Part shown: in pieces, positions 1 to 42,827 of the stretch | How the letters are laid out: the number at the start of each line of letters is the position of its first letter | Position numbering within the stretch: position 1 is the first letter of the stretch | Origin: Candidatus Polarisedimenticolia bacterium | GTDB taxonomy: Bacteria > Acidobacteriota > Polarisedimenticolia > Gp22-AA2 > AA152 | Assembly (NCBI GenBank): GCA_035764505.1 | Contig: DASTZC010000146.1 | Location: 1-42,827, forward strand | DNA length: 42,827 nt | Reading direction: 5' to 3' | Notes under the pieces: model-generated | Told to the model about the DNA's origin: nothing | The model's input: only the letters and a program-made list of their open reading frames with translations | Databases searched by the model: none | Translations under genes and position numbers: made by a program

Positions 1-1311
1 CTCGACAACCTGCGCGACACGGGGGAGCTGGACAACACGCTGCTCTTCTACATCGTCGGGGACAATGGCTCGAGCGCCGAGGGGGGGCCGGACGGCACCT
101 ACAACGAGATGCTGGCGCTCAACGGCATCGTCAGCAACGTCAGCTCGCAGCTGTCGCACCTGGAGGAATGGGGATCGCCTTCGACCTTCCCGCACTTCGC
201 GGTGGGCTGGGCGCTCGCGGGGGACACTCCCTTCCAGTGGACCAAGCAGGTCGCCTCGCACTTCGGCGGCACGCGCAATGCCATGGTGATCTCGTGGCCG
301 GCCGGCATCCCGAACGCGCACGGCGAGCTGCGCTCGCAGTTCCACCACGTCATCGATGTAGCGCCGACGGTGCTGGAAGCGGCGGGAATCCCCGAGCCGA
401 AGATCGTCGATGGCACGAAGCAGTACCCGATGGACGGCATCTCGATGGTCTACACCTTCGCCGACGCCAAGGCGCCCGATCGGCGCAAGACACAGTACTT
501 CGAGATGTTCGGCAACCGCGCCATCTACCATGAAGGCTGGGTGGCGGCGACGCGCCACTCGATCCCCTGGCTGATGGCGGAGAATCCCCCCTTCGATAAG
601 GATCGCTGGGAGCTGTACAACATCGACGAGGACTTCAGCGAGGCGAACGACCTGGCGGCCCAGAACCCGGAGAAGCTCAAGGAGCTGCAGGAAGTCTTCA
701 CGAAGGAGGCGATCCACAACCACGTCTACCCGCTGGATGACCGGCGCTCCGAGCGCTTCGACGCCGAGATCGCCGGGCGACCCGACCTGATGGGGACGCG
801 CACCTCTCTCACTCTCCACGAAGGGATGACCGGCATGATGGAGAACGCCTTCATCAGCGTGAAGCGCCGCCCCTACAGCGTCACGGCCGAGCTGGAGATC
901 CCGAAGGGGGGCGCCAACGGCGTGATCCTGGCGCAGGCGGGACGCTTCGGCGGCTGGAGCCTCTACATGAAAGGAGGGCGCGTCAACGAGGTCTACAACT
1001 ACGGCGGGCTGGAGTGGACCAAGGTCTCCTCACCCCAGCCGCTCTCGCCCGGCACGCACACGGTGCTCTACGAGTTCGTCCCGGACAGTCCGCAGCCGGG
1101 CGCCGGCGGGACGAGCCGCCTGAGCGTCGACGGCAAACAGGTGGGTGAAGCCAAGGTGCCGAAGACGATGCCTTACGCCTTCTCGGCCGACGAAGGGGCC
1201 GACGTCGGGATGGACAACGAAACCCCCGTCAGCAACGACTATAAGGAAGGCGATAACCGCTTCACCGGCAGGATCCTCAAGGTGACGGTCGAGACGAAGA
1301 AGCCCTCCTGA
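1..1311 (+). CDS. Arylsulfatase (sulfatase family), C-terminal part, cut by the window edge
   Basis: The frame is open from base 1, so the N-terminal half, which should hold the Cys/Ser converted to formylglycine, is missing. The 436 visible residues begin with a helix and the segment FYIVGDNGSSAEGG, a typical metal-site region of arylsulfatases of the alkaline phosphatase superfamily. A His-bearing stretch and the closing segment with 'RWELYNIDEDFSEANDLA' follow, as in bacterial arylsulfatases. The last 150 or so residues form a beta-rich C-terminal domain. The family hydrolyses sulfate esters, usually in the periplasm or outside the cell; the substrate cannot be told. The first internal ATG at 109 is not the true start because the sulfatase motif lies upstream of it. 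The next gene is convergent, 25 bp away. Confidence 0.87.
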   Translation, partial: LDNLRDTGELDNTLLFYIVGDNGSSAEGGPDGTYNEMLALNGIVSNVSSQLSHLEEWGSPSTFPHFAVGWALAGDTPFQWTKQVASHFGGTRNAMVISWPAGIPNAHGELRSQFHHVIDVAPTVLEAAGIPEPKIVDGTKQYPMDGISMVYTFADAKAPDRRKTQYFEMFGNRAIYHEGWVAATRHSIPWLMAENPPFDKDRWELYNIDEDFSEANDLAAQNPEKLKELQEVFTKEAIHNHVYPLDDRRSERFDAEIAGRPDLMGTRTSLTLHEGMTGMMENAFISVKRRPYSVTAELEIPKGGANGVILAQAGRFGGWSLYMKGGRVNEVYNYGGLEWTKVSSPQPLSPGTHTVLYEFVPDSPQPGAGGTSRLSVDGKQVGEAKVPKTMPYAFSADEGADVGMDNETPVSNDYKEGDNRFTGRILKVTVETKKPS

Positions 1312-1336
1312 GCGGTAAGCCGAGCAAGCGCCGAAT

Positions 1337-2035
1337 TCAGACCGCCTGCATCCGACAGATCAGGTCCTGCCGCTCGGGGCCGGGATGGTGCAGGTCGGTG
1401 AGCGGATAGACGATGTGCTCTTCCTTGGCATTGTGCTCGCTGAGGAGCTCGATCAGATCGCCGCGCAGCGATTCGAGCTCGGCGACGCCCGGGATCGGCC
1501 AGCCAAGGACCGCCGCCATTCGATCGAGCAGCGACTCGATGATGCGATGCTCGTGTCGCATGACACCGGTGGGACCGCACTCACCCGAGTGCACCCTGCG
1601 CTCGAAGGCCGGGAACAGCACCTCCTCCTCCATGCGGATGTGATGCCGCAAGCCGGCGCTGAACTCCCGGAAGCGCTGCGCCGCCTCGTCCATCTTTCCT
1701 GACGCCAGCGCTTCTCCGTGGGCCGCCAGCAGCGAATCGAGGCGGTCGTGATCCCACTCCATGCAGGCCGCCGGGCTGACAGCTCTCCGATCGGAGGCCG
1801 CATGCCGTGTCAGAAGAACCGAGCTGCCTTCCGGTCCTTCCTCGAGGATGGACCATTCGTATTTCCCCGCCTGCTCCGACTGCAGCCGCTCCAGGACCTG
1901 CAGCCGCTCCCGACCGAGGATTAGAACCAGCTCTCCGCCTTCCGGAAGCAGCTTGAACTGCTCCAGGACGAGCGCCGGACGCCGCTCCGGCTCGATATTG
2001 CTCAAATTGATTGTGCTGCGGGTCACCTCGCTCAT
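1337..2035 (-). CDS. DUF2249 plus hemerythrin HHE-domain protein
   Basis: This is a 232-residue cytoplasmic protein. Residues about 8-75 resemble DUF2249, ending in the usual 'YEWSILEEGPE'-type segment. Residues about 88-225 form a hemerythrin-type four-helix bundle with the di-iron ligand pattern: DHD near the start, HHIRMEEE, RHEHR and EHNAKEEH. Such proteins bind oxygen or nitric oxide, or help repair iron-sulfur centres under nitrosative stress. A longer frame exists upstream, but I chose the ATG at 2035 because a strong AGGAGG-type ribosome site lies just before it and DUF2249 begins just after. An Fnr/Dnr-type palindrome lies about 100 bp upstream. That fits a role with the NnrS-like genes further on, though the link is inference. 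Confidence 0.9.
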   Translation of the reverse strand: MSEVTRSTINLSNIEPERRPALVLEQFKLLPEGGELVLILGRERLQVLERLQSEQAGKYEWSILEEGPEGSSVLLTRHAASDRRAVSPAACMEWDHDRLDSLLAAHGEALASGKMDEAAQRFREFSAGLRHHIRMEEEVLFPAFERRVHSGECGPTGVMRHEHRIIESLLDRMAAVLGWPIPGVAELESLRGDLIELLSEHNAKEEHIVYPLTDLHHPGPERQDLICRMQAV

Positions 2036-2129
2036 GGTCGCCTTCCTCCTTCGAGATTCGGGGAAAACTACCGCGAGCCGGGGCGGCCGTGTATGTCCCC
2101 CGTCATAATTCCACTCCCTGCCCTCGGAC

Positions 2130-2141
2130 TGATCTGGATCA
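2130..2141 (-). promoter_or_regulatory. Candidate Fnr/Dnr-type operator upstream of the hemerythrin gene
   Basis: The site reads TGATctggATCA, a perfect two-fold match to the TGAT-N4-ATCA core recognised by Fnr- and Dnr-type regulators. Its centre is 100 bp upstream of the chosen hemerythrin start. A matching site lies beside the Crp/Fnr-family gene at 7127-7138. Binding is inferred, not shown. Confidence 0.45.
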
Positions 2142-2228
2142 TAGGAGCCGGGATACGAAGGTCCTATGTTGCCCCGCGTCACGCCCTTTCCGCGGCCCGG
2201 TCCTGCCCAAGGGATGTATCGGCGCCTC

Positions 2229-3500
2229 CTAGAAACCGAGCGTCAGCTGCACGTAGCCCCAGTCGGAGGCGTCATCTCCACGGGTCGACTCGGCGAAGCG
2301 CCCCGGCATGAAGCGGCTGACTCCGATCTCCACCTTCGCCTTCTCCAGCCAGTCATAGCGGTAGAGGAGATCCACCTCGTCGCCGACGTCGTCGCCCGAC
2401 GCTCCGGTCGGATCGAATCCGAGGACGTTCCCCGAGGCATCCTGCCAGGGCCCGAAGCGCGACTCGAGGCGGAAGCGGTGCGCCTTCGCCAGGTAGAAAT
2501 GCTTTCCGTGGCCAAAGGAGATCCCCGCATAGGGGCTGTCGATGTTGCGCCACCCTTCGTAGTCGATGTAGCCGTAGAGGGGATGGTTGGTGGGGAAGAA
2601 ATTGAAGAACTGGTTCTGCTCGCCGTCGGTGTTGTCCTGGTCGCCGGTGGCGTAGTCGTAGCCCGCGAAAGCCCGCAGCTTCTTCGAGCTTCCCCAGGTC
2701 CAGCCGATTTGCGTTGCCGCCGCATTCGCGTCGAGATCGTCTCCGTGGAACTCGCCGCGCTCGAGCACCGCTTCCACCACGAAATCGAAGCCGCCGAAGC
2801 GATCCTTCACCCGGCCCCCGAGCGCGTAGACTTTCGAGGGCCCCAGGATCCCCGTTTCGCCAGCAACTTCGATCCGATCCGAGAACCCCAGGGCGTAACC
2901 CTCGTACTCGCCGCCCGGGCGCGGCCGCGTCTGCGTGTAGACTCCGAACAGGTCGCTGCCGTTGGTCGCGCCGGCCGAGACCCGGTTGGAGATCTCGGCC
3001 CACAACCCGTCCGCGGTGAAGCGCTCGCTCCCCCAGCGCACCCGGATGCCGTCGAACGATCGACCGACATTGTTCCAGTTGTAGTTGCCGATGAGCCGGT
3101 GCTCGCCGTAGAACCACTCCTGCCGGCCCACTGAGAATGAGAGCCCCTTGACGCCGAGGTTCTTCGCCTCCAGGTAGCCCTGGTGGATGTCGAGGTTCTT
3201 CTCGTTGGAGGCAGTGCTCGCCTCCTCGCCCCAGACGCGGGAGTCCTGCGCCTGCACGAAGACGCGGAAGTTGTCCTGGATTAGCGCTTCCACCCCGATG
3301 CGGAGCCGCATGAAGACCTGGCTCATCCGGTCGTCGGCGTCGTCGATGAGGTCCTGGTTGTCGCGCCATTCGGGACGCACCCGGGCTTCGCCGCTGATCT
3401 TCCATTGGACCGGCTTCTTCTCCTCTTCCTGGGCGGTAATTCCTGAAGGCAGCCAGAGGCTTGCAATCAGTCCGGCGAGCAGGATTCGCGTGATCCTCAT
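2229..3500 (-). CDS. Alginate-export-type outer-membrane beta-barrel protein
   Basis: The product has 423 residues with a clear signal peptide (MRITRILLAGLIASLW, cleavage near the Ala at 23). The mature part is rich in alternating aromatic and charged strands, as in an outer-membrane barrel, and ends in a terminal Phe (YVQLTLGF), the usual assembly signal. Segments such as 'SRVWGEE', 'GRQEWFYGEHRLIGNYNW' and 'ISFGHGKHFYLAKAHRFR' resemble the alginate export (AlgE-like) family. In many phyla that family covers porins of unknown substrate found near respiratory genes, so an alginate role is not implied. A GAGGAG ribosome site precedes the ATG. The gene stands between the hemerythrin gene and the Ca2+-ATPase with clear gaps, so it is probably its own transcript. 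Confidence 0.8.
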   Translation of the reverse strand: MRITRILLAGLIASLWLPSGITAQEEEKKPVQWKISGEARVRPEWRDNQDLIDDADDRMSQVFMRLRIGVEALIQDNFRVFVQAQDSRVWGEEASTASNEKNLDIHQGYLEAKNLGVKGLSFSVGRQEWFYGEHRLIGNYNWNNVGRSFDGIRVRWGSERFTADGLWAEISNRVSAGATNGSDLFGVYTQTRPRPGGEYEGYALGFSDRIEVAGETGILGPSKVYALGGRVKDRFGGFDFVVEAVLERGEFHGDDLDANAAATQIGWTWGSSKKLRAFAGYDYATGDQDNTDGEQNQFFNFFPTNHPLYGYIDYEGWRNIDSPYAGISFGHGKHFYLAKAHRFRLESRFGPWQDASGNVLGFDPTGASGDDVGDEVDLLYRYDWLEKAKVEIGVSRFMPGRFAESTRGDDASDWGYVQLTLGF

Positions 3501-3614
3501 CGTCTCCTCGGAGGCAGTTCATTTCGTTGGGTCGGTCGGCGCGGCGTCAGGCCGGGAGGCTCCCCGGCGGGCTGCATCGTAAAACCGGAGGCGCATCCCA
3601 GGGGATGACGCCGA

Positions 3615-6311
3615 TCATGTAAGCCGCACGGGGAGTCCCGGGAGCCTGGTGTCGCGCTCCCCGAAGCCCCATTTGCCCGCCTCGACGACCGGCACGATGG
3701 TGGCTGCCATGAGCAGGGCCACCGCCCAATCCTCATGAGTCAGCGGGAAGCCCCCGAAAGAGCGGGACAGGCCGGGAACCGTCACCACCATGAACAGCAG
3801 CAGCAGCTCCCACAGGACGGCGAGGTTGAGCCAGAGATTGCCGAAGGGAGAGCGCAGCACCGGACGGAGCGGGGACCGGAAGCAATAGGCCTTGAAGAAC
3901 TCCATCAGGACCAGCGAGACGAAGGTCAGCGTGCGCGCCTCCGGGAGGCTGCGCCCCCCCGCCAGGGCCCACGCCATGAGTCCCAGATTCGCCGTCGCCG
4001 ACCAGGCTCCTCCCAGGAGCATCAGGCTGACCGCGCCGCGCGAGAAGATCCCCGTCTTCGGGTCGCGCGGGGGCCGGCGCATCACGCAGGGATCGGACGG
4101 TTCCGCCGCCAGGGCCAGCGCCGGCAGGCCGTCGGTGGCCAGATTCACGTAGAGGATCTGCACCGCCGTCAACGGCATCGGAAATCCGAGCACGGCCGCG
4201 GCGCCCATGAGGCCGATCTCCCCGATGTTCGAGGTGAAGAGGTAGGTCAGGTACTTGCGAGTGTTGTCGAAGATGCCCCGCCCCTCCTCGACCGCCGCCA
4301 CGATGGAGGCGAAGTTGTCGTCGATGAGGGTCACGTCGGCGGCTTCGCGCGAGACGTCGGTGCCGTTGATGCCCATGGCCACGCCGACGTCGGCCCTCTT
4401 CAGCGCCGGCGCATCGTTGATTCCGTCGCCGGTCATGGCCACCACGTGGCCGCGCCGCTGCAGCGCCTCGACCACGCGCAGCTTCTGCGCAGGAAGCATC
4501 CGCGCGTAGACTTCGATCACCTCGACCTGGTCCTCCAGCTCCTCACGGCTCAGCAGCTCCACCTCCGCTCCGGTGGCCAGCCTTCCCGATTCGAGGAGAC
4601 CGAGCTCGCCGCCAACCGCCCTGGCGGTCAGCGGATGATCGCCGGTCACCATGACGACGCGGATCCCGGCATCGCGGCAGGTTCGTACGGCGGATTTCGC
4701 CTCCGGACGCGGCGGGTCGATCATCGCGGCGAGACCCAGGAAGGTCATGCCGTGCTCGGCATCTTCGAGCCGCGTCCCTTTCTTGCGCGCCAGCGCGAGG
4801 ACGCGCAGCCCTTCCGCCGCCATGGCGTGGGCGATTTTCAGGATCGACTCGACCCCCTCGGGGTCCAGAGCCCGCTCCCCTTCTCCGGCGAGCCAGGCCG
4901 TGCAGCCGTGCAGGACGACTTCCGGCGCTCCCTTGGAGAAGGCCTCCGGGCCGGCGGGGCCGCGGTGCAGGGTGGTCATGCGGCGCGACTCGGAAGTGAA
5001 TGGAATCTCCCCAACGCGAGGCAGACCTGCTTCGAGATCGGAGGGAGCGAGGCCCGCCTTCATGGCTGCAACGACGAGAGCTCCTTCCGTGGGATCGCCC
5101 CGCACGCACCAGCGGCCGTCCTGGCCCCGGTACATCCGCGCGTCCGAGGCGAGGACGCCCGCCCGCAGCACCTCGTTGACAGCTTCCGGCAGGCTCGCGA
5201 CAGAAGACCCGCCGCAACGGAAATCTCCCACCGGCTCGAAGCCGCTGCCGGTCACGTCCAGCATCTCGCCGGCGGCGAAGATACGGCGGACGGTCATCTC
5301 GTCCTGGGTCAGCGTCCCCGTCTTGTCGGCGCAGATGACGGAGACGCAGCCCAGAGTCTCCACGATGGAGAGGCGGCGCATCAGGGCGTGCCGCCTGGCC
5401 ATGCGCTTGAGACCCATCGCCAGGGAGATGGTCAGCACCGCCGGCAGGGCTTCCGGGACGATGGCCACCGCCAGGGCGATCCCGAAGACGAGGGTGGCGA
5501 GCAGCGGTGCGCCCTGGAAGACCCCGAAAGCCGCCACCAGCATCACCACGGCGAGCCCCGCCCAGGCGAGGATGCGGGCCAGCCGGTCCAGATCCTTCTG
5601 CAGCGGCGTGCGCCCCGGCTCGATCCCGGTCAGCAGGGAAGCGATGCCGCCGAATTCGGTCGCCATGCCGGTGGCCACGACCACACCCTGGCCGCGCCCG
5701 GCAGCCGCCACGGTGCCGGCGTAGGCCATGCAGCGCCGCTCCGGCAGCGGCACGTCTTTGGCCCGAAGCGTCGCCGGCTCCTTGGCCACCGGGACCGATT
5801 CCCCGGTGAGAGCGGCTTCATCGACGCGCAGATTGGCGCCACGCGTCAGCCGGATATCCGCGGGGACCCGATCTCCCGCACGCAGGAGAACCAGATCTCC
5901 GGGAACCAGGTTGCGCGCGGCGATGTCGATTTCGGACCCGTCCCGCACCACGCGCGCCTTCGGGGCGGCCAGGCGGCGCAGCGCCCGCATCGCCCCCTCA
6001 GCACGGTACTCCTGGGCGAAGCCGAGCGTGGCGCTGAGCAGGACGATCACGGCGATCGCCGCGGCCTCGGACCGGTGGCCCAGAAGCAGCGACAGGAGCG
6101 CCGCACCCAGCAGGAGCAGGGTCAGCACGTTACGGAATTGCCGCAGAAGGAGCGCCCAAGCGGGATGGCGCACCGGGGCGGCCAGCTCGTTGCCCCCCTG
6201 CTCCCGCAGACGGCGCTCGGCCTCGGAGGCGGTGAGGCCTGCGGGACCCGAAGCCAGCCGCTCCAGCACTTCTTCCGGAGGCAGAGCGTGCCACACCGTT
6301 GTCTGCTTCAT
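3615..6311 (-). CDS. P-type Ca2+-transporting ATPase (P2A/P2B type)
   Basis: This is an 898-residue cation pump that exports Ca2+ or a similar cation at the expense of ATP. The N-terminal cation-ATPase domain is followed by the actuator domain with TGES at 169-172. PEALP lies in membrane helix 4 at 286-290, and the phosphorylated Asp is D329 in DKTGTLT. The KGAPE nucleotide motif and GDGINDAP follow, then four or more C-terminal membrane helices. Residues matching the SERCA Ca2+ sites are present: SNIGE in helix 5 and [10 protein letters not shown] in helix 6. PEALP instead of PEGLP is common in bacterial members. No good ribosome site precedes the ATG at 6311; a TTGACA lies only about 10 bp upstream, too close to serve as the promoter for this start, so the start is less certain than the identity. 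Confidence 0.93.
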
Positions 6312-6384
6312 TGATTCGATGTCAATGCAAGAGTCGATCCGGCAATGCGACGGGCACCGGCGCCGGTGGGCGGCGGGATCGGCG

Positions 6385-7080
6385 TCACTCCCCGGAGGGG
6401 ATCTCCTCGAGCTTGCGGCGATCCGGTATGCGGAAGAGACCTTCTTCGGTGAGGACGATCTGTTCCTTGTTCCATCGGCTCATAATGCGGATGGCGGTCT
6501 CCTGCGTCGTACCGACCAGGTCGGCAATCTCCTGCCGGCTGAGGTGCACGGGAATGACCACCGAGCCCGATTCCGCCCGGCCAAGGCGGTCCGCCAGGGT
6601 CAGGAACAGGCGCGCGACGCGGAACTCGACGCGCGAGGAGCGCTCCGAGAGCTTGCGGGTCAGCTCGATCATGCGGCGCGTCAGCCCCTGCAGGAGCCCG
6701 CGCGCCAGCACAGGGTTGGCGGCCAGGGTGGCGAAGAACTCCTGGCGCGGGATCGACAGGAGGGTGGTGGCTTCCAGGGTGACGGCGGTCGCCGGGAAGT
6801 CGCGCTCTTCGTAGGCGGCGATGGCTCCGACGGGATCGCCGGGGCCGAAAATCTCAAGGATGACGTCCCGTCCGTCGGGCGTCGCCTTCACGATCTTCAC
6901 ACGTCCTCCCAGGATGAAGTGGAACCAGAGGGCGGGATCTCCCTCGCGGAAGATCGTCTCGGCCTCCTCATACGACCTCATGCGGACCAGCGGGCGCAGG
7001 CTTTCCCGCTCGGCGGGCCTGAGCGACTGGAAGAGCGGGATGGCGGCCCACGGGATGGGCGGGCCCGTCGGATGCTCCAT
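6385..7080 (-). CDS. Crp/Fnr-family transcriptional regulator
   Basis: The product has 231 residues. An N-terminal cyclic-nucleotide-binding-type beta roll (about 15-130) is followed by a dimer helix and a C-terminal winged helix-turn-helix. The HTH reads LSRQEIADLVGTTQETAIR, with the Glu and Arg of the Fnr recognition helix kept but Ile in place of the usual Ser. There is no N-terminal Cys cluster, so it is not an oxygen-sensing Fnr with a 4Fe-4S centre; it is closer in layout to Dnr/NnrR-type NO regulators or Crp-like proteins. I chose the ATG at 7080 (GGAG upstream) over a frame that starts further up, because the cNMP domain begins shortly after. It is divergent from the radical SAM/NnrS-like operon, with a TGAT-N4-ATCA site between them, so it probably controls that operon. 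Confidence 0.92.
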   Translation of the reverse strand: MEHPTGPPIPWAAIPLFQSLRPAERESLRPLVRMRSYEEAETIFREGDPALWFHFILGGRVKIVKATPDGRDVILEIFGPGDPVGAIAAYEERDFPATAVTLEATTLLSIPRQEFFATLAANPVLARGLLQGLTRRMIELTRKLSERSSRVEFRVARLFLTLADRLGRAESGSVVIPVHLSRQEIADLVGTTQETAIRIMSRWNKEQIVLTEEGLFRIPDRRKLEEIPSGE

Positions 7081-7126
7081 TCGGGTCTCCGGAACGTCTC
7101 GCGAGGCAGATTTCTCGGCTGCGCGA

Positions 7127-7138
7127 TGATCCAGATCA
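7127..7138. promoter_or_regulatory. Candidate Fnr/Dnr-type operator between the regulator and the radical SAM operon
   Basis: The site reads TGATccagATCA, a perfect palindromic core. Its centre lies about 70 bp upstream of the radical SAM start, which would suit an activator bound near -41 with a leader of about 30 bases. It lies about 50 bp upstream of the regulator's own start on the other strand, so autoregulation is also possible. Confidence 0.5.
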
Positions 7139-7202
7139 TACACATCTTCAAGAGGTTGCCGCATGCTTACCCTCGATCCGCGCCGGCAAGGGGAGGATGT
7201 GG

Positions 7203-8327
7203 ATGGAAACCATGGTGCGAAGGATGGCGGGAGAGCCGGAGGGCGAGCCGAGGCTGCGGTTCGCCGCTGCGCCGCTGGTGGCAATCTGGGAGGTGACGCG
7301 AGCCTGCGATCTGGCCTGCATTCATTGCCGGGCTTCCGCGGTCCCGACCCGGGATCCGCAGGAGCTGACCACACAGCAGGGAGTCGACCTGCTGCGCGAG
7401 ATCAAGCGCTTCGGCAAACCGCTCCTCGTCTTCACCGGCGGCGACCCCCTGAAGCGCCCCGACCTGTTCGAGCTGATCGCCGCCGCGCGCGATCTGGGCC
7501 TGACCAGCTTCCTGAGTCCCAGCGGCACGCCGCTTTTGACCCATGCCGCCTTGCGCCAGGCCCGGCAGAGCGGGCTGACCGGGGTCTCGATCAGCCTCGA
7601 CGGCTCGACCGAGGCGCTGCACGACTCGATCCGCGGCGTGCCGGGGTCGTTCCGCTGGTGCATCGACGGTGCGGCCGCCGCCGTAGGGTTGCGCCTTGGG
7701 CTGCAGATCAACACCACCATCTCGCGCCGGAACCTGGAAGATCTGCCGGCCATGGCGGAGATGGTCGCGGCGCTGGAGGCGCGCCGCTGGACGCTGTTCC
7801 TGCTGGTGCCCACGGGACGGGCGCTCGCCTCGCACCAGATCTCGCCCCAGGAGTGCGAGCGGGTCTTCGAGTGGCTGGCCGAGATCGCTCCCCACTCCCG
7901 CTTCCGGATCAAGACGACGGAGGGTCCCCATTTCCGGCGCGTCGCCCTGCAGCGGGGCCTGGGCGCCGAAGGGTTGGGATCGCGCGGCGGCCGGTTCGTC
8001 TCCAGCATGAGCGACGGCTCGGGCTTCGTCTTCATCTCGGCCCGCGGTGAGATCTTTCCGAGCGGCTTTCTCCCGATGCCGGCCGGCAACGTGAAGCGCG
8101 ACTCGCTGGTGCGGGTCTACCGGGAGCACCCTCTCTTCCTGGCGCTGCGCGATTCCGATCGGCTCAAGGGGCGCTGCGGGCGCTGCGAGTTCCGCCGTAT
8201 CTGCGGCGGATCGCGGGCCCGGGCCTACGCCGCCACCGGCGATTACCTGGAAGAAGACCCCGCCTGCGCCTACCAACCGCCGCGCGGCACCGCGCCATCC
8301 GATGGTGCCATCCGCTGCACCGCATGA
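7203..8327 (+). CDS. Radical SAM/SPASM protein, NirJ/AhbD-like
   Basis: This is a 374-residue radical SAM enzyme. The SAM-binding 4Fe-4S motif CDLACIHC spans residues 35-42, followed by FTGGDPL (the GGE-type motif) and a TIM-barrel core. The C-terminal segment CGRCEFRRICGG...C is a SPASM/twitch-type auxiliary cluster motif. The closest groups I know are the NirJ/AhbD heme-modifying enzymes and a related uncharacterised radical SAM/SPASM family often found near denitrification genes, so a heme or peptide-modifying role is a guess. The ATG at 7197 abuts the AGGGGAGG ribosome site; the one at 7203 has normal spacing and is preferred. It is the first gene of a probable operon with the two NnrS-like genes, 52 bp before the next. 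Confidence 0.88.
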   Translation: METMVRRMAGEPEGEPRLRFAAAPLVAIWEVTRACDLACIHCRASAVPTRDPQELTTQQGVDLLREIKRFGKPLLVFTGGDPLKRPDLFELIAAARDLGLTSFLSPSGTPLLTHAALRQARQSGLTGVSISLDGSTEALHDSIRGVPGSFRWCIDGAAAAVGLRLGLQINTTISRRNLEDLPAMAEMVAALEARRWTLFLLVPTGRALASHQISPQECERVFEWLAEIAPHSRFRIKTTEGPHFRRVALQRGLGAEGLGSRGGRFVSSMSDGSGFVFISARGEIFPSGFLPMPAGNVKRDSLVRVYREHPLFLALRDSDRLKGRCGRCEFRRICGGSRARAYAATGDYLEEDPACAYQPPRGTAPSDGAIRCTA

Positions 8328-8379
8328 ACCTGAAGATGCCGCCCGCGTCGCGAGCGGCCTGACCGCCAAGGAGATTCTC

Positions 8380-10353
8380 ATGTTGATCGATCCGAAGATG
8401 ACGGTCGCCGAGATTTTGAGCGTCTGCCCCGCGGCCCGGGCGCCGCTCGCCACGCTGGGGCTGGATGCCTGCTGCGGCGGGAAGCACCCTCTGGAGTTCG
8501 CCTGCCGTGCCCATGGAGTGCCGGTGGAGACCGCGCTGGCAGCGATCGAGCGCGCCGCTTCCGCCGCGTCCACCCCCGGCATCGACCCTTCGATGAGCGT
8601 GCGTGAGGTGCTTGCGAAGTTTCCGGCAACCGTCGTGGTCTTCGAGCGCCACGGCCTGATGGGATGCGGCGGAGCGGCCGGTCCGGCGGAGCCGCTCGGG
8701 TGGTTCGCCAAGGTCCATCATGTCGACCCCGACACGCTCCTGCTGGAGCTGCGTGAGGCGGCCGCTTCGCCGGTCCCCGCGCCGGAGAGGACGGCGACGA
8801 AATCGGCGCAGGCGGCGGTAAACGCCTCGCAGGCCGACGGCCACGAGAACCTCTATCGCCGGTTCCTCAAGGCAGCCTTCCTGTTCACGTTCACCGGCGG
8901 CGCGACGCTGGGGGCGTGGGCCCTGATCGACATGGCGCTGCGCGGCAGGCTGGGAGGGCTGGGGCGCGGCATCATCCAGGTGCATGGCCACTATCAGCTC
9001 TTCGGTTGGGTGGCGCTGTTCGTCGTGGGGATCGCCTACCACATCCTGCCGCGCATGACCGGCATCCCGCTTCCCTCCTACCGGGCTGCTTCGCTTTCCT
9101 TCGTGCTCCTCGTCGGCGGGACGATCCTGCGCACAGCGCAGGCGCTCGACCCGTCGGAGCTGCGCACGGGGCTGCTGGCCACCGGCGCCCTGGCCGAGCT
9201 GGCCGGCTGCGCCCTGTTCGCCTGGACCATCGCGCGGATCCTGCGCGCGCAGGCGGGAGCGTGGCAGCCGTATCAGCATTACCTGCTCCTGGGCACCGGC
9301 TGGCTGATCGTCTCGTCGATCCTGAACCTGGCCCACGTCACCTACCTCGCTGTCCGCAGCGCGGCGGAGGTGCCTCCTCATCTGAACCTTCCTTTCCTGA
9401 CCGTCTTCCTGGTCGGCTTCGTAATCTCCTGGATCCTCGGGGTCTCGCTGCGGACGCTGCCGGTCTTCATGGGACTGAAGGCGAATCCCCGGCTGGCCGC
9501 GGCGCTGCCGATCCCGCTGGCGGCGTCGACCGCACTTCTGGCCGTGGGGGAAGGGATCTATCTGGCCGATGGCTCCGTCGCCGGGCGAATCCTCTTCGGG
9601 TGCGGCGGCCTCGGGCTCGCCGCGGCCTTCCTGCTTTTCGTGCGGGCGGTGGGAATCCTGGGGGCTTCGGGCGAGACGGAGCCGGGTCTCGACCGCCGCT
9701 ACGAGAAGTTCATCCGCCTCGGCTATGCCTGGCTGGCCATCTCGGCCCTGATGCTGGCGGCCTTCTCGCTGCTGGCGCTGGCGGGATACGGCATGGACCA
9801 TGCCCTGGTGGGCGCCTATCGCCATGCCCTGACGGTCGGGTTCATCACCACCATCATGATCGGCATGGCGGCACGCATCGTGCCGGTTTTCCGCGGGGTG
9901 GGCCTGCACTCGCCGCTGCTGCTGGAAGCTACCTTCTGGCTGCTGGCCGCCGGGAACCTGATCCGCGTCCTGTTCCAGTCACTCTCCGCCGCCTACGGCC
10001 CGACGGCCCTTCGCATCGCCGGCCTCTCCGGGATCCTGGAGCTGGCGGCGCTTCTCCTGTTCGGCTATAACCTCTGGCGGACGCTCGATGCCGCGACGGT
10101 CGAGACGCCGAAAGTCTCATGGCTCCCGCCCGTGGCGGCGGCGACGAAGGTCGGGGATCTTCTCCTCGCTTATCCCGGGCTCCTGCCGGTGTTCGTGAGC
10201 CACGGCTTCACGGCGCTCGCCAATCCCGTCATGCGCCGGACCGTGGCGAGGCAGGTCAGCCTCGGACAGGCCTGTCGCATGCACGGCGTCGACCTGGAGC
10301 GTTTCCTGAAGGAGCTTTCGGAGACCGCCGGGCGGCTGCGCGCGCAATCCTGA
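8380..10353 (+). CDS. NnrS-like membrane protein with N-terminal DUF542 and DUF1858-type domains
   Basis: The 657-residue protein combines small soluble domains with a membrane core. Residues 1-58 match the N-terminal domain of ScdA/RIC iron-sulfur repair proteins, including CCGGKH at 31-36. Residues about 68-127 are a DUF1858-like repeat with GCGG at 95-98. About twelve membrane helices (roughly 165-590) follow, with His-bearing helices such as VHGHYQLFGW, HYLLLGTGW and YRHALTVGF, as in NnrS and subunit I of heme-copper oxidases. The last 60 residues are another DUF1858-like repeat without the Cys motif. NnrS proteins relieve NO stress on metal centres. The ATG at 8380 follows AAGGAG with 6-base spacing; a longer frame would overlap the upstream gene. 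The next gene begins 8 bp downstream. Confidence 0.87.
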   Translation: MLIDPKMTVAEILSVCPAARAPLATLGLDACCGGKHPLEFACRAHGVPVETALAAIERAASAASTPGIDPSMSVREVLAKFPATVVVFERHGLMGCGGAAGPAEPLGWFAKVHHVDPDTLLLELREAAASPVPAPERTATKSAQAAVNASQADGHENLYRRFLKAAFLFTFTGGATLGAWALIDMALRGRLGGLGRGIIQVHGHYQLFGWVALFVVGIAYHILPRMTGIPLPSYRAASLSFVLLVGGTILRTAQALDPSELRTGLLATGALAELAGCALFAWTIARILRAQAGAWQPYQHYLLLGTGWLIVSSILNLAHVTYLAVRSAAEVPPHLNLPFLTVFLVGFVISWILGVSLRTLPVFMGLKANPRLAAALPIPLAASTALLAVGEGIYLADGSVAGRILFGCGGLGLAAAFLLFVRAVGILGASGETEPGLDRRYEKFIRLGYAWLAISALMLAAFSLLALAGYGMDHALVGAYRHALTVGFITTIMIGMAARIVPVFRGVGLHSPLLLEATFWLLAAGNLIRVLFQSLSAAYGPTALRIAGLSGILELAALLLFGYNLWRTLDAATVETPKVSWLPPVAAATKVGDLLLAYPGLLPVFVSHGFTALANPVMRRTVARQVSLGQACRMHGVDLERFLKELSETAGRLRAQS

Positions 10354-10361
10354 AGGAGCCG

Positions 10362-11693
10362 ATGAGTCCTGCGGAAACGCCGCCGGCGCGCGACCGGATC
10401 CCTCCGCGCCTGACTCCGGTGATCTATTTCCTCATGGCACACGCGGCGCTGCTCGCCGCCTTCGCCCTCGCCGTCGCGCACCCGGCCGAGGTGAGCGGCT
10501 ACTTCTACCAGCCCCGCATGATCGCGCTGGTCCATCTCATCACCCTTGGATGGATTACCGCCTCGATCCTGGGGTCCCTCTACGTGATCGGCCCGATGGC
10601 GCTGCGCAGCCCCATGCCGGAGGGGCGCGCCGATCTCATCGTGGCGCTCCTCTACGCCATCGGGCTGTGCGGGATGGTCTCGCACTTCTGGCTCAACGCT
10701 TACGGAGGTGCCGGCTGGGCGGCGCTTCTCGTCGTCGGCGCCGCGCTGCACGTCGGATTTCGGGCGCTGCGCAGCGTGCGGCAGGCGCCGGTGCAGCCGG
10801 CCGTCAAGCTCCATCTGCTCCTGGCGCTGGTCAACCTGGCACTGGCGGGCAGCCTCGGCATCCTTCTCGCCTTCGACAAGGCGCACCCTTTCCTACCGGC
10901 GATCGAGCTGGGCAACGTGATGGCGCACGCCCATCTCGCTGCCATCGGCTGGGTCGGAATGATGGTGATGGGGACGGGACTGCGCATGCTCCCGATGGTG
11001 CTGCCGGCGGCGATGCCCGCGGGGAAGCTGTCGATTCCCGGCGCGCTGCTCACCGAAGCGGGAATCCTCGGAGTGTCGGGCATCCTCATGCTCGGCAGCG
11101 CGGCGCTGGGAGGGTTCGCCCTGCTGGTTGCCGCCGGATTCGCCGTCTTCCTGGGTCAGGCGATCTGGATGCGCCGGCACCTCCGGCCCGCTCCGGCCGG
11201 GCTGCCGCGCCCCGATCTCGGCGTGTGGCACGTGCTGCAGGCGCTTGTCTATCTGTTACTGGCGGTCGCTCTGGGAATCTTCCTGGCTTTCACGCCGGAG
11301 TCGGATCTCACCTACCGGCTGGCTCCGGTGTACGGGGTGGCAGGCTTGCTGGGGTTTTACGGACAGCTGGTGCTGGGGATCGAATCCCGGATCCTTCCCA
11401 TGTTCGCGGCCTATTACGCCAATCGAAGAGCCTGCGGCGCCGGGCCGGTGATCCAGCCGCACGAGATGCCGCGACGCGGCCTGCAGACGGCGGTCTTCGC
11501 CTTGTGGAGCGCGGGCTTGCCGGTTCTGGCGGCGGGAATGTCCCTGGCGCGGCCCGGTCTTTGCCGCACCGGCGCCTCGTTGCTGCTCCTTGCGGCCCTC
11601 GCGCTGGCGATCAACCAGGCCCGCGTCCTGGCGCATCTGTTCCGGGGAAAAGCATCCCGGCCGCTTAGCGAGACGGCGGGCGGGTTGTCATGA
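10362..11693 (+). CDS. NnrS/heme-copper-oxidase subunit I-like membrane protein
   Basis: The 443-residue protein is almost wholly membrane-embedded, with about twelve helices. Repeated His-Gly-Trp helices (LVHLITLGW, MAHAHLAAIGW) resemble those of the upstream protein, so the two are probably paralogous folds. The family is annotated variously as NnrS-like or as cbb3-type subunit I-like. I see no convincing full CuB ligand set, so activity as an NO or O2 reductase is not claimed; heme binding is likely. The ATG at 10362 is preceded by AAGGAG inside the stop region of the upstream gene, showing tight coupling. It is the last gene of the operon and is followed by the tandem dispersed repeats. 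Confidence 0.85.
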   Translation: MSPAETPPARDRIPPRLTPVIYFLMAHAALLAAFALAVAHPAEVSGYFYQPRMIALVHLITLGWITASILGSLYVIGPMALRSPMPEGRADLIVALLYAIGLCGMVSHFWLNAYGGAGWAALLVVGAALHVGFRALRSVRQAPVQPAVKLHLLLALVNLALAGSLGILLAFDKAHPFLPAIELGNVMAHAHLAAIGWVGMMVMGTGLRMLPMVLPAAMPAGKLSIPGALLTEAGILGVSGILMLGSAALGGFALLVAAGFAVFLGQAIWMRRHLRPAPAGLPRPDLGVWHVLQALVYLLLAVALGIFLAFTPESDLTYRLAPVYGVAGLLGFYGQLVLGIESRILPMFAAYYANRRACGAGPVIQPHEMPRRGLQTAVFALWSAGLPVLAAGMSLARPGLCRTGASLLLLAALALAINQARVLAHLFRGKASRPLSETAGGLS

Positions 11694-11735
11694 CAAGCCC
11701 TGAAAGAATCCGAATGCAGCGCCTGTCCGGTAAAG

Positions 11736-11820
11736 TTACCCTTACGGATTGAGCCGGGCCCGGAGTCTTGGCTTCCCCATGATCAAGTGTCGGCCGTTGA
11801 CGCGCGGCCGCTCCTCGTCG
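11736..11820 (+). repeat. Dispersed hairpin repeat, copy 1 (truncated)
   Basis: This is the first unit of an 89-bp tandem pair between two convergent operons. It shares with copy 2 a left flank (from TTACC through GGAGTCTTGGCTTCCCCATG) and the first half of the repeat core (AAGTGYCGGCCGTTGACGCG), including a GCGGCCGC block. The right half of the core is largely lost. Confidence 0.8.
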
Positions 11821-11823
11821 TGA

Positions 11824-11935
11824 GCTTACCTAGCGGATTGGGCCGGGTCCGGAGTCTTGGCTTCCCCATGATCAAGTGCCGGCCGTTGACGCGCGGCCGC
11901 TGTTTGCCGCCGCGTCCAACGGTGCCCCTGCCTAC
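11824..11935 (+). repeat. Dispersed hairpin repeat, copy 2 (full core)
   Basis: This unit has the full core, which also occurs at 34.5 and 34.9 kb. The arms CCGTTGACGCG (11883-11893) and CGCGTCCAACGG (11911-11922) pair over 11 bp with one bulged base and a 17-base loop; an alternative small hairpin is CGGCCG-N8-CGGCCG. It may serve as a terminator between the convergent operons. It has no coding sense: the frames that cross it are shadows. Confidence 0.82.
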
Positions 11936-11943
11936 TGAGAGCT

Positions 11944-13350
11944 TCACTGTGTCTTGTCCGTTCCGTAGCGCTCTTTGTAGAAGGCGTCGATGCGGGCCCG
12001 ATCCTCGGGCGACATTCCCTTCTTCCAGGCATGCTCGGGTGAATCGAGCACCGCCTTGATCACCTTCGCCACCTCCGGATCGCCGTGGCCCACCTCCTGC
12101 GCCTTGGGGAGGAAGTCGAAGTAGAAGCGCTCCGCCACCTCGAAGAAGCCGTGCCACTGGGTGTAGTCGGGTCCCTGCATCGAGACTCCCATGCGCGCCC
12201 GCCGCCCCTCGTGGTGCCACAGCCGGTAGAAGCTCCACTCCAGCTCGTCGTCGAAGGGGGTCGGGGTGAGGTGATGTCCGGCCCGCAGCGCGTCCATCAC
12301 CCGCTGCGCCGGGAAGGCGAACTTGTCGTTCCACATCGTCACGGCACCGTCGTACTGAGTGTAGAAAGCGCTCACGAAGTCGGGGGCGTGGCAGTTCTTG
12401 CAGACGTCGGCCATCGCTTCCCGCTTCCCTTCCCAGTTCTCCAGCTTCTTGCTCACCACCGGCCGCAGGGTCCAGGAGATGCGCGCCCCCACGTCGTGCG
12501 TCACCTTCTGGTTGGGCGTCGCCGACATGTGGCAGGTGGCGCAGGTGGGCGCCGCGGTGTAGTCCTGGCCGACCACCCAGTGCTCCGCGTCGAGGTTCAT
12601 CTCGGCGGTGCGCGTGTAGAAGGCGATACCGTGCTTCGACTCGTCATAGATCTCGATCTGCGGGTGGTCCGGGCCCATGTGGCACTTGCCGCACACCTGC
12701 GGCTGGCGCGCCATCGCCTTGCTGAAGACATGCCGCGAATGACAGGCGGAGCAGGAGCCGTTCGAGCCGTCCAGGTTCACCCGCCCGATTCCGGTGTTCG
12801 GCCAGGTGTTCGGATCGAGCATCGGCTTGCCGTTCTTGTCCTTGCGGATGCCGCCGCCGGAGTCCTTCAGGAAGGCCACGGTGGATCCGTGGCACTGTTT
12901 GCAGCCGTTGGCGGCGATGATCGGCCCCTCGATCACCTCGCCCATCACGTTGTCGAGGCTGCCGATGAAGCCCGCCGCCTTGGAATGGTGCGACGCCATG
13001 AACTCCTTGGTGATGTCCTGGTGGCAGCCGCCGCAGTCCTTGGGGCTCACGACGGTCGCGATCAGCTTCCCCTCGTGGCGGAAGGCGTCGGCGTCGGTCT
13101 CGTCGGCCCGGTGGCACTCGTAGCAGCCCACTCCGAGCGTGGCGTGCTTGCTGTCGCGCCACTGCGCCGCGATGACCGGCGTCTTGTCCTCGTGGCAGTC
13201 GTAGCATTTCCTGCTGTCGGCCCCCATCACCGGCTCCGGCCTCGGCTGCACCCGCTGCTTGCCTCCCTCCACCCAGGCCACGACGAGCAGCGCGCCCAGG
13301 AAGAGGAACGACAGGGCCGCCACGAGCTTCCGCTTGAAATCCAGATTCAT
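11944..13350 (-). CDS. Octaheme c-type cytochrome, hydroxylamine oxidoreductase (HAO)-like
   Basis: The 468-residue protein has eight CxxCH heme sites, starting at residues 49, 76, 106, 150, 200, 220, 270 and 317. The N-terminal segment 7-27 is a membrane anchor or signal. Family signatures include GRVNLDGSNGSCSACH, GPDHPQIEIYDESKHG and, after the last heme, HEGRRAR...PDYxxWHG. This is the HAO/hydrazine dehydrogenase/octaheme reductase group, which interconverts hydroxylamine, NO, nitrite or hydrazine outside the cytoplasm. A Tyr at 396 lies where, from memory, the P460 cross-linking Tyr may fall; only an alignment can tell oxidative from reductive type. It starts 9 bp after the cytochrome b gene, with GAGGTG before the ATG, so it is probably the electron partner of the Rieske/cytochrome b pair. 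Confidence 0.9.
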   Translation of the reverse strand: MNLDFKRKLVAALSFLFLGALLVVAWVEGGKQRVQPRPEPVMGADSRKCYDCHEDKTPVIAAQWRDSKHATLGVGCYECHRADETDADAFRHEGKLIATVVSPKDCGGCHQDITKEFMASHHSKAAGFIGSLDNVMGEVIEGPIIAANGCKQCHGSTVAFLKDSGGGIRKDKNGKPMLDPNTWPNTGIGRVNLDGSNGSCSACHSRHVFSKAMARQPQVCGKCHMGPDHPQIEIYDESKHGIAFYTRTAEMNLDAEHWVVGQDYTAAPTCATCHMSATPNQKVTHDVGARISWTLRPVVSKKLENWEGKREAMADVCKNCHAPDFVSAFYTQYDGAVTMWNDKFAFPAQRVMDALRAGHHLTPTPFDDELEWSFYRLWHHEGRRARMGVSMQGPDYTQWHGFFEVAERFYFDFLPKAQEVGHGDPEVAKVIKAVLDSPEHAWKKGMSPEDRARIDAFYKERYGTDKTQ

Positions 13351-13359
13351 GCATGCACC

Positions 13360-14478
13360 TCAGTGAGTGGCGACGGCTTCCCAGATCGTCAGGACGACGA
13401 GGGCGCACACCGCTGCCGTCCCGATCCAGACGGAAAGCTCGCTGCCCGGACGGCGCCGGCGGATCGCCGCGTCGATGAAGGGCCAGATCAGGGTCAAGAA
13501 TCCCACGAAGCCGATGGAGAGGACGGCCCAGGTCAGCCCCGTCAGCTTCAGCCAGCGGAAGGTCCAGAAGAAGTACCACTCCGGCTTGATGTGCGCCGGC
13601 GTGACGAGCGGGTTGGCCTTCTCCGCCAATTCTGTCGGGAAGATGACCGTCAGGCAGGTCAGCAGAAAGGCCAGGGAGAGGCCGATGATGATCTCGGTCA
13701 TGATGTGATCGGGAAAAAACGGGAAGGTCTTCTTGCCCGCCGGGGCCTTGAGCCCCTTCGCCTCGAACTCGAACTCGGTCACCCCGTGCAGCCGCATCAG
13801 CATCAGGTGCGCGCCGATCAGCAGCGTCATCAGCGTCGGCAGGACGCCGATGTGCAGGATGAAGAAGCGCGACAGCGTCTCCTTGCCCACCACGTCGCCG
13901 CCGCGCAGCATTCGCCCCAGCAGCGGGCCTATCCCGGGCACCGCCTCGGTAAGGTTCGAAGCGACCGTGGCTCCCCAGTACGAAAGCTGCTCGTAGACCA
14001 GCGAGTAGCCGGTGAAGCCGAAGAACAGCGTCACGCCCAGCAGGGCGACGCCGATCATCCAGTTGGCCTCGCGCGGCTTGCGGTAAGCGCCGGTGAAGAA
14101 GACGCGCATCATGTGCAGGATCACCGCCGCGATCATCAGGTTCGAGGACCAGCGGTGCAGGCTGCGAACGAACCATCCGAAGGGGACGACGTCCTTGACG
14201 TGCTGCACCGACTCGTAGGCGCGGGCCGGATCGGGGACGTAGTAGAAGGACAGGAGGATTCCGGTCACCGCCTGGAGCGCGAACAGAAGTGCCGGCGTCC
14301 CGCCAAGACACCACCACCAGTGCTTCAGGTGATTGGGGACCGGCTCGTTGGAAAGGCCGCGCAGCGCCTCCCAATCGACCGGAAAGCGATCCTGCAGCCA
14401 GCGGCCCCAGGAAGTCGTCGGCGGCAGGGTTCCGGCGGCCGGCGCCTCTGCGGAATCTGAAGAGCCGTGACGGCTCAC
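13360..14478 (-). CDS. Cytochrome b (b6-type) fused to subunit IV
   Basis: This 372-residue integral membrane protein is the quinol-oxidising core of a bc/b6f-type complex. The four heme b ligands appear as H108/H122 and H209/H224. The 14-residue gap in the second pair is the b6 pattern, not the mitochondrial one. C57 in WCLGG aligns with the Cys of plant and Bacillus b6 proteins that holds the extra heme c(n). The C-terminal part is subunit IV-like, with PEWYFF of the Qo site, and is fused instead of separate. The start is GTG at 14478, overlapping the Rieske stop by 4 bases (GTGA), a sign of translational coupling. The multiheme cytochrome follows 9 bp downstream. No separate cytochrome f or c1 gene is visible, so the octaheme protein may take that place. 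Confidence 0.94.
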   Translation of the reverse strand: MSRHGSSDSAEAPAAGTLPPTTSWGRWLQDRFPVDWEALRGLSNEPVPNHLKHWWWCLGGTPALLFALQAVTGILLSFYYVPDPARAYESVQHVKDVVPFGWFVRSLHRWSSNLMIAAVILHMMRVFFTGAYRKPREANWMIGVALLGVTLFFGFTGYSLVYEQLSYWGATVASNLTEAVPGIGPLLGRMLRGGDVVGKETLSRFFILHIGVLPTLMTLLIGAHLMLMRLHGVTEFEFEAKGLKAPAGKKTFPFFPDHIMTEIIIGLSLAFLLTCLTVIFPTELAEKANPLVTPAHIKPEWYFFWTFRWLKLTGLTWAVLSIGFVGFLTLIWPFIDAAIRRRRPGSELSVWIGTAAVCALVVLTIWEAVATH

Positions 14479-14945
14479 AGCGTGATGATCTCCTCGTATT
14501 CCAGGAAAAGGTTCTCACCCACCTGCGCCACCTCGAAGCGCTTCAGGTGCTTCCCTTCGTCCGCCGGCGGGCCGGAGACGGCCGTGCCGGTGTTGTCGAA
14601 GACGCCGTTGTGGCAAGGGCAGACGAAGCGGGAGGCCGCGGTGTCGTAGTGGACCTTACAGCCGAGGTGGGGACAGACATCGGAGAGCGCCACGATTCCT
14701 TCGCCGGTGTCGGTCACCAGCGCGGTATTGCCGTCGGGAAGCTCGAAGGGAAGCCCCTTGCCGGGGGCGAGATCGGAGGCGGGCGCGAGAAAGATGCGGC
14801 GCCGGCGGCGCAGTCCTTTCAGCGGGAAGAGATACCGCAAGGCGATTCCGCCCAGTGCCGCGGCGACGGAAGCCAAGCCTGTCACCATGGCGGCCCGGAC
14901 GAGAAAGCCTCGACGAGTCACGGAAGTTCCGGGTCTTCCGTCCAT
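14475..14945 (-). CDS. Rieske 2Fe-2S protein of a bc-type complex
   Basis: The 156-residue protein starts with a Tat-type signal anchor (RR at 11-12, then a hydrophobic helix to about 40). The Rieske domain follows, with CPHLGC at 91-96 and CPCHNG at 109-114. C91, H93, C109 and H112 should bind the cluster, and C96 and C111 should form the disulfide. It passes electrons from quinol at cytochrome b to a c-type cytochrome. A GAGGAG ribosome site lies before the ATG. It is the first gene of the operon Rieske, cytochrome b, octaheme cytochrome. The length is typical for short b6f/Bacillus-type Rieske subunits. Confidence 0.95.
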   Translation of the reverse strand: MDGRPGTSVTRRGFLVRAAMVTGLASVAAALGGIALRYLFPLKGLRRRRRIFLAPASDLAPGKGLPFELPDGNTALVTDTGEGIVALSDVCPHLGCKVHYDTAASRFVCPCHNGVFDNTGTAVSGPPADEGKHLKRFEVAQVGENLFLEYEEIITL

Positions 14946-15317
14946 CGATCTCCTCAGGCTGCGCAGGCTAGCACATCTTCAGGCGAATCGGATGGCCTTC
15001 GAGGCGGGACCCCTGAACAAACAAGGGACGGGAGCCGGTTCCCCCCCAGGGAATTGTGGCTCCCGTCCTTACCGGGACGGACGGTCTCGACCCGGATCTT
15101 GCGGCCTAATGAAGTGCAAGATGCAGACCACGACGCCGGCGGCGCCGAAGCTCGCAAACAGCCGTCATTTTCGAGCATCGCGGCCGGTCGTGGAAGACCG
15201 AGGCGATCCGCTCCCGCATTTTTTTCGCGGGCGTGATTCGTCGCGGAGCCACGGCGCAAAAAATTTCGCGCGATGCTATGCTCCGCCGCCGGTCGCACGC
15301 TCACCCGGAGAGCCACG
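14946..15317. other. Divergent intergenic region between the Rieske operon and the glycosyltransferase gene
   Basis: This non-coding stretch of 372 bp should hold promoters for both directions. The only strong structure is the long inverted repeat at 15026-15068. An extended -10-like TGCTATGCT lies near 15274-15282, upstream of the glycosyltransferase, but no convincing -35 was found. No TGAT-N4-ATCA site was found here. Confidence 0.6.
15026..15068. repeat. Perfect 11-bp inverted repeat
   Basis: GGACGGGAGCC (15026-15036) and GGCTCCCGTCC (15058-15068) are perfect complements separated by 21 bases that include a run of seven C. It could be an operator, an attenuator in the glycosyltransferase leader or a hairpin. 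No T-run follows, so a classical terminator is unlikely. Confidence 0.6.
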
Positions 15318-16958
15318 ATGCCTGCAGCGCGACGATGGATCTTCCCTCTTACGATCGCGGGAGTCGCAGGGCTGGCCGTATTGATGCTGGGCTTCCGTCT
15401 GGGGAGCACGGGGCTGTGGACCGATGAGTCGATCTATGCACAGACCGCCCGCGAGATGGCGCGCAGCGGCGACTGGATCACCCCGAAGCTGTGCGGCGGC
15501 CCCTACCTGATCAAGCCGGTGCTCTACCACTGGATGGCGGCGGTCGCCTTCCATCTCGCCGGTGAGAGCGAGCTGGCCGCGCGATTGCCGCAGGCTGCGG
15601 CCGCCGCGCTGATGCTGACCTTCATGCTCGCCGTGACCGGAGGCTTCGCGCGGAACTCCGACAGTCCGTCCACGAGAAAGGGAGCGTGGCTGGCTGCCGC
15701 GGCGCTGCTGACCTCACCCGGCTTCATCATGGGCGCCCGCGTCGCCGGGATGGACCTGCTGCTCAGCGCCGCGATCACGCTCACCATCCTCTGCTTTTCG
15801 CGCGGCTACTCCGAGGGGGGAAGCCTTCGAGGAGGCTGGTTCGTCGCCTCGGGATTTTTCGCGGGGCTGGGGCTGCTGGCGAAGGGTCCGTTGGGAGCGC
15901 TCATCCCGGGATTGGTCATCCTGATCTTCCTGGCACTCCGCGGACAGGTCAGGATCGCCGTCTCGCGCCCGGCCAGGAAGGGGGCGCTCGTGGCGCTGCT
16001 GACCGCTGCCGTCTGGTATCTCCCGGTCTCCTACCTGCACTGGGAGCGCTTCAACCGGGTCTTCTGGATGGCGAACAACGTAACGCGCCTGCACGAGCCG
16101 GTGTCGGATCACAAGGGGCCGATTACTTTTTATGTGCCGGTGTTCCTCCTGGCGTTCCTTCCCTGGAGCTTCCCCTTCGCCGTGGCCTTCGCCCGCTCGG
16201 TGAAACGCGTCGTGGCGCAGCGCCCGACGCGCTGCGCACCCGAGGATCTGCTCCTGCTGATCTGGTTCGCGGCGCCCTTCATCTTCTATTCCGCCGTCGC
16301 CACCAAGCTCCCCGGATACATCCTTCCCGTCTTCCCCGCCGCGGCGCTGCTGACGGCGCAAGAATGGGTCCGGGAGCGCGAAGCTCCCCGCCGCAGGCGC
16401 GGAGGCGCTTTCCGCATCGCCTGCGCGCTCGGGGTGATGGCGCTTCCGGGCGTCGCCCTCGCCGTTCCCTTCCTTCTCGAGTACCGCTACGCGCTGCATC
16501 CTCTCTGGATCTGGGCCTACCCCGCCGCCACCTTCATCGTCGCGGTGCCGGCCGCCCTGTCGGCACTGCTCCGGTCCGGCAGGCTGCACCCGGCGCTCAC
16601 CACGGCGGCGGGCATGGTTTTCGTGCTGGGGCTGATCCGGTTCGTGGTGGCGCCGGTGGAGCCTTACGAGTCGATGAAGTCGCTGACACTGCGGCTGGTG
16701 AAGCTGGGGAGATCGGGCTATCCGGTGGCCCTGGCGGGACAGCACCTGCGCGGCACGCTGTTCTATACCGACTGCACCATTCCGCACCCGCGCGACATGA
16801 AGGACCTGCCGCGCCCGGGCCCTGGCCTGCCGCTTTTCTGCCTGGTGAAGAAGAAGTTCCTGCCGGGACTCGAGGAATGGGCCCGCGGCCGGGGGCTGCA
16901 CCTGCAGGTCCTCAAGACCACGGGAGATCTCAGCCTGGCGCAAGTTTCCTGGGAGTAG
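15318..16958 (+). CDS. Membrane glycosyltransferase of the ArnT/PMT family (GT83/GT39-like)
   Basis: The 546-residue integral membrane protein has about ten to twelve helices. The first periplasmic loop carries the Asp-Glu pair in LWTDESIYAQTAREM, the typical catalytic loop of ArnT- and PMT-type enzymes that move a sugar from a polyprenyl phosphate donor to lipid A, protein or another acceptor. 'DWITPKLCGGPYLIKPVLYHW' and 'ARVAGMDLLL' are further family segments. The C-terminal 100 residues form a soluble domain. I chose the ATG at 15318, which follows GGAGAG, over a frame starting 45 bases earlier. The acceptor cannot be told. It stands alone, divergent from the Rieske operon and convergent with the efflux operon. 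Confidence 0.87.
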   Translation: MPAARRWIFPLTIAGVAGLAVLMLGFRLGSTGLWTDESIYAQTAREMARSGDWITPKLCGGPYLIKPVLYHWMAAVAFHLAGESELAARLPQAAAAALMLTFMLAVTGGFARNSDSPSTRKGAWLAAAALLTSPGFIMGARVAGMDLLLSAAITLTILCFSRGYSEGGSLRGGWFVASGFFAGLGLLAKGPLGALIPGLVILIFLALRGQVRIAVSRPARKGALVALLTAAVWYLPVSYLHWERFNRVFWMANNVTRLHEPVSDHKGPITFYVPVFLLAFLPWSFPFAVAFARSVKRVVAQRPTRCAPEDLLLLIWFAAPFIFYSAVATKLPGYILPVFPAAALLTAQEWVREREAPRRRRGGAFRIACALGVMALPGVALAVPFLLEYRYALHPLWIWAYPAATFIVAVPAALSALLRSGRLHPALTTAAGMVFVLGLIRFVVAPVEPYESMKSLTLRLVKLGRSGYPVALAGQHLRGTLFYTDCTIPHPRDMKDLPRPGPGLPLFCLVKKKFLPGLEEWARGRGLHLQVLKTTGDLSLAQVSWE

Positions 16959-16995
16959 CCCCGCTGCGGCGGCTGGCTGGTCGGTTCACTGAAAT

Positions 16996-17010
16996 CCAGC
17001 AGCGAGCTGG
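16996..17010. terminator. Small hairpin between convergent genes
   Basis: CCAGC-agcga-GCTGG is a perfect 5-bp stem with a 5-base loop in the 64-bp gap between the glycosyltransferase and the RND pump gene. It lacks a clear T-run, so it is a weak candidate. Confidence 0.25.
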
Positions 17011-17022
17011 TTGCCCGAGGCA

Positions 17023-20000
17023 TCAATTGGGGTCGAATTCCGGTTGCCGGCCCTCTCCGATGACGCCCGCAGCGAGGCTTGCCGGGGGGATTGCTCCCCG
17101 TTTCATCTCGAAGTTCCATTTCCAAATCTCGTATATGGGAGGATAAACGAGAAGCTCCAGGAGGAAGCTGGTCACGAGTCCGCCAATCATGGGAGCCACG
17201 ACCCGCTTCATCATGTCGGAGCCGGTTCCCATCGACCACATGATCGGCATCAACCCCATGAAGGCTGCGGCAACGGTCATCATCTTGGGCCTGATCCGCT
17301 TCACGGCCCCGTGGACGATCGCTTCCCTCAGATCTTCCCTCGTCCTCATCCTTCCAGACCGGACGGCGTCGGCATAGGAGAGATCCAGGAACAGGAGCAT
17401 GAAAACTCCGGTCTCCGCGTCGAGCCCCATCAGAGCGATCATCCCGACCCAGGTGGCGATGGAGACGTTGTAACCCAGCGCGACGAGGAGCCATACGGCG
17501 CCTATGATCGAGAAGGGGACCGCCAGCAGGACGATGCAGGCCTTCACGCCCGATTTCGTGTTCATGTACAGAAGGACGAAGATGAGGAACAGCGTGATGG
17601 GAACGACCACCTTCAGGCGCTCCCGCACCCGCAGCATGTTCTCGTACTGGCCGCTCCATTGCAGAGAGTACCCTGTGGGGAGTGCCACGTTCTTCGCGAC
17701 CGCCAGCTTCGCATCACGGACGAAGCCGCCGATGTCCCGTCCCGAGAGGTCCACGTAGACGTATCCTGCCAGCAATCCGTTCTCATCGCGGATCATGGCG
17801 GGGCCGGTATTCATCCGGATGTCGGCGATCTGCGCCATCGGGATCTGCGCTCCCGAGGGGGTCGGGACGAGGACCCGCTCGAGGGCGGAGAGACTGTCGC
17901 GCATCTCCCGCGCGTAGCGCACGCTGACGGAGTAGCGCTCGCGCCCTTCCACGGTCGTCGTGACGCTCTCGCCGCCGATCGCCGACTGCAGGACTCTCTG
18001 GGCATCCTCAACGCTGAGGCCGTAGCGGGCGAGGTCGCCGCGGCGCAGGTCGAAATCGAGGAAGTAGCCGCCGGCCGTGCGCTCGGCATAGACGCTGCGA
18101 GCGCCCGGCACCGTCCGGACGGCTGCCTCCACCTCGATGCCGACCTTCTCGATCACCGCCAAATCCGCGCCGTAGATCTTGATTCCGACCGGCGTCCGGA
18201 TCCCGGTGGAGAGCATGTCGGTGCGGTTCTTGATCGGCATCGTCCAGGCGTTGGTCACCCCGGGGAAGCGCAGCTTCGCGTCCATCTCGGTGACGAGCTC
18301 CTCGCGCGTCATGCGATCCCACCAGACGTGCCGGAGGGGCGCCTGCAGGAACTCGGGCCAGCCGGAGTAGAAGCGCTCAACCTTGCGCCATTGATCGTGC
18401 GGTTTCAGGAGAACGGTCGTCTCCAGCATCGAGAAAGGGGCCGGGTCGGTCGACGACTCGGCGCGCCCGGCCTTCCCGAACACACGGATCACCTCCGGCA
18501 CCTCCTTCAGGATCTGGTCCGACATCTGCACCAGCTTCTCCGCTTCGGTCACCGAGATTCCGGGCAGTGTCGTGGGCATGTAGAGCAACACCCCTTCGTC
18601 CAGCGGAGGCATGAACTCGGAGCCGAGGCTCAGGTAGGCGGGGACGGCGCTCAGAACCAGCAGACCAGCCACCACCAGAGTCGTGCCCGGGAAGCGCAGG
18701 ACAAGCCGGCAAGCCGGCTCGTAGACACGGAAGAGGACCCGGCTGATGGGATGCTTTTCCTCCGGGTAATAGGTTCCCACCAGCGACTGGTGCGTGATCC
18801 AGGAGAGCCAGCGCGGGCGGAACTGGATTCGATCCATGCGGGTGAACAGCATCCGCATCGCCGGATCCAGCGTGATGGCAAGGACGGCGGCAATGGCCAT
18901 CGCCAGGTTCTTGGTATAGGCCAACGGCTTGAACAGACGCCCTTCCTGGTCCACGAGCGTGAAGATCGGCATGAAGGCCACGGCGATTACCAGCAGGGAG
19001 AAGAAGACCGACGGCCCGACTTCCTTGAGAGCACTCAAGCGGACCGCGTGGAAGTCCCCCACCCGCCCTCCGGCTTCCCAGAGCTGCAGCTTCTTGTAGG
19101 CGTTCTCCACCTCGACAATGGCGCCGTCCACCAGGACCCCGATGGAAATGGCGATGCCGGCGAGCGACATGATGTTCGAGGAGAGGCCCATCAGGTGCAT
19201 GGGAATGAAGGCCAGGACCACCGAGACGGGAATCGTGACGATCGGGACGATGGCCGATGGGAGGTGCCACAGGAAGAACAGGATCACCAGGCTGACGATG
19301 ATCATCTCCAGCAGCAGCTCCTTGCGGAGGTTGTCGATCGATCGCCGGATCAGGTCCGAGCGGTCGTAGGTGGTCACCAGCTCCACCCCGGCCGGGAGGG
19401 AGGATCGGACGCTGTCGATCTTCTCCTTCACCCGGTGGATCACGTTCAAGGCGTTCTCGCCGTAGCGCATTACGACGATGCCGCCCACGGTGTCTCCCAG
19501 GCCGTCCAGGTCCACCACGCCGCGGCGGATATCGGGACCAATGGTCACCCGTGCCACGTCGCGCACCAGAACCGGCGTTCCCTTGCCGTCGTCGCCCACG
19601 ACGATCGCCTCCAGATCGGCGATGGAGCGCGCATAGCCCCGGCCTCGCACCATGTACTCTGCGCCCGCGAACTCCACGACGCGGCCGCCGACGTCGTTGT
19701 TCCCCTGACGGATCGCCTCCAGGACCCGCGTCAAGGGGATCCTCAGGGCCACCAGGGAGTCGGGGTTGACGTTGATCTGGTATTGCTTCTGGAATCCTCC
19801 GATGGAGGCCACCTCCGCCACCCCTGGAACGCTCTGGAGCCAGTAGCGCAGGGTCCAGTCCTGGAAGGAGCGCAGCTCCGCGAGATCGTGCCTGCCCGTG
19901 CGATCCACGAGGGCGTATTGGTACACCCAGCCAACACCCGTGGCGTCGGGTCCCAGCTCCGTCCGCACTCCCTCCGGGAGGCGCGGGAGGATCTTGCTCA

Positions 20001-20337
20001 AGTACTCCATCGTCCGGCTGCGGGCCCAGTAGGTGTCGGTGCCGTCCTGGAAGATGATGTACACGTAGGAGAAGCCGAAATCCGAGAAGCCCCGGATCGC
20101 CTTCACCTTCGGTGCGCCCAGGAGGGCCGTGACGATGGGATAGGTGACCTGATCTTCAATGATGTCGGGGCTGCGGTCCCATCGCGAGTAGACGATCACC
20201 TGCGTGTCGGACAGGTCCGGGATGGCATCCAGCGGCACACTCTTCATGGACTGGACCGCGAGGATCACCGCCACGGCGGTCAGGATCAGGACGAGGAATT
20301 TGTTGCGCGCGGAGAACTCGATGATCCGCTCGATCAT
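17023..20337 (-). CDS. cusA: Heavy-metal RND efflux pump, CusA/CzcA family
   Basis: The 1104-residue inner-membrane proton antiporter starts with MIERIIEFSARNKFLVLI and SVPLDAIPDLSDTQVIV, both typical of the HME-RND group. The central helix 4 motif SIGVLVDGAIVEVENAYKKL carries the acidic residue used in proton transfer. 'WTMPIKNRTDMLSTGIRTP' in the periplasmic part resembles the Cus (monovalent copper/silver) branch more than the Czc branch. The first ATG follows AGGGGGA with normal spacing, 10 bp after the adaptor gene. With the adaptor and outer-membrane factor it forms a tripartite export system. The assignment to Cu/Ag is likely, supported by the Met- and Cys-rich partners upstream, but zinc/cobalt export is not excluded. 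Confidence 0.93.
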   Translation of the reverse strand: MIERIIEFSARNKFLVLILTAVAVILAVQSMKSVPLDAIPDLSDTQVIVYSRWDRSPDIIEDQVTYPIVTALLGAPKVKAIRGFSDFGFSYVYIIFQDGTDTYWARSRTMEYLSKILPRLPEGVRTELGPDATGVGWVYQYALVDRTGRHDLAELRSFQDWTLRYWLQSVPGVAEVASIGGFQKQYQINVNPDSLVALRIPLTRVLEAIRQGNNDVGGRVVEFAGAEYMVRGRGYARSIADLEAIVVGDDGKGTPVLVRDVARVTIGPDIRRGVVDLDGLGDTVGGIVVMRYGENALNVIHRVKEKIDSVRSSLPAGVELVTTYDRSDLIRRSIDNLRKELLLEMIIVSLVILFFLWHLPSAIVPIVTIPVSVVLAFIPMHLMGLSSNIMSLAGIAISIGVLVDGAIVEVENAYKKLQLWEAGGRVGDFHAVRLSALKEVGPSVFFSLLVIAVAFMPIFTLVDQEGRLFKPLAYTKNLAMAIAAVLAITLDPAMRMLFTRMDRIQFRPRWLSWITHQSLVGTYYPEEKHPISRVLFRVYEPACRLVLRFPGTTLVVAGLLVLSAVPAYLSLGSEFMPPLDEGVLLYMPTTLPGISVTEAEKLVQMSDQILKEVPEVIRVFGKAGRAESSTDPAPFSMLETTVLLKPHDQWRKVERFYSGWPEFLQAPLRHVWWDRMTREELVTEMDAKLRFPGVTNAWTMPIKNRTDMLSTGIRTPVGIKIYGADLAVIEKVGIEVEAAVRTVPGARSVYAERTAGGYFLDFDLRRGDLARYGLSVEDAQRVLQSAIGGESVTTTVEGRERYSVSVRYAREMRDSLSALERVLVPTPSGAQIPMAQIADIRMNTGPAMIRDENGLLAGYVYVDLSGRDIGGFVRDAKLAVAKNVALPTGYSLQWSGQYENMLRVRERLKVVVPITLFLIFVLLYMNTKSGVKACIVLLAVPFSIIGAVWLLVALGYNVSIATWVGMIALMGLDAETGVFMLLFLDLSYADAVRSGRMRTREDLREAIVHGAVKRIRPKMMTVAAAFMGLMPIMWSMGTGSDMMKRVVAPMIGGLVTSFLLELLVYPPIYEIWKWNFEMKRGAIPPASLAAGVIGEGRQPEFDPN

Positions 20338-20347
20338 GGCGGTCCCC

Positions 20348-21826
20348 CTAGCGGCGCTCGCCCGACGGGGCGGTCGCGGATTGCGGTCGAGTCTGCGGCG
20401 CGCGCGAGGAGCGCCCGGCAGCTTCCTTCAGGGCGGCCTTCAGCTTCGACTCCGAATCCAGCAGGAAATTGCCCGAGGTCACGACACGCTCCCCTTCCTT
20501 GAGGCCGGCCAGGACCTCCGCGGTGTCCGGCATCCGCACCCCCAGGGTCACTTCCCTCGGCTCGAAGGTTCCTTCGCCAACCTCCACGAAGACCAGGTCC
20601 CTCGTTCCGGTGGAGAGGATGGCGCTCTCCGGCGCCGCGAGCCGCGAACCCAGATCCGCCTCGATGCGGACCTCCGCGAACATCTCGGGCTTCAGCTCCA
20701 TCTCGGGGTTTGCGAATTCGAGGCGCACCTGGACCGTCCGGCTGGAAGCTTCCAGGACCGGATAGATGAGATCCACTCTGCCGCGATAGGTTTTCCCGGG
20801 TTGGTAGGCAAGCGACATCGTCGCCTCCTGTCCCACGTGTACGAAAGGAACCTCGTATTCGTACACCGAAGCCAGCACCCAGACTCGGGACAAGTCCGCG
20901 ATGTCGAGGAGGTTCGAATCAGGCGTGATTCTCTCCCCCTGCGTGACGTTGCGCTGCAGGACGTAGCCTGGAATCGGCGATCGGAACGGGACTTCCTTCA
21001 TCGGCATGCCGGCTCGCTCCAGCTCGTCCACGAGCGTTGGCGCCAGATCGTAGAGAAGGAGCCTGCGCCGGGAGCTTCCCAGCAACCCGTCGGCCCGACG
21101 GATGGCGTCGGGTGGAGCGTCTGGGCCCAGGGCCTGACGGGCCCGCAGCGCCAGCAAGTGCTCCTCCTGCGTCGCGAGGAGCTCCGGACTGTAGATGGTC
21201 AGCAGTGTCTGACCCCGGCGGACTCTTTCCCCCGTTGCGTTGACCAGCAAGCGCTCAACCCAGCCCTCGACCTTGGTATGAAGGTGATGGATGCGCGCCT
21301 CGTCGACCGTCACGCGCCCCACCGCTTGCAGCGTGCGCACGAAACGAACCGGCCCGACCGGCTCGGTGCGCACCCCGATGAGCTGACGCTTGCGATCCGG
21401 CACATGGACCGTCGCGAGCCCTTCGACGGCTTCACCGCCAGAGTCTTCCTCGACTTCGACACGCTCCATTTCCATGCCCATGGAGTCCTTGCCTGGCCGG
21501 TCCGACACTTCCGATGGATTCATGCTGGAGCGATAGAAGACCTTTTTCCCTGGCGTCGACTGCGCCGCCCCGCCGCCCGAGGAAGGCGGCTGCTCCTCCA
21601 GCGGGACCATCTGCATGCCGCAGATGGGGCAACTACCCGGATGATCGGTAATCACCGTCGGATGCATGGGGCAGTGATAGCGGATCTTGGCGGGCTGCCG
21701 GGTCACAGCGTCCGAATCGCCCGCCGCCCGCTCACCCGGTCCAAGGAGCCTGACACCGAAGAAAACCCCTGCCGCAACTGCCACAGCCAGGATCAACCAT
21801 GCAACCGCCTTAGGGAACCTGCGCAT
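20348..21826 (-). CDS. cusB: RND adaptor (membrane fusion) protein, CusB-like, with heavy-metal-binding domains
   Basis: The 492-residue periplasmic adaptor links the RND pump to the outer-membrane factor. An N-terminal membrane anchor (5-27) is followed by a heavy-metal-binding domain at about 50-76 (YHCPMHP...CPICGMQMVPL). A second, degenerate copy at 98-122 (FYRSSMNP...MGMEME) has lost its Cys residues. Then come the barrel-sandwich hybrid, an alpha-hairpin and beta-barrel domains. Copper or silver binding through Met/Cys is expected. I chose the ATG at 21826 (GGAGG upstream) over one 33 bases earlier. It overlaps the end of the outer-membrane factor gene by 17 bases, which suggests translational coupling. 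Confidence 0.92.
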   Translation of the reverse strand: MRRFPKAVAWLILAVAVAAGVFFGVRLLGPGERAAGDSDAVTRQPAKIRYHCPMHPTVITDHPGSCPICGMQMVPLEEQPPSSGGGAAQSTPGKKVFYRSSMNPSEVSDRPGKDSMGMEMERVEVEEDSGGEAVEGLATVHVPDRKRQLIGVRTEPVGPVRFVRTLQAVGRVTVDEARIHHLHTKVEGWVERLLVNATGERVRRGQTLLTIYSPELLATQEEHLLALRARQALGPDAPPDAIRRADGLLGSSRRRLLLYDLAPTLVDELERAGMPMKEVPFRSPIPGYVLQRNVTQGERITPDSNLLDIADLSRVWVLASVYEYEVPFVHVGQEATMSLAYQPGKTYRGRVDLIYPVLEASSRTVQVRLEFANPEMELKPEMFAEVRIEADLGSRLAAPESAILSTGTRDLVFVEVGEGTFEPREVTLGVRMPDTAEVLAGLKEGERVVTSGNFLLDSESKLKAALKEAAGRSSRAPQTRPQSATAPSGERR

Positions 21827-23111
21827 GGTTTCCTCCCGGCGCGGCCTCGCCCTCGGCATTCAGCAGCTCCAGGCCCACCAGCGGCTCCAGCTCCGCCAGG
21901 GCCTGCATCCTTTCCACATCCAGCGCGACGCGATCCTTGCGCGCTTCCAGGAGCATTTTCAGATCGCCGAGAATGTCGAGCAGCCCGATCTTCCCGACCG
22001 AGTAGGAGACCTGCGCCGATTCCAGGGTGTTGGCCGCCTGGGGGAGGATGCTCTGGTCGTACAGGCCGATCAGCCGGTCGGCTCGCTCGGTCCTGGCGAC
22101 CCGCTCGCGCAGCTCCGACTCGGCGAGGATGCGCCGGTTGGCCAGCTCCTCGCCGGCCGCGACCACCTCCGATTCGGCCCGCGCCACAGCCTGGGCCTGC
22201 TTGCGGTCCGCGTAGAGCGGCAACCGGACGCCGAACATCCCCATGACCATGGGGTCCAGATCGCCGCGGTACTGATAGCTGGCGGACCAGAACATGTCCG
22301 GTTTCTTCTCCAGCCTCGCCAGCTTCGCTTCGGCCTGGGTGCGCCGGACGTCGGCCTCCAAGACGGCGATTTCGGGAGATTCGCTGCCGTCCACCCGCTC
22401 CAACAGCGGGGTGTCCACGGGCAGCCCGCCCGTGAGGAGCACCTCGGCCGGACCGACCTTCGTAGCAGCCGGGCGTCCGACCGCGGCGTTGAGCCGCGAT
22501 TCGGCCTGCTTCCGCTCCTGGGCCAGCCGGGTTGATTCGGCCTCCAGGAGCAGTATCTCGGTCTGTGCCTTGAGGACGCTTTCCTGGGTTCCCTGCCCCA
22601 CGTCGTAGCGGCGCCGAGCCGTCTCCTCCAGCGAGCCAAGCGTGGCGCGGATTTCCTCCAGGATCCTGGCGGTCCTGTCGATGCGGAAGAGATCCGCATA
22701 GGCGATCTTGACGGACGACAGCACCTGGTAGCGGAGCCGGTCCAGCTGCCGCTCGCCGGTCTCGGAGGCGCTGGCCGCGACTTCCCCGGCCGCCTGGCGC
22801 TTGCCGAAAGGACGGATCTCCTGGGTCCAGTTCAGGGCGAGGACGGCGAATTCGCTGTCTCCGAGAGTGAACTGGGAGAGCCCGTCGTTGGTATAGGCGA
22901 GGCTGACCTCGGGGTCCGGCGGAGCCGATACCTCCGAAGCGACATGGCGGGAACCTTCCAGACGGGCGCGGGCCGCGCGCAGGACGGGACTCTTCTCTTC
23001 CGCCTCGTTGAGAAGTGCCGCGGGATCCGCCGCAGGGACGGGCGGATTCTCCGCGGCCACAAGGGTCGTCATCAGGCCGAAGGCCAGCAGGACGAAAGGA
23101 GTTTTCTTCAC
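21810..23111 (-). CDS. TolC-family outer-membrane efflux protein (CusC/CzcC-like)
   Basis: The 433-residue product has a signal peptide (MKKTPFVLLAFGLMTTLVAA). Two outer-membrane efflux repeats with long coiled-coil helices follow, rich in Ala, Glu, Arg and Gln ('SPVLRAARARLEGS', 'ARRRYDVGQGTQESVLKAQ', 'SYSVGKIGLLDILGDLKML'). It forms the exit duct of the tripartite pump. The start is GTG at 23111 with AGAGAGG upstream. It comes 90 bp after the small Cys-rich gene and overlaps the adaptor gene. There is no lipobox, so unlike many CusC proteins it is not a lipoprotein. Confidence 0.9.
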   Translation of the reverse strand: MKKTPFVLLAFGLMTTLVAAENPPVPAADPAALLNEAEEKSPVLRAARARLEGSRHVASEVSAPPDPEVSLAYTNDGLSQFTLGDSEFAVLALNWTQEIRPFGKRQAAGEVAASASETGERQLDRLRYQVLSSVKIAYADLFRIDRTARILEEIRATLGSLEETARRRYDVGQGTQESVLKAQTEILLLEAESTRLAQERKQAESRLNAAVGRPAATKVGPAEVLLTGGLPVDTPLLERVDGSESPEIAVLEADVRRTQAEAKLARLEKKPDMFWSASYQYRGDLDPMVMGMFGVRLPLYADRKQAQAVARAESEVVAAGEELANRRILAESELRERVARTERADRLIGLYDQSILPQAANTLESAQVSYSVGKIGLLDILGDLKMLLEARKDRVALDVERMQALAELEPLVGLELLNAEGEAAPGGNHAQVP

Positions 23112-23201
23112 GACGAGCCTCTCTCCCGGCGGCGTGGAACGGACGCCGGGGAAGCAACGGTTTTTTAAGATGAAGGTGGAGGACGAAGTGGGAGGGCGGC
23201 G

Positions 23202-23651
23202 TCAGCGCCTGAGGGAGGCGTTCAGGAGGAACAGAGGCGGGTCATCGATTTCAGGCGGCGGATGCGCTACCGGCATGAGCGGGATGCCCATCCCGCCCGC
23301 GAGGATCAGGGGGAACTGCAAGCCGGGCAGGGAGGTGCGCGGCGATGGGACCGGGGGCCCGCCCGGAGCGGCCACGGCGGGCCGCGTCTCGGGGGTCTGG
23401 CTGATTCGCACCTCGCAGCACGGCTTCTCCGAGAGCTGCACGGTCTTAGACGCCGGCGCCTTGCAGCAATCCATCTTCTCCGCACCGCATCCCGCGCACC
23501 ACGAGAAGCCGCCGTTGAAGACGAGGAAGGTGCCGGCGATGATAAGAGCGAGAAACCGCGTCCTGGCCGGCGTGGCAGTACAAACCTTCCCTATCTTTGA
23601 TGACATAAAGTGTCGATCAACGAGCCCTTCTCGGGCCGCCATACCGCGCAT
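23202..23651 (-). CDS. Small Cys-containing exported protein leading the efflux operon
   Basis: I do not recognise this protein. A hydrophobic segment (FLALIIAGTFLVFNGG) is followed by a cluster of five Cys residues: CAGC, DCC with a nearby Lys, and later PCC. After that comes a Pro/Gly-rich tail with a second hydrophobic stretch (FPLILAGGMGIPLMP). A metal-binding or sensing role is inferred from the Cys pairs and from its place at the head of the copper-type efflux operon. Start choice is open: ATG at 23651 has GGAGGAG about ten bases upstream (149 residues); ATG at 23606 gives 134 residues but no ribosome site. Similar short Cys-rich proteins often precede CusC genes. Confidence 0.6.
   Translation of the reverse strand: MRGMAAREGLVDRHFMSSKIGKVCTATPARTRFLALIIAGTFLVFNGGFSWCAGCGAEKMDCCKAPASKTVQLSEKPCCEVRISQTPETRPAVAAPGGPPVPSPRTSLPGLQFPLILAGGMGIPLMPVAHPPPEIDDPPLFLLNASLRR
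23597..23620 (-). promoter_or_regulatory. Imperfect inverted repeat at the start of the Cys-rich gene
   Basis: On the + strand, TTGATGACA (23597-23605), the spacer TAAAG and TGTCGATCAA (23611-23620) form an inverted repeat with one bulged base. The inner ATGACA/TGTC arms recall the CusR box of copper operons, with one extra spacer base. It overlaps the alternative start at 23606, so it would act as an operator only if that start is used. Confidence 0.25.
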
Positions 23652-23821
23652 TATTTGCGCTCTCCTCCGGGTTGCCACCGAGGCTGGCTGCAACCGACCC
23701 CTCGGAAATCCCCGCGCCGCGGGCCGTTGGGACGGTGCATCAGACTCGATCGAAAGATTGGATGCACCCAGGATTCCATGATTTCACACAACAGCAAGGT
23801 TCGTGCCCGAAGTCAATCCCT

Positions 23822-24145
23822 TCAGCTCTTGAGCGCGGAGTCGATGAGCGGCTTCAGCTCGCCCTTGGCCTCCATCTCGCGCACGATGTCGCAGCCGCCG
23901 ATCAGCTTGCCGTCGATGAACAGCTGCGGGACCGTCGGCCAGTTCGAGTAGGCCGACAGGACCTGGCGGATGCGCGGATCCGGCAGGATGTCCATGGCGG
24001 CGAAGGGGGCATTGTGCCGGCGTAGCACCTCGACGACTCCGGCGGAGAAGCCGCAGCGCGGCATCTCGGGGGTCCCCTTCATGAACAGGGCGATGCGGTT
24101 TCCTTCGATCAGCTTCTTGATGTCGTCCAGAATCGGGTCGGACAC
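23822..24145 (-). CDS. grxD: Monothiol glutaredoxin, CGFS (Grx4) type
   Basis: The 107-residue cytoplasmic protein has the CGFS active site with C31 (PRCGFS). The glutathione-binding TVPQLFIDGKLIGGCDI segment follows, as in all Grx4/GrxD proteins. These carry 2Fe-2S clusters, often as a complex with BolA, and deliver them to targets or sense iron. The start is GTG at 24145, preceded by AAGGAG. It is 17 bp downstream of a BolA gene on the same strand, so the classic Grx4-BolA pair is co-transcribed here. Confidence 0.95.
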   Translation of the reverse strand: MSDPILDDIKKLIEGNRIALFMKGTPEMPRCGFSAGVVEVLRRHNAPFAAMDILPDPRIRQVLSAYSNWPTVPQLFIDGKLIGGCDIVREMEAKGELKPLIDSALKS

Positions 24146-24162
24146 GATTTTCTCCTTGTTTT

Positions 24163-24396
24163 CTATCCCGGCGCCGACGTCTTCAGCGACAGGGCGTGAA
24201 TCACGTTGCGCGCCATCAGGTCCTTGAGCGGCTCGTAGACCATCCGGTGCTGCTCCACCAGCGACTTCCCACGGAACTGCTCCGCCACGATGGTAGCCTG
24301 GAAATGGTCTCCCGTCCCGGTCGTGTCCATCACCCGGATCTGCGCCCCGGGGAGGGCCGCCGCCAGAATCGCCTCGACTTCCTGCGGGGTGATCAT
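24163..24396 (-). CDS. BolA-family protein
   Basis: The 77-residue protein has the BolA fold signature: GAQIRVMDTTGTGDHFQATIV, then the loop and helix 'SLVEQHRMVYEPL', ending in 'VIHALSLKT'. The His in GTGDHF and the His before the C-terminal strand are the usual cluster ligands in Grx-BolA complexes. A frame with a TTG start 21 bases earlier exists; the ATG at 24396 matches family length. It is the first gene of the pair with the CGFS glutaredoxin, and together they most likely serve iron-sulfur cluster traffic. It is divergent from a tiny zinc-ribbon gene. Confidence 0.93.
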   Translation of the reverse strand: MITPQEVEAILAAALPGAQIRVMDTTGTGDHFQATIVAEQFRGKSLVEQHRMVYEPLKDLMARNVIHALSLKTSAPG

Positions 24397-24459
24397 CGCT
24401 CCGTAACGCTCCTGCAATGCGTGTACAATGCCGCCGGCAAACCGGGGAGGCCGCGCGCC

Positions 24460-24654
24460 ATGTCCGAGGAAATCCGCTGGTCCATCTGTCCCGTGGAAGA
24501 TTGCGAGTACGCCCAGGAATACGATCCGGGGGCCGCCGCCTTCTGCCCCGACTGCGGGATGGAGCTGCTCTCCGAGTGCCCGTCCTGCAAGCTGCCGATC
24601 CTCAGCGAATCGCAGGTCAACTGCACCGCCTGCAGCGTCTCCTTCAAGGAATAA
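24460..24654 (+). CDS. Tiny zinc-ribbon protein
   Basis: The 64-residue product consists almost entirely of Cys pairs: CPVEDC, CPDC, CPSC and CTAC, enough for two zinc knuckles of the rubredoxin/zinc-ribbon type. There is no signal peptide. Short proteins of this kind are widespread but functionally unassigned. The ATG at 24460 follows GGGGAGG with about ten bases of spacing; the much longer upstream frame is a shadow of the BolA gene. It is convergent with glutamate dehydrogenase 9 bp away and divergent from bolA. Confidence 0.8.
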   Translation: MSEEIRWSICPVEDCEYAQEYDPGAAAFCPDCGMELLSECPSCKLPILSESQVNCTACSVSFKE

Positions 24655-24663
24655 CCGGCCGCC

Positions 24664-25923
24664 TCAGGGATAGATTCCGCGCACCCGGGTCGCCTCGGCG
24701 ACGCGCCCGACGGCCAGGATGTAGGCCGCGGTCCGCATGTGCACCTTGTACTGCGAGGCGACCGTGTGGACCTCGTGGAACGACTGCGTCATCTTCCTCT
24801 CCAGGTGCCGGTTTACCTCGCCCTCGTCCCAGAAGAACGAATAGAGTCCCTGCACCCACTCGAAGTAGGAGACGGTGACCCCGCCGGCGTTCGCCAGGAT
24901 GTCGGGAATCAGGAAGATGCCGTTCTTGTACAGCACGTCGTCGGCCCCCGGCGTGGTGGGGCCGTTGGCCGCCTCGGCCACGATCTTCGCCTTGATGCGG
25001 CCGACGTTTTCCAGCGTGATCTGATTCTCCAGCGCCGCTGGCACCAGGATTTCACACTCGGTCTCCAGCAGCTGGGCGTTGGTGATGTTGTCTGCCTCGG
25101 GATAACCCTGGACGCTGCCCGCCTTCTCCTTGTGCGCGATCACCTTCACCGGGTCGAGCCCGGTGGTGTTGCGGATGCCGCCGCACGAGTCGGACATGGC
25201 GATGACCTTCGCCCCATCGGCGTGCAGCAGGCGCGCCACGATACTGCCGGCGTTTCCCGCTCCCTGCACCACCACCCGCGCCCCCTTCACCGGAAGCTTG
25301 AGAAGCTTGGCCGCCTCGCGGATGACGAACTGGCAGCCGCGCGCGGTCGCCTCGTTGCGCCCTTCCGAGCCGCCGATCGACAGCGGCTTTCCGGTGACCA
25401 CGCCCAGCGCCGTCTGGCCGCGGGTCATGCTGTAGGTATCCATGATCCAGGCCATCGTCTGGGAGTTGGTGTAGACGTCGGGGGCGGGGATGTCCTGCTC
25501 GGGTCCGATGATGATGCTAATCTCCGAGGTGAAGCGGCGGGTCATGCGCTCCAGCTCGCCCTGGGACATCTCCTTCGGATTGCAGATCACGCCGCCCTTG
25601 GCGCCGCCGAAGGGGATGGCCACCGTGGCGCACTTCCAGGTCATCCAGGAAGCCAGCGCCTTCACCTCGTCCAGCGTGACGGCCGGATGGTAACGGATGC
25701 CGCCCTTGCCGGGGCCGCGCGCGACGTTGTGCTGTACCCGGTACCCTTCGAAGACGTTGAGGCTGCCGTCATCCATCCTCGTGGGGATGGAGACGATCAG
25801 CTGTCGCTTGGGGGTCCGCAGGACCTTGCGCAGCCCCTTCTCGAGCTTCAGGTGATCGGCGGCCGTGTCGAATTGCTTCTGGGCGATCTCGAATGCATTC
25901 AGTGATTCCGTCACCGTGGCCAT
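24664..25923 (-). CDS. gdhA: Glutamate dehydrogenase (Glu/Leu/Phe/Val family)
   Basis: The 419-residue cytoplasmic enzyme interconverts glutamate and 2-oxoglutarate plus ammonia. The dimer/substrate domain has GPGKGGIRYHP and the catalytic Lys region IPFGGAKGGV. The Rossmann domain starts at VVVQGAGNAGS, and the C-terminal part has 'DILANAGGVTVSYFEW'. Length and motifs match the hexameric type II enzymes common in deep-branching bacteria, often NAD-specific or of dual specificity. AAGGAG precedes the ATG at 25923. The gene is probably transcribed alone. Confidence 0.95.
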   Translation of the reverse strand: MATVTESLNAFEIAQKQFDTAADHLKLEKGLRKVLRTPKRQLIVSIPTRMDDGSLNVFEGYRVQHNVARGPGKGGIRYHPAVTLDEVKALASWMTWKCATVAIPFGGAKGGVICNPKEMSQGELERMTRRFTSEISIIIGPEQDIPAPDVYTNSQTMAWIMDTYSMTRGQTALGVVTGKPLSIGGSEGRNEATARGCQFVIREAAKLLKLPVKGARVVVQGAGNAGSIVARLLHADGAKVIAMSDSCGGIRNTTGLDPVKVIAHKEKAGSVQGYPEADNITNAQLLETECEILVPAALENQITLENVGRIKAKIVAEAANGPTTPGADDVLYKNGIFLIPDILANAGGVTVSYFEWVQGLYSFFWDEGEVNRHLERKMTQSFHEVHTVASQYKVHMRTAAYILAVGRVAEATRVRGIYP

Positions 25924-26040
25924 GCTCGGCTCCTTGGGTCGATGGGAAGAAATCCGATGGTGCGAACGAATCGGTTCCCTCCGCGCGCGAGGGCCAGCTG
26001 CGGCCGATTCGTCAAAAGGCCCGTGATTATAGCCAATTCT

Positions 26041-26568
26041 CTAGGATTTTGGCTTGGGAGGGTCGGGTTTGGGCTTCTCCGGGGGGGCCACCGCTTTCTC
26101 CGGGTTGGGATTCGGGACCAGGTTCTTCTCCACCGAGATCACCTTAAGGGTCTCGATCGCCCGCTTGGCGTTGAAATGGCACGACTCCACCCGGTCATTG
26201 ACTTGCAGCGCCTTGATTCCGGCCTCCTGCCCGTCACGGGTCAGCTTGGTCTTGCCGGTGATGTAGACCTGGTAGTCGGTCGTGTCGGTCCGGATCACCA
26301 CGGCATTGCGCTCCGGCTGGATGGTGACGATCCTTCCCTTGACCGTCAGCCAGCCCGCCTGGGTCGGGTCGGTGACCTTGGGTTTGCCTTTCTGAACGGG
26401 GTTGGCTTTGTTATCGGCGGGGGCGGTCTGCGCGGCGGGAGCCTCCGGATGGAGGGTCGGTTTCTTCTTTTTCGGTGGCTGGGTCTCCTCGGCGGAGACC
26501 AGGCTCCCTACCGCCAGGGCCACTGTCAATATCATGGCAAGCTTTTTCACGAACGAGGCACTTCTCAT
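26041..26568 (-). CDS. Secreted Pro/Lys-rich protein with a small beta domain
   Basis: I do not recognise a named family. The product has 175 residues with a signal peptide (KKLAMILTVALAVGSLVSA), a low-complexity linker rich in Pro, Lys and Ala, and a beta domain at about 75-140 ('GWLTVKGRIVTIQPERNAVVIRTDTTDYQVYITGKTKLTRDG'), which looks like a DUF5666-type OB-like fold. The tail is again Pro/Lys-rich. Its single Cys is in ESCHF. I preferred the ATG at 26568 with GGAGG upstream over one 18 bases earlier. A TAGAAT-like -10 lies near 26611-26616. Function unknown; periplasmic. Confidence 0.75.
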   Translation of the reverse strand: MRSASFVKKLAMILTVALAVGSLVSAEETQPPKKKKPTLHPEAPAAQTAPADNKANPVQKGKPKVTDPTQAGWLTVKGRIVTIQPERNAVVIRTDTTDYQVYITGKTKLTRDGQEAGIKALQVNDRVESCHFNAKRAIETLKVISVEKNLVPNPNPEKAVAPPEKPKPDPPKPKS

Positions 26569-26715
26569 GGACCCTCCGCTACCCATTAATAGATGATAGG
26601 CAAGGCGGTTATTCTAGCACCTGCGGCGGGATCGAACCCAATGACGCGCCGGAACAGGGCCATGCGGTAAACCGAGTCTCCCTTGGCCGTTCGCGACCGA
26701 TCAACCGCCTCGCTC

Positions 26716-28071
26716 TCACGGATGGGCTGAGTGATCCGGCGGGTGCCGCATGGGAGCGGGCTGGAACTGCAGGAAGATCATGTACCCCGCCGGCCGCGTC
26801 GTCCCATAGAACGGCTCCAGATCGTCTTCGATGAGATTGATGTCAGCGCGGGCGCCGACGCCCAGGGTGAAATCGGCGGTGCGCCAGACATTGAAGAGGT
26901 AGCCGGCCACGAAGCTGTCCACGGGGAATATCTCTTCCTCCAGCGCCGGCGTGAGATCGAGGTCGTGCCCCGTCTTCTCGACATGCTCGAACCGGCCGAA
27001 GACGACGTGGCGGCTGCCCAACCCGCAATTCGCCTCCAGCAACCAGCTGGAGGTGTCCGGCTCTTCCGACGCATGGTTCCTTCCGAAGACTCCGGTGACG
27101 GCGAGGTTCCCCGAATCGCGCAGCGGGAAGTTGGCCGAGGCGGACGCGGTGAGACGGTGGACGCTGTTGTCCGGCGCCAGCTCCTCGGGGCTGTCGAGAT
27201 AGCCGTAGGAAGCCTGGAAGCTCCAGTTCTGCGTCGGGTTGAAGGAGATGCGGCCTGAGTAGGAGTCGAGCCGCCGAAAATCGAAATCGTAGCGGTCCTC
27301 GTCGGGCTCCCGTCCGTTGAACCAGGAGCCTTCGACCTTGATCCGGCGCGTCATGAGGCCGGCCGTGAGCACCCCGAAGCTGATGTGGGTCGAGTCCTGC
27401 CAATGGTGCGCCAGCGGTGCGAGCGGATCGGACATCGCCGAAAGGCGGTGCGGGAAGGCGACCGGGCCGAGGGCCGGCTCGCCGGAGGGTGCCGCGTAGA
27501 GCTGCAGGGCGAGCGAGTCCGACACCGGGACGGTGTAGAGGGCCGCCAGCTCCATGAAAAGATCGTGGGGATGCTGCCGGTCGTGCAGCGGCTCTCCGTC
27601 GAGGGCTTCTCCGGTCTGGAGAAGCAGGGGATATCCCTCTTTGCCGATGGTCAGAGGGTCGAGGCTGAGCATCTCGCGGAACATCAGCACACCCCATCCG
27701 GCCGGGTGGCTTTCCATTGCCATGACCCAGTTCGGCCCCGTCCAATCGGAATCGCCCCGGTCGCTTCCCTGGTCGTCATAGCCGGCGAAGAAGTTCCAGT
27801 GGCCCATTATCGTCCAGCCGCCCCACCAGTGGTGCAGCCCGTGTATCGGTGTCGAATCGGGCTGCCAGGCCGTCCCCGAGGCGTTGCGCGATTCGGGAAT
27901 CACCAGTGGATTGGGCGAGCCGTGCTGGTGCGCGGCATGGACGTCTTCCGAAACCTGCTGAGCGCTTTCGACGGTGGGATCCCCGTGCTCATGTCCCTGG
28001 GCCTCGATCAGGCCGAATGAACCGAGAAGCAGCGACGCCTGTAGCGTTAACAAACGGATTCCTGGCTTCAT
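26716..28071 (-). CDS. Outer-membrane beta-barrel protein with a His-rich N-terminus
   Basis: The 451-residue protein has a signal peptide (MKPGIRLLTLQASLLLGSFGLIEA), then a His-rich stretch (GHEHGD, HAAHQHG, HGLHHWWGG) and a barrel-like remainder with repeated aromatic strands. The His clusters suggest metal binding, and homologous-looking proteins often sit near copper efflux genes, but I cannot name the family. There is no terminal Phe; the end is PPDHSAHP. The ATG at 28071 has a GGGGGAAG ribosome site; the longer frame runs into the promoter region. A good sigma70-like promoter and a perfect 16-bp palindrome lie upstream. Confidence 0.8.
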   Translation of the reverse strand: MKPGIRLLTLQASLLLGSFGLIEAQGHEHGDPTVESAQQVSEDVHAAHQHGSPNPLVIPESRNASGTAWQPDSTPIHGLHHWWGGWTIMGHWNFFAGYDDQGSDRGDSDWTGPNWVMAMESHPAGWGVLMFREMLSLDPLTIGKEGYPLLLQTGEALDGEPLHDRQHPHDLFMELAALYTVPVSDSLALQLYAAPSGEPALGPVAFPHRLSAMSDPLAPLAHHWQDSTHISFGVLTAGLMTRRIKVEGSWFNGREPDEDRYDFDFRRLDSYSGRISFNPTQNWSFQASYGYLDSPEELAPDNSVHRLTASASANFPLRDSGNLAVTGVFGRNHASEEPDTSSWLLEANCGLGSRHVVFGRFEHVEKTGHDLDLTPALEEEIFPVDSFVAGYLFNVWRTADFTLGVGARADINLIEDDLEPFYGTTRPAGYMIFLQFQPAPMRHPPDHSAHP

Positions 28072-28111
28072 CTTCCCCCTTTTCGGCGGCATTCCCCAGA
28101 CCGTGGCGGGG

Positions 28112-28141
28112 ATTGTAACCTCCGTGAGGAATTCAGGCCAA
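28112..28141 (-). promoter_or_regulatory. Sigma70-like promoter of the His-rich barrel gene
   Basis: On the minus strand, TTGGCC (28141-28136) and TACAAT (28117-28112) are separated by 18 bases. Transcription would start near 28105, giving a leader of about 34 bases to the ATG at 28071. Confidence 0.45.
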
Positions 28142-28157
28142 AGGAATGGGATAGGGG

Positions 28158-28173
28158 TGGACCTGCAGGTCCA
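28158..28173. promoter_or_regulatory. Perfect 16-bp palindrome in a divergent promoter region
   Basis: TGGACCTGCAGGTCCA is a perfect two-fold palindrome. It lies about 60 bp upstream of the likely start sites of both divergent genes, a symmetric position expected for a shared regulator site. The binding protein is unknown. Confidence 0.4.
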
Positions 28174-28194
28174 GGATGGGTTTTCAGGCCCGAT

Positions 28195-28224
28195 TTGCAT
28201 CGCCAGCGCCGGACGGTTCATAAT
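28195..28224 (+). promoter_or_regulatory. Sigma70-like promoter of the methyltransferase/glycosyltransferase operon
   Basis: TTGCAT (28195-28200) and CATAAT (28219-28224) are separated by 18 bases. Transcription would start near 28231, about 44 bases before the methyltransferase ATG. Confidence 0.4.
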
Positions 28225-28274
28225 TGATTTCAAAAGGCACAGAATCGTTGCCGGCAGCATGAGAGAGGGGCCGG

Positions 28275-29120
28275 ATGGCAAGAGCTCTGAGGGGTGAAAC
28301 GCGCACGCCGGAGCAGCTGCGGGAGCACTACGAGATCGAAAAGGAACTCGCCTCGCGCCTCCGCCAGAGTGCTCCGGAAGAACGACTTCGCCTCTACACC
28401 CCCATTTACGACGAGCTCTTCCGGCGCGTCGCCCACCACCCGGTTCAGCGGCTCAAGGAGGATCCCCGGGCCAGCCGACGGACCATCCAGTCCCAGTACC
28501 GTCGCGTCAAGCGCTTCCTTCGCCCCGACACGCGCTTTCTCGAAATCGGTCCGGGGGACTGCGGTCTGTCCTTCGTCGTAGCCCAAGAGGTCTCCCAGGT
28601 TTACGGCGTGGACGTGACGGAAGAGATCAAGAAGGCGGGCGTCCTCCCTGACAACTTCCAATTCGTCCTGTCCGACGGAACCAGCGTTCCTCTTCCACCG
28701 GAAACGGCGACGGTCGCTTACAGTCATCAGCTCATGGAGCACCTGCATCCCGACGATGCCCTGACCCAGCTGCGCAATATCTACCGGGTCCTCGCTCCCG
28801 GCGGAGTTTACCTTTGCCTCACCCCGAACGCGGTCGTGGGTCCCCACGACATCTCCATGTATTTCGACTCGGTGGCGACCGGCCTGCATTTGAAGGAATA
28901 CACCAACGCGGAGCTCGCCGGCCTGTTTGCGTCGGTTGGATTCTCCAAGGTTCGAGGCATGGTTTCCGTAAAAGGTCACGCAATCCTGGTGCCTGCCTGG
29001 ATCCCTTTCACGCTTGAATGGCTTATCCAGCGGCTGCCGCACCGCCTGGGCCGCGCCCTCGGGGTCCGCATGCCCTTGCGGTCGCTACTGGGTGTTCAAT
29101 TGGTGGCGTATAAAACGTGA
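28275..29120 (+). CDS. SAM-dependent class I methyltransferase
   Basis: The 281-residue cytoplasmic protein has motif I FLEIGPGDCGLSF at about 90-102, an acidic ribose contact (VYGVDVTEE), SHQLMEHLHPDD and the post-motif 'VLAPGGVYLCLTPN', all typical of Methyltransf_11/25-type enzymes. The N-terminal 85 residues are helical and charged. The substrate is unknown; the two glycosyltransferases that follow point to a sugar or polysaccharide. AGAGAGGGG precedes the ATG. Its stop overlaps the next start by 4 bases. Confidence 0.9.
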   Translation: MARALRGETRTPEQLREHYEIEKELASRLRQSAPEERLRLYTPIYDELFRRVAHHPVQRLKEDPRASRRTIQSQYRRVKRFLRPDTRFLEIGPGDCGLSFVVAQEVSQVYGVDVTEEIKKAGVLPDNFQFVLSDGTSVPLPPETATVAYSHQLMEHLHPDDALTQLRNIYRVLAPGGVYLCLTPNAVVGPHDISMYFDSVATGLHLKEYTNAELAGLFASVGFSKVRGMVSVKGHAILVPAWIPFTLEWLIQRLPHRLGRALGVRMPLRSLLGVQLVAYKT

Positions 29121-30358
29121 AACGATCCGCTGCCTCCTCCGAGCCGAAGATTCTCTTCCTTATAAACCGATATCCCCCAGTGCACGGCGGGGGCGGTTTT
29201 TTCATCAGCCTGCTCCATGAATCCATCCGGCCCCTGGGGTTCCAATCCATCGTTCTATCGGGCGATCGGGGGATCCAGCCCGGAGAGGATCCGGCCATTG
29301 TGCGGCTTCCGACCATCAAGGGCCGGACGTCGAGCCGGCTCAGCTCCTACCTCTACTGCCTGATGGCTGGACCCGCCATGCTCCTGCTGCGCCGGCGCTA
29401 CGACATTATCCATACCATGGGGAATGCCCACTTCGTCTACGTCGGCATCCTCTTGGGTCGGCTCCTCTCAAAGCCGGTCATCGTCTGCTCGGTCATGAAC
29501 AGAGGCGACGATCCCACAGGGATCGTCCGGGAGCGCTTCGGACGTTTCAAGAACTCCGTGTTCTCGCGTGCCTCCGCCTATGTCTGCTGTTCCGGCGCCC
29601 AGGTTGAGGCCTATCGCAGCGCCGGCTATCCTGAGACGAAGGTCCGCTTCATCCCCAACGCCTTCCAGCCGGAACGATTCCATCCTTGCGCCGCGCCGGA
29701 GGAGAAGGTCGCTCTGCGCGAGCGTCTGGGCCTACCCCCGCGAGGCTTCATCGTCACTACCGTTGCTGCCATCACGGAACGGAAAGGGATCGATCTCCTG
29801 GTGGATGGCTGGATCCTCTTCCGCCAATCGGGACTCCCGGGAACCCTGGTGCTGGCAGGCTCCTTTGACAAGTCGGATCCAGGCGGCTGTACGGATGATG
29901 CGTTCGTGCAGTCCGTGCGGGACCGGCTCGAGCGGAGTGGAGTCGCCGATTCGGTGGTCTTCACGGGGCATGTCGCCAAACCGGAGGACTATCTGCGGGC
30001 CTCCGACGCCTTCGCTCTGATGTCCCGGGGGGAAGGATTTCCCCTGGCGCTGCTGGAGGGAATGGCCTGCGGCCTCCCTTTCCTCATCTGGGATCTCCCC
30101 GATTACCGAGGATACGGGCTGAAGGATGGCGAGCAGGGATTCCTCCTGCCGCCGTTCGAGGTGCCTCTCCTCGCACAGCGACTTACGGAGCTGGCGTCAT
30201 CAACCGACCTGTGTCAGGACATGGGCCGAAAGGCCCTCACCCTCAGCTCCCGATATACGCTCGATCGGAGCGTGGAAGGATTCGTGGCCCTCTACCGGGA
30301 GCTTTCCTTCCAGGGGAAGACGGCGTCGGGTCTTTCCCGGCATTCGGCACGCGGATAG
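29117..30358 (+). CDS. GT4-family glycosyltransferase
   Basis: The 413-residue product is a GT-B fold enzyme. The N-terminal part has NRYPPVHGGGGFFISLLHES, the Gly-rich acceptor-side loop of GT4 enzymes. The C-terminal Glycos_transf_1 domain begins near PRGFIVTTVAAITERKGID and has the E-x7-E region in GEGFPLALLEGMACG. It transfers a sugar from a nucleotide sugar in building a surface glycan. The start is GTG at 29117 in a GTGA overlap with the methyltransferase stop, indicating coupled translation. The next gene starts right after the stop. Confidence 0.91.
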   Translation: MKRSAASSEPKILFLINRYPPVHGGGGFFISLLHESIRPLGFQSIVLSGDRGIQPGEDPAIVRLPTIKGRTSSRLSSYLYCLMAGPAMLLLRRRYDIIHTMGNAHFVYVGILLGRLLSKPVIVCSVMNRGDDPTGIVRERFGRFKNSVFSRASAYVCCSGAQVEAYRSAGYPETKVRFIPNAFQPERFHPCAAPEEKVALRERLGLPPRGFIVTTVAAITERKGIDLLVDGWILFRQSGLPGTLVLAGSFDKSDPGGCTDDAFVQSVRDRLERSGVADSVVFTGHVAKPEDYLRASDAFALMSRGEGFPLALLEGMACGLPFLIWDLPDYRGYGLKDGEQGFLLPPFEVPLLAQRLTELASSTDLCQDMGRKALTLSSRYTLDRSVEGFVALYRELSFQGKTASGLSRHSARG

Positions 30359-31507
30359 ATGGACCAGAAGATCCGAATCGGATTCGTGATTGGCCAGCTT
30401 CACGTGGGGGGCTACGAGCGGCAGCTCTACGAGCTGGTCACCCGGATGCTGGGAAGTTCGTTCGAGCCCTTCGTCTATTGTCTGTCGGATGAGGTGGAGC
30501 CTTACGGGACGCGGCTGCAGGAGGCCGGCGTTCCCCTGCGCGTGATTCCCCGGCGCAGGAGCTTCCAGCTGTCGCGCGCGCTGCACACCGCCCGCCTGAT
30601 CCGCCGGGACCGCATCGATGTGGTCCATTCCTGGGCGCCGGGAACGAATTTCTACGCCGGCCTCGCTTCCCTGCTGGGCGGCTTTCTTCCGATGGTGTCC
30701 TCGAACTGGGGCACCAATCCCACGCCCCACTTCCTGCCGACCTTCCTGGACGGGCTCGCTTTCAAGCTGAGCGGCCAGATTGTCGTGAATTCAGAGATCG
30801 GCCGCGAATGGACGTCGAAGGTATACGGGGTATCCCCCGACCGGATCCGGGTGATTCGCAACTGGCTCGACACCACGCGGTTCGAGATCCGCGACAACCC
30901 CGAAGCCGCCAAGACCTCCCTGGGGCTCCCGAGCAGCGCTCCGGTAGCCGGATTCGTCGGGCGTCTATCCTCGGAGAAGGGCATCTCTCTATTTCTGGAT
31001 GTTGCGCATGATGTCGCCGCCCGGCTGCCGGAGAGCCGGTTTCTCGTCGCGGGGGACGGACCCCTCCTGCAGGACATGGTCAGGAAGTCTCAGGATCTCC
31101 GGATTGCGGATCGGGTGCTTTTCGCCGGTTTCCGCGAGGATATTCCTCACGTCCTGGCCGCGATAGATCTGCTGGTCCTCGCCTCAACCTCTGAGGGGCT
31201 GCCGAACGTGGTGCTGGAAGCCATGGCTGCCGGAAGACCGGTGATCTCCACCCGCGTGGGTGGGTGCTCCGAGATCATCGACGATGGAGCCACGGGGTAT
31301 CTCACCGATTCCGGGGACCGGGAAGCACTCGCCCGGAGAGTGACGGAGGTTCTTTCCTCACCGGACCGCGGCCGGAGCCTCGGCGAAGCGGGTCGGCGAC
31401 GCGCCATCTCCGAGTTCAGCACCGCGGATCTGCTCCGGCCCATGGAGCAGATCTATACCCGAATGCGTGAGACGAGCCGCCAGACCGCCGCCCATATGGC
31501 GCGTTGA
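30359..31507 (+). CDS. GT4-family glycosyltransferase
   Basis: The 382-residue GT-B enzyme has the N-terminal GQLHVGGYERQLYEL motif and 'DVVHSWAPGTNFYAGL'. The C-terminal domain shows GFVGRLSSEKGISLFL and TSEGLPNVVLEAMAAGRPVI with the E-x7-E pair. It is similar in layout to WcaA/PimB-like enzymes that extend lipopolysaccharide or exopolysaccharide. The ATG abuts the stop of the preceding glycosyltransferase gene with no gap. With the methyltransferase it makes a three-gene operon. Confidence 0.93.
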   Translation: MDQKIRIGFVIGQLHVGGYERQLYELVTRMLGSSFEPFVYCLSDEVEPYGTRLQEAGVPLRVIPRRRSFQLSRALHTARLIRRDRIDVVHSWAPGTNFYAGLASLLGGFLPMVSSNWGTNPTPHFLPTFLDGLAFKLSGQIVVNSEIGREWTSKVYGVSPDRIRVIRNWLDTTRFEIRDNPEAAKTSLGLPSSAPVAGFVGRLSSEKGISLFLDVAHDVAARLPESRFLVAGDGPLLQDMVRKSQDLRIADRVLFAGFREDIPHVLAAIDLLVLASTSEGLPNVVLEAMAAGRPVISTRVGGCSEIIDDGATGYLTDSGDREALARRVTEVLSSPDRGRSLGEAGRRRAISEFSTADLLRPMEQIYTRMRETSRQTAAHMAR

Positions 31508-31541
31508 ACGAAGAGACCCGGGCCTTCCAGGAAACCAGCTG

Positions 31542-31745
31542 ATGGCGACAAAGCTCGAAGGGCCTCTGAAGCGGGAGCTCGAGGTGGGGGGGGACACCTA
31601 TATCCTCACGATCGATCCCGACGGGCTGAAGCTCGTCCCGAAGGGGAAGCGCAAGGGACAGGAGCTGGCCTGGAAGGATCTGATCAGTGGAGAGGCCGCT
31701 CTCGCCGTCGCCTTGAACGCCTCCCTCAAAAAGCAGCTGAAATAG
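31542..31745 (+). CDS. Small conserved hypothetical protein
   Basis: The 67-residue cytoplasmic protein starts MATKLEGPLKRELEV, followed by two beta strands (YILTIDPDGLKLV), a basic turn (GKRKGQELAWKDL) and a C-terminal helix. I recall short proteins of this kind in many bacteria without an assigned function. The ATG at 31542 has AGGA about nine bases upstream. It comes 34 bp after the glycosyltransferase and could be the last gene of that operon. Confidence 0.7.
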   Translation: MATKLEGPLKRELEVGGDTYILTIDPDGLKLVPKGKRKGQELAWKDLISGEAALAVALNASLKKQLK

Positions 31746-31858
31746 CTGACCTTTCCAAAGCCCTCCCGCTGGATTGCATCCGGGCAACCTTGGCACCTGC
31801 CGCCTCGTATGAGGTAAGGTTCAGCCCGCCTGATTGATGCCTACGGGGGATTCTGCCG

Positions 31859-33349
31859 ATGACAAGATTGTCGTGGATAATTCTTTCATCGTTCGTAATT
31901 GTGTTCTTGAGTCTCGCTGCGCTTCCTTGCCAGGCCTCGGCGGCCCCACAGCCTTCGAAAACTCCTCCGGCCTCCATCCTGGGGCCATGTCATCGTTCCG
32001 ATCTGGATGAAAAGGCGCTCTGCGGCAAGGTCGAGGTCTTCGAGGACCGGAAGGCACGGACGGGGCGAAAGATTTCCCTCAACATCATCGTGGTGCCGGC
32101 AACGGGCCAGCCTCACGCGACCGATCCGGTCTTCTGGCTGCATGGCGGTCCGGGGGCCGCGTCCACCGAGCTCGCCGGCGAGTCGAACGATGGGTTCCTG
32201 GGGCTTCTGAAGAGTCGCCGAGATCTCGTCTTCGTCGATCAGCGCGGAACCGGTGAGTCGAATCCCCTTCAATGCGACCTGGGAGACGATCCTGCCGATC
32301 TCGCCGGCTTCTTCGGGCCGCTGTTCCCGCCCGAGAAGGTACGTGCCTGCCGCCAGCAGCTGGAAAAGGTCGCGAACCTCAAGCTCTATACAACACCCAT
32401 CGCCATGGACGACCTCGACGAAGTGCGCGCGGCTCTCGGCTACGACAAGATCAACCTGGTGGCGGCCTCCTATGGAACGATCGCGGCCTTCGTCTACATG
32501 CGCCAGCATCCCGAGCACGTGCGCGCCGTGTTTCTCGCCGGGGTAGCCAACACCAACGTCCGGCAGCCGCTGCCCTTCGCCGCGGCCGCGCAGCACTCGA
32601 TGGAGCTTCTCTTCACCGATTGCGCCGCCGATCCCGAGTGCGGCAGGAATTTCCCCAATCTGCGCGACGAGTTCAACGCCGTGTTGAAGAGATTCGACGC
32701 AGGTCCGGTCACCGCCAGGCTCACCAATCCGATGACCCAACAGCTCGTGTCGGTGTCGATACCGCGCGAGAACTTCGTCGAGCGGATCCGGCTGTTGCTC
32801 TACACGACCGAGTCAGCACGCTACCTCCCCTGGATCATCCACAGCGCCCGCCAGGATGATTTCCTGCCGTTCGAGGCCATCTCCCTGCGCTACAACGTGG
32901 GAAGCATCCTGGCGCGCGGCATGTACTTCACCGTGACCTGCTCGGAGAGCGTCCCCTTCATCACGGATGAGGACATCCGCCGGGAAACCCGCGATACCTT
33001 CGTTGGCGATTACCGCGTCCGGGCGCACCAGGAAGCCTGCAAGGAGTGGCCGAAAGGAGACATCCCGCGGAGCTACACCCAGCAGGTGGACTCTTCCCTT
33101 CCCGTCCTGATGATTTCCGGAGAGCTGGACGGATCGGTGACTCCGAAGCTCGCGGCCGAGGCGCTGGCGCACCTGCCAAAGGGCCGTCGTGTTCCCATCC
33201 GTTACTATGGCCACCAGGTCGACGATGCCTGCGTCTGGCGGATGATCTCGGACTTCATCGAGGCGGCCTCGACCGAGAAAATCGACGCCTCCTGCGCCGA
33301 CAAGATACGCCGCCCCTCGTTCCCCAAAGAGCTCAAGGTCCAGTTCTAG
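31859..33349 (+). CDS. Secreted alpha/beta hydrolase of the TAP/proline iminopeptidase-like type
   Basis: The 496-residue protein has a signal peptide (about 1-28) and an alpha/beta hydrolase fold. The oxyanion HGGPG is at 95-99, followed by DQRGTGES. The nucleophile is S204 in AASYGT, where the usual GGSYGT has Ala for the first Gly. The C-terminal TAP-like part has 'MISGELDGSVTP' (acid) and 'YYGHQVDDAC' (His). The Cys pairs suggest disulfides in the periplasm. The family removes short peptides or hydrolyses esters; the substrate is unknown. The ATG at 31859 has only a modest GGGGGA ribosome site. Confidence 0.88.
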   Translation: MTRLSWIILSSFVIVFLSLAALPCQASAAPQPSKTPPASILGPCHRSDLDEKALCGKVEVFEDRKARTGRKISLNIIVVPATGQPHATDPVFWLHGGPGAASTELAGESNDGFLGLLKSRRDLVFVDQRGTGESNPLQCDLGDDPADLAGFFGPLFPPEKVRACRQQLEKVANLKLYTTPIAMDDLDEVRAALGYDKINLVAASYGTIAAFVYMRQHPEHVRAVFLAGVANTNVRQPLPFAAAAQHSMELLFTDCAADPECGRNFPNLRDEFNAVLKRFDAGPVTARLTNPMTQQLVSVSIPRENFVERIRLLLYTTESARYLPWIIHSARQDDFLPFEAISLRYNVGSILARGMYFTVTCSESVPFITDEDIRRETRDTFVGDYRVRAHQEACKEWPKGDIPRSYTQQVDSSLPVLMISGELDGSVTPKLAAEALAHLPKGRRVPIRYYGHQVDDACVWRMISDFIEAASTEKIDASCADKIRRPSFPKELKVQF

Positions 33350-33422
33350 GTTCATCCGCCTCCCTCGAGCGGCATTCCGCGCAACCATGCCTCCATCAAG
33401 GCTTTCCAGCCAGGTCCCCCCA

Positions 33423-33451
33423 TTGCCGTGACGCGGGGCTTTATGTATAGT
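33423..33451 (+). promoter_or_regulatory. Sigma70-like promoter of the PEGA gene
   Basis: TTGCCG (33423-33428) and TATAGT (33446-33451) are separated by 17 bases. Transcription would start near 33458, about 42 bases before the chosen ATG at 33500. Confidence 0.45.
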
Positions 33452-33499
33452 TCTTGCAGGGTTGCCGAAGAGTCACAATCCGAAGTGAGGGTCACTCCC

Positions 33500-34546
33500 A
33501 TGCAGATGAATCGCCACCTTGGCCGGGGGAGGGCCATTTCGTCCTCCCTGGCCGCAGTCGCTTGTCTTCTCGCCTGGTCGTCCGCGCAGGCGGCAAACCG
33601 CCCGAGCATGCAAGAGCTCCTCGCCACGCAAAAACTCGAAAAGGTCCAGACTCCCGTTCCTCTCCCACTGCGCATCGCTTCGGTCGTGGTCTCCGAGGAG
33701 GCGGGAAAGAACGGCGATGTCGACGACCGCTGGGATTCCCGCGATGCGTTCCGGGGGACCTATGCCGACGAGTTTCGCCAGGGGCTCGCCTATTACCTGA
33801 AGGAGCGGGGCTTCAAGGTGGTCTCCTCCAAGGGGGCCATATCGGCCCGGATTTACATCGACCGGTTCAAAGGCTTCAAGCGATCGGGCCAGTATGGGGG
33901 TGACCTGAGAGGAACGATGGTCCTGCGGCTCAACGGCAAGGAGATCGGCAGCAATCAGCTTTTCGAGAACATCAGCTACGAGGACGACTCGGAGGAGCAG
34001 GCTGCTTTTGCCAAGGAGTTCTATCTCGAGAAGGTGAGCTTCCCAACGGTTCTCTTCTACAACCTGACCGTCAGCTTGTATGACTCCATCGCGCAGGGAA
34101 TTCAGGAGGCCGCCTCCGACGCCGGCCTCGAGATCCCGCCGCCTGTCCAGGGAAGGGCCCCCATGCTTCGCGAAGGCATCCCGGCGGCGGTCCCCGCGGT
34201 GGCTCCGCCACCTCCGCCGGTCCACGAGGCTGCTCCGCCGGTGGCTCTCAAGACGGTGCCTCCGCCGAGGCCCCCGCGTGAGATGCCCAAGACCGGCATC
34301 CTGACGATTGAAAGCACTCCGGATGACGCCGAAATCTACCTGGACTCCAGGCTGCTGGCCACGACGCCGGCGAGGAGACTGCACCTTTCCGCGGGCGACC
34401 ACTCCATCATGGTCAAGAAGGCGGGTTACGTGGACTGGGTGCGGGAGTTCACCGTCCTCGAGGACACCGACCTGACGCTCAAAGCAACCTTGGAGCCCAA
34501 CTCCCCGCCTCAGGAGCAGCCGGAGGAAGAGATCCTCAAGCAGTAA
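33500..34546 (+). CDS. Exported PEGA-domain protein
   Basis: The 348-residue protein has a signal peptide ending in SSAQA-A. A middle domain of unknown type follows (about 50-215; 'FRQGLAYYLKERGFKVVSSKGAISARIYIDRFKG'), then a Pro-rich linker (about 220-265) and a C-terminal PEGA domain ('GILTIESTPDDAEIYLDSRLLATTPARRLHLSAGDHSIMVKKAGY'). PEGA domains are small beta modules of extracytoplasmic proteins. The middle part resembles lipoproteins that assemble in the outer membrane but has no lipobox. I chose the ATG at 33500, which follows GAGGG, because the longer frame starts inside the promoter. A copy of the dispersed repeat starts right after its stop codon. Confidence 0.82.
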   Translation: MQMNRHLGRGRAISSSLAAVACLLAWSSAQAANRPSMQELLATQKLEKVQTPVPLPLRIASVVVSEEAGKNGDVDDRWDSRDAFRGTYADEFRQGLAYYLKERGFKVVSSKGAISARIYIDRFKGFKRSGQYGGDLRGTMVLRLNGKEIGSNQLFENISYEDDSEEQAAFAKEFYLEKVSFPTVLFYNLTVSLYDSIAQGIQEAASDAGLEIPPPVQGRAPMLREGIPAAVPAVAPPPPPVHEAAPPVALKTVPPPRPPREMPKTGILTIESTPDDAEIYLDSRLLATTPARRLHLSAGDHSIMVKKAGYVDWVREFTVLEDTDLTLKATLEPNSPPQEQPEEEILKQ

Positions 34547-34608
34547 GTGGGCAGGGGCACCGTTGGACGCGGCGGCAAGGGCGGCCGCGCGTCAACGGCC
34601 GGCACTTA
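34547..34608 (-). repeat. Dispersed hairpin repeat, copy 3
   Basis: Read on the minus strand, the core matches copy 2 at 11.9 kb except for a few bases and one indel after the GCGGCCGC block. The hairpin arms are conserved. It begins immediately after the stop codon of the PEGA gene, where it could act as a terminator or mRNA-stabilising hairpin. Confidence 0.82.
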
Positions 34609-34890
34609 TTCAGGGGGAAGCAGAAGGTCTCTATCGGAGATTGGGTGAACGCCGGAGGCCGGAAGTGAGCTTCTTGCACTGATAGACCGAGACTTTCTGG
34701 CTGGGGATTAATGATTTTGCCCTCCCAACCTCTACTCAATCCGCGAAGGTAACCTAGTTCCCTGCCTGGTTCCGATGCTTCGAGATTTGCCATCCCTCTG
34801 ATCGGATGGGACCTCCGAACCTCCTTCTCTTAAATTCATTCTCAACTCATCAAGACGGCGGCATGGGCTCGACGTTGCCCCGTCGGCATG

Positions 34891-34950
34891 TTCAAGTGTC
34901 GGCGGTTGACGCGCGGCCGCTCCTTGCCGTCGCGTCCAAGGTGCCCCTGC
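34891..34950 (+). repeat. Dispersed hairpin repeat, copy 4
   Basis: The core starts at TTCAAGTG and runs through GCCCCTGC. Compared with copy 2 it has a few substitutions and one missing base. Its outer arm is less well paired (GGTTGACGCG against CGCGTCCAAGG). It faces copy 3 in inverted orientation. Confidence 0.78.
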
Positions 34951-35099
34951 TCACTCAGAAGGCCGCCCGTCGCCTCGCTACAGCCAAAGCCTTCTGAGGA
35001 TTTGAGATGTTGGCCCGGTGAGCGGTGTCATTGTCGGCGATTCCGAGAAACCTCAGAACGATCGGCCGGGAAAGCGGTCTTTAGTTGAGGGCGGCGACA

Positions 35100-35708
35100 G
35101 TGGGGCAGGCATTCCCGGAAGACGAGTCGCTTGCCCGTTTGAAGGGGGCGGCTCGATCAGCGGAGACGGAAGCGATGAAGACCGCTGCGACGGACATCGA
35201 GTCCGTCGTCCGGGAGCAGGCGCGGTTCGTATTCAAGGTGGCCTATTCCATGCTGCGCAACGTGGAGGACGCTGAAGATGCGGTGCAGGAAACCTTCCTG
35301 CGGGTGCATCGCAGCGGAGAGCTGCCAAACGTCCGTGAGATGAAGTCGTGGCTGGCGCGAATCGCGTTCCGCGTGGCGCTGGACTGCATCCAGCGGCGAC
35401 CGAAAGGGGAGCTGGGAGAGCTGATCGAGGCCGGCTTCCAGGCGCGCTCGGGGGAAGCGGGTGCCGAACGGCACCTCCTGCAACAGGAGCAAGCGGCGAT
35501 CCTGCACCGCCTTATCGTGACCCTGCCCGAGGATCTGCGGCACACGCTCGTGCTCTCGACAGTCGAGGAGATGAGCTCGGTGGAGATCGGCAAGGTGCTG
35601 GGAGTCCCGGAAGCGACGGTGCGAACGCGCCTGTTCCGCGCCCGGCAGATGCTGAAGGAGAAGCTCTTGGTTCGGATGGGAGTCGGTGATGGTACCAGAC
35701 GATCCTGA
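35100..35708 (+). CDS. ECF-family RNA polymerase sigma factor
   Basis: The product has 202 residues if GTG at 35100 is used (GAGGG upstream), or 177 residues from the ATG at 35175 (GGAG upstream); either fits. Region 2 is 'FKVAYSMLRNVEDAEDAVQETFLRVHRS', with the RNA polymerase contact helix and -10 reading motif. Region 4 is 'LPEDLRHTLVLSTVEEMSSVEIGKVLGVPEATVRTRLFRARQML', the -35 HTH. It overlaps the next gene by 20 bases. That gene has one membrane helix and is probably the anti-sigma partner, so the pair responds to an envelope signal. Confidence 0.92.
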   Translation: MGQAFPEDESLARLKGAARSAETEAMKTAATDIESVVREQARFVFKVAYSMLRNVEDAEDAVQETFLRVHRSGELPNVREMKSWLARIAFRVALDCIQRRPKGELGELIEAGFQARSGEAGAERHLLQQEQAAILHRLIVTLPEDLRHTLVLSTVEEMSSVEIGKVLGVPEATVRTRLFRARQMLKEKLLVRMGVGDGTRRS

Positions 35709-36387
35709 GCGAAAAATGGACGGGTGGCTGGACGAAGCGCTTGCGCGCTACAGCGACACAGAGCCGCTCGCGGGCCTCGAGGGACGCGTCATGGACAGGC
35801 TCGCTGCGGAGAAGCGTGGGCTGCCTCATCGCTGGCGGAAGGCGTGGGCGCCGGCCCTGGCGGCGGCCGCGGCCGTGATCCTCGTGACGCTGGTGGTGGT
35901 CCGGAATCGCAGCTTGTCACTCGAGACCGTCTCGACCAAAGACCGTCCGGCTCAGAATCCAGCCGCACTTTCAGTGGCGAAAGCCCAGGAGCTGGCTCCG
36001 GAGATGACGGAGCACGGCGGTGGCAGTGAGGCGGAGGAGTCGAGGCCGCAGGGCCTGACAGGGTCTGCGCCATCCCCGGGAAGAGGCCCCGACGCTCCCC
36101 GGGCAGCCGGCAAACCTCAGGCCAAAGGCAGTCCAGGAATCCATCATGGTGTCAGGTCGGCCTCGAGGGTCACATCGCATCCGCGTAACGGAACTGTGTT
36201 CCCCGCGCCGGCGCCGCTGAGCGAGCAGGAACGTCTGGTGCTGGCTGCCATGCAAAGCGGGCTTCTATCGTCTCCCCGGCCGGAAATTCCGCCGGGCGAC
36301 GAGCCGCTGCCCCAGGTGAGCATTCAGGAGATTGAGATCAGGCCATTGCAGGAAATAAAACCTATAGGGACGGAGGAGGACCTATGA
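35689..36387 (+). CDS. Single-pass membrane protein, probable anti-sigma factor
   Basis: The 232-residue protein has a short cytoplasmic N-terminus (DGWLDEALARYSDTEPLAGLEGRVMDRL), one membrane helix (about 49-69, AWAPALAAAAAVILVTLVVV) and a long Pro/Gly-rich periplasmic part. The N-terminal helix with 'LAGLEGRVMDRL' is typical of putative anti-sigma proteins next to ECF genes in Acidobacteriota, but there is no HxxxCxxC zinc motif. The function is therefore assigned by context. I used the ATG at 35689 (GGGAG upstream) rather than the GTG just before. It overlaps the sigma gene by 20 bases and the next gene by 4. Confidence 0.75.
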   Translation: MVPDDPERKMDGWLDEALARYSDTEPLAGLEGRVMDRLAAEKRGLPHRWRKAWAPALAAAAAVILVTLVVVRNRSLSLETVSTKDRPAQNPAALSVAKAQELAPEMTEHGGGSEAEESRPQGLTGSAPSPGRGPDAPRAAGKPQAKGSPGIHHGVRSASRVTSHPRNGTVFPAPAPLSEQERLVLAAMQSGLLSSPRPEIPPGDEPLPQVSIQEIEIRPLQEIKPIGTEEDL

Positions 36388-36887
36388 GAAAGAGCTTCAA
36401 GTGGCTGGCCGTGGCGGTGATGGTTTTGGGACTGTTTCCGTTGGTGGCGAGGGCCGAGGACGAAAAGGGCGAGATCTGGAAGTTCTACAAGCTGGATTTC
36501 GTCGTGCGCGAGCTCGAGGGAGAAAAGACCGTGAGCACCCGGAATTACACGCTGATGACGAAGTCGGGAGACTGGCAGCAGCTGCGCGTCGGGACCCGGG
36601 TGCCGATTTCAACGGAAGAGAAAAAGATCTCGTACACGGACGTCGGCCTTTCCGTGGATTGCCGGATTCTGGATGGTCCCCGCACTCCCTTCCTGGTGGC
36701 CAAGGCGGAGATCTCGAGCTTCGCCAATGCCGAAAGCGAGAAGAGCGGGACGCCGCTGATGCGCCACGTGCAGATGAACACTTCGGCCCCGATTACCCTC
36801 GGAAAGCCCGTAGTGATCAGCGGCGTGGACGAATTGACCAGCAACCACCGGTTCCAGCTCGAGGTCACCGCCACCGAGCTGAAATAG
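36384..36887 (+). CDS. Secreted protein of unknown function, third gene of the sigma operon
   Basis: The 167-residue product has a signal peptide (MRKSFKWLAVAVMVLGLFPLVARA). A beta-rich domain follows ('WKFYKLDFVVRELEGEKTVSTRNYTLMT', 'RVGTRVPI', 'SYTDVGLSVDCRI'), ending in 'HRFQLEVTATELK'. It contains one Cys. I recall similar proteins as hypotheticals in Acidobacteriota. The start overlaps the stop of the anti-sigma candidate (ATGA). Its fixed place in the sigma operon suggests a periplasmic target or input of the system. Confidence 0.8.
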   Translation: MRKSFKWLAVAVMVLGLFPLVARAEDEKGEIWKFYKLDFVVRELEGEKTVSTRNYTLMTKSGDWQQLRVGTRVPISTEEKKISYTDVGLSVDCRILDGPRTPFLVAKAEISSFANAESEKSGTPLMRHVQMNTSAPITLGKPVVISGVDELTSNHRFQLEVTATELK

Positions 36888-36932
36888 AGATGGCCAAGGA
36901 TCCGCTCGCTGCAGGGTCGGGTATCCCCTTTC

Positions 36933-36955
36933 AGCGTTGACCCACCGTCGACGCT
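36933..36955. terminator. Hairpin between convergent genes, probable bidirectional terminator
   Basis: AGCGTTGAC (36933-36941), loop CCACC and GTCGACGCT (36947-36955) form a 9-bp stem with one G-T pair. It lies in the 77-bp gap between the convergent secreted-protein and BON genes. There is no T-run. Confidence 0.5.
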
Positions 36956-36964
36956 CCAGGAGGA

Positions 36965-37501
36965 TTACTGGAAATTGGCCTGGACGTCCTTCACACCCTC
37001 GGTGTTTCTGGCCAGCTCGATGGCACGATTCCTCTCGGCCTCGCCGGAGACCGCGCCGGTCAGGTACACGACTCCGTCCCGGGTGTCCACATCGATCTTC
37101 AGGCCCTTCACGTTGGGATCGTCCAGGAGCTTCGCCTTCACCCGCATCGTGATCCCCGCGTCATCGATGCGCTCGCCGACCGTGCGGTCCGGACTCGGAG
37201 CATCGCCCGTCGCGGCTCCGACTTTCACCGAGATCATGTCGTTCACATCCCGCACGCCCTTCGTATCGCGCGCCAGCTGGATCGCCCGGTCCTTGCCCTC
37301 CTGACTGTCGATGTTACCGGTCAGCGTGACGACTCCATTGGCGGTGTCGACGTTGATCTCCGACGCATTGACTTTGCTGTCGGCTGCGAGCTTGGTCTTG
37401 ACCATGCCCGTGATCGCGGCATCGCTGGTCCCCTTGCAGGAAATGACAAGGGATGCCATCGCCGCAAGAATGAGAAATGAGAAGGTTCTCTGCTGTCTCA
37501 T
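36965..37501 (-). CDS. Lipoprotein with two BON domains
   Basis: The 178-residue protein has a lipoprotein signal: hydrophobic segment 8-20 and lipobox VISC with C22. Two BON domains follow at about 27-93 and 108-178. Each has the repeated pattern 'VNASEINVDTANGVVTLTGNI...A.ELARDTKGVRDV'. BON domains bind phospholipids or peptidoglycan-associated partners, as in OsmY and DolP, and help envelope stability under stress. GAGGAG precedes the ATG. The gene is convergent with the sigma operon and divergent from nothing close by. Confidence 0.92.
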   Translation of the reverse strand: MRQQRTFSFLILAAMASLVISCKGTSDAAITGMVKTKLAADSKVNASEINVDTANGVVTLTGNIDSQEGKDRAIQLARDTKGVRDVNDMISVKVGAATGDAPSPDRTVGERIDDAGITMRVKAKLLDDPNVKGLKIDVDTRDGVVYLTGAVSGEAERNRAIELARNTEGVKDVQANFQ

Positions 37502-37772
37502 GTCTGCTCCTCAGATACGGCTTACGTTACAGAATGCTCTGCGAACCACTTTGCCGAGAATAGCAGACTCCGTGCCCCTGGCCCACCTTGTACCCTGTCG
37601 CTAGGCGTGCGGAAGCCTGAGCGCACCAGGTACGGGAGACCTGCATTCACCGGTGACCGAAGGCGGAGATGGGAGAGCTGACCGAGGTTCCAGGCACGGA
37701 GGAAAGGGTGCGGAACGGCTTCTCGTCGCAACGGGAGCGAGCGGCGCTATCACACCGGTTGATGGTGACGCC

Positions 37773-40469
37773 TCACTCGCAGCGCAGCGCTTCGGTGGGG
37801 GCGATGCGCGCCGCTCGCCGGGCCGGCAAGTAGGCGGCCGCCATTGTCGCCAGGAGCATCGCCGGCACGACCATCGCATAGACGGTCAGGTCGACCCCGC
37901 CGAGGTTGAACAGCATGGAGTTCATCATCTTCTCGACGGCGAACCCCATCGCCAGACCGATCCCCGTACCCATTCCCACCAGCACGAGTCCCTTGCGCAT
38001 CACCAGGCGCAGCACGTCGCGGGGCTGCGCCCCCAGGGCCATGCGGATCCCGATCTCCCGCGTCCTCCGGCTGACGTTGTAGGCGATGAGGCCGTACAGG
38101 CCGGCAATCGTGAGGAGCAGGCCGATGGCGCCCAGCGATCCGACCAGCCGGATGGCGGCCCCCGGTCCTTCCACGACGTGATACCGGTACAGATCCTCGT
38201 AGCTTCGGGTCGACAGCACCGGCATGTCGGCATCCAGCCCTCGGACGACCTCCTTGAGGGGCGCGACGATCTGCAGCGGGTCGCCGCTCGTCTTCAGCAT
38301 CAGAATCATGCGCGGCAGCGGATGCTGCGTCCGAGGCAGGTAGACGAAATCGGCCGGCCTCTCGTTGGGCGTCCGGTACTTGATGGTCCGGGCCACCCCG
38401 ACGATCTCGACCCGCTCGCCCGTGGCGTTCTCCAGCCGGATCTGCTTGCCCAGCACCTCCTCGCCCGGCCAGTAATGATTCGCGAGCTGCTCATTCACCA
38501 CCGCCACGCGCGGCGTGTCTTCCGTGTCGGAAGGCAGAAAACCACGGCCGCGCAGGATCGGGACACCCATGGTTTCGAAGAACCCCGGGTCGATGGCATC
38601 CATCAAGGAGGTGAAGTTCTCGCGATCGCGCGGCATCGGAACGCCCTCCGGCACGAAGGCAAGGACGGCGAAGGTGTCGAGAATGAGCGGCGGATTCTCC
38701 GTCAGCGTTGCGTTCACGACTCCCGGCATCTCGCGCGCGCCCGCGACCAGCTGGTCGTAGAACCGCCGGGTGCGGGCGACGTCGTATTGCACCAGGCGCG
38801 GATCGAAGCGCGCCAGGAGCAGGCGGCTCTTCACATAGCCCATGCCCTCGGTCATCTCCTGCTGGAAGCCGCGATACATGAGGAAAGCCGCCGCCAGGAG
38901 CATCAGGGAGGTCGACACCTGCGCCACGACCAGGCCGTTGCGTCCCCACAGGCGCTTCCGTCCCGGCTCATCCACGTCGGCCGTCTTGAGACCGGCCACG
39001 AGATCGGTGCGCGTGGCCTGGAGCGCCGGCGTGAGGCCGCAGACCACCGCGCTCACCAGAGATAACAGGAGCGCGATGGTCATCACGCGTCCGTCCATTT
39101 GAAACGGCGGCACCGTCGGGAGCTCGCTGGGAAGCGAGAATCTGGCAAGCCAGTCGAGGACCGTGTCCCCCACGACGATTCCGCCCAACCCGCCCAGGCA
39201 GGCCAGGACCAGGCTTTCCGTCAGCAGGAGCCGCACCAGCCGCAGGCGTCCCGCGCCCAGCGCCAAACGCAAGGCGATTTCACGGGTGCGGGAGCGGGCG
39301 CGGCTCAGCAGGATTCCGGCGACGTTGGTGCAGGCCACCAGGAGGACCGAGAGCGTCAGGACGTTGGTGATCACCATGAACTTCCAGTTGGGATCGTCGG
39401 CCCGCGCGCGCATCTGGAGCTGGGTGTTTACTTCGGCGCCGCGGTCACGATTGGTACGCGGATACTCGCGCTCGAAGCCCTGGGCCAGCGCGGTGATCTC
39501 GGCTTGCGCCTCCTGCTGAGGCGTGTCGTGCCTGAGGCGCGCCCTGATGGTCAGCTCGCGCGCGTCGCGGTCGACGAAGAAATCCTTCTTGGGATCGGCC
39601 GAGAAGAGCCGCGCCATCGCCAGCGGCATATAGAGATCCGGACGATAGAAAACCTGCATGCCCGGGAAGGACTCCGGGGCGACTCCGACCACGGTGAAAT
39701 CCCTGCCGTTCAGCCGCACGGTCCTGCCGACGGCGGAAGGGTCCGCGCCGAATTCCCTTCCCCAGAAGTCGTGGCCCAGGACCACCACGGCATCGCGACC
39801 GGGCACCTGGTCCTCGCTGTCGCGGAAGCCGCGTCCGACCTGCGGCTCGACGCCGAGCACGCGGAAGTAGTTGCCGGAGACCATCATGCCGCCCCGGGCG
39901 CGCGGCATGGCTCCGGGCTCGGCGCTGAAGCCGACGAGGCTGAGGGTGCTGCTGGCGATGACGCCGTCGTAGCTCCTCGTGCCGTCGCGGATATCGCGGT
40001 ACTCGCCGTAGGAGAACTGTCCGAAACGATTGTCCTGGGTCGTGCTCACCAGGGTCACGATGTCGCCTGGATCCCGCACGGGATAGGGTCGGAAGACGAG
40101 CGAGTCGATCCCGCTGAAGGTGGCCGAGCACATTCCTATCGCTACGGCCAGTGTCAGGATCACGAAGCCCGTCAATCCGGGAGAGCGTCCGAGGCTGCGG
40201 ATGGCGTAGCGCAGATCGGCGACGAATTCGGTGAGCCAACGGATGCCGCGCGCGTCGCGCATCCGCTCCTTCTGCTGCTCGAGCCCGTTCATGGCGCGCA
40301 GCGCCGCGTAGCGTGCCTCTTCCGGGGAGAGGCCTCTGGCGAGCCCTTCCTCGATCTTGTTTTCTAGGTGATAGCGCAACTCCTCTTCCATCTCCTCTTC
40401 CACCCGCCGGCCGAGCAGCAGGGACCGCAGGCGAAGCCGCGCGGTGGACCACCAGCGAAAGATGGGCAT
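37773..40469 (-). CDS. ADOP-family duplicated orphan ABC permease (MacB/FtsX-like)
   Basis: The 898-residue membrane protein has an N-terminal cytoplasmic helical part (about 20-70, 'LLGRRVEEEMEEELRYHLENKIEEG'). Two MacB/FtsX units follow, each a periplasmic core domain followed by FtsX helices; the conserved 'RSRTREIALRLALGAGRLRLVRLLL' and 'RRTREIGIRMALGAQPRDVLRLV' mark the two FtsX halves. No ATPase gene is adjacent, as expected for this Acidobacteriota-typical family. The substrate is unknown; drug, peptide or lipid transport is often guessed. It follows the PadR gene by 6 bp, so the regulator is probably co-transcribed and controls it. Confidence 0.93.
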   Translation of the reverse strand: MPIFRWWSTARLRLRSLLLGRRVEEEMEEELRYHLENKIEEGLARGLSPEEARYAALRAMNGLEQQKERMRDARGIRWLTEFVADLRYAIRSLGRSPGLTGFVILTLAVAIGMCSATFSGIDSLVFRPYPVRDPGDIVTLVSTTQDNRFGQFSYGEYRDIRDGTRSYDGVIASSTLSLVGFSAEPGAMPRARGGMMVSGNYFRVLGVEPQVGRGFRDSEDQVPGRDAVVVLGHDFWGREFGADPSAVGRTVRLNGRDFTVVGVAPESFPGMQVFYRPDLYMPLAMARLFSADPKKDFFVDRDARELTIRARLRHDTPQQEAQAEITALAQGFEREYPRTNRDRGAEVNTQLQMRARADDPNWKFMVITNVLTLSVLLVACTNVAGILLSRARSRTREIALRLALGAGRLRLVRLLLTESLVLACLGGLGGIVVGDTVLDWLARFSLPSELPTVPPFQMDGRVMTIALLLSLVSAVVCGLTPALQATRTDLVAGLKTADVDEPGRKRLWGRNGLVVAQVSTSLMLLAAAFLMYRGFQQEMTEGMGYVKSRLLLARFDPRLVQYDVARTRRFYDQLVAGAREMPGVVNATLTENPPLILDTFAVLAFVPEGVPMPRDRENFTSLMDAIDPGFFETMGVPILRGRGFLPSDTEDTPRVAVVNEQLANHYWPGEEVLGKQIRLENATGERVEIVGVARTIKYRTPNERPADFVYLPRTQHPLPRMILMLKTSGDPLQIVAPLKEVVRGLDADMPVLSTRSYEDLYRYHVVEGPGAAIRLVGSLGAIGLLLTIAGLYGLIAYNVSRRTREIGIRMALGAQPRDVLRLVMRKGLVLVGMGTGIGLAMGFAVEKMMNSMLFNLGGVDLTVYAMVVPAMLLATMAAAYLPARRAARIAPTEALRCE

Positions 40470-40475
40470 GGGACG

Positions 40476-40811
40476 CTACGTCTCCGAGAGCTTGACGATC
40501 TGCGAGATGGCGGCCGAAAGGCGGTTCCAGTTCGCCGCCTCGGCGTCGAGCTGCTTCCGGCCCATCCGGGTAATGGAATAGAACTTCGCCCGTCGGTTGT
40601 TCTCCGTCTGCTTCCACTCCGCCTTGATCCAGCCCTCCTGCTCGAGCTTGTGCAGGGCCGGATAGAGGGAGCCTTCGCTCACCTGGAGGACGTCTCCGGA
40701 GAACGATTTGATCCGCAGGCTGATGGCCCACCCGTGCATCGGCTCCAAAGCAAGAATCTTGAGGAGCAGAAGATCGAGGGTGCCCTGGACGAGGTCGGTT
40801 GGTTTGCTCAT
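40476..40811 (-). CDS. PadR-family transcriptional regulator
   Basis: The 111-residue protein has the PadR winged-helix pattern: 'LVQGTLDLLLLKILALEPMHGWAIS', 'VSEGSLYPALHKLEQEGWIKAEW' and 'NRRAKFYSITRMGRKQL'. The acidobacterial PadR group pairs with ADOP permeases, as here. It is short, without the C-terminal dimer domain of classic PadR. A strong inverted repeat lies just upstream of its ATG, which suggests self-repression of the PadR-ADOP operon. The ribosome site is weak. Confidence 0.94.
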   Translation of the reverse strand: MSKPTDLVQGTLDLLLLKILALEPMHGWAISLRIKSFSGDVLQVSEGSLYPALHKLEQEGWIKAEWKQTENNRRAKFYSITRMGRKQLDAEAANWNRLSAAISQIVKLSET

Positions 40812-40819
40812 CTCGGTAT

Positions 40820-40850
40820 CCGAGGGGAGTCTACAACAGACTCCTCTCGG
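40820..40850 (-). promoter_or_regulatory. Inverted repeat, candidate PadR operator
   Basis: CCGAGGGGAGTCT (40820-40832), spacer ACAAC, and AGACTCCTCTCGG (40838-40850) match at 12 of 13 positions. It begins 8 bp upstream of the PadR start codon. A second small palindrome, CTCGG-TAT-CCGAG, overlaps its left end. It is a good candidate for autorepression. Confidence 0.55.
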
Positions 40851-40957
40851 TAAGCAAGGGGAGATTTCGATCGCGGCTGGCGGGGGACGGGAAGGAGGCT
40901 ATACGGGTTGATCCGCTATCGAGGAGAGGTTCCGTACTCCGAGGATCCGGCCAGGAG

Positions 40958-42827
40958 TCATTCTCGGCGATCGCGCTTCAGTTCTTCGATAATCCAGCTG
41001 TTCTCCTCGATCAGATCCTCGGCGTCCCCGATGCGAGCATAGCTCAGGAGTCCTTGACGGTTCAGGAACCAGGTCGTCGGATAGGACTCGATCTTCGCCT
41101 TGTCCACGTAATCGCTCTCCAGCAGGACGGGTACGGTGATGCCGTTCCGCTTCAGCCATTTCTCGAGCTTCGGCGCGGGATCGAAAGTGTCGATCGCCAC
41201 GATGGCGACATCAGGATCGTTTCGGTACTTGTCGGCCAGCTTCTGGAAGTCCGGCATCGCGGCGACACACGACCCGCACCAGATCCCCCAGAAGTCGATG
41301 ACGGCGACCCGGCCCTTCAGGTCCTCGGAGGAAAAGCCCGGTCCATCGAGGGACTTGAAGCGAAAGGGAAGAATCGCGCGGGCCGGCTGAATGCGGGTGG
41401 CGAGTAGGCGCTCTCGTTTCAGGGCGCGTCCCTTGGCAAATACCGCCTTGGCGTATCGGTCATACCCCGTCATGTCGGTATGGTCCCGCCGGTAGAGATC
41501 CTCCAGCGCCGGTGTGCAGGGGTTGTCGCTTCGGGGAGGGATGAGCCCGCACTCGGCGAGGAGATCCTCGGCCCTCGCCCGCTCGCCGCGCGCCAGGGCC
41601 AGCTCCGCGCGGTGGTAGAGGTTTTCACGGTCGCCGGGGCTCATCTCGTGAGCCATTTTCAATTCCTTCTCAGCCGCCTCGATTCGGCCCTGCCTGAGGA
41701 GGACCCACCCGAGAGCATCGTGCAGCCGGGCAACGTGGCCGCGCGCCGAGTCGAGATAGATCGCATTCGGATCGCGGCTCTTTTCGGCGAGCTTCTTTTC
41801 GGCCTGTTCCAGCGCCGCTCGCGCCATCTGCTCCGTGCGGTCGAGGGCGATCCTGCGGCTCGCAAGCTCGTTCAGACCCCTGGTGTCGGAGCCTTGGGTC
41901 GCATCACCATGATCCACCAACCCCCGGACGAGCTGCTCGAGTTTTTTCTCGTCGTAACCGGGATCGCTCCTGGCCATCTCGAACAGAACCATGTAGGCAT
42001 AGCCCAAGGTATAGCCTTGAGCCGGACCGTTGTCGGGATGGGGCTTTTCGACATATTTCCAGAGGAACTCCTTGAAGCCCCCGCCCATCTCGCGATCCAG
42101 ACTTTCCGGAGTCGGGTGGATTTCTTCCACCGCCAGATTCACGGCAGGCCCCTCTTGGGGAGGTTTCCCCCGGTCCCGGTTCCAGAGGTCTAGCGACTGG
42201 GCAATCCTCGCCAATCGGTCCGATACGACAGCGTCCTCCCAGCCGGAATCGGGATAGCTTCGCAGAAGAAGTTCCTCGAGGTCACGCTGCTTGTCGGGAA
42301 GGCCCAGCTTGCCATACGCACGCGCAGCGCGCCAGAGGGCCCATGGGAAATCCGCGCTTCGGGCCACCACGGCACCCATGTCCTTTACGACCGCTTCACG
42401 GCGCGATGCCTGCTGCGAAGGATCCAGGTTTGCAACGGCCTGCCAGTACTCCACATGCGCCGGGATCGTATCGGGCGCCAGCTTGATGGCTCTTTCCAGC
42501 AGAGGGAGAGCTTTCTCCGGCTCGCCGCCGCGAGATAGATAGAGACCGGCCAGGCTGTGCGCCTTGTAATTCGTCGGATCGATCCGGCGCGCCTCCTCCA
42601 GGGTCGCGAGCGCCGCGGCGACCCGTTGCGGATCGTTGTGTACCTGCGAGCCGAGGAATTCCTGTGCTCCCGCCTTGACGACGAGCAGGTCGGCAGGGTT
42701 CTCCACCTCGTGGCGGTGGTCATCCACGAACTTGATTGCCTCTTCGACATGCTCGGGGTGCTCGTAATCGGATGACAACGCGCTTGCCCGCAGCCATAGG
42801 AAGTCGGGGTTTCGCGGCATCATGGCA
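40958..42827 (-). CDS. TPR protein with a C-terminal TlpA-like thioredoxin domain (partial)
   Basis: The frame stays open to the right edge, so the N-terminal part, probably with a signal peptide, is missing; the Met at 42823 is an internal residue or only a possible start. About 470 residues of tetratricopeptide-type helices (for example 'PTNYKAHSLAGLYLSRGGEPEKALPLLERAIKLAPD' and 'DALGWVLLRQGRIEAAEKELKMAHEMSPGD') are followed by a redoxin/TlpA domain. This has VIDFWGIWCGSCVAAMPDF with the CGSC redox pair and the cis-Pro region YPTTWFLN. The combination suggests a periplasmic thiol-disulfide protein that docks partners through the TPR part. It is the neighbour of PadR on the same strand but separated by 146 bp. 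Confidence 0.88.
   Translation of the reverse strand, partial: AMMPRNPDFLWLRASALSSDYEHPEHVEEAIKFVDDHRHEVENPADLLVVKAGAQEFLGSQVHNDPQRVAAALATLEEARRIDPTNYKAHSLAGLYLSRGGEPEKALPLLERAIKLAPDTIPAHVEYWQAVANLDPSQQASRREAVVKDMGAVVARSADFPWALWRAARAYGKLGLPDKQRDLEELLLRSYPDSGWEDAVVSDRLARIAQSLDLWNRDRGKPPQEGPAVNLAVEEIHPTPESLDREMGGGFKEFLWKYVEKPHPDNGPAQGYTLGYAYMVLFEMARSDPGYDEKKLEQLVRGLVDHGDATQGSDTRGLNELASRRIALDRTEQMARAALEQAEKKLAEKSRDPNAIYLDSARGHVARLHDALGWVLLRQGRIEAAEKELKMAHEMSPGDRENLYHRAELALARGERARAEDLLAECGLIPPRSDNPCTPALEDLYRRDHTDMTGYDRYAKAVFAKGRALKRERLLATRIQPARAILPFRFKSLDGPGFSSEDLKGRVAVIDFWGIWCGSCVAAMPDFQKLADKYRNDPDVAIVAIDTFDPAPKLEKWLKRNGITVPVLLESDYVDKAKIESYPTTWFLNRQGLLSYARIGDAEDLIEENSWIIEELKRDRRE

Follow-up and report, generated by a model that had tools for sequence, protein, structure and literature searches.

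Two short palindromes in the DNA of a Candidatus Polarisedimenticolia bacterium, one upstream of a DUF2249-hemerythrin gene and the other between a Crp/Fnr regulator and a radical SAM operon, raise the question of whether they are operators of that regulator, which genes they would control and to which signal they would respond. The window analysed here is the whole stretch of 42,827 nucleotides. The two sites, TGATCTGGATCA at 2130-2141 and TGATCCAGATCA at 7127-7138, are indeed each the exact reverse complement of the other, as was first noticed. The original prediction took their common word, TGAT-N4-ATCA, as the mark of a small regulon for NO or low oxygen that would include hemerythrin, the regulator itself and NnrS-like genes.

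The TGAT-N4-ATCA core

The core TGATN4ATCA occurs three times in the window; dinucleotide shuffles gave a mean of 0.31 and reached three in 0 of 100 cases. The third copy (17241-17252) lies within an efflux-pump-like gene. A genome-wide count had been proposed as a check. Near regulator homologues the core is promoter-biased, with 8 exact matches in ~55 kb of promoters versus 6 in ~500 kb of coding DNA, but the whole 4.46-Mb genome of the window holds 78 occurrences, and 14 of the 15 classified (the first 15 fetched) are intragenic. Since those loci are 85% coding, the core itself has no genome-wide promoter bias, and TGAT-N4-ATCA is too loose a word. The exact 12-mer has three genome copies, namely the two window sites and one intragenic copy on contig C215. 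It occurs 54 times across the 44 regulator-positive genomes described below, and most of the 24 contexts fetched outside the window's order are intragenic, two of them, both in G267, being a 21-base tandem repeat. Core and 12-mer were both rejected as yardsticks.

A probable operator common to the regulator family

Gene calls came from a codon-score script that had been trained on ten genes of the window and was applied alike to all genomes. Palindromes were searched for without bias around 47 regulator homologues of Acidobacteriota. The top palindrome was TATGAC-N4-GTCATA, found at 29 loci; with one mismatch allowed it has 43 promoter sites, where coding DNA predicts about 0.17. Its shorter form ATGACN4GTCAT has 39 exact matches in the promoter set. 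The refined form, TATGAYSNNSRTCATA, whose degenerate letters Y and S were chosen after all sites, the window's included, had been viewed, gives 17, 44 and 66 sites in ~55 kb of promoters when 0, 1 and 2 mismatches are allowed, and 0, 1 and 7 in ~500 kb of coding DNA. Out of 400 half-site permutations, not one matched this count; the best reached 14, 28 and 55 at the same thresholds, and these overlap the real word through swapped letters. From these sequence counts, TATGAYSNNSRTCATA is likely to be the operator of the regulator family.

In the window's own genome, only two places in 4.46 Mb come within one mismatch of the refined operator, 7125-7140 and 2092-2107, both in window promoters, and a reversed-operator control gave 0. 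One window site with two mismatches is intragenic (13687). The Rieske operon, for which the absence of a site had correctly been noted, has a best upstream match with 5 mismatches. The strict TATGACN4GTCATA has 0 exact matches in the window's order, where the operator is built of ATGATC halves; at up to one mismatch, the refined operator is absent from relative G006 and present once in relative G011. The variant ATGATCNNGATCAT at up to one mismatch is mostly coding in the window's genome (32 of 35 matches), and 6 of the 12 such sites in G011 were examined. A radical SAM gene of G006 (contig C232) adjoins a perfect site; its 76% identical copy in the window's genome, on contig C257, has no good site upstream (best 14-base match, 2 mismatches).

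Promoter spacing and the window's promoters

In E. coli, a Crp/Fnr protein bound 41.5 bases upstream of the transcription start touches RNA polymerase and activates, which is known as the class II arrangement. Around the operators, 29 of 71 pairs have a TANNNT box that starts at a distance of 30 or 31 bases from the centre of the operator; offset 30 is the most frequent (23 of 71), and every other offset from 9 to 69 occurs 0 to 2 times. Among sites with up to one mismatch that adjoin a single gene, such a box lies on the side of the gene in 10 of 24 cases and on the opposite side in 2 of 24; in divergent gaps the figure is 16 of 40. This fixed distance would put the operator at -41.5, where class II activators bind. 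The hemerythrin and porin region is arranged as follows.

1337..2035, minus strand: DUF2249-hemerythrin gene, predicted target (PF01814 70.4 bits, PF10006 33.0 bits, both above cut-off)
2065..2070, minus strand: -10-like box TAGTTT, starting 30 bases from the operator centre, the class II distance
2092..2107, minus strand: predicted operator TATGTCCCCCGTCATA, upstream of the hemerythrin gene, one mismatch to the family operator
2128..2143, minus strand: second upstream candidate operator ACTGATCTGGATCATA, holding 2130-2141, two mismatches
2229..3500, minus strand: alginate-export-type porin gene, possible target (PF13372 161.5 bits)
3604..3619, minus strand: candidate operator GATGACGCCGATCATG, a weaker one with two mismatches, ahead of the porin gene

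The predicted start of hemerythrin transcription lies near 2058. Position 2130 had been taken as the hemerythrin control site, but the activator position is held by 2092-2107 instead; the centre of 2128-2143 is 36 bp from that of 2092-2107, further up from the gene, and a -10-like box at the class II spacing is lacking there. For the porin gene, TACGAT starts 31 bases from the centre of 3604-3619, and in two relatives ATGATC-N2-GATCAT sites precede porin genes. The better operator at 2092-2107 and the weaker one at 3604-3619 had both escaped the first inspection of the sequence.

The second region contains the regulator and the divergent operon.

6385..7080, minus strand: Crp/Fnr regulator, proposed to bind the operator (PF00027 and PF13545 above cut-off; its homologues co-occur with the operator)
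7125..7140, plus strand: predicted operator GATGATCCAGATCATA, between the regulator and the radical SAM gene, holding 7127-7138, at most one mismatch
7162..7167, plus strand: weak -10-like box CATGCT on the radical SAM side, sharing 3 of 6 letters with TATAAT
7197..8327, plus strand: radical SAM/SPASM gene of the TIGR04053 family, leading the predicted target operon (442.3 bits, cut-off 395)
8380..10353, plus strand: ScdA_N / DUF1858 / NnrS fusion gene (PF04405, PF08984 and PF05940 above cut-off)
10362..11693, plus strand: downstream membrane-protein gene, an open frame whose start may be 10419

The product of the last gene, first described as NnrS-like, had no NCBIfam or Pfam match at E <=0.001. 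The regulator belongs to the Crp/Fnr superfamily, with 74.6 bits for PF00027 (cut-off 27.5) and 57.7 bits for PF13545 (cut-off 27.0). The position of the 7125 site between the radical SAM and regulator genes is kept in two relatives. A G011 site between these two genes (contig C154), which gene calling had placed inside a gene because of an upstream start, was counted as intergenic. At the offset of CATGCT the relatives carry GATGCT and CATCCT, and the radical SAM operon is predicted to start near 7174.

The 7125 site could be mainly autoregulatory, serving the regulator more than the radical SAM operon. The regulator start is 52 bp away, a spacing nearly the same in two relatives, and Crp/Fnr proteins make up 12 of the 65 operator-neighbouring genes tallied below; a site with up to one mismatch stands upstream of 10 of the 47 regulator genes in the set, the window's included. 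Against this, neither the window nor the two relatives closest to it have a -10-like box on the regulator side, whereas the radical SAM side carries the weak but conserved NATNCT, and we regard autoregulation as unlikely to be its main role. Hemerythrin and the radical SAM/NnrS genes fit the regulon first proposed, but the regulator as a target is not supported here, the -10-like box at 7125 being on the radical SAM side only.

Codon usage might also generate GATC-rich palindromes, two of which happened to land in gaps, and loose genome matches are in fact mostly intragenic. The refined operator, in contrast, has two matches in 4.46 Mb, both in these promoters, with a position conserved in relatives and a fixed -10 spacing. 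Chance is contradicted by the operator counts and is scarcely credible here; the two window sites are not its product, and they are very probably real control switches.

Distribution and neighbouring genes

We asked how the operator is distributed across the phylum. The regulator was found in 44 of 396 sampled Acidobacteriota genomes, in 21 families. The exact TATGACN4GTCATA was present in 28 of these 44 genomes (72 sites) and absent from the other 16, versus 25 of the 352 remaining genomes (28 sites). In the 13 families with both kinds of genome, it occurred in 21 of 32 regulator-positive versus 2 of 36 other genomes. These figures bear on the idea that another Crp/Fnr paralogue of the same genomes binds the operator and that the adjacent regulator binds something else. 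The window's genome does encode two other weak Crp/Fnr homologues (on contigs C202 and C31). The motif nevertheless ranks top in the neighbourhoods of this very regulator and the co-occurrence is kept inside mixed families, so that a paralogue seems a most improbable binder.

The genes next to the operator were tallied from 67, of which two shorter than 60 residues were dropped; those of the window, G006 and G011 were taken at up to two mismatches. Hemerythrin accounts for 18 of the 65, which also include NosZ, NarK-like and qNOR proteins; because the 65 hold both genes of divergent pairs, some are bystanders. The 65 control genes, sampled from 385 genes at these loci, contain 5 cNMP-domain and 2 NapB proteins, and the neighbourhoods themselves are therefore nitrogen-rich. 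Elsewhere the operator adjoins genes for iron-sulfur repair proteins, for one NO reductase and for one N2O reductase; in one genome a quinol-type NO reductase gene is immediately next to an exact operator, and in another an N2O reductase gene is so placed. A search for qNOR in the window's genome, G006 and G011 gave no match, an empty result that is weak by itself. As the window's genome has neither a qNOR match nor a close NapA, the NO reading there rests on hemerythrin and the NnrS-type genes.

Of the two signals first proposed, NO fits the operator-neighbouring genes, which point to nitrogen oxides and from which this reading is taken; we lean towards an NO-type signal. Nothing independent speaks for low oxygen, since neither Cys nor His is conserved at >=60% among the 47 regulator homologues.

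Recognition and comparison with known regulators

An ordinary FNR/DNR relative with TTGATN4ATCAA-like boxes, responding to low oxygen or NO, would be the conventional explanation. The Crp/Fnr fold, a match to DNR (PDB 3dkw, E 1e-16) and the resemblance of the window's inner TGATC-N2-GATCA to FNR-type boxes speak for it. Yet TTGATN4ATCAA has 0 exact promoter matches and 1 at up to one mismatch, versus 17 and 44 for the refined operator, and TATGAYSNNSRTCATA, which is not an FNR-like box, replaces TGAT-N4-ATCA as the likely recognition word. No Cys is conserved at >=60% in the 47 homologues, so there is no FNR-type cluster; other Crp/Fnr PDB chains outscore 3dkw (best E 3e-24), and every Crp/Fnr equivalog matched in NCBIfam scores far under its cut-off, that of CRP (NF008732) giving 59.3 bits against 266. 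An FNR/DNR-type regulon is accordingly very unlikely. In the ~55 kb of promoters, the CRP word TGTGAN6TCACA and the Geobacter-type HcpR word TTGACN4GTCAA have 0 exact matches each, with 2 and 1, respectively, at up to one mismatch. The word of NnrR is TTGCGN4CGCAA, and the 14 palindromes listed from the unbiased search include none with TTGCG.

The operator of E. coli CRP is TGTGATCTAGATCACA, and the window's TATGATC-N2-GATCATA halves differ from it only at position 2, where A replaces G. Residue 180 (CRP numbering) is Gln where CRP has Arg (PMC1274295). This Gln is found in the regulators of the window, G006 and G011, near which the sites are mostly of the TATGATC type. A half-site switch by residue 180 alone was rejected: one or more TC halves also occur at each of nine loci with Ile, Leu or Val (L131, L136, L137, L138, L139, L141, L148, L160 and L164).

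A literature search by literal consensus returned only Rodionov et al. 2005, with the operator TTGACnnnnGTCAA (PMC1274295), and none of the literature matches listed, from a collection with few subscription papers, describes TATGAYSNNSRTCATA. According to that paper, HcpR of Geobacter and relatives, operator wyTTGACnnnnGTCAArw, is likewise a Crp/Fnr regulator of nitrogen-oxide genes; it shares the inner TGAC-N4-GTCA core and the replacement of Arg-180 in the recognition helix. It differs in that here A, not T, precedes TGAC, with an outer T and an inner S (TATGACG), and in that the neighbours here are hemerythrin/RIC, rSAM, NnrS, NOR and NosZ genes. DNR of Pseudomonas and beta-proteobacteria, operator CTTGATnnnnATCAAG in the same paper (PMC1274295), also has NO and N2O reductases among its targets, but its operator is another one and our regulator is only distantly related to it. 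DNR senses NO through bound haem; the 47 homologues share no His at >=60% conservation. NnrR of alpha-proteobacteria, as described there (PMC1274295), controls nir, nor, nos and nnrS genes through ctTTGcgnnnncgCAAag, which is different from TATGAYSNNSRTCATA. Finally, PMC6282519 reports that expression of the Thermus DUF2249 proteins DrpA and DrpB depends on DnrT, a CRP-like activator of nitrate respiration; in its description neither protein has a hemerythrin domain, and both are proposed as nitrate sensors.

Proposed regulation and its extent

Altogether, we are confident in explaining the window sites as operators of the regulator encoded at 6385-7080, acting by class II activation under a nitrogen-oxide-type signal. 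That they are functional operators of this regulator is very likely, and activation from -41.5 is likely. The analysis establishes the conservation of the operator sequence, its position relative to promoter-like boxes, its co-occurrence with the regulator and the kinds of genes beside it, whereas binding, activation and signal are inferred. The regulator dimer would recognise TATGAYSNNSRTCATA centred 41.5 bases before the transcription start. From 7125-7140 it would switch on the radical SAM - ScdA_N/NnrS operon, and from 2092-2107, perhaps aided by 2128-2143, the DUF2249-hemerythrin gene; the porin gene may be switched on more weakly. The inducer would most likely be nitric oxide or a related nitrogen oxide.

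We are inclined to think that an undescribed Crp/Fnr subfamily of Acidobacteriota, probably extending beyond them, governs nitrogen-oxide respiration and NO defence. It would read TATGACG-N2-CGTCATA from -41.5 and sense without conserved Cys or His, and the window's order would have shifted to TATGATC halves together with residue 180 changing from Ile, Leu, Val or Met to Gln. Acidobacteriota are abundant in soils. A defined operator allows nitrogen-oxide-responsive genes to be predicted in such genomes, offers a concrete binding target and extends the Crp/Fnr code by one recognition word. It also groups genes that have no assigned role, namely TIGR04053 radical SAM, a second radical SAM family and DUF2249-hemerythrin, with NO defence.

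A peptide-pattern scan of the genome collection gave 25 loci, mostly with ~30% identical homologues and two above 40% identity. The operator at up to one mismatch was present in three of them (L079, L085 and L098), of which L085 yielded no gene calls and was left out of the interpretation, and missing from 22. One Omnitrophota contig combines a perfect site with TAGACT at the -10 spacing seen above.

Probable operator sites in the window

Both sites that were proposed to link the hemerythrin gene to the Crp/Fnr regulator gene are present, TGATCTGGATCA at 2130 and TGATCCAGATCA at 7127, each the reverse complement of the other; this observation is confirmed. The window is contig 146 of a 4.46-Mb genome, in which the exact 12-mer has three copies, namely the two window sites and an intragenic one. 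The original prediction named the frequency of the motif inside genes as its own test, and the TGATN4ATCA core occurs 78 times in the genome. The loose motif is therefore unspecific, because 14 of the 15 classified sites were intragenic, in loci that are 85% coding. The window's third TGATN4ATCA (17241-17252), which falls within the large efflux-pump-like gene at 17023-20337, appears to be a coincidental match.

Homologues of the regulator were collected at 47 loci (the window and 46 loci from 43 other genomes in the phylum), and their neighbourhoods were analyzed. All six-base palindromes with spacers of 0-10 were counted in 415 promoter segments (55 kb, at most 300 bp upstream of predicted starts), with 501 kb of coding DNA as background. 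The highest-ranked palindrome, TATGAC-N4-GTCATA, had 43 sites at ≤1 mismatch in 29 loci for about 0.17 expected (unbiased count). The refined operator TATGAYSNNSRTCATA, against which mismatches are counted below, had 17, 44 and 66 promoter sites at ≤0, 1 and 2 mismatches, and 0, 1 and 7 sites in coding DNA. Means of 0.04, 0.23 and 1.29 promoter sites were obtained with 400 permuted half-sites, none of which reached the counts of TATGAYSNNSRTCATA. Exact matches to the FNR/DNR-type TTGATN4ATCAA, the HcpR-type TTGACN4GTCAA and the CRP-type TGTGAN6TCACA were all absent from the 55-kb promoter set.

At ≤1 mismatch, the refined operator occurs at two places in the whole genome, both within the window:

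Genes and candidate operator sites in the window
1337-2035, minus strand: hemerythrin gene
2092-2107: operator, at most one mismatch
2128-2143: first site of the original prediction, two mismatches
2229-3500, minus strand: porin gene
3604-3619: porin-promoter site, two mismatches
6385-7080, minus strand: Crp/Fnr regulator gene
7125-7140: operator, at most one mismatch
7197 onwards, plus strand: radical SAM/NnrS operon
13687: intragenic site, two mismatches

In 60 Markov shuffles of the window, no site arose at ≤1 mismatch, and at ≤2 the mean was 0.33 and the maximum 2. The 2092-2107 operator had escaped the original prediction. Upstream of the Rieske operon no match came closer than 5 mismatches, and therefore the earlier statement that this operon has no site stands. 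The operon itself (Rieske, cytochrome b and multihaem cytochrome c; 11944-14945) is without an operator.

Association of the operator with the regulator

In a sample of 396 genomes of the phylum, 44 were regulator-positive (match at E ≤1e-40). Of these, 28 carried exact TATGACN4GTCATA, with 72 sites between them, versus 25 of the 352 others (28 sites; Fisher p 2e-17), and the reversed control pattern had no match in the 44. Within the 13 families containing both kinds of genome, the proportions were 21/32 with the regulator versus 2/36 without. The window's order has no exact TATGACN4GTCATA, ATGATC halves being used there, and as a consequence the regulator-operator link in this order rests on conserved position together with the two-place genome scan.

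The regulator is present in two same-order genomes (80 and 76% identity). Each of them has a TGATCYGGATCA site between the regulator and radical SAM genes, with its centre 56 and 52 bp, respectively, from the extrapolated regulator start (52 bp in the window). In one relative, G006, perfect ATGATCTGGATCAT sites stand upstream of a porin-multihaem cytochrome pair, of a flavoprotein gene with genes for a Rieske-like protein (by eye) and cytochrome b downstream, and of a second radical SAM gene. The G006 homologue of the window's multihaem gene (L046 7434-8822) lies downstream of the porin gene that a perfect ATGATCTGGATCAT precedes. In the other relative, G011, a perfect ATGATCTGGATCAT separates a second radical SAM gene from a porin gene; past the porin gene come a small open frame and then a periplasmic nitrate reductase gene, truncated at the end of the stretch, which scored 596.7 bits against the NapA model (cut-off 904). 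Across the three genomes, 6 of the 8 ATGATCNNGATCAT sites with zero mismatches were intergenic, one after gene-start correction, as were 5 of the 57 examined at one mismatch.

Promoter geometry and probable direction of control

Of 71 site-gene pairs, which comprise 70 distinct site-directions, 23 had a TANNNT hexamer starting 30 bases downstream of the operator centre and 6 had one starting at 31 bases; each other offset from 9 to 69 had 0 to 2. For sites at ≤1 mismatch, the hexamer was found toward a single gene in 10/24 cases, away from it in 2/24, and in 16/40 for divergent gaps. With a −10 hexamer at this distance, the operator is centred at −41.5, where class II activators bind, and activation from there is probably the mode of action. 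At the hemerythrin gene, TAGTTT (2065-2070) stands at class II distance from the operator at 2092; the 2130 site does not have this spacing and would fall at −77.5. The key hemerythrin site is thus probably not the one first proposed. On the radical SAM side of the 7125 operator we found CATGCT, with GATGCT in its place in one relative and CATCCT in the other, and on the regulator side no similar box in the window or the two relatives. At the porin site, TACGAT begins one base further out, at 31 bases. Overall, the small regulon of hemerythrin, regulator and NnrS genes was largely right as predicted, but its operator, key hemerythrin site and direction of control have been corrected.

The regulator protein

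The regulator matched Pfam Crp/Fnr domains above cut-off and was below the cut-off of every NCBIfam family matched. No Cys or His was conserved at ≥60% among the 47 homologues, which speaks against an FNR-type cluster in the family. Among solved structures, the nearest chains likewise belonged to the Crp/Fnr proteins, at a best E of 3e-24, with DNR at E 1e-16. Most members share the recognition helix GTT(Q/I/L/V/M)ET.IR. The available text of Rodionov et al. 2005 (PMC1274295) ties residues 180 and 181 to two half-site bases, and none of the HcpR, DNR and NnrR operators it gives is identical to the refined operator.

Predicted regulon content

The 65 operator-adjoining genes gave matches to hemerythrin (18), cNMP/Crp (12), ScdA_N (8) and radical SAM (7) domains. 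In a control set of 65 genes taken at these loci, 2 of them NapB proteins, hemerythrin had at most 2 matches and was not among the 25 families listed. Iron-sulfur repair models (RIC, YtfE) matched 17 of the 65 adjoining genes and TIGR04053 matched 6 (E ≤0.001). Among the single neighbours, a nitrous-oxide reductase scored 781.8 bits with TIGR04246 (cut-off 625) and a NarK-like transporter 218.6 bits, short of its 311.7 cut-off; a quinol-type NO reductase matched nitric oxide reductase chains in PDB at E 5e-254. Read from these neighbours, the predicted targets across the phylum are a nitrogen-oxide regulon. Denitrification also induces DUF2249 proteins in a haloarchaeon (PMC11218638), and in Thermus their expression requires a CRP-like activator (PMC6282519). 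The window's own genome gave neither a qNOR match nor a close NapA, and for this reason its regulon appears to serve NO defence, not complete denitrification.

A second radical SAM family repeatedly adjoins operator-like sites (NF045502-type in L240, other loci by eye); its copy in the window's genome (L320) has no operator-like site adjoining.

Members of the second radical SAM family, by locus
L240 1711-2988
L234 3261-3650
L138 5221-6465
L145 8596-9828
L163 3999-5291

Beyond the phylum, and repeats

In a genome-collection scan, 22 of 25 loci were without an operator at ≤1 mismatch. An Omnitrophota contig outside the discovery set, with a 32% identical homologue, carries a perfect TATGATCCAGATCATA (L098 8595-8610) with TAGACT at offset 30, preceding a PAS-GGDEF-like gene and then two hemerythrin-like genes (by eye). 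Because of this perfect site, the system may reach past Acidobacteriota.

Between the window's second NnrS-like gene and its multihaem cytochrome gene lies a 73-base direct repeat (11740-11812 and 11829-11901; 93% identical, spacing 89). In another genome, G267, a 21-base tandem repeat (L251 2986-3270, L252 2848-3154) contains TGATC-N2-GATCATC in nearly all units.

Follow-up and report, generated by a model that had tools for sequence, protein, structure and literature searches.

Which protein takes the electron from the Rieske cluster in a bacterial operon that carries a Rieske protein and a cytochrome b and no cytochrome f or c1, and to what chemistry would that protein connect the quinone pool? 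The question is raised by three adjacent genes in the 42,827-nucleotide stretch of DNA analyzed here (the window), which is a contig of a draft Acidobacteriota genome (4.46 Mb, 288 contigs, 100% complete). An initial annotation had described a tight trio encoding a Rieske protein, a cytochrome b fused to subunit IV, and a membrane-anchored octaheme cytochrome resembling HAO, with the octaheme protein standing in the place of cytochrome f or c1.

Gene organization of the operon

We confirmed the three genes, all of them on the minus strand, with the Rieske gene first and those for cytochrome b and the octaheme cytochrome following it (Table 1), and the trio described initially is real as judged by its coordinates, its Pfam matches, and its recurrence in relatives. 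The Rieske and cytochrome b genes overlap by 4 nt, a 9-nt gap separates the cytochrome b gene from the octaheme gene, and the operon consists of these three genes only. As the initial annotation had stated, no cytochrome f- or c1-like gene was seen in the operon or beside the cytochrome b gene. A promoter scan gave no match, and terminator matches were at chance level. Contamination is unlikely given that a genome of the same order (G010) has the trio with an octaheme protein that is 79% identical, and chance occurrence is excluded because relatives have trios with proteins that are 54-79% identical.

Table 1. Features of the operon and its surroundings, by position in the window
Feature	Position	Strand	Basis or remark
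Hemerythrin + DUF2249 protein	1337..2182	-	Pfam 4.3e-19 and 7.7e-8
Outer-membrane porin, Alginate_exp family	2229..3500	-	Pfam 3.4e-47
Radical SAM/SPASM protein TIGR04053, relative of heme b/d1-type maturases	7197..8327	+	442 bits, cut-off 395
NnrS-like membrane protein with ScdA/RIC N-terminal and DUF1858 domains	8302..10353	+	nitrosative-stress context
Polytopic membrane protein, no Pfam match, start uncertain	10377..11693	+	conserved beside NnrS; 67% identical ORF in L057
Octaheme c-type cytochrome (OHC), HAO superfamily, probably reductive type, 468 aa, 8 CXXCH	11944..13350	-	
OHC Q398 codon	12157..12159	-	aligns with HAO cross-link Tyr467
OHC D228-H229	12664..12669	-	align with HAO active-site D267/H268
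OHC fourth CXXCH (C150-H154)	12889..12903	-	by motif order, counterpart of HAO catalytic heme
OHC N-terminal membrane anchor, about residues 4-30	13261..13341	-	anchor motif and helix model
Cytochrome b, 372 aa, GTG start	13360..14478	-	Pfam Cytochrome_B 1.8e-52, Cytochrom_B_C 2.8e-9
Rieske [2Fe-2S] protein, 156 aa	14475..14945	-	Pfam Rieske 8.5e-14

Rieske protein and cytochrome b

The Rieske protein has a Tat-type N terminus (TRRGFL) with a membrane helix and contains the motifs CPHLGC...CPCHNG. Residues C91, H93, and C96 together with C109, C111, and H112 are invariant among 22 operon homologs and account for the two Cys and two His ligands plus the disulfide Cys pair. The Ser and Tyr of high-potential Rieske proteins are replaced by G114 and F116 in all 22 homologs. 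Given the reported effects of these Ser and Tyr residues on the Rieske potential (PMC12954380), a low potential is expected, and we predict a cluster that would be suited to menaquinol.

The cytochrome b is a single chain that joins a b6-like N-terminal part to a subunit IV-like part, the latter carrying PEWY. Its His pairs are H108/H122 and H209/H224, with 14 intervening residues in the second pair, and the four His residues and PEW are invariant in 24 of 24 homologs, with the next residue being Tyr in 10 and Phe in 14. The protein had been assigned to the b6 type on the strength of C57, at the place of the heme c_n Cys, and the 14-residue His spacing. Both are present in the window protein, but C57 varies within the family: this position is Cys in 8 homologs and Ala in 16, indicating that the family does not need heme c_n.

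Family and active site of the octaheme protein

The octaheme protein has eight CXXCH motifs and matched Pfam Multi-haem_cyto at 3.1e-24. Its matches among solved structures were 4qo5 (5.9e-41), HAO (1.5e-20), other HAO-like proteins, and HDH, which place it in the HAO superfamily. A profile search against the PDB gave 4qo5 at 4e-71, and the ONR and OTR structures were absent from the profile matches at an E value of 0.001 or less. The curated HDH model scored 84 bits, short of its cut-off of 900. An AlphaFold model of OHC built from an 8-row alignment was poor overall (mean pLDDT, 50.7).

The active-site residues were read by aligning N. europaea HAO to OHC via the PDB alignments. By analogy with HAO, the fourth heme of OHC would be the catalytic one. 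The Asp and His at the positions of HAO D267 and H268 are kept in all 63 rows compared, including soluble versions that have a signal peptide and no cytochrome b. The initial annotation had proposed Y396 as a possible P460 cross-link Tyr, which we rejected given that the alignment puts Y396 on HAO W465 and HAO Tyr467 on Q398. In every close homolog that could be read, the Tyr467 position holds Q, H, or W and never Y. By sequence family and by Q398, OHC belongs to the HAO family without the Tyr cross-link, as do the reductive epsilonHao-type enzymes. Loss of this Tyr has been treated as a mark of reductive enzymes (PMC8940962, PMC12758564), and its absence from every homolog favors the reductive direction. 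At the position of HAO Y334, OHC has R296, an Arg that is invariant among its homologs and sets the active site apart from that of HAO, so that the residues do not point to a particular substrate. We considered that R296 might help to bind an anion such as nitrite.

Conservation of the gene order and of the membrane anchor

We surveyed 297 genomes of the phylum, 85 of which gave an OHC-type match at 1e-30, and scanned the strong OHC loci for neighbors with profiles built in this analysis. A cytochrome b gene lies directly upstream of 27 of the 61 usable strong OHC genes, leaving 34 without one. A Rieske gene was also found in 23 of the 27 cytochrome b loci, with Rieske and cytochrome b on the same strand as OHC in all 23, and the gaps across the 27 loci are mostly short. 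Loci combining cytochrome b and OHC occur in Acidobacteriota, Myxococcota (L024, L025), Gemmatimonadota (L028), Sumerlaeota (L026), and UBP7 (L027), so that the search of other genomes bore out the expected conservation of gene order. The initial annotation had known a related pairing only from an anammox bc complex; the pairing is widespread in Acidobacteriota and is also found next to nap genes in Caldithrix abyssi (PMC5317091). We accordingly rejected the view that the trio is peculiar to the window's genome or to anammox, given the 27 loci and the Caldithrix cluster. Pairwise distances between OHC and cytochrome b correlate at r = 0.95 (22 loci), a value that also reflects common descent, and those between OHC and the Rieske protein correlate at 0.84.

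The N terminus of OHC follows the presence of cytochrome b. In every OHC encoded beside cytochrome b, it fits the pattern M.L..K(R)-hydrophobic core-V..E and has no clear cleavage site; in the window protein, it forms a long helix (residues 3-31, pLDDT of about 80) within the otherwise poor AlphaFold model. The anchor motif is present in 27 of 27 OHC proteins encoded beside cytochrome b and in 0 of the 34 others, whose N termini are different and resemble a cleavable signal peptide (Fisher p of about 6e-18, a value that ignores phylogeny and concerns a motif written after the sequences had been viewed). Accounting for the cytochrome b label on a tree of 65 proteins takes 7 changes, 5 or more of them forced by starred branches, and none of 500 shuffles gave a number as low. 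The nearest relatives without cytochrome b (L029/L033 and L034), 72-74% identical to the window OHC, also have no anchor. That the anchor comes and goes with cytochrome b through five or more changes speaks for a physical complex of three subunits, and the Rieske protein, cytochrome b, and OHC probably form one.

Nitrogen-oxide context of the operon and its genome

A napA gene lies within 3 kb in 14 of the 27 loci with cytochrome b, compared to 1 of the 34 without it. The other 13 have no napA within 3 kb, although some of these 13 loci end at a contig edge. NapA of L024 scored 993 and 960 bits, above the curated cut-offs, and its gene is preceded by napD. Nap genes are missing from the window operon, no separate NapM-like gene was seen near it, and the window's genome has no NapA, NarG, NirK, or Hcp above the curated cut-offs. 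For NrfA, the sole PF02335 match in the genome, in a frame of 777 aa, spans 60 of 438 positions and does not resemble NrfA.

Several genes near the operon have counterparts beside OHC genes elsewhere. Homologs of the NnrS-like protein are found near the OHC gene in L033 (2217-4181) and L057 (1520-3472), and homologs of the TIGR04053 radical SAM protein are found near it in L033, L034, and L057. The closest homologs of the porin directly adjoin the OHC gene in L033 and L034, with 57-58% identity. These neighbors point to nitrogen oxides or NO stress, a context with which nitrite, NO, and hydroxylamine would all fit. The tie to nitrogen-oxide chemistry made in the initial annotation is thus supported by napA at 14 of 27 loci and by the NnrS/RIC genes near the window operon.

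As regards a possible pairing of the window cytochrome b with a cytochrome f or c1 encoded elsewhere, the three other cytochrome b clusters in the same genome carry 8-, 9-, and 18-heme proteins of their own; a multiheme partner is thus in itself nothing unusual in this genome. The sole NapC/NrfH-type match in the genome sits inside the 18-heme ORF. An ActD-like ORF near a terminal oxidase (L078), read from sequence, suggests an alternative complex III.

Discussion

We consider it probable, from the residues and gene neighborhoods described above, that the operon encodes a menaquinol-oxidizing Rieske/cytochrome b complex in which a membrane-anchored octaheme protein serves as c-subunit and reduces nitrite (or NO or hydroxylamine). 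The conserved Rieske-cytochrome b-octaheme unit supports the initial suggestion that the octaheme protein takes the place of cytochrome f or c1. We infer that a complex forms, that it runs a Q-cycle, and in which direction, on what substrate, and to what product it works. Quinol would be oxidized at the Qo site (PEWY), with one electron being recycled via the hemes of cytochrome b, probably together with heme c_n, to build a proton gradient. The other electron would pass from the low-potential Rieske cluster through the octaheme chain to a five-coordinate heme 4, where nitrite would be reduced to ammonium, or to NO or hydroxylamine. A point against this proposal is that clusters lacking nap genes, that of the window included, offer no nitrate reductase as a source of nitrite. 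Given that the window's genome has no recognizable NapA, NarG, NirK, NrfA, or Hcp, the organism would depend on other organisms for its nitrite or NO. In a stronger version, which we advance tentatively and regard as having somewhat less than an even chance, the operon would encode a self-contained electrogenic quinol:nitrite (or NO) oxidoreductase in which the Rieske protein hands its electron straight to the catalytic octaheme subunit, and the Q-cycle and terminal reduction take place in one three-subunit complex without a diffusible cytochrome c. Such an enzyme would be widespread across Acidobacteriota and a number of other phyla.

We considered that OHC could instead be an electron conduit only, a many-heme stand-in for cytochrome c1 or f that feeds soluble cytochromes, NapM/NapA, or outside acceptors and carries out no nitrogen chemistry. 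Multiheme subunits are common in Rieske/cytochrome b complexes, as the other clusters of this genome illustrate, and a tetraheme NapM-like protein together with NapA could be the sink in the nap-bearing loci. Even so, such a role is rather unlikely given that the HAO active-site Asp and His persist in every row compared, that the soluble versions without cytochrome b retain the same pair, and that no NapA above the cut-off was found in the window's genome. The missing cross-link Tyr bears in turn on the direction of electron flow. Membership of the HAO superfamily, and an arrangement that in principle permits reverse flow, would accommodate an enzyme that takes electrons from hydroxylamine (or NO) and passes them to the quinone pool or uses them for an uphill reduction, as the initial annotation had entertained. 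Most of the case for this oxidative direction falls with Y396 not being the cross-link residue; the Tyr of oxidative HAO and HDH is missing from every homolog, the genomic linkage is to genes of nitrate reduction, and we regard reverse operation as very improbable.

Gene adjacency could also come without a complex, with the Rieske/cytochrome b and octaheme enzymes being separate and joined by diffusible cytochromes. NapM is the mediator preferred for Caldithrix (PMC5317091), and many OHC homologs work without nearby Rieske/cytochrome b genes. We nevertheless judge separate enzymes to be unlikely, since the anchor is confined to OHC proteins encoded next to cytochrome b, a link that holds through five or more changes, and a separate NapM-like gene was not seen near the window operon.

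In respiratory nitrite ammonification, electrons usually pass through NrfH or NapC, quinol dehydrogenases that conserve no energy. If the proposed nitrite-reducing complex is real, a bc-type complex with a nitrite-reducing c-subunit would conserve energy at this step and merge complex III with the terminal reductase. It would also provide a nitrite sink, missed by gene surveys, for Acidobacteriota without NrfA or NirK, and the old idea of multiheme cytochromes as early Rieske acceptors would become testable. The Rieske-cytochrome b-OHC trio makes the idea of an energy-conserving nitrite reductase testable as well. No description of such a system in Acidobacteriota was found in a limited search of open papers.

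Comparison with known systems

The window cytochrome b is like that of the cytochrome b6f complex in having 14 residues between the His residues of helix D, C57 at the heme c_n place, and PEWY. It differs in that the b6 and subunit IV parts are fused, the operon has no cytochrome f, and 16 of the 24 homologs have Ala in place of C57. With oxidative HAO and HDH, OHC shares the eight CXXCH motifs and the D267/H268 pair but not the cross-link Tyr. The reductive HAO-like proteins, epsilonHao and Kuenenia HAOr (presumably PDB 6h5l), are like OHC in having eight hemes, the Asp-His pair, and no cross-link Tyr, whereas identity is low and the HAO Y334 position is an invariant Arg in OHC. The best solved-structure match, 4qo5, which we take to be the Ignicoccus hospitalis octaheme protein of Parey et al. 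2016, shares the segment PN.G.GRVN.DGS between hemes 4 and 5. The residue corresponding to H229 is Val in 4qo5, and the motif around Q398 differs. We know of no Rieske/cytochrome b link for the 4qo5 protein.

In Kuenenia stuttgartiensis, Kuste4569-4574 encode a Rieske/cytochrome b complex that includes an HAO-like octaheme protein, and all subunits are reported to comigrate (PMC12954380). This complex, for which nitrite reduction has been proposed (PMC12954380), resembles the window operon in combining a b6-like cytochrome b, a Rieske protein, and an HAO-like octaheme protein. Its cytochrome b and subunit IV are separate, whereas those of the window are fused, and it has an extra multiheme c-type cytochrome and an NAD(P) oxidoreductase, neither of which is found in the window operon. 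In addition, the Kuenenia Rieske protein keeps the Ser and Tyr (+303 mV; PMC12954380), in contrast to the Gly and Phe of the window protein.

Caldithrix abyssi has consecutive genes for a Rieske protein, cytochrome b, and epsilonHao (Cabys_2558, 2557, and 2556) by a nap cluster, and electron flow to epsilonHao was considered to go via NapM, which was preferred, or directly (PMC5317091). The published cluster has the same trio in the same order as the window, with an HAO-like octaheme protein without the Tyr. Quinol oxidation feeding nitrite reduction has been proposed for it, and napM and napA are linked, as napA is in 14 of our surveyed loci; the window operon, in contrast, stands without nap genes in a genome that has no NapA above the cut-off. 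Beyond this prior work, our analysis shows how widely the trio occurs, that it also exists as three genes with no nap genes among them, and that the anchor co-varies with cytochrome b, which speaks for a physical complex.

The genome from which the window derives (G000) encodes three further cytochrome b clusters (L074 to L076), each with a multiheme protein, and a Rieske motif was not detected in the vicinity of cytochrome b in either L074 or L076. At L031, the same genome carries a second HAO-like multiheme gene, a distant one that is truncated by the contig end; its homologs in genomes G002 and G003 (loci L050 and L053) encode proteins of 11 to 12 hemes and are followed by an 8-heme ORF. 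At three other loci (L038, L138, and L140), a soluble octaheme cytochrome (OHC) occurs without cytochrome b and is followed by a 5-heme protein of ~500 aa, NrfH-like in L038, which is possibly an alternative quinol dehydrogenase partner.

Genes and repeats in the window and on other G000 contigs
Feature	Location	Content
L074	C112	cytochrome b cluster with 9-heme protein
L075	C266	cytochrome b cluster with 8-heme protein (962 aa) and a Rieske
L076	C85	cytochrome b cluster with 18-heme protein
L031 gene	C177, 5814-6620	HAO-like
NnrS-side unit	window, 7197-11693	rSAM TIGR04053; NnrS/RIC/DUF1858 fusion; polytopic protein with no Pfam assignment
Direct repeat	window, 11740-11812 and 11829-11901	73 nt, copies 93% identical, spacing 89
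Cytochrome b gene	window, 13360-14478 (-)	OHC operon

Within the window, the direct repeat is intergenic, lying where the OHC operon and the NnrS cluster converge. The three-gene NnrS-side unit is conserved and is also present in L057, from the same genus.

The position of the heme c_n Cys (C57 in the window protein) is occupied by Ala in 16 of 24 homologous cytochromes b (the window gene and homologs including L028, L035, L048, and L113-L125). Cys/Ala at this position varies together with the PEWY/PEWF forms of the Qo motif, with L035/L036 as exceptions, and this variation represents a natural experiment on heme c_n inside a single operon family.
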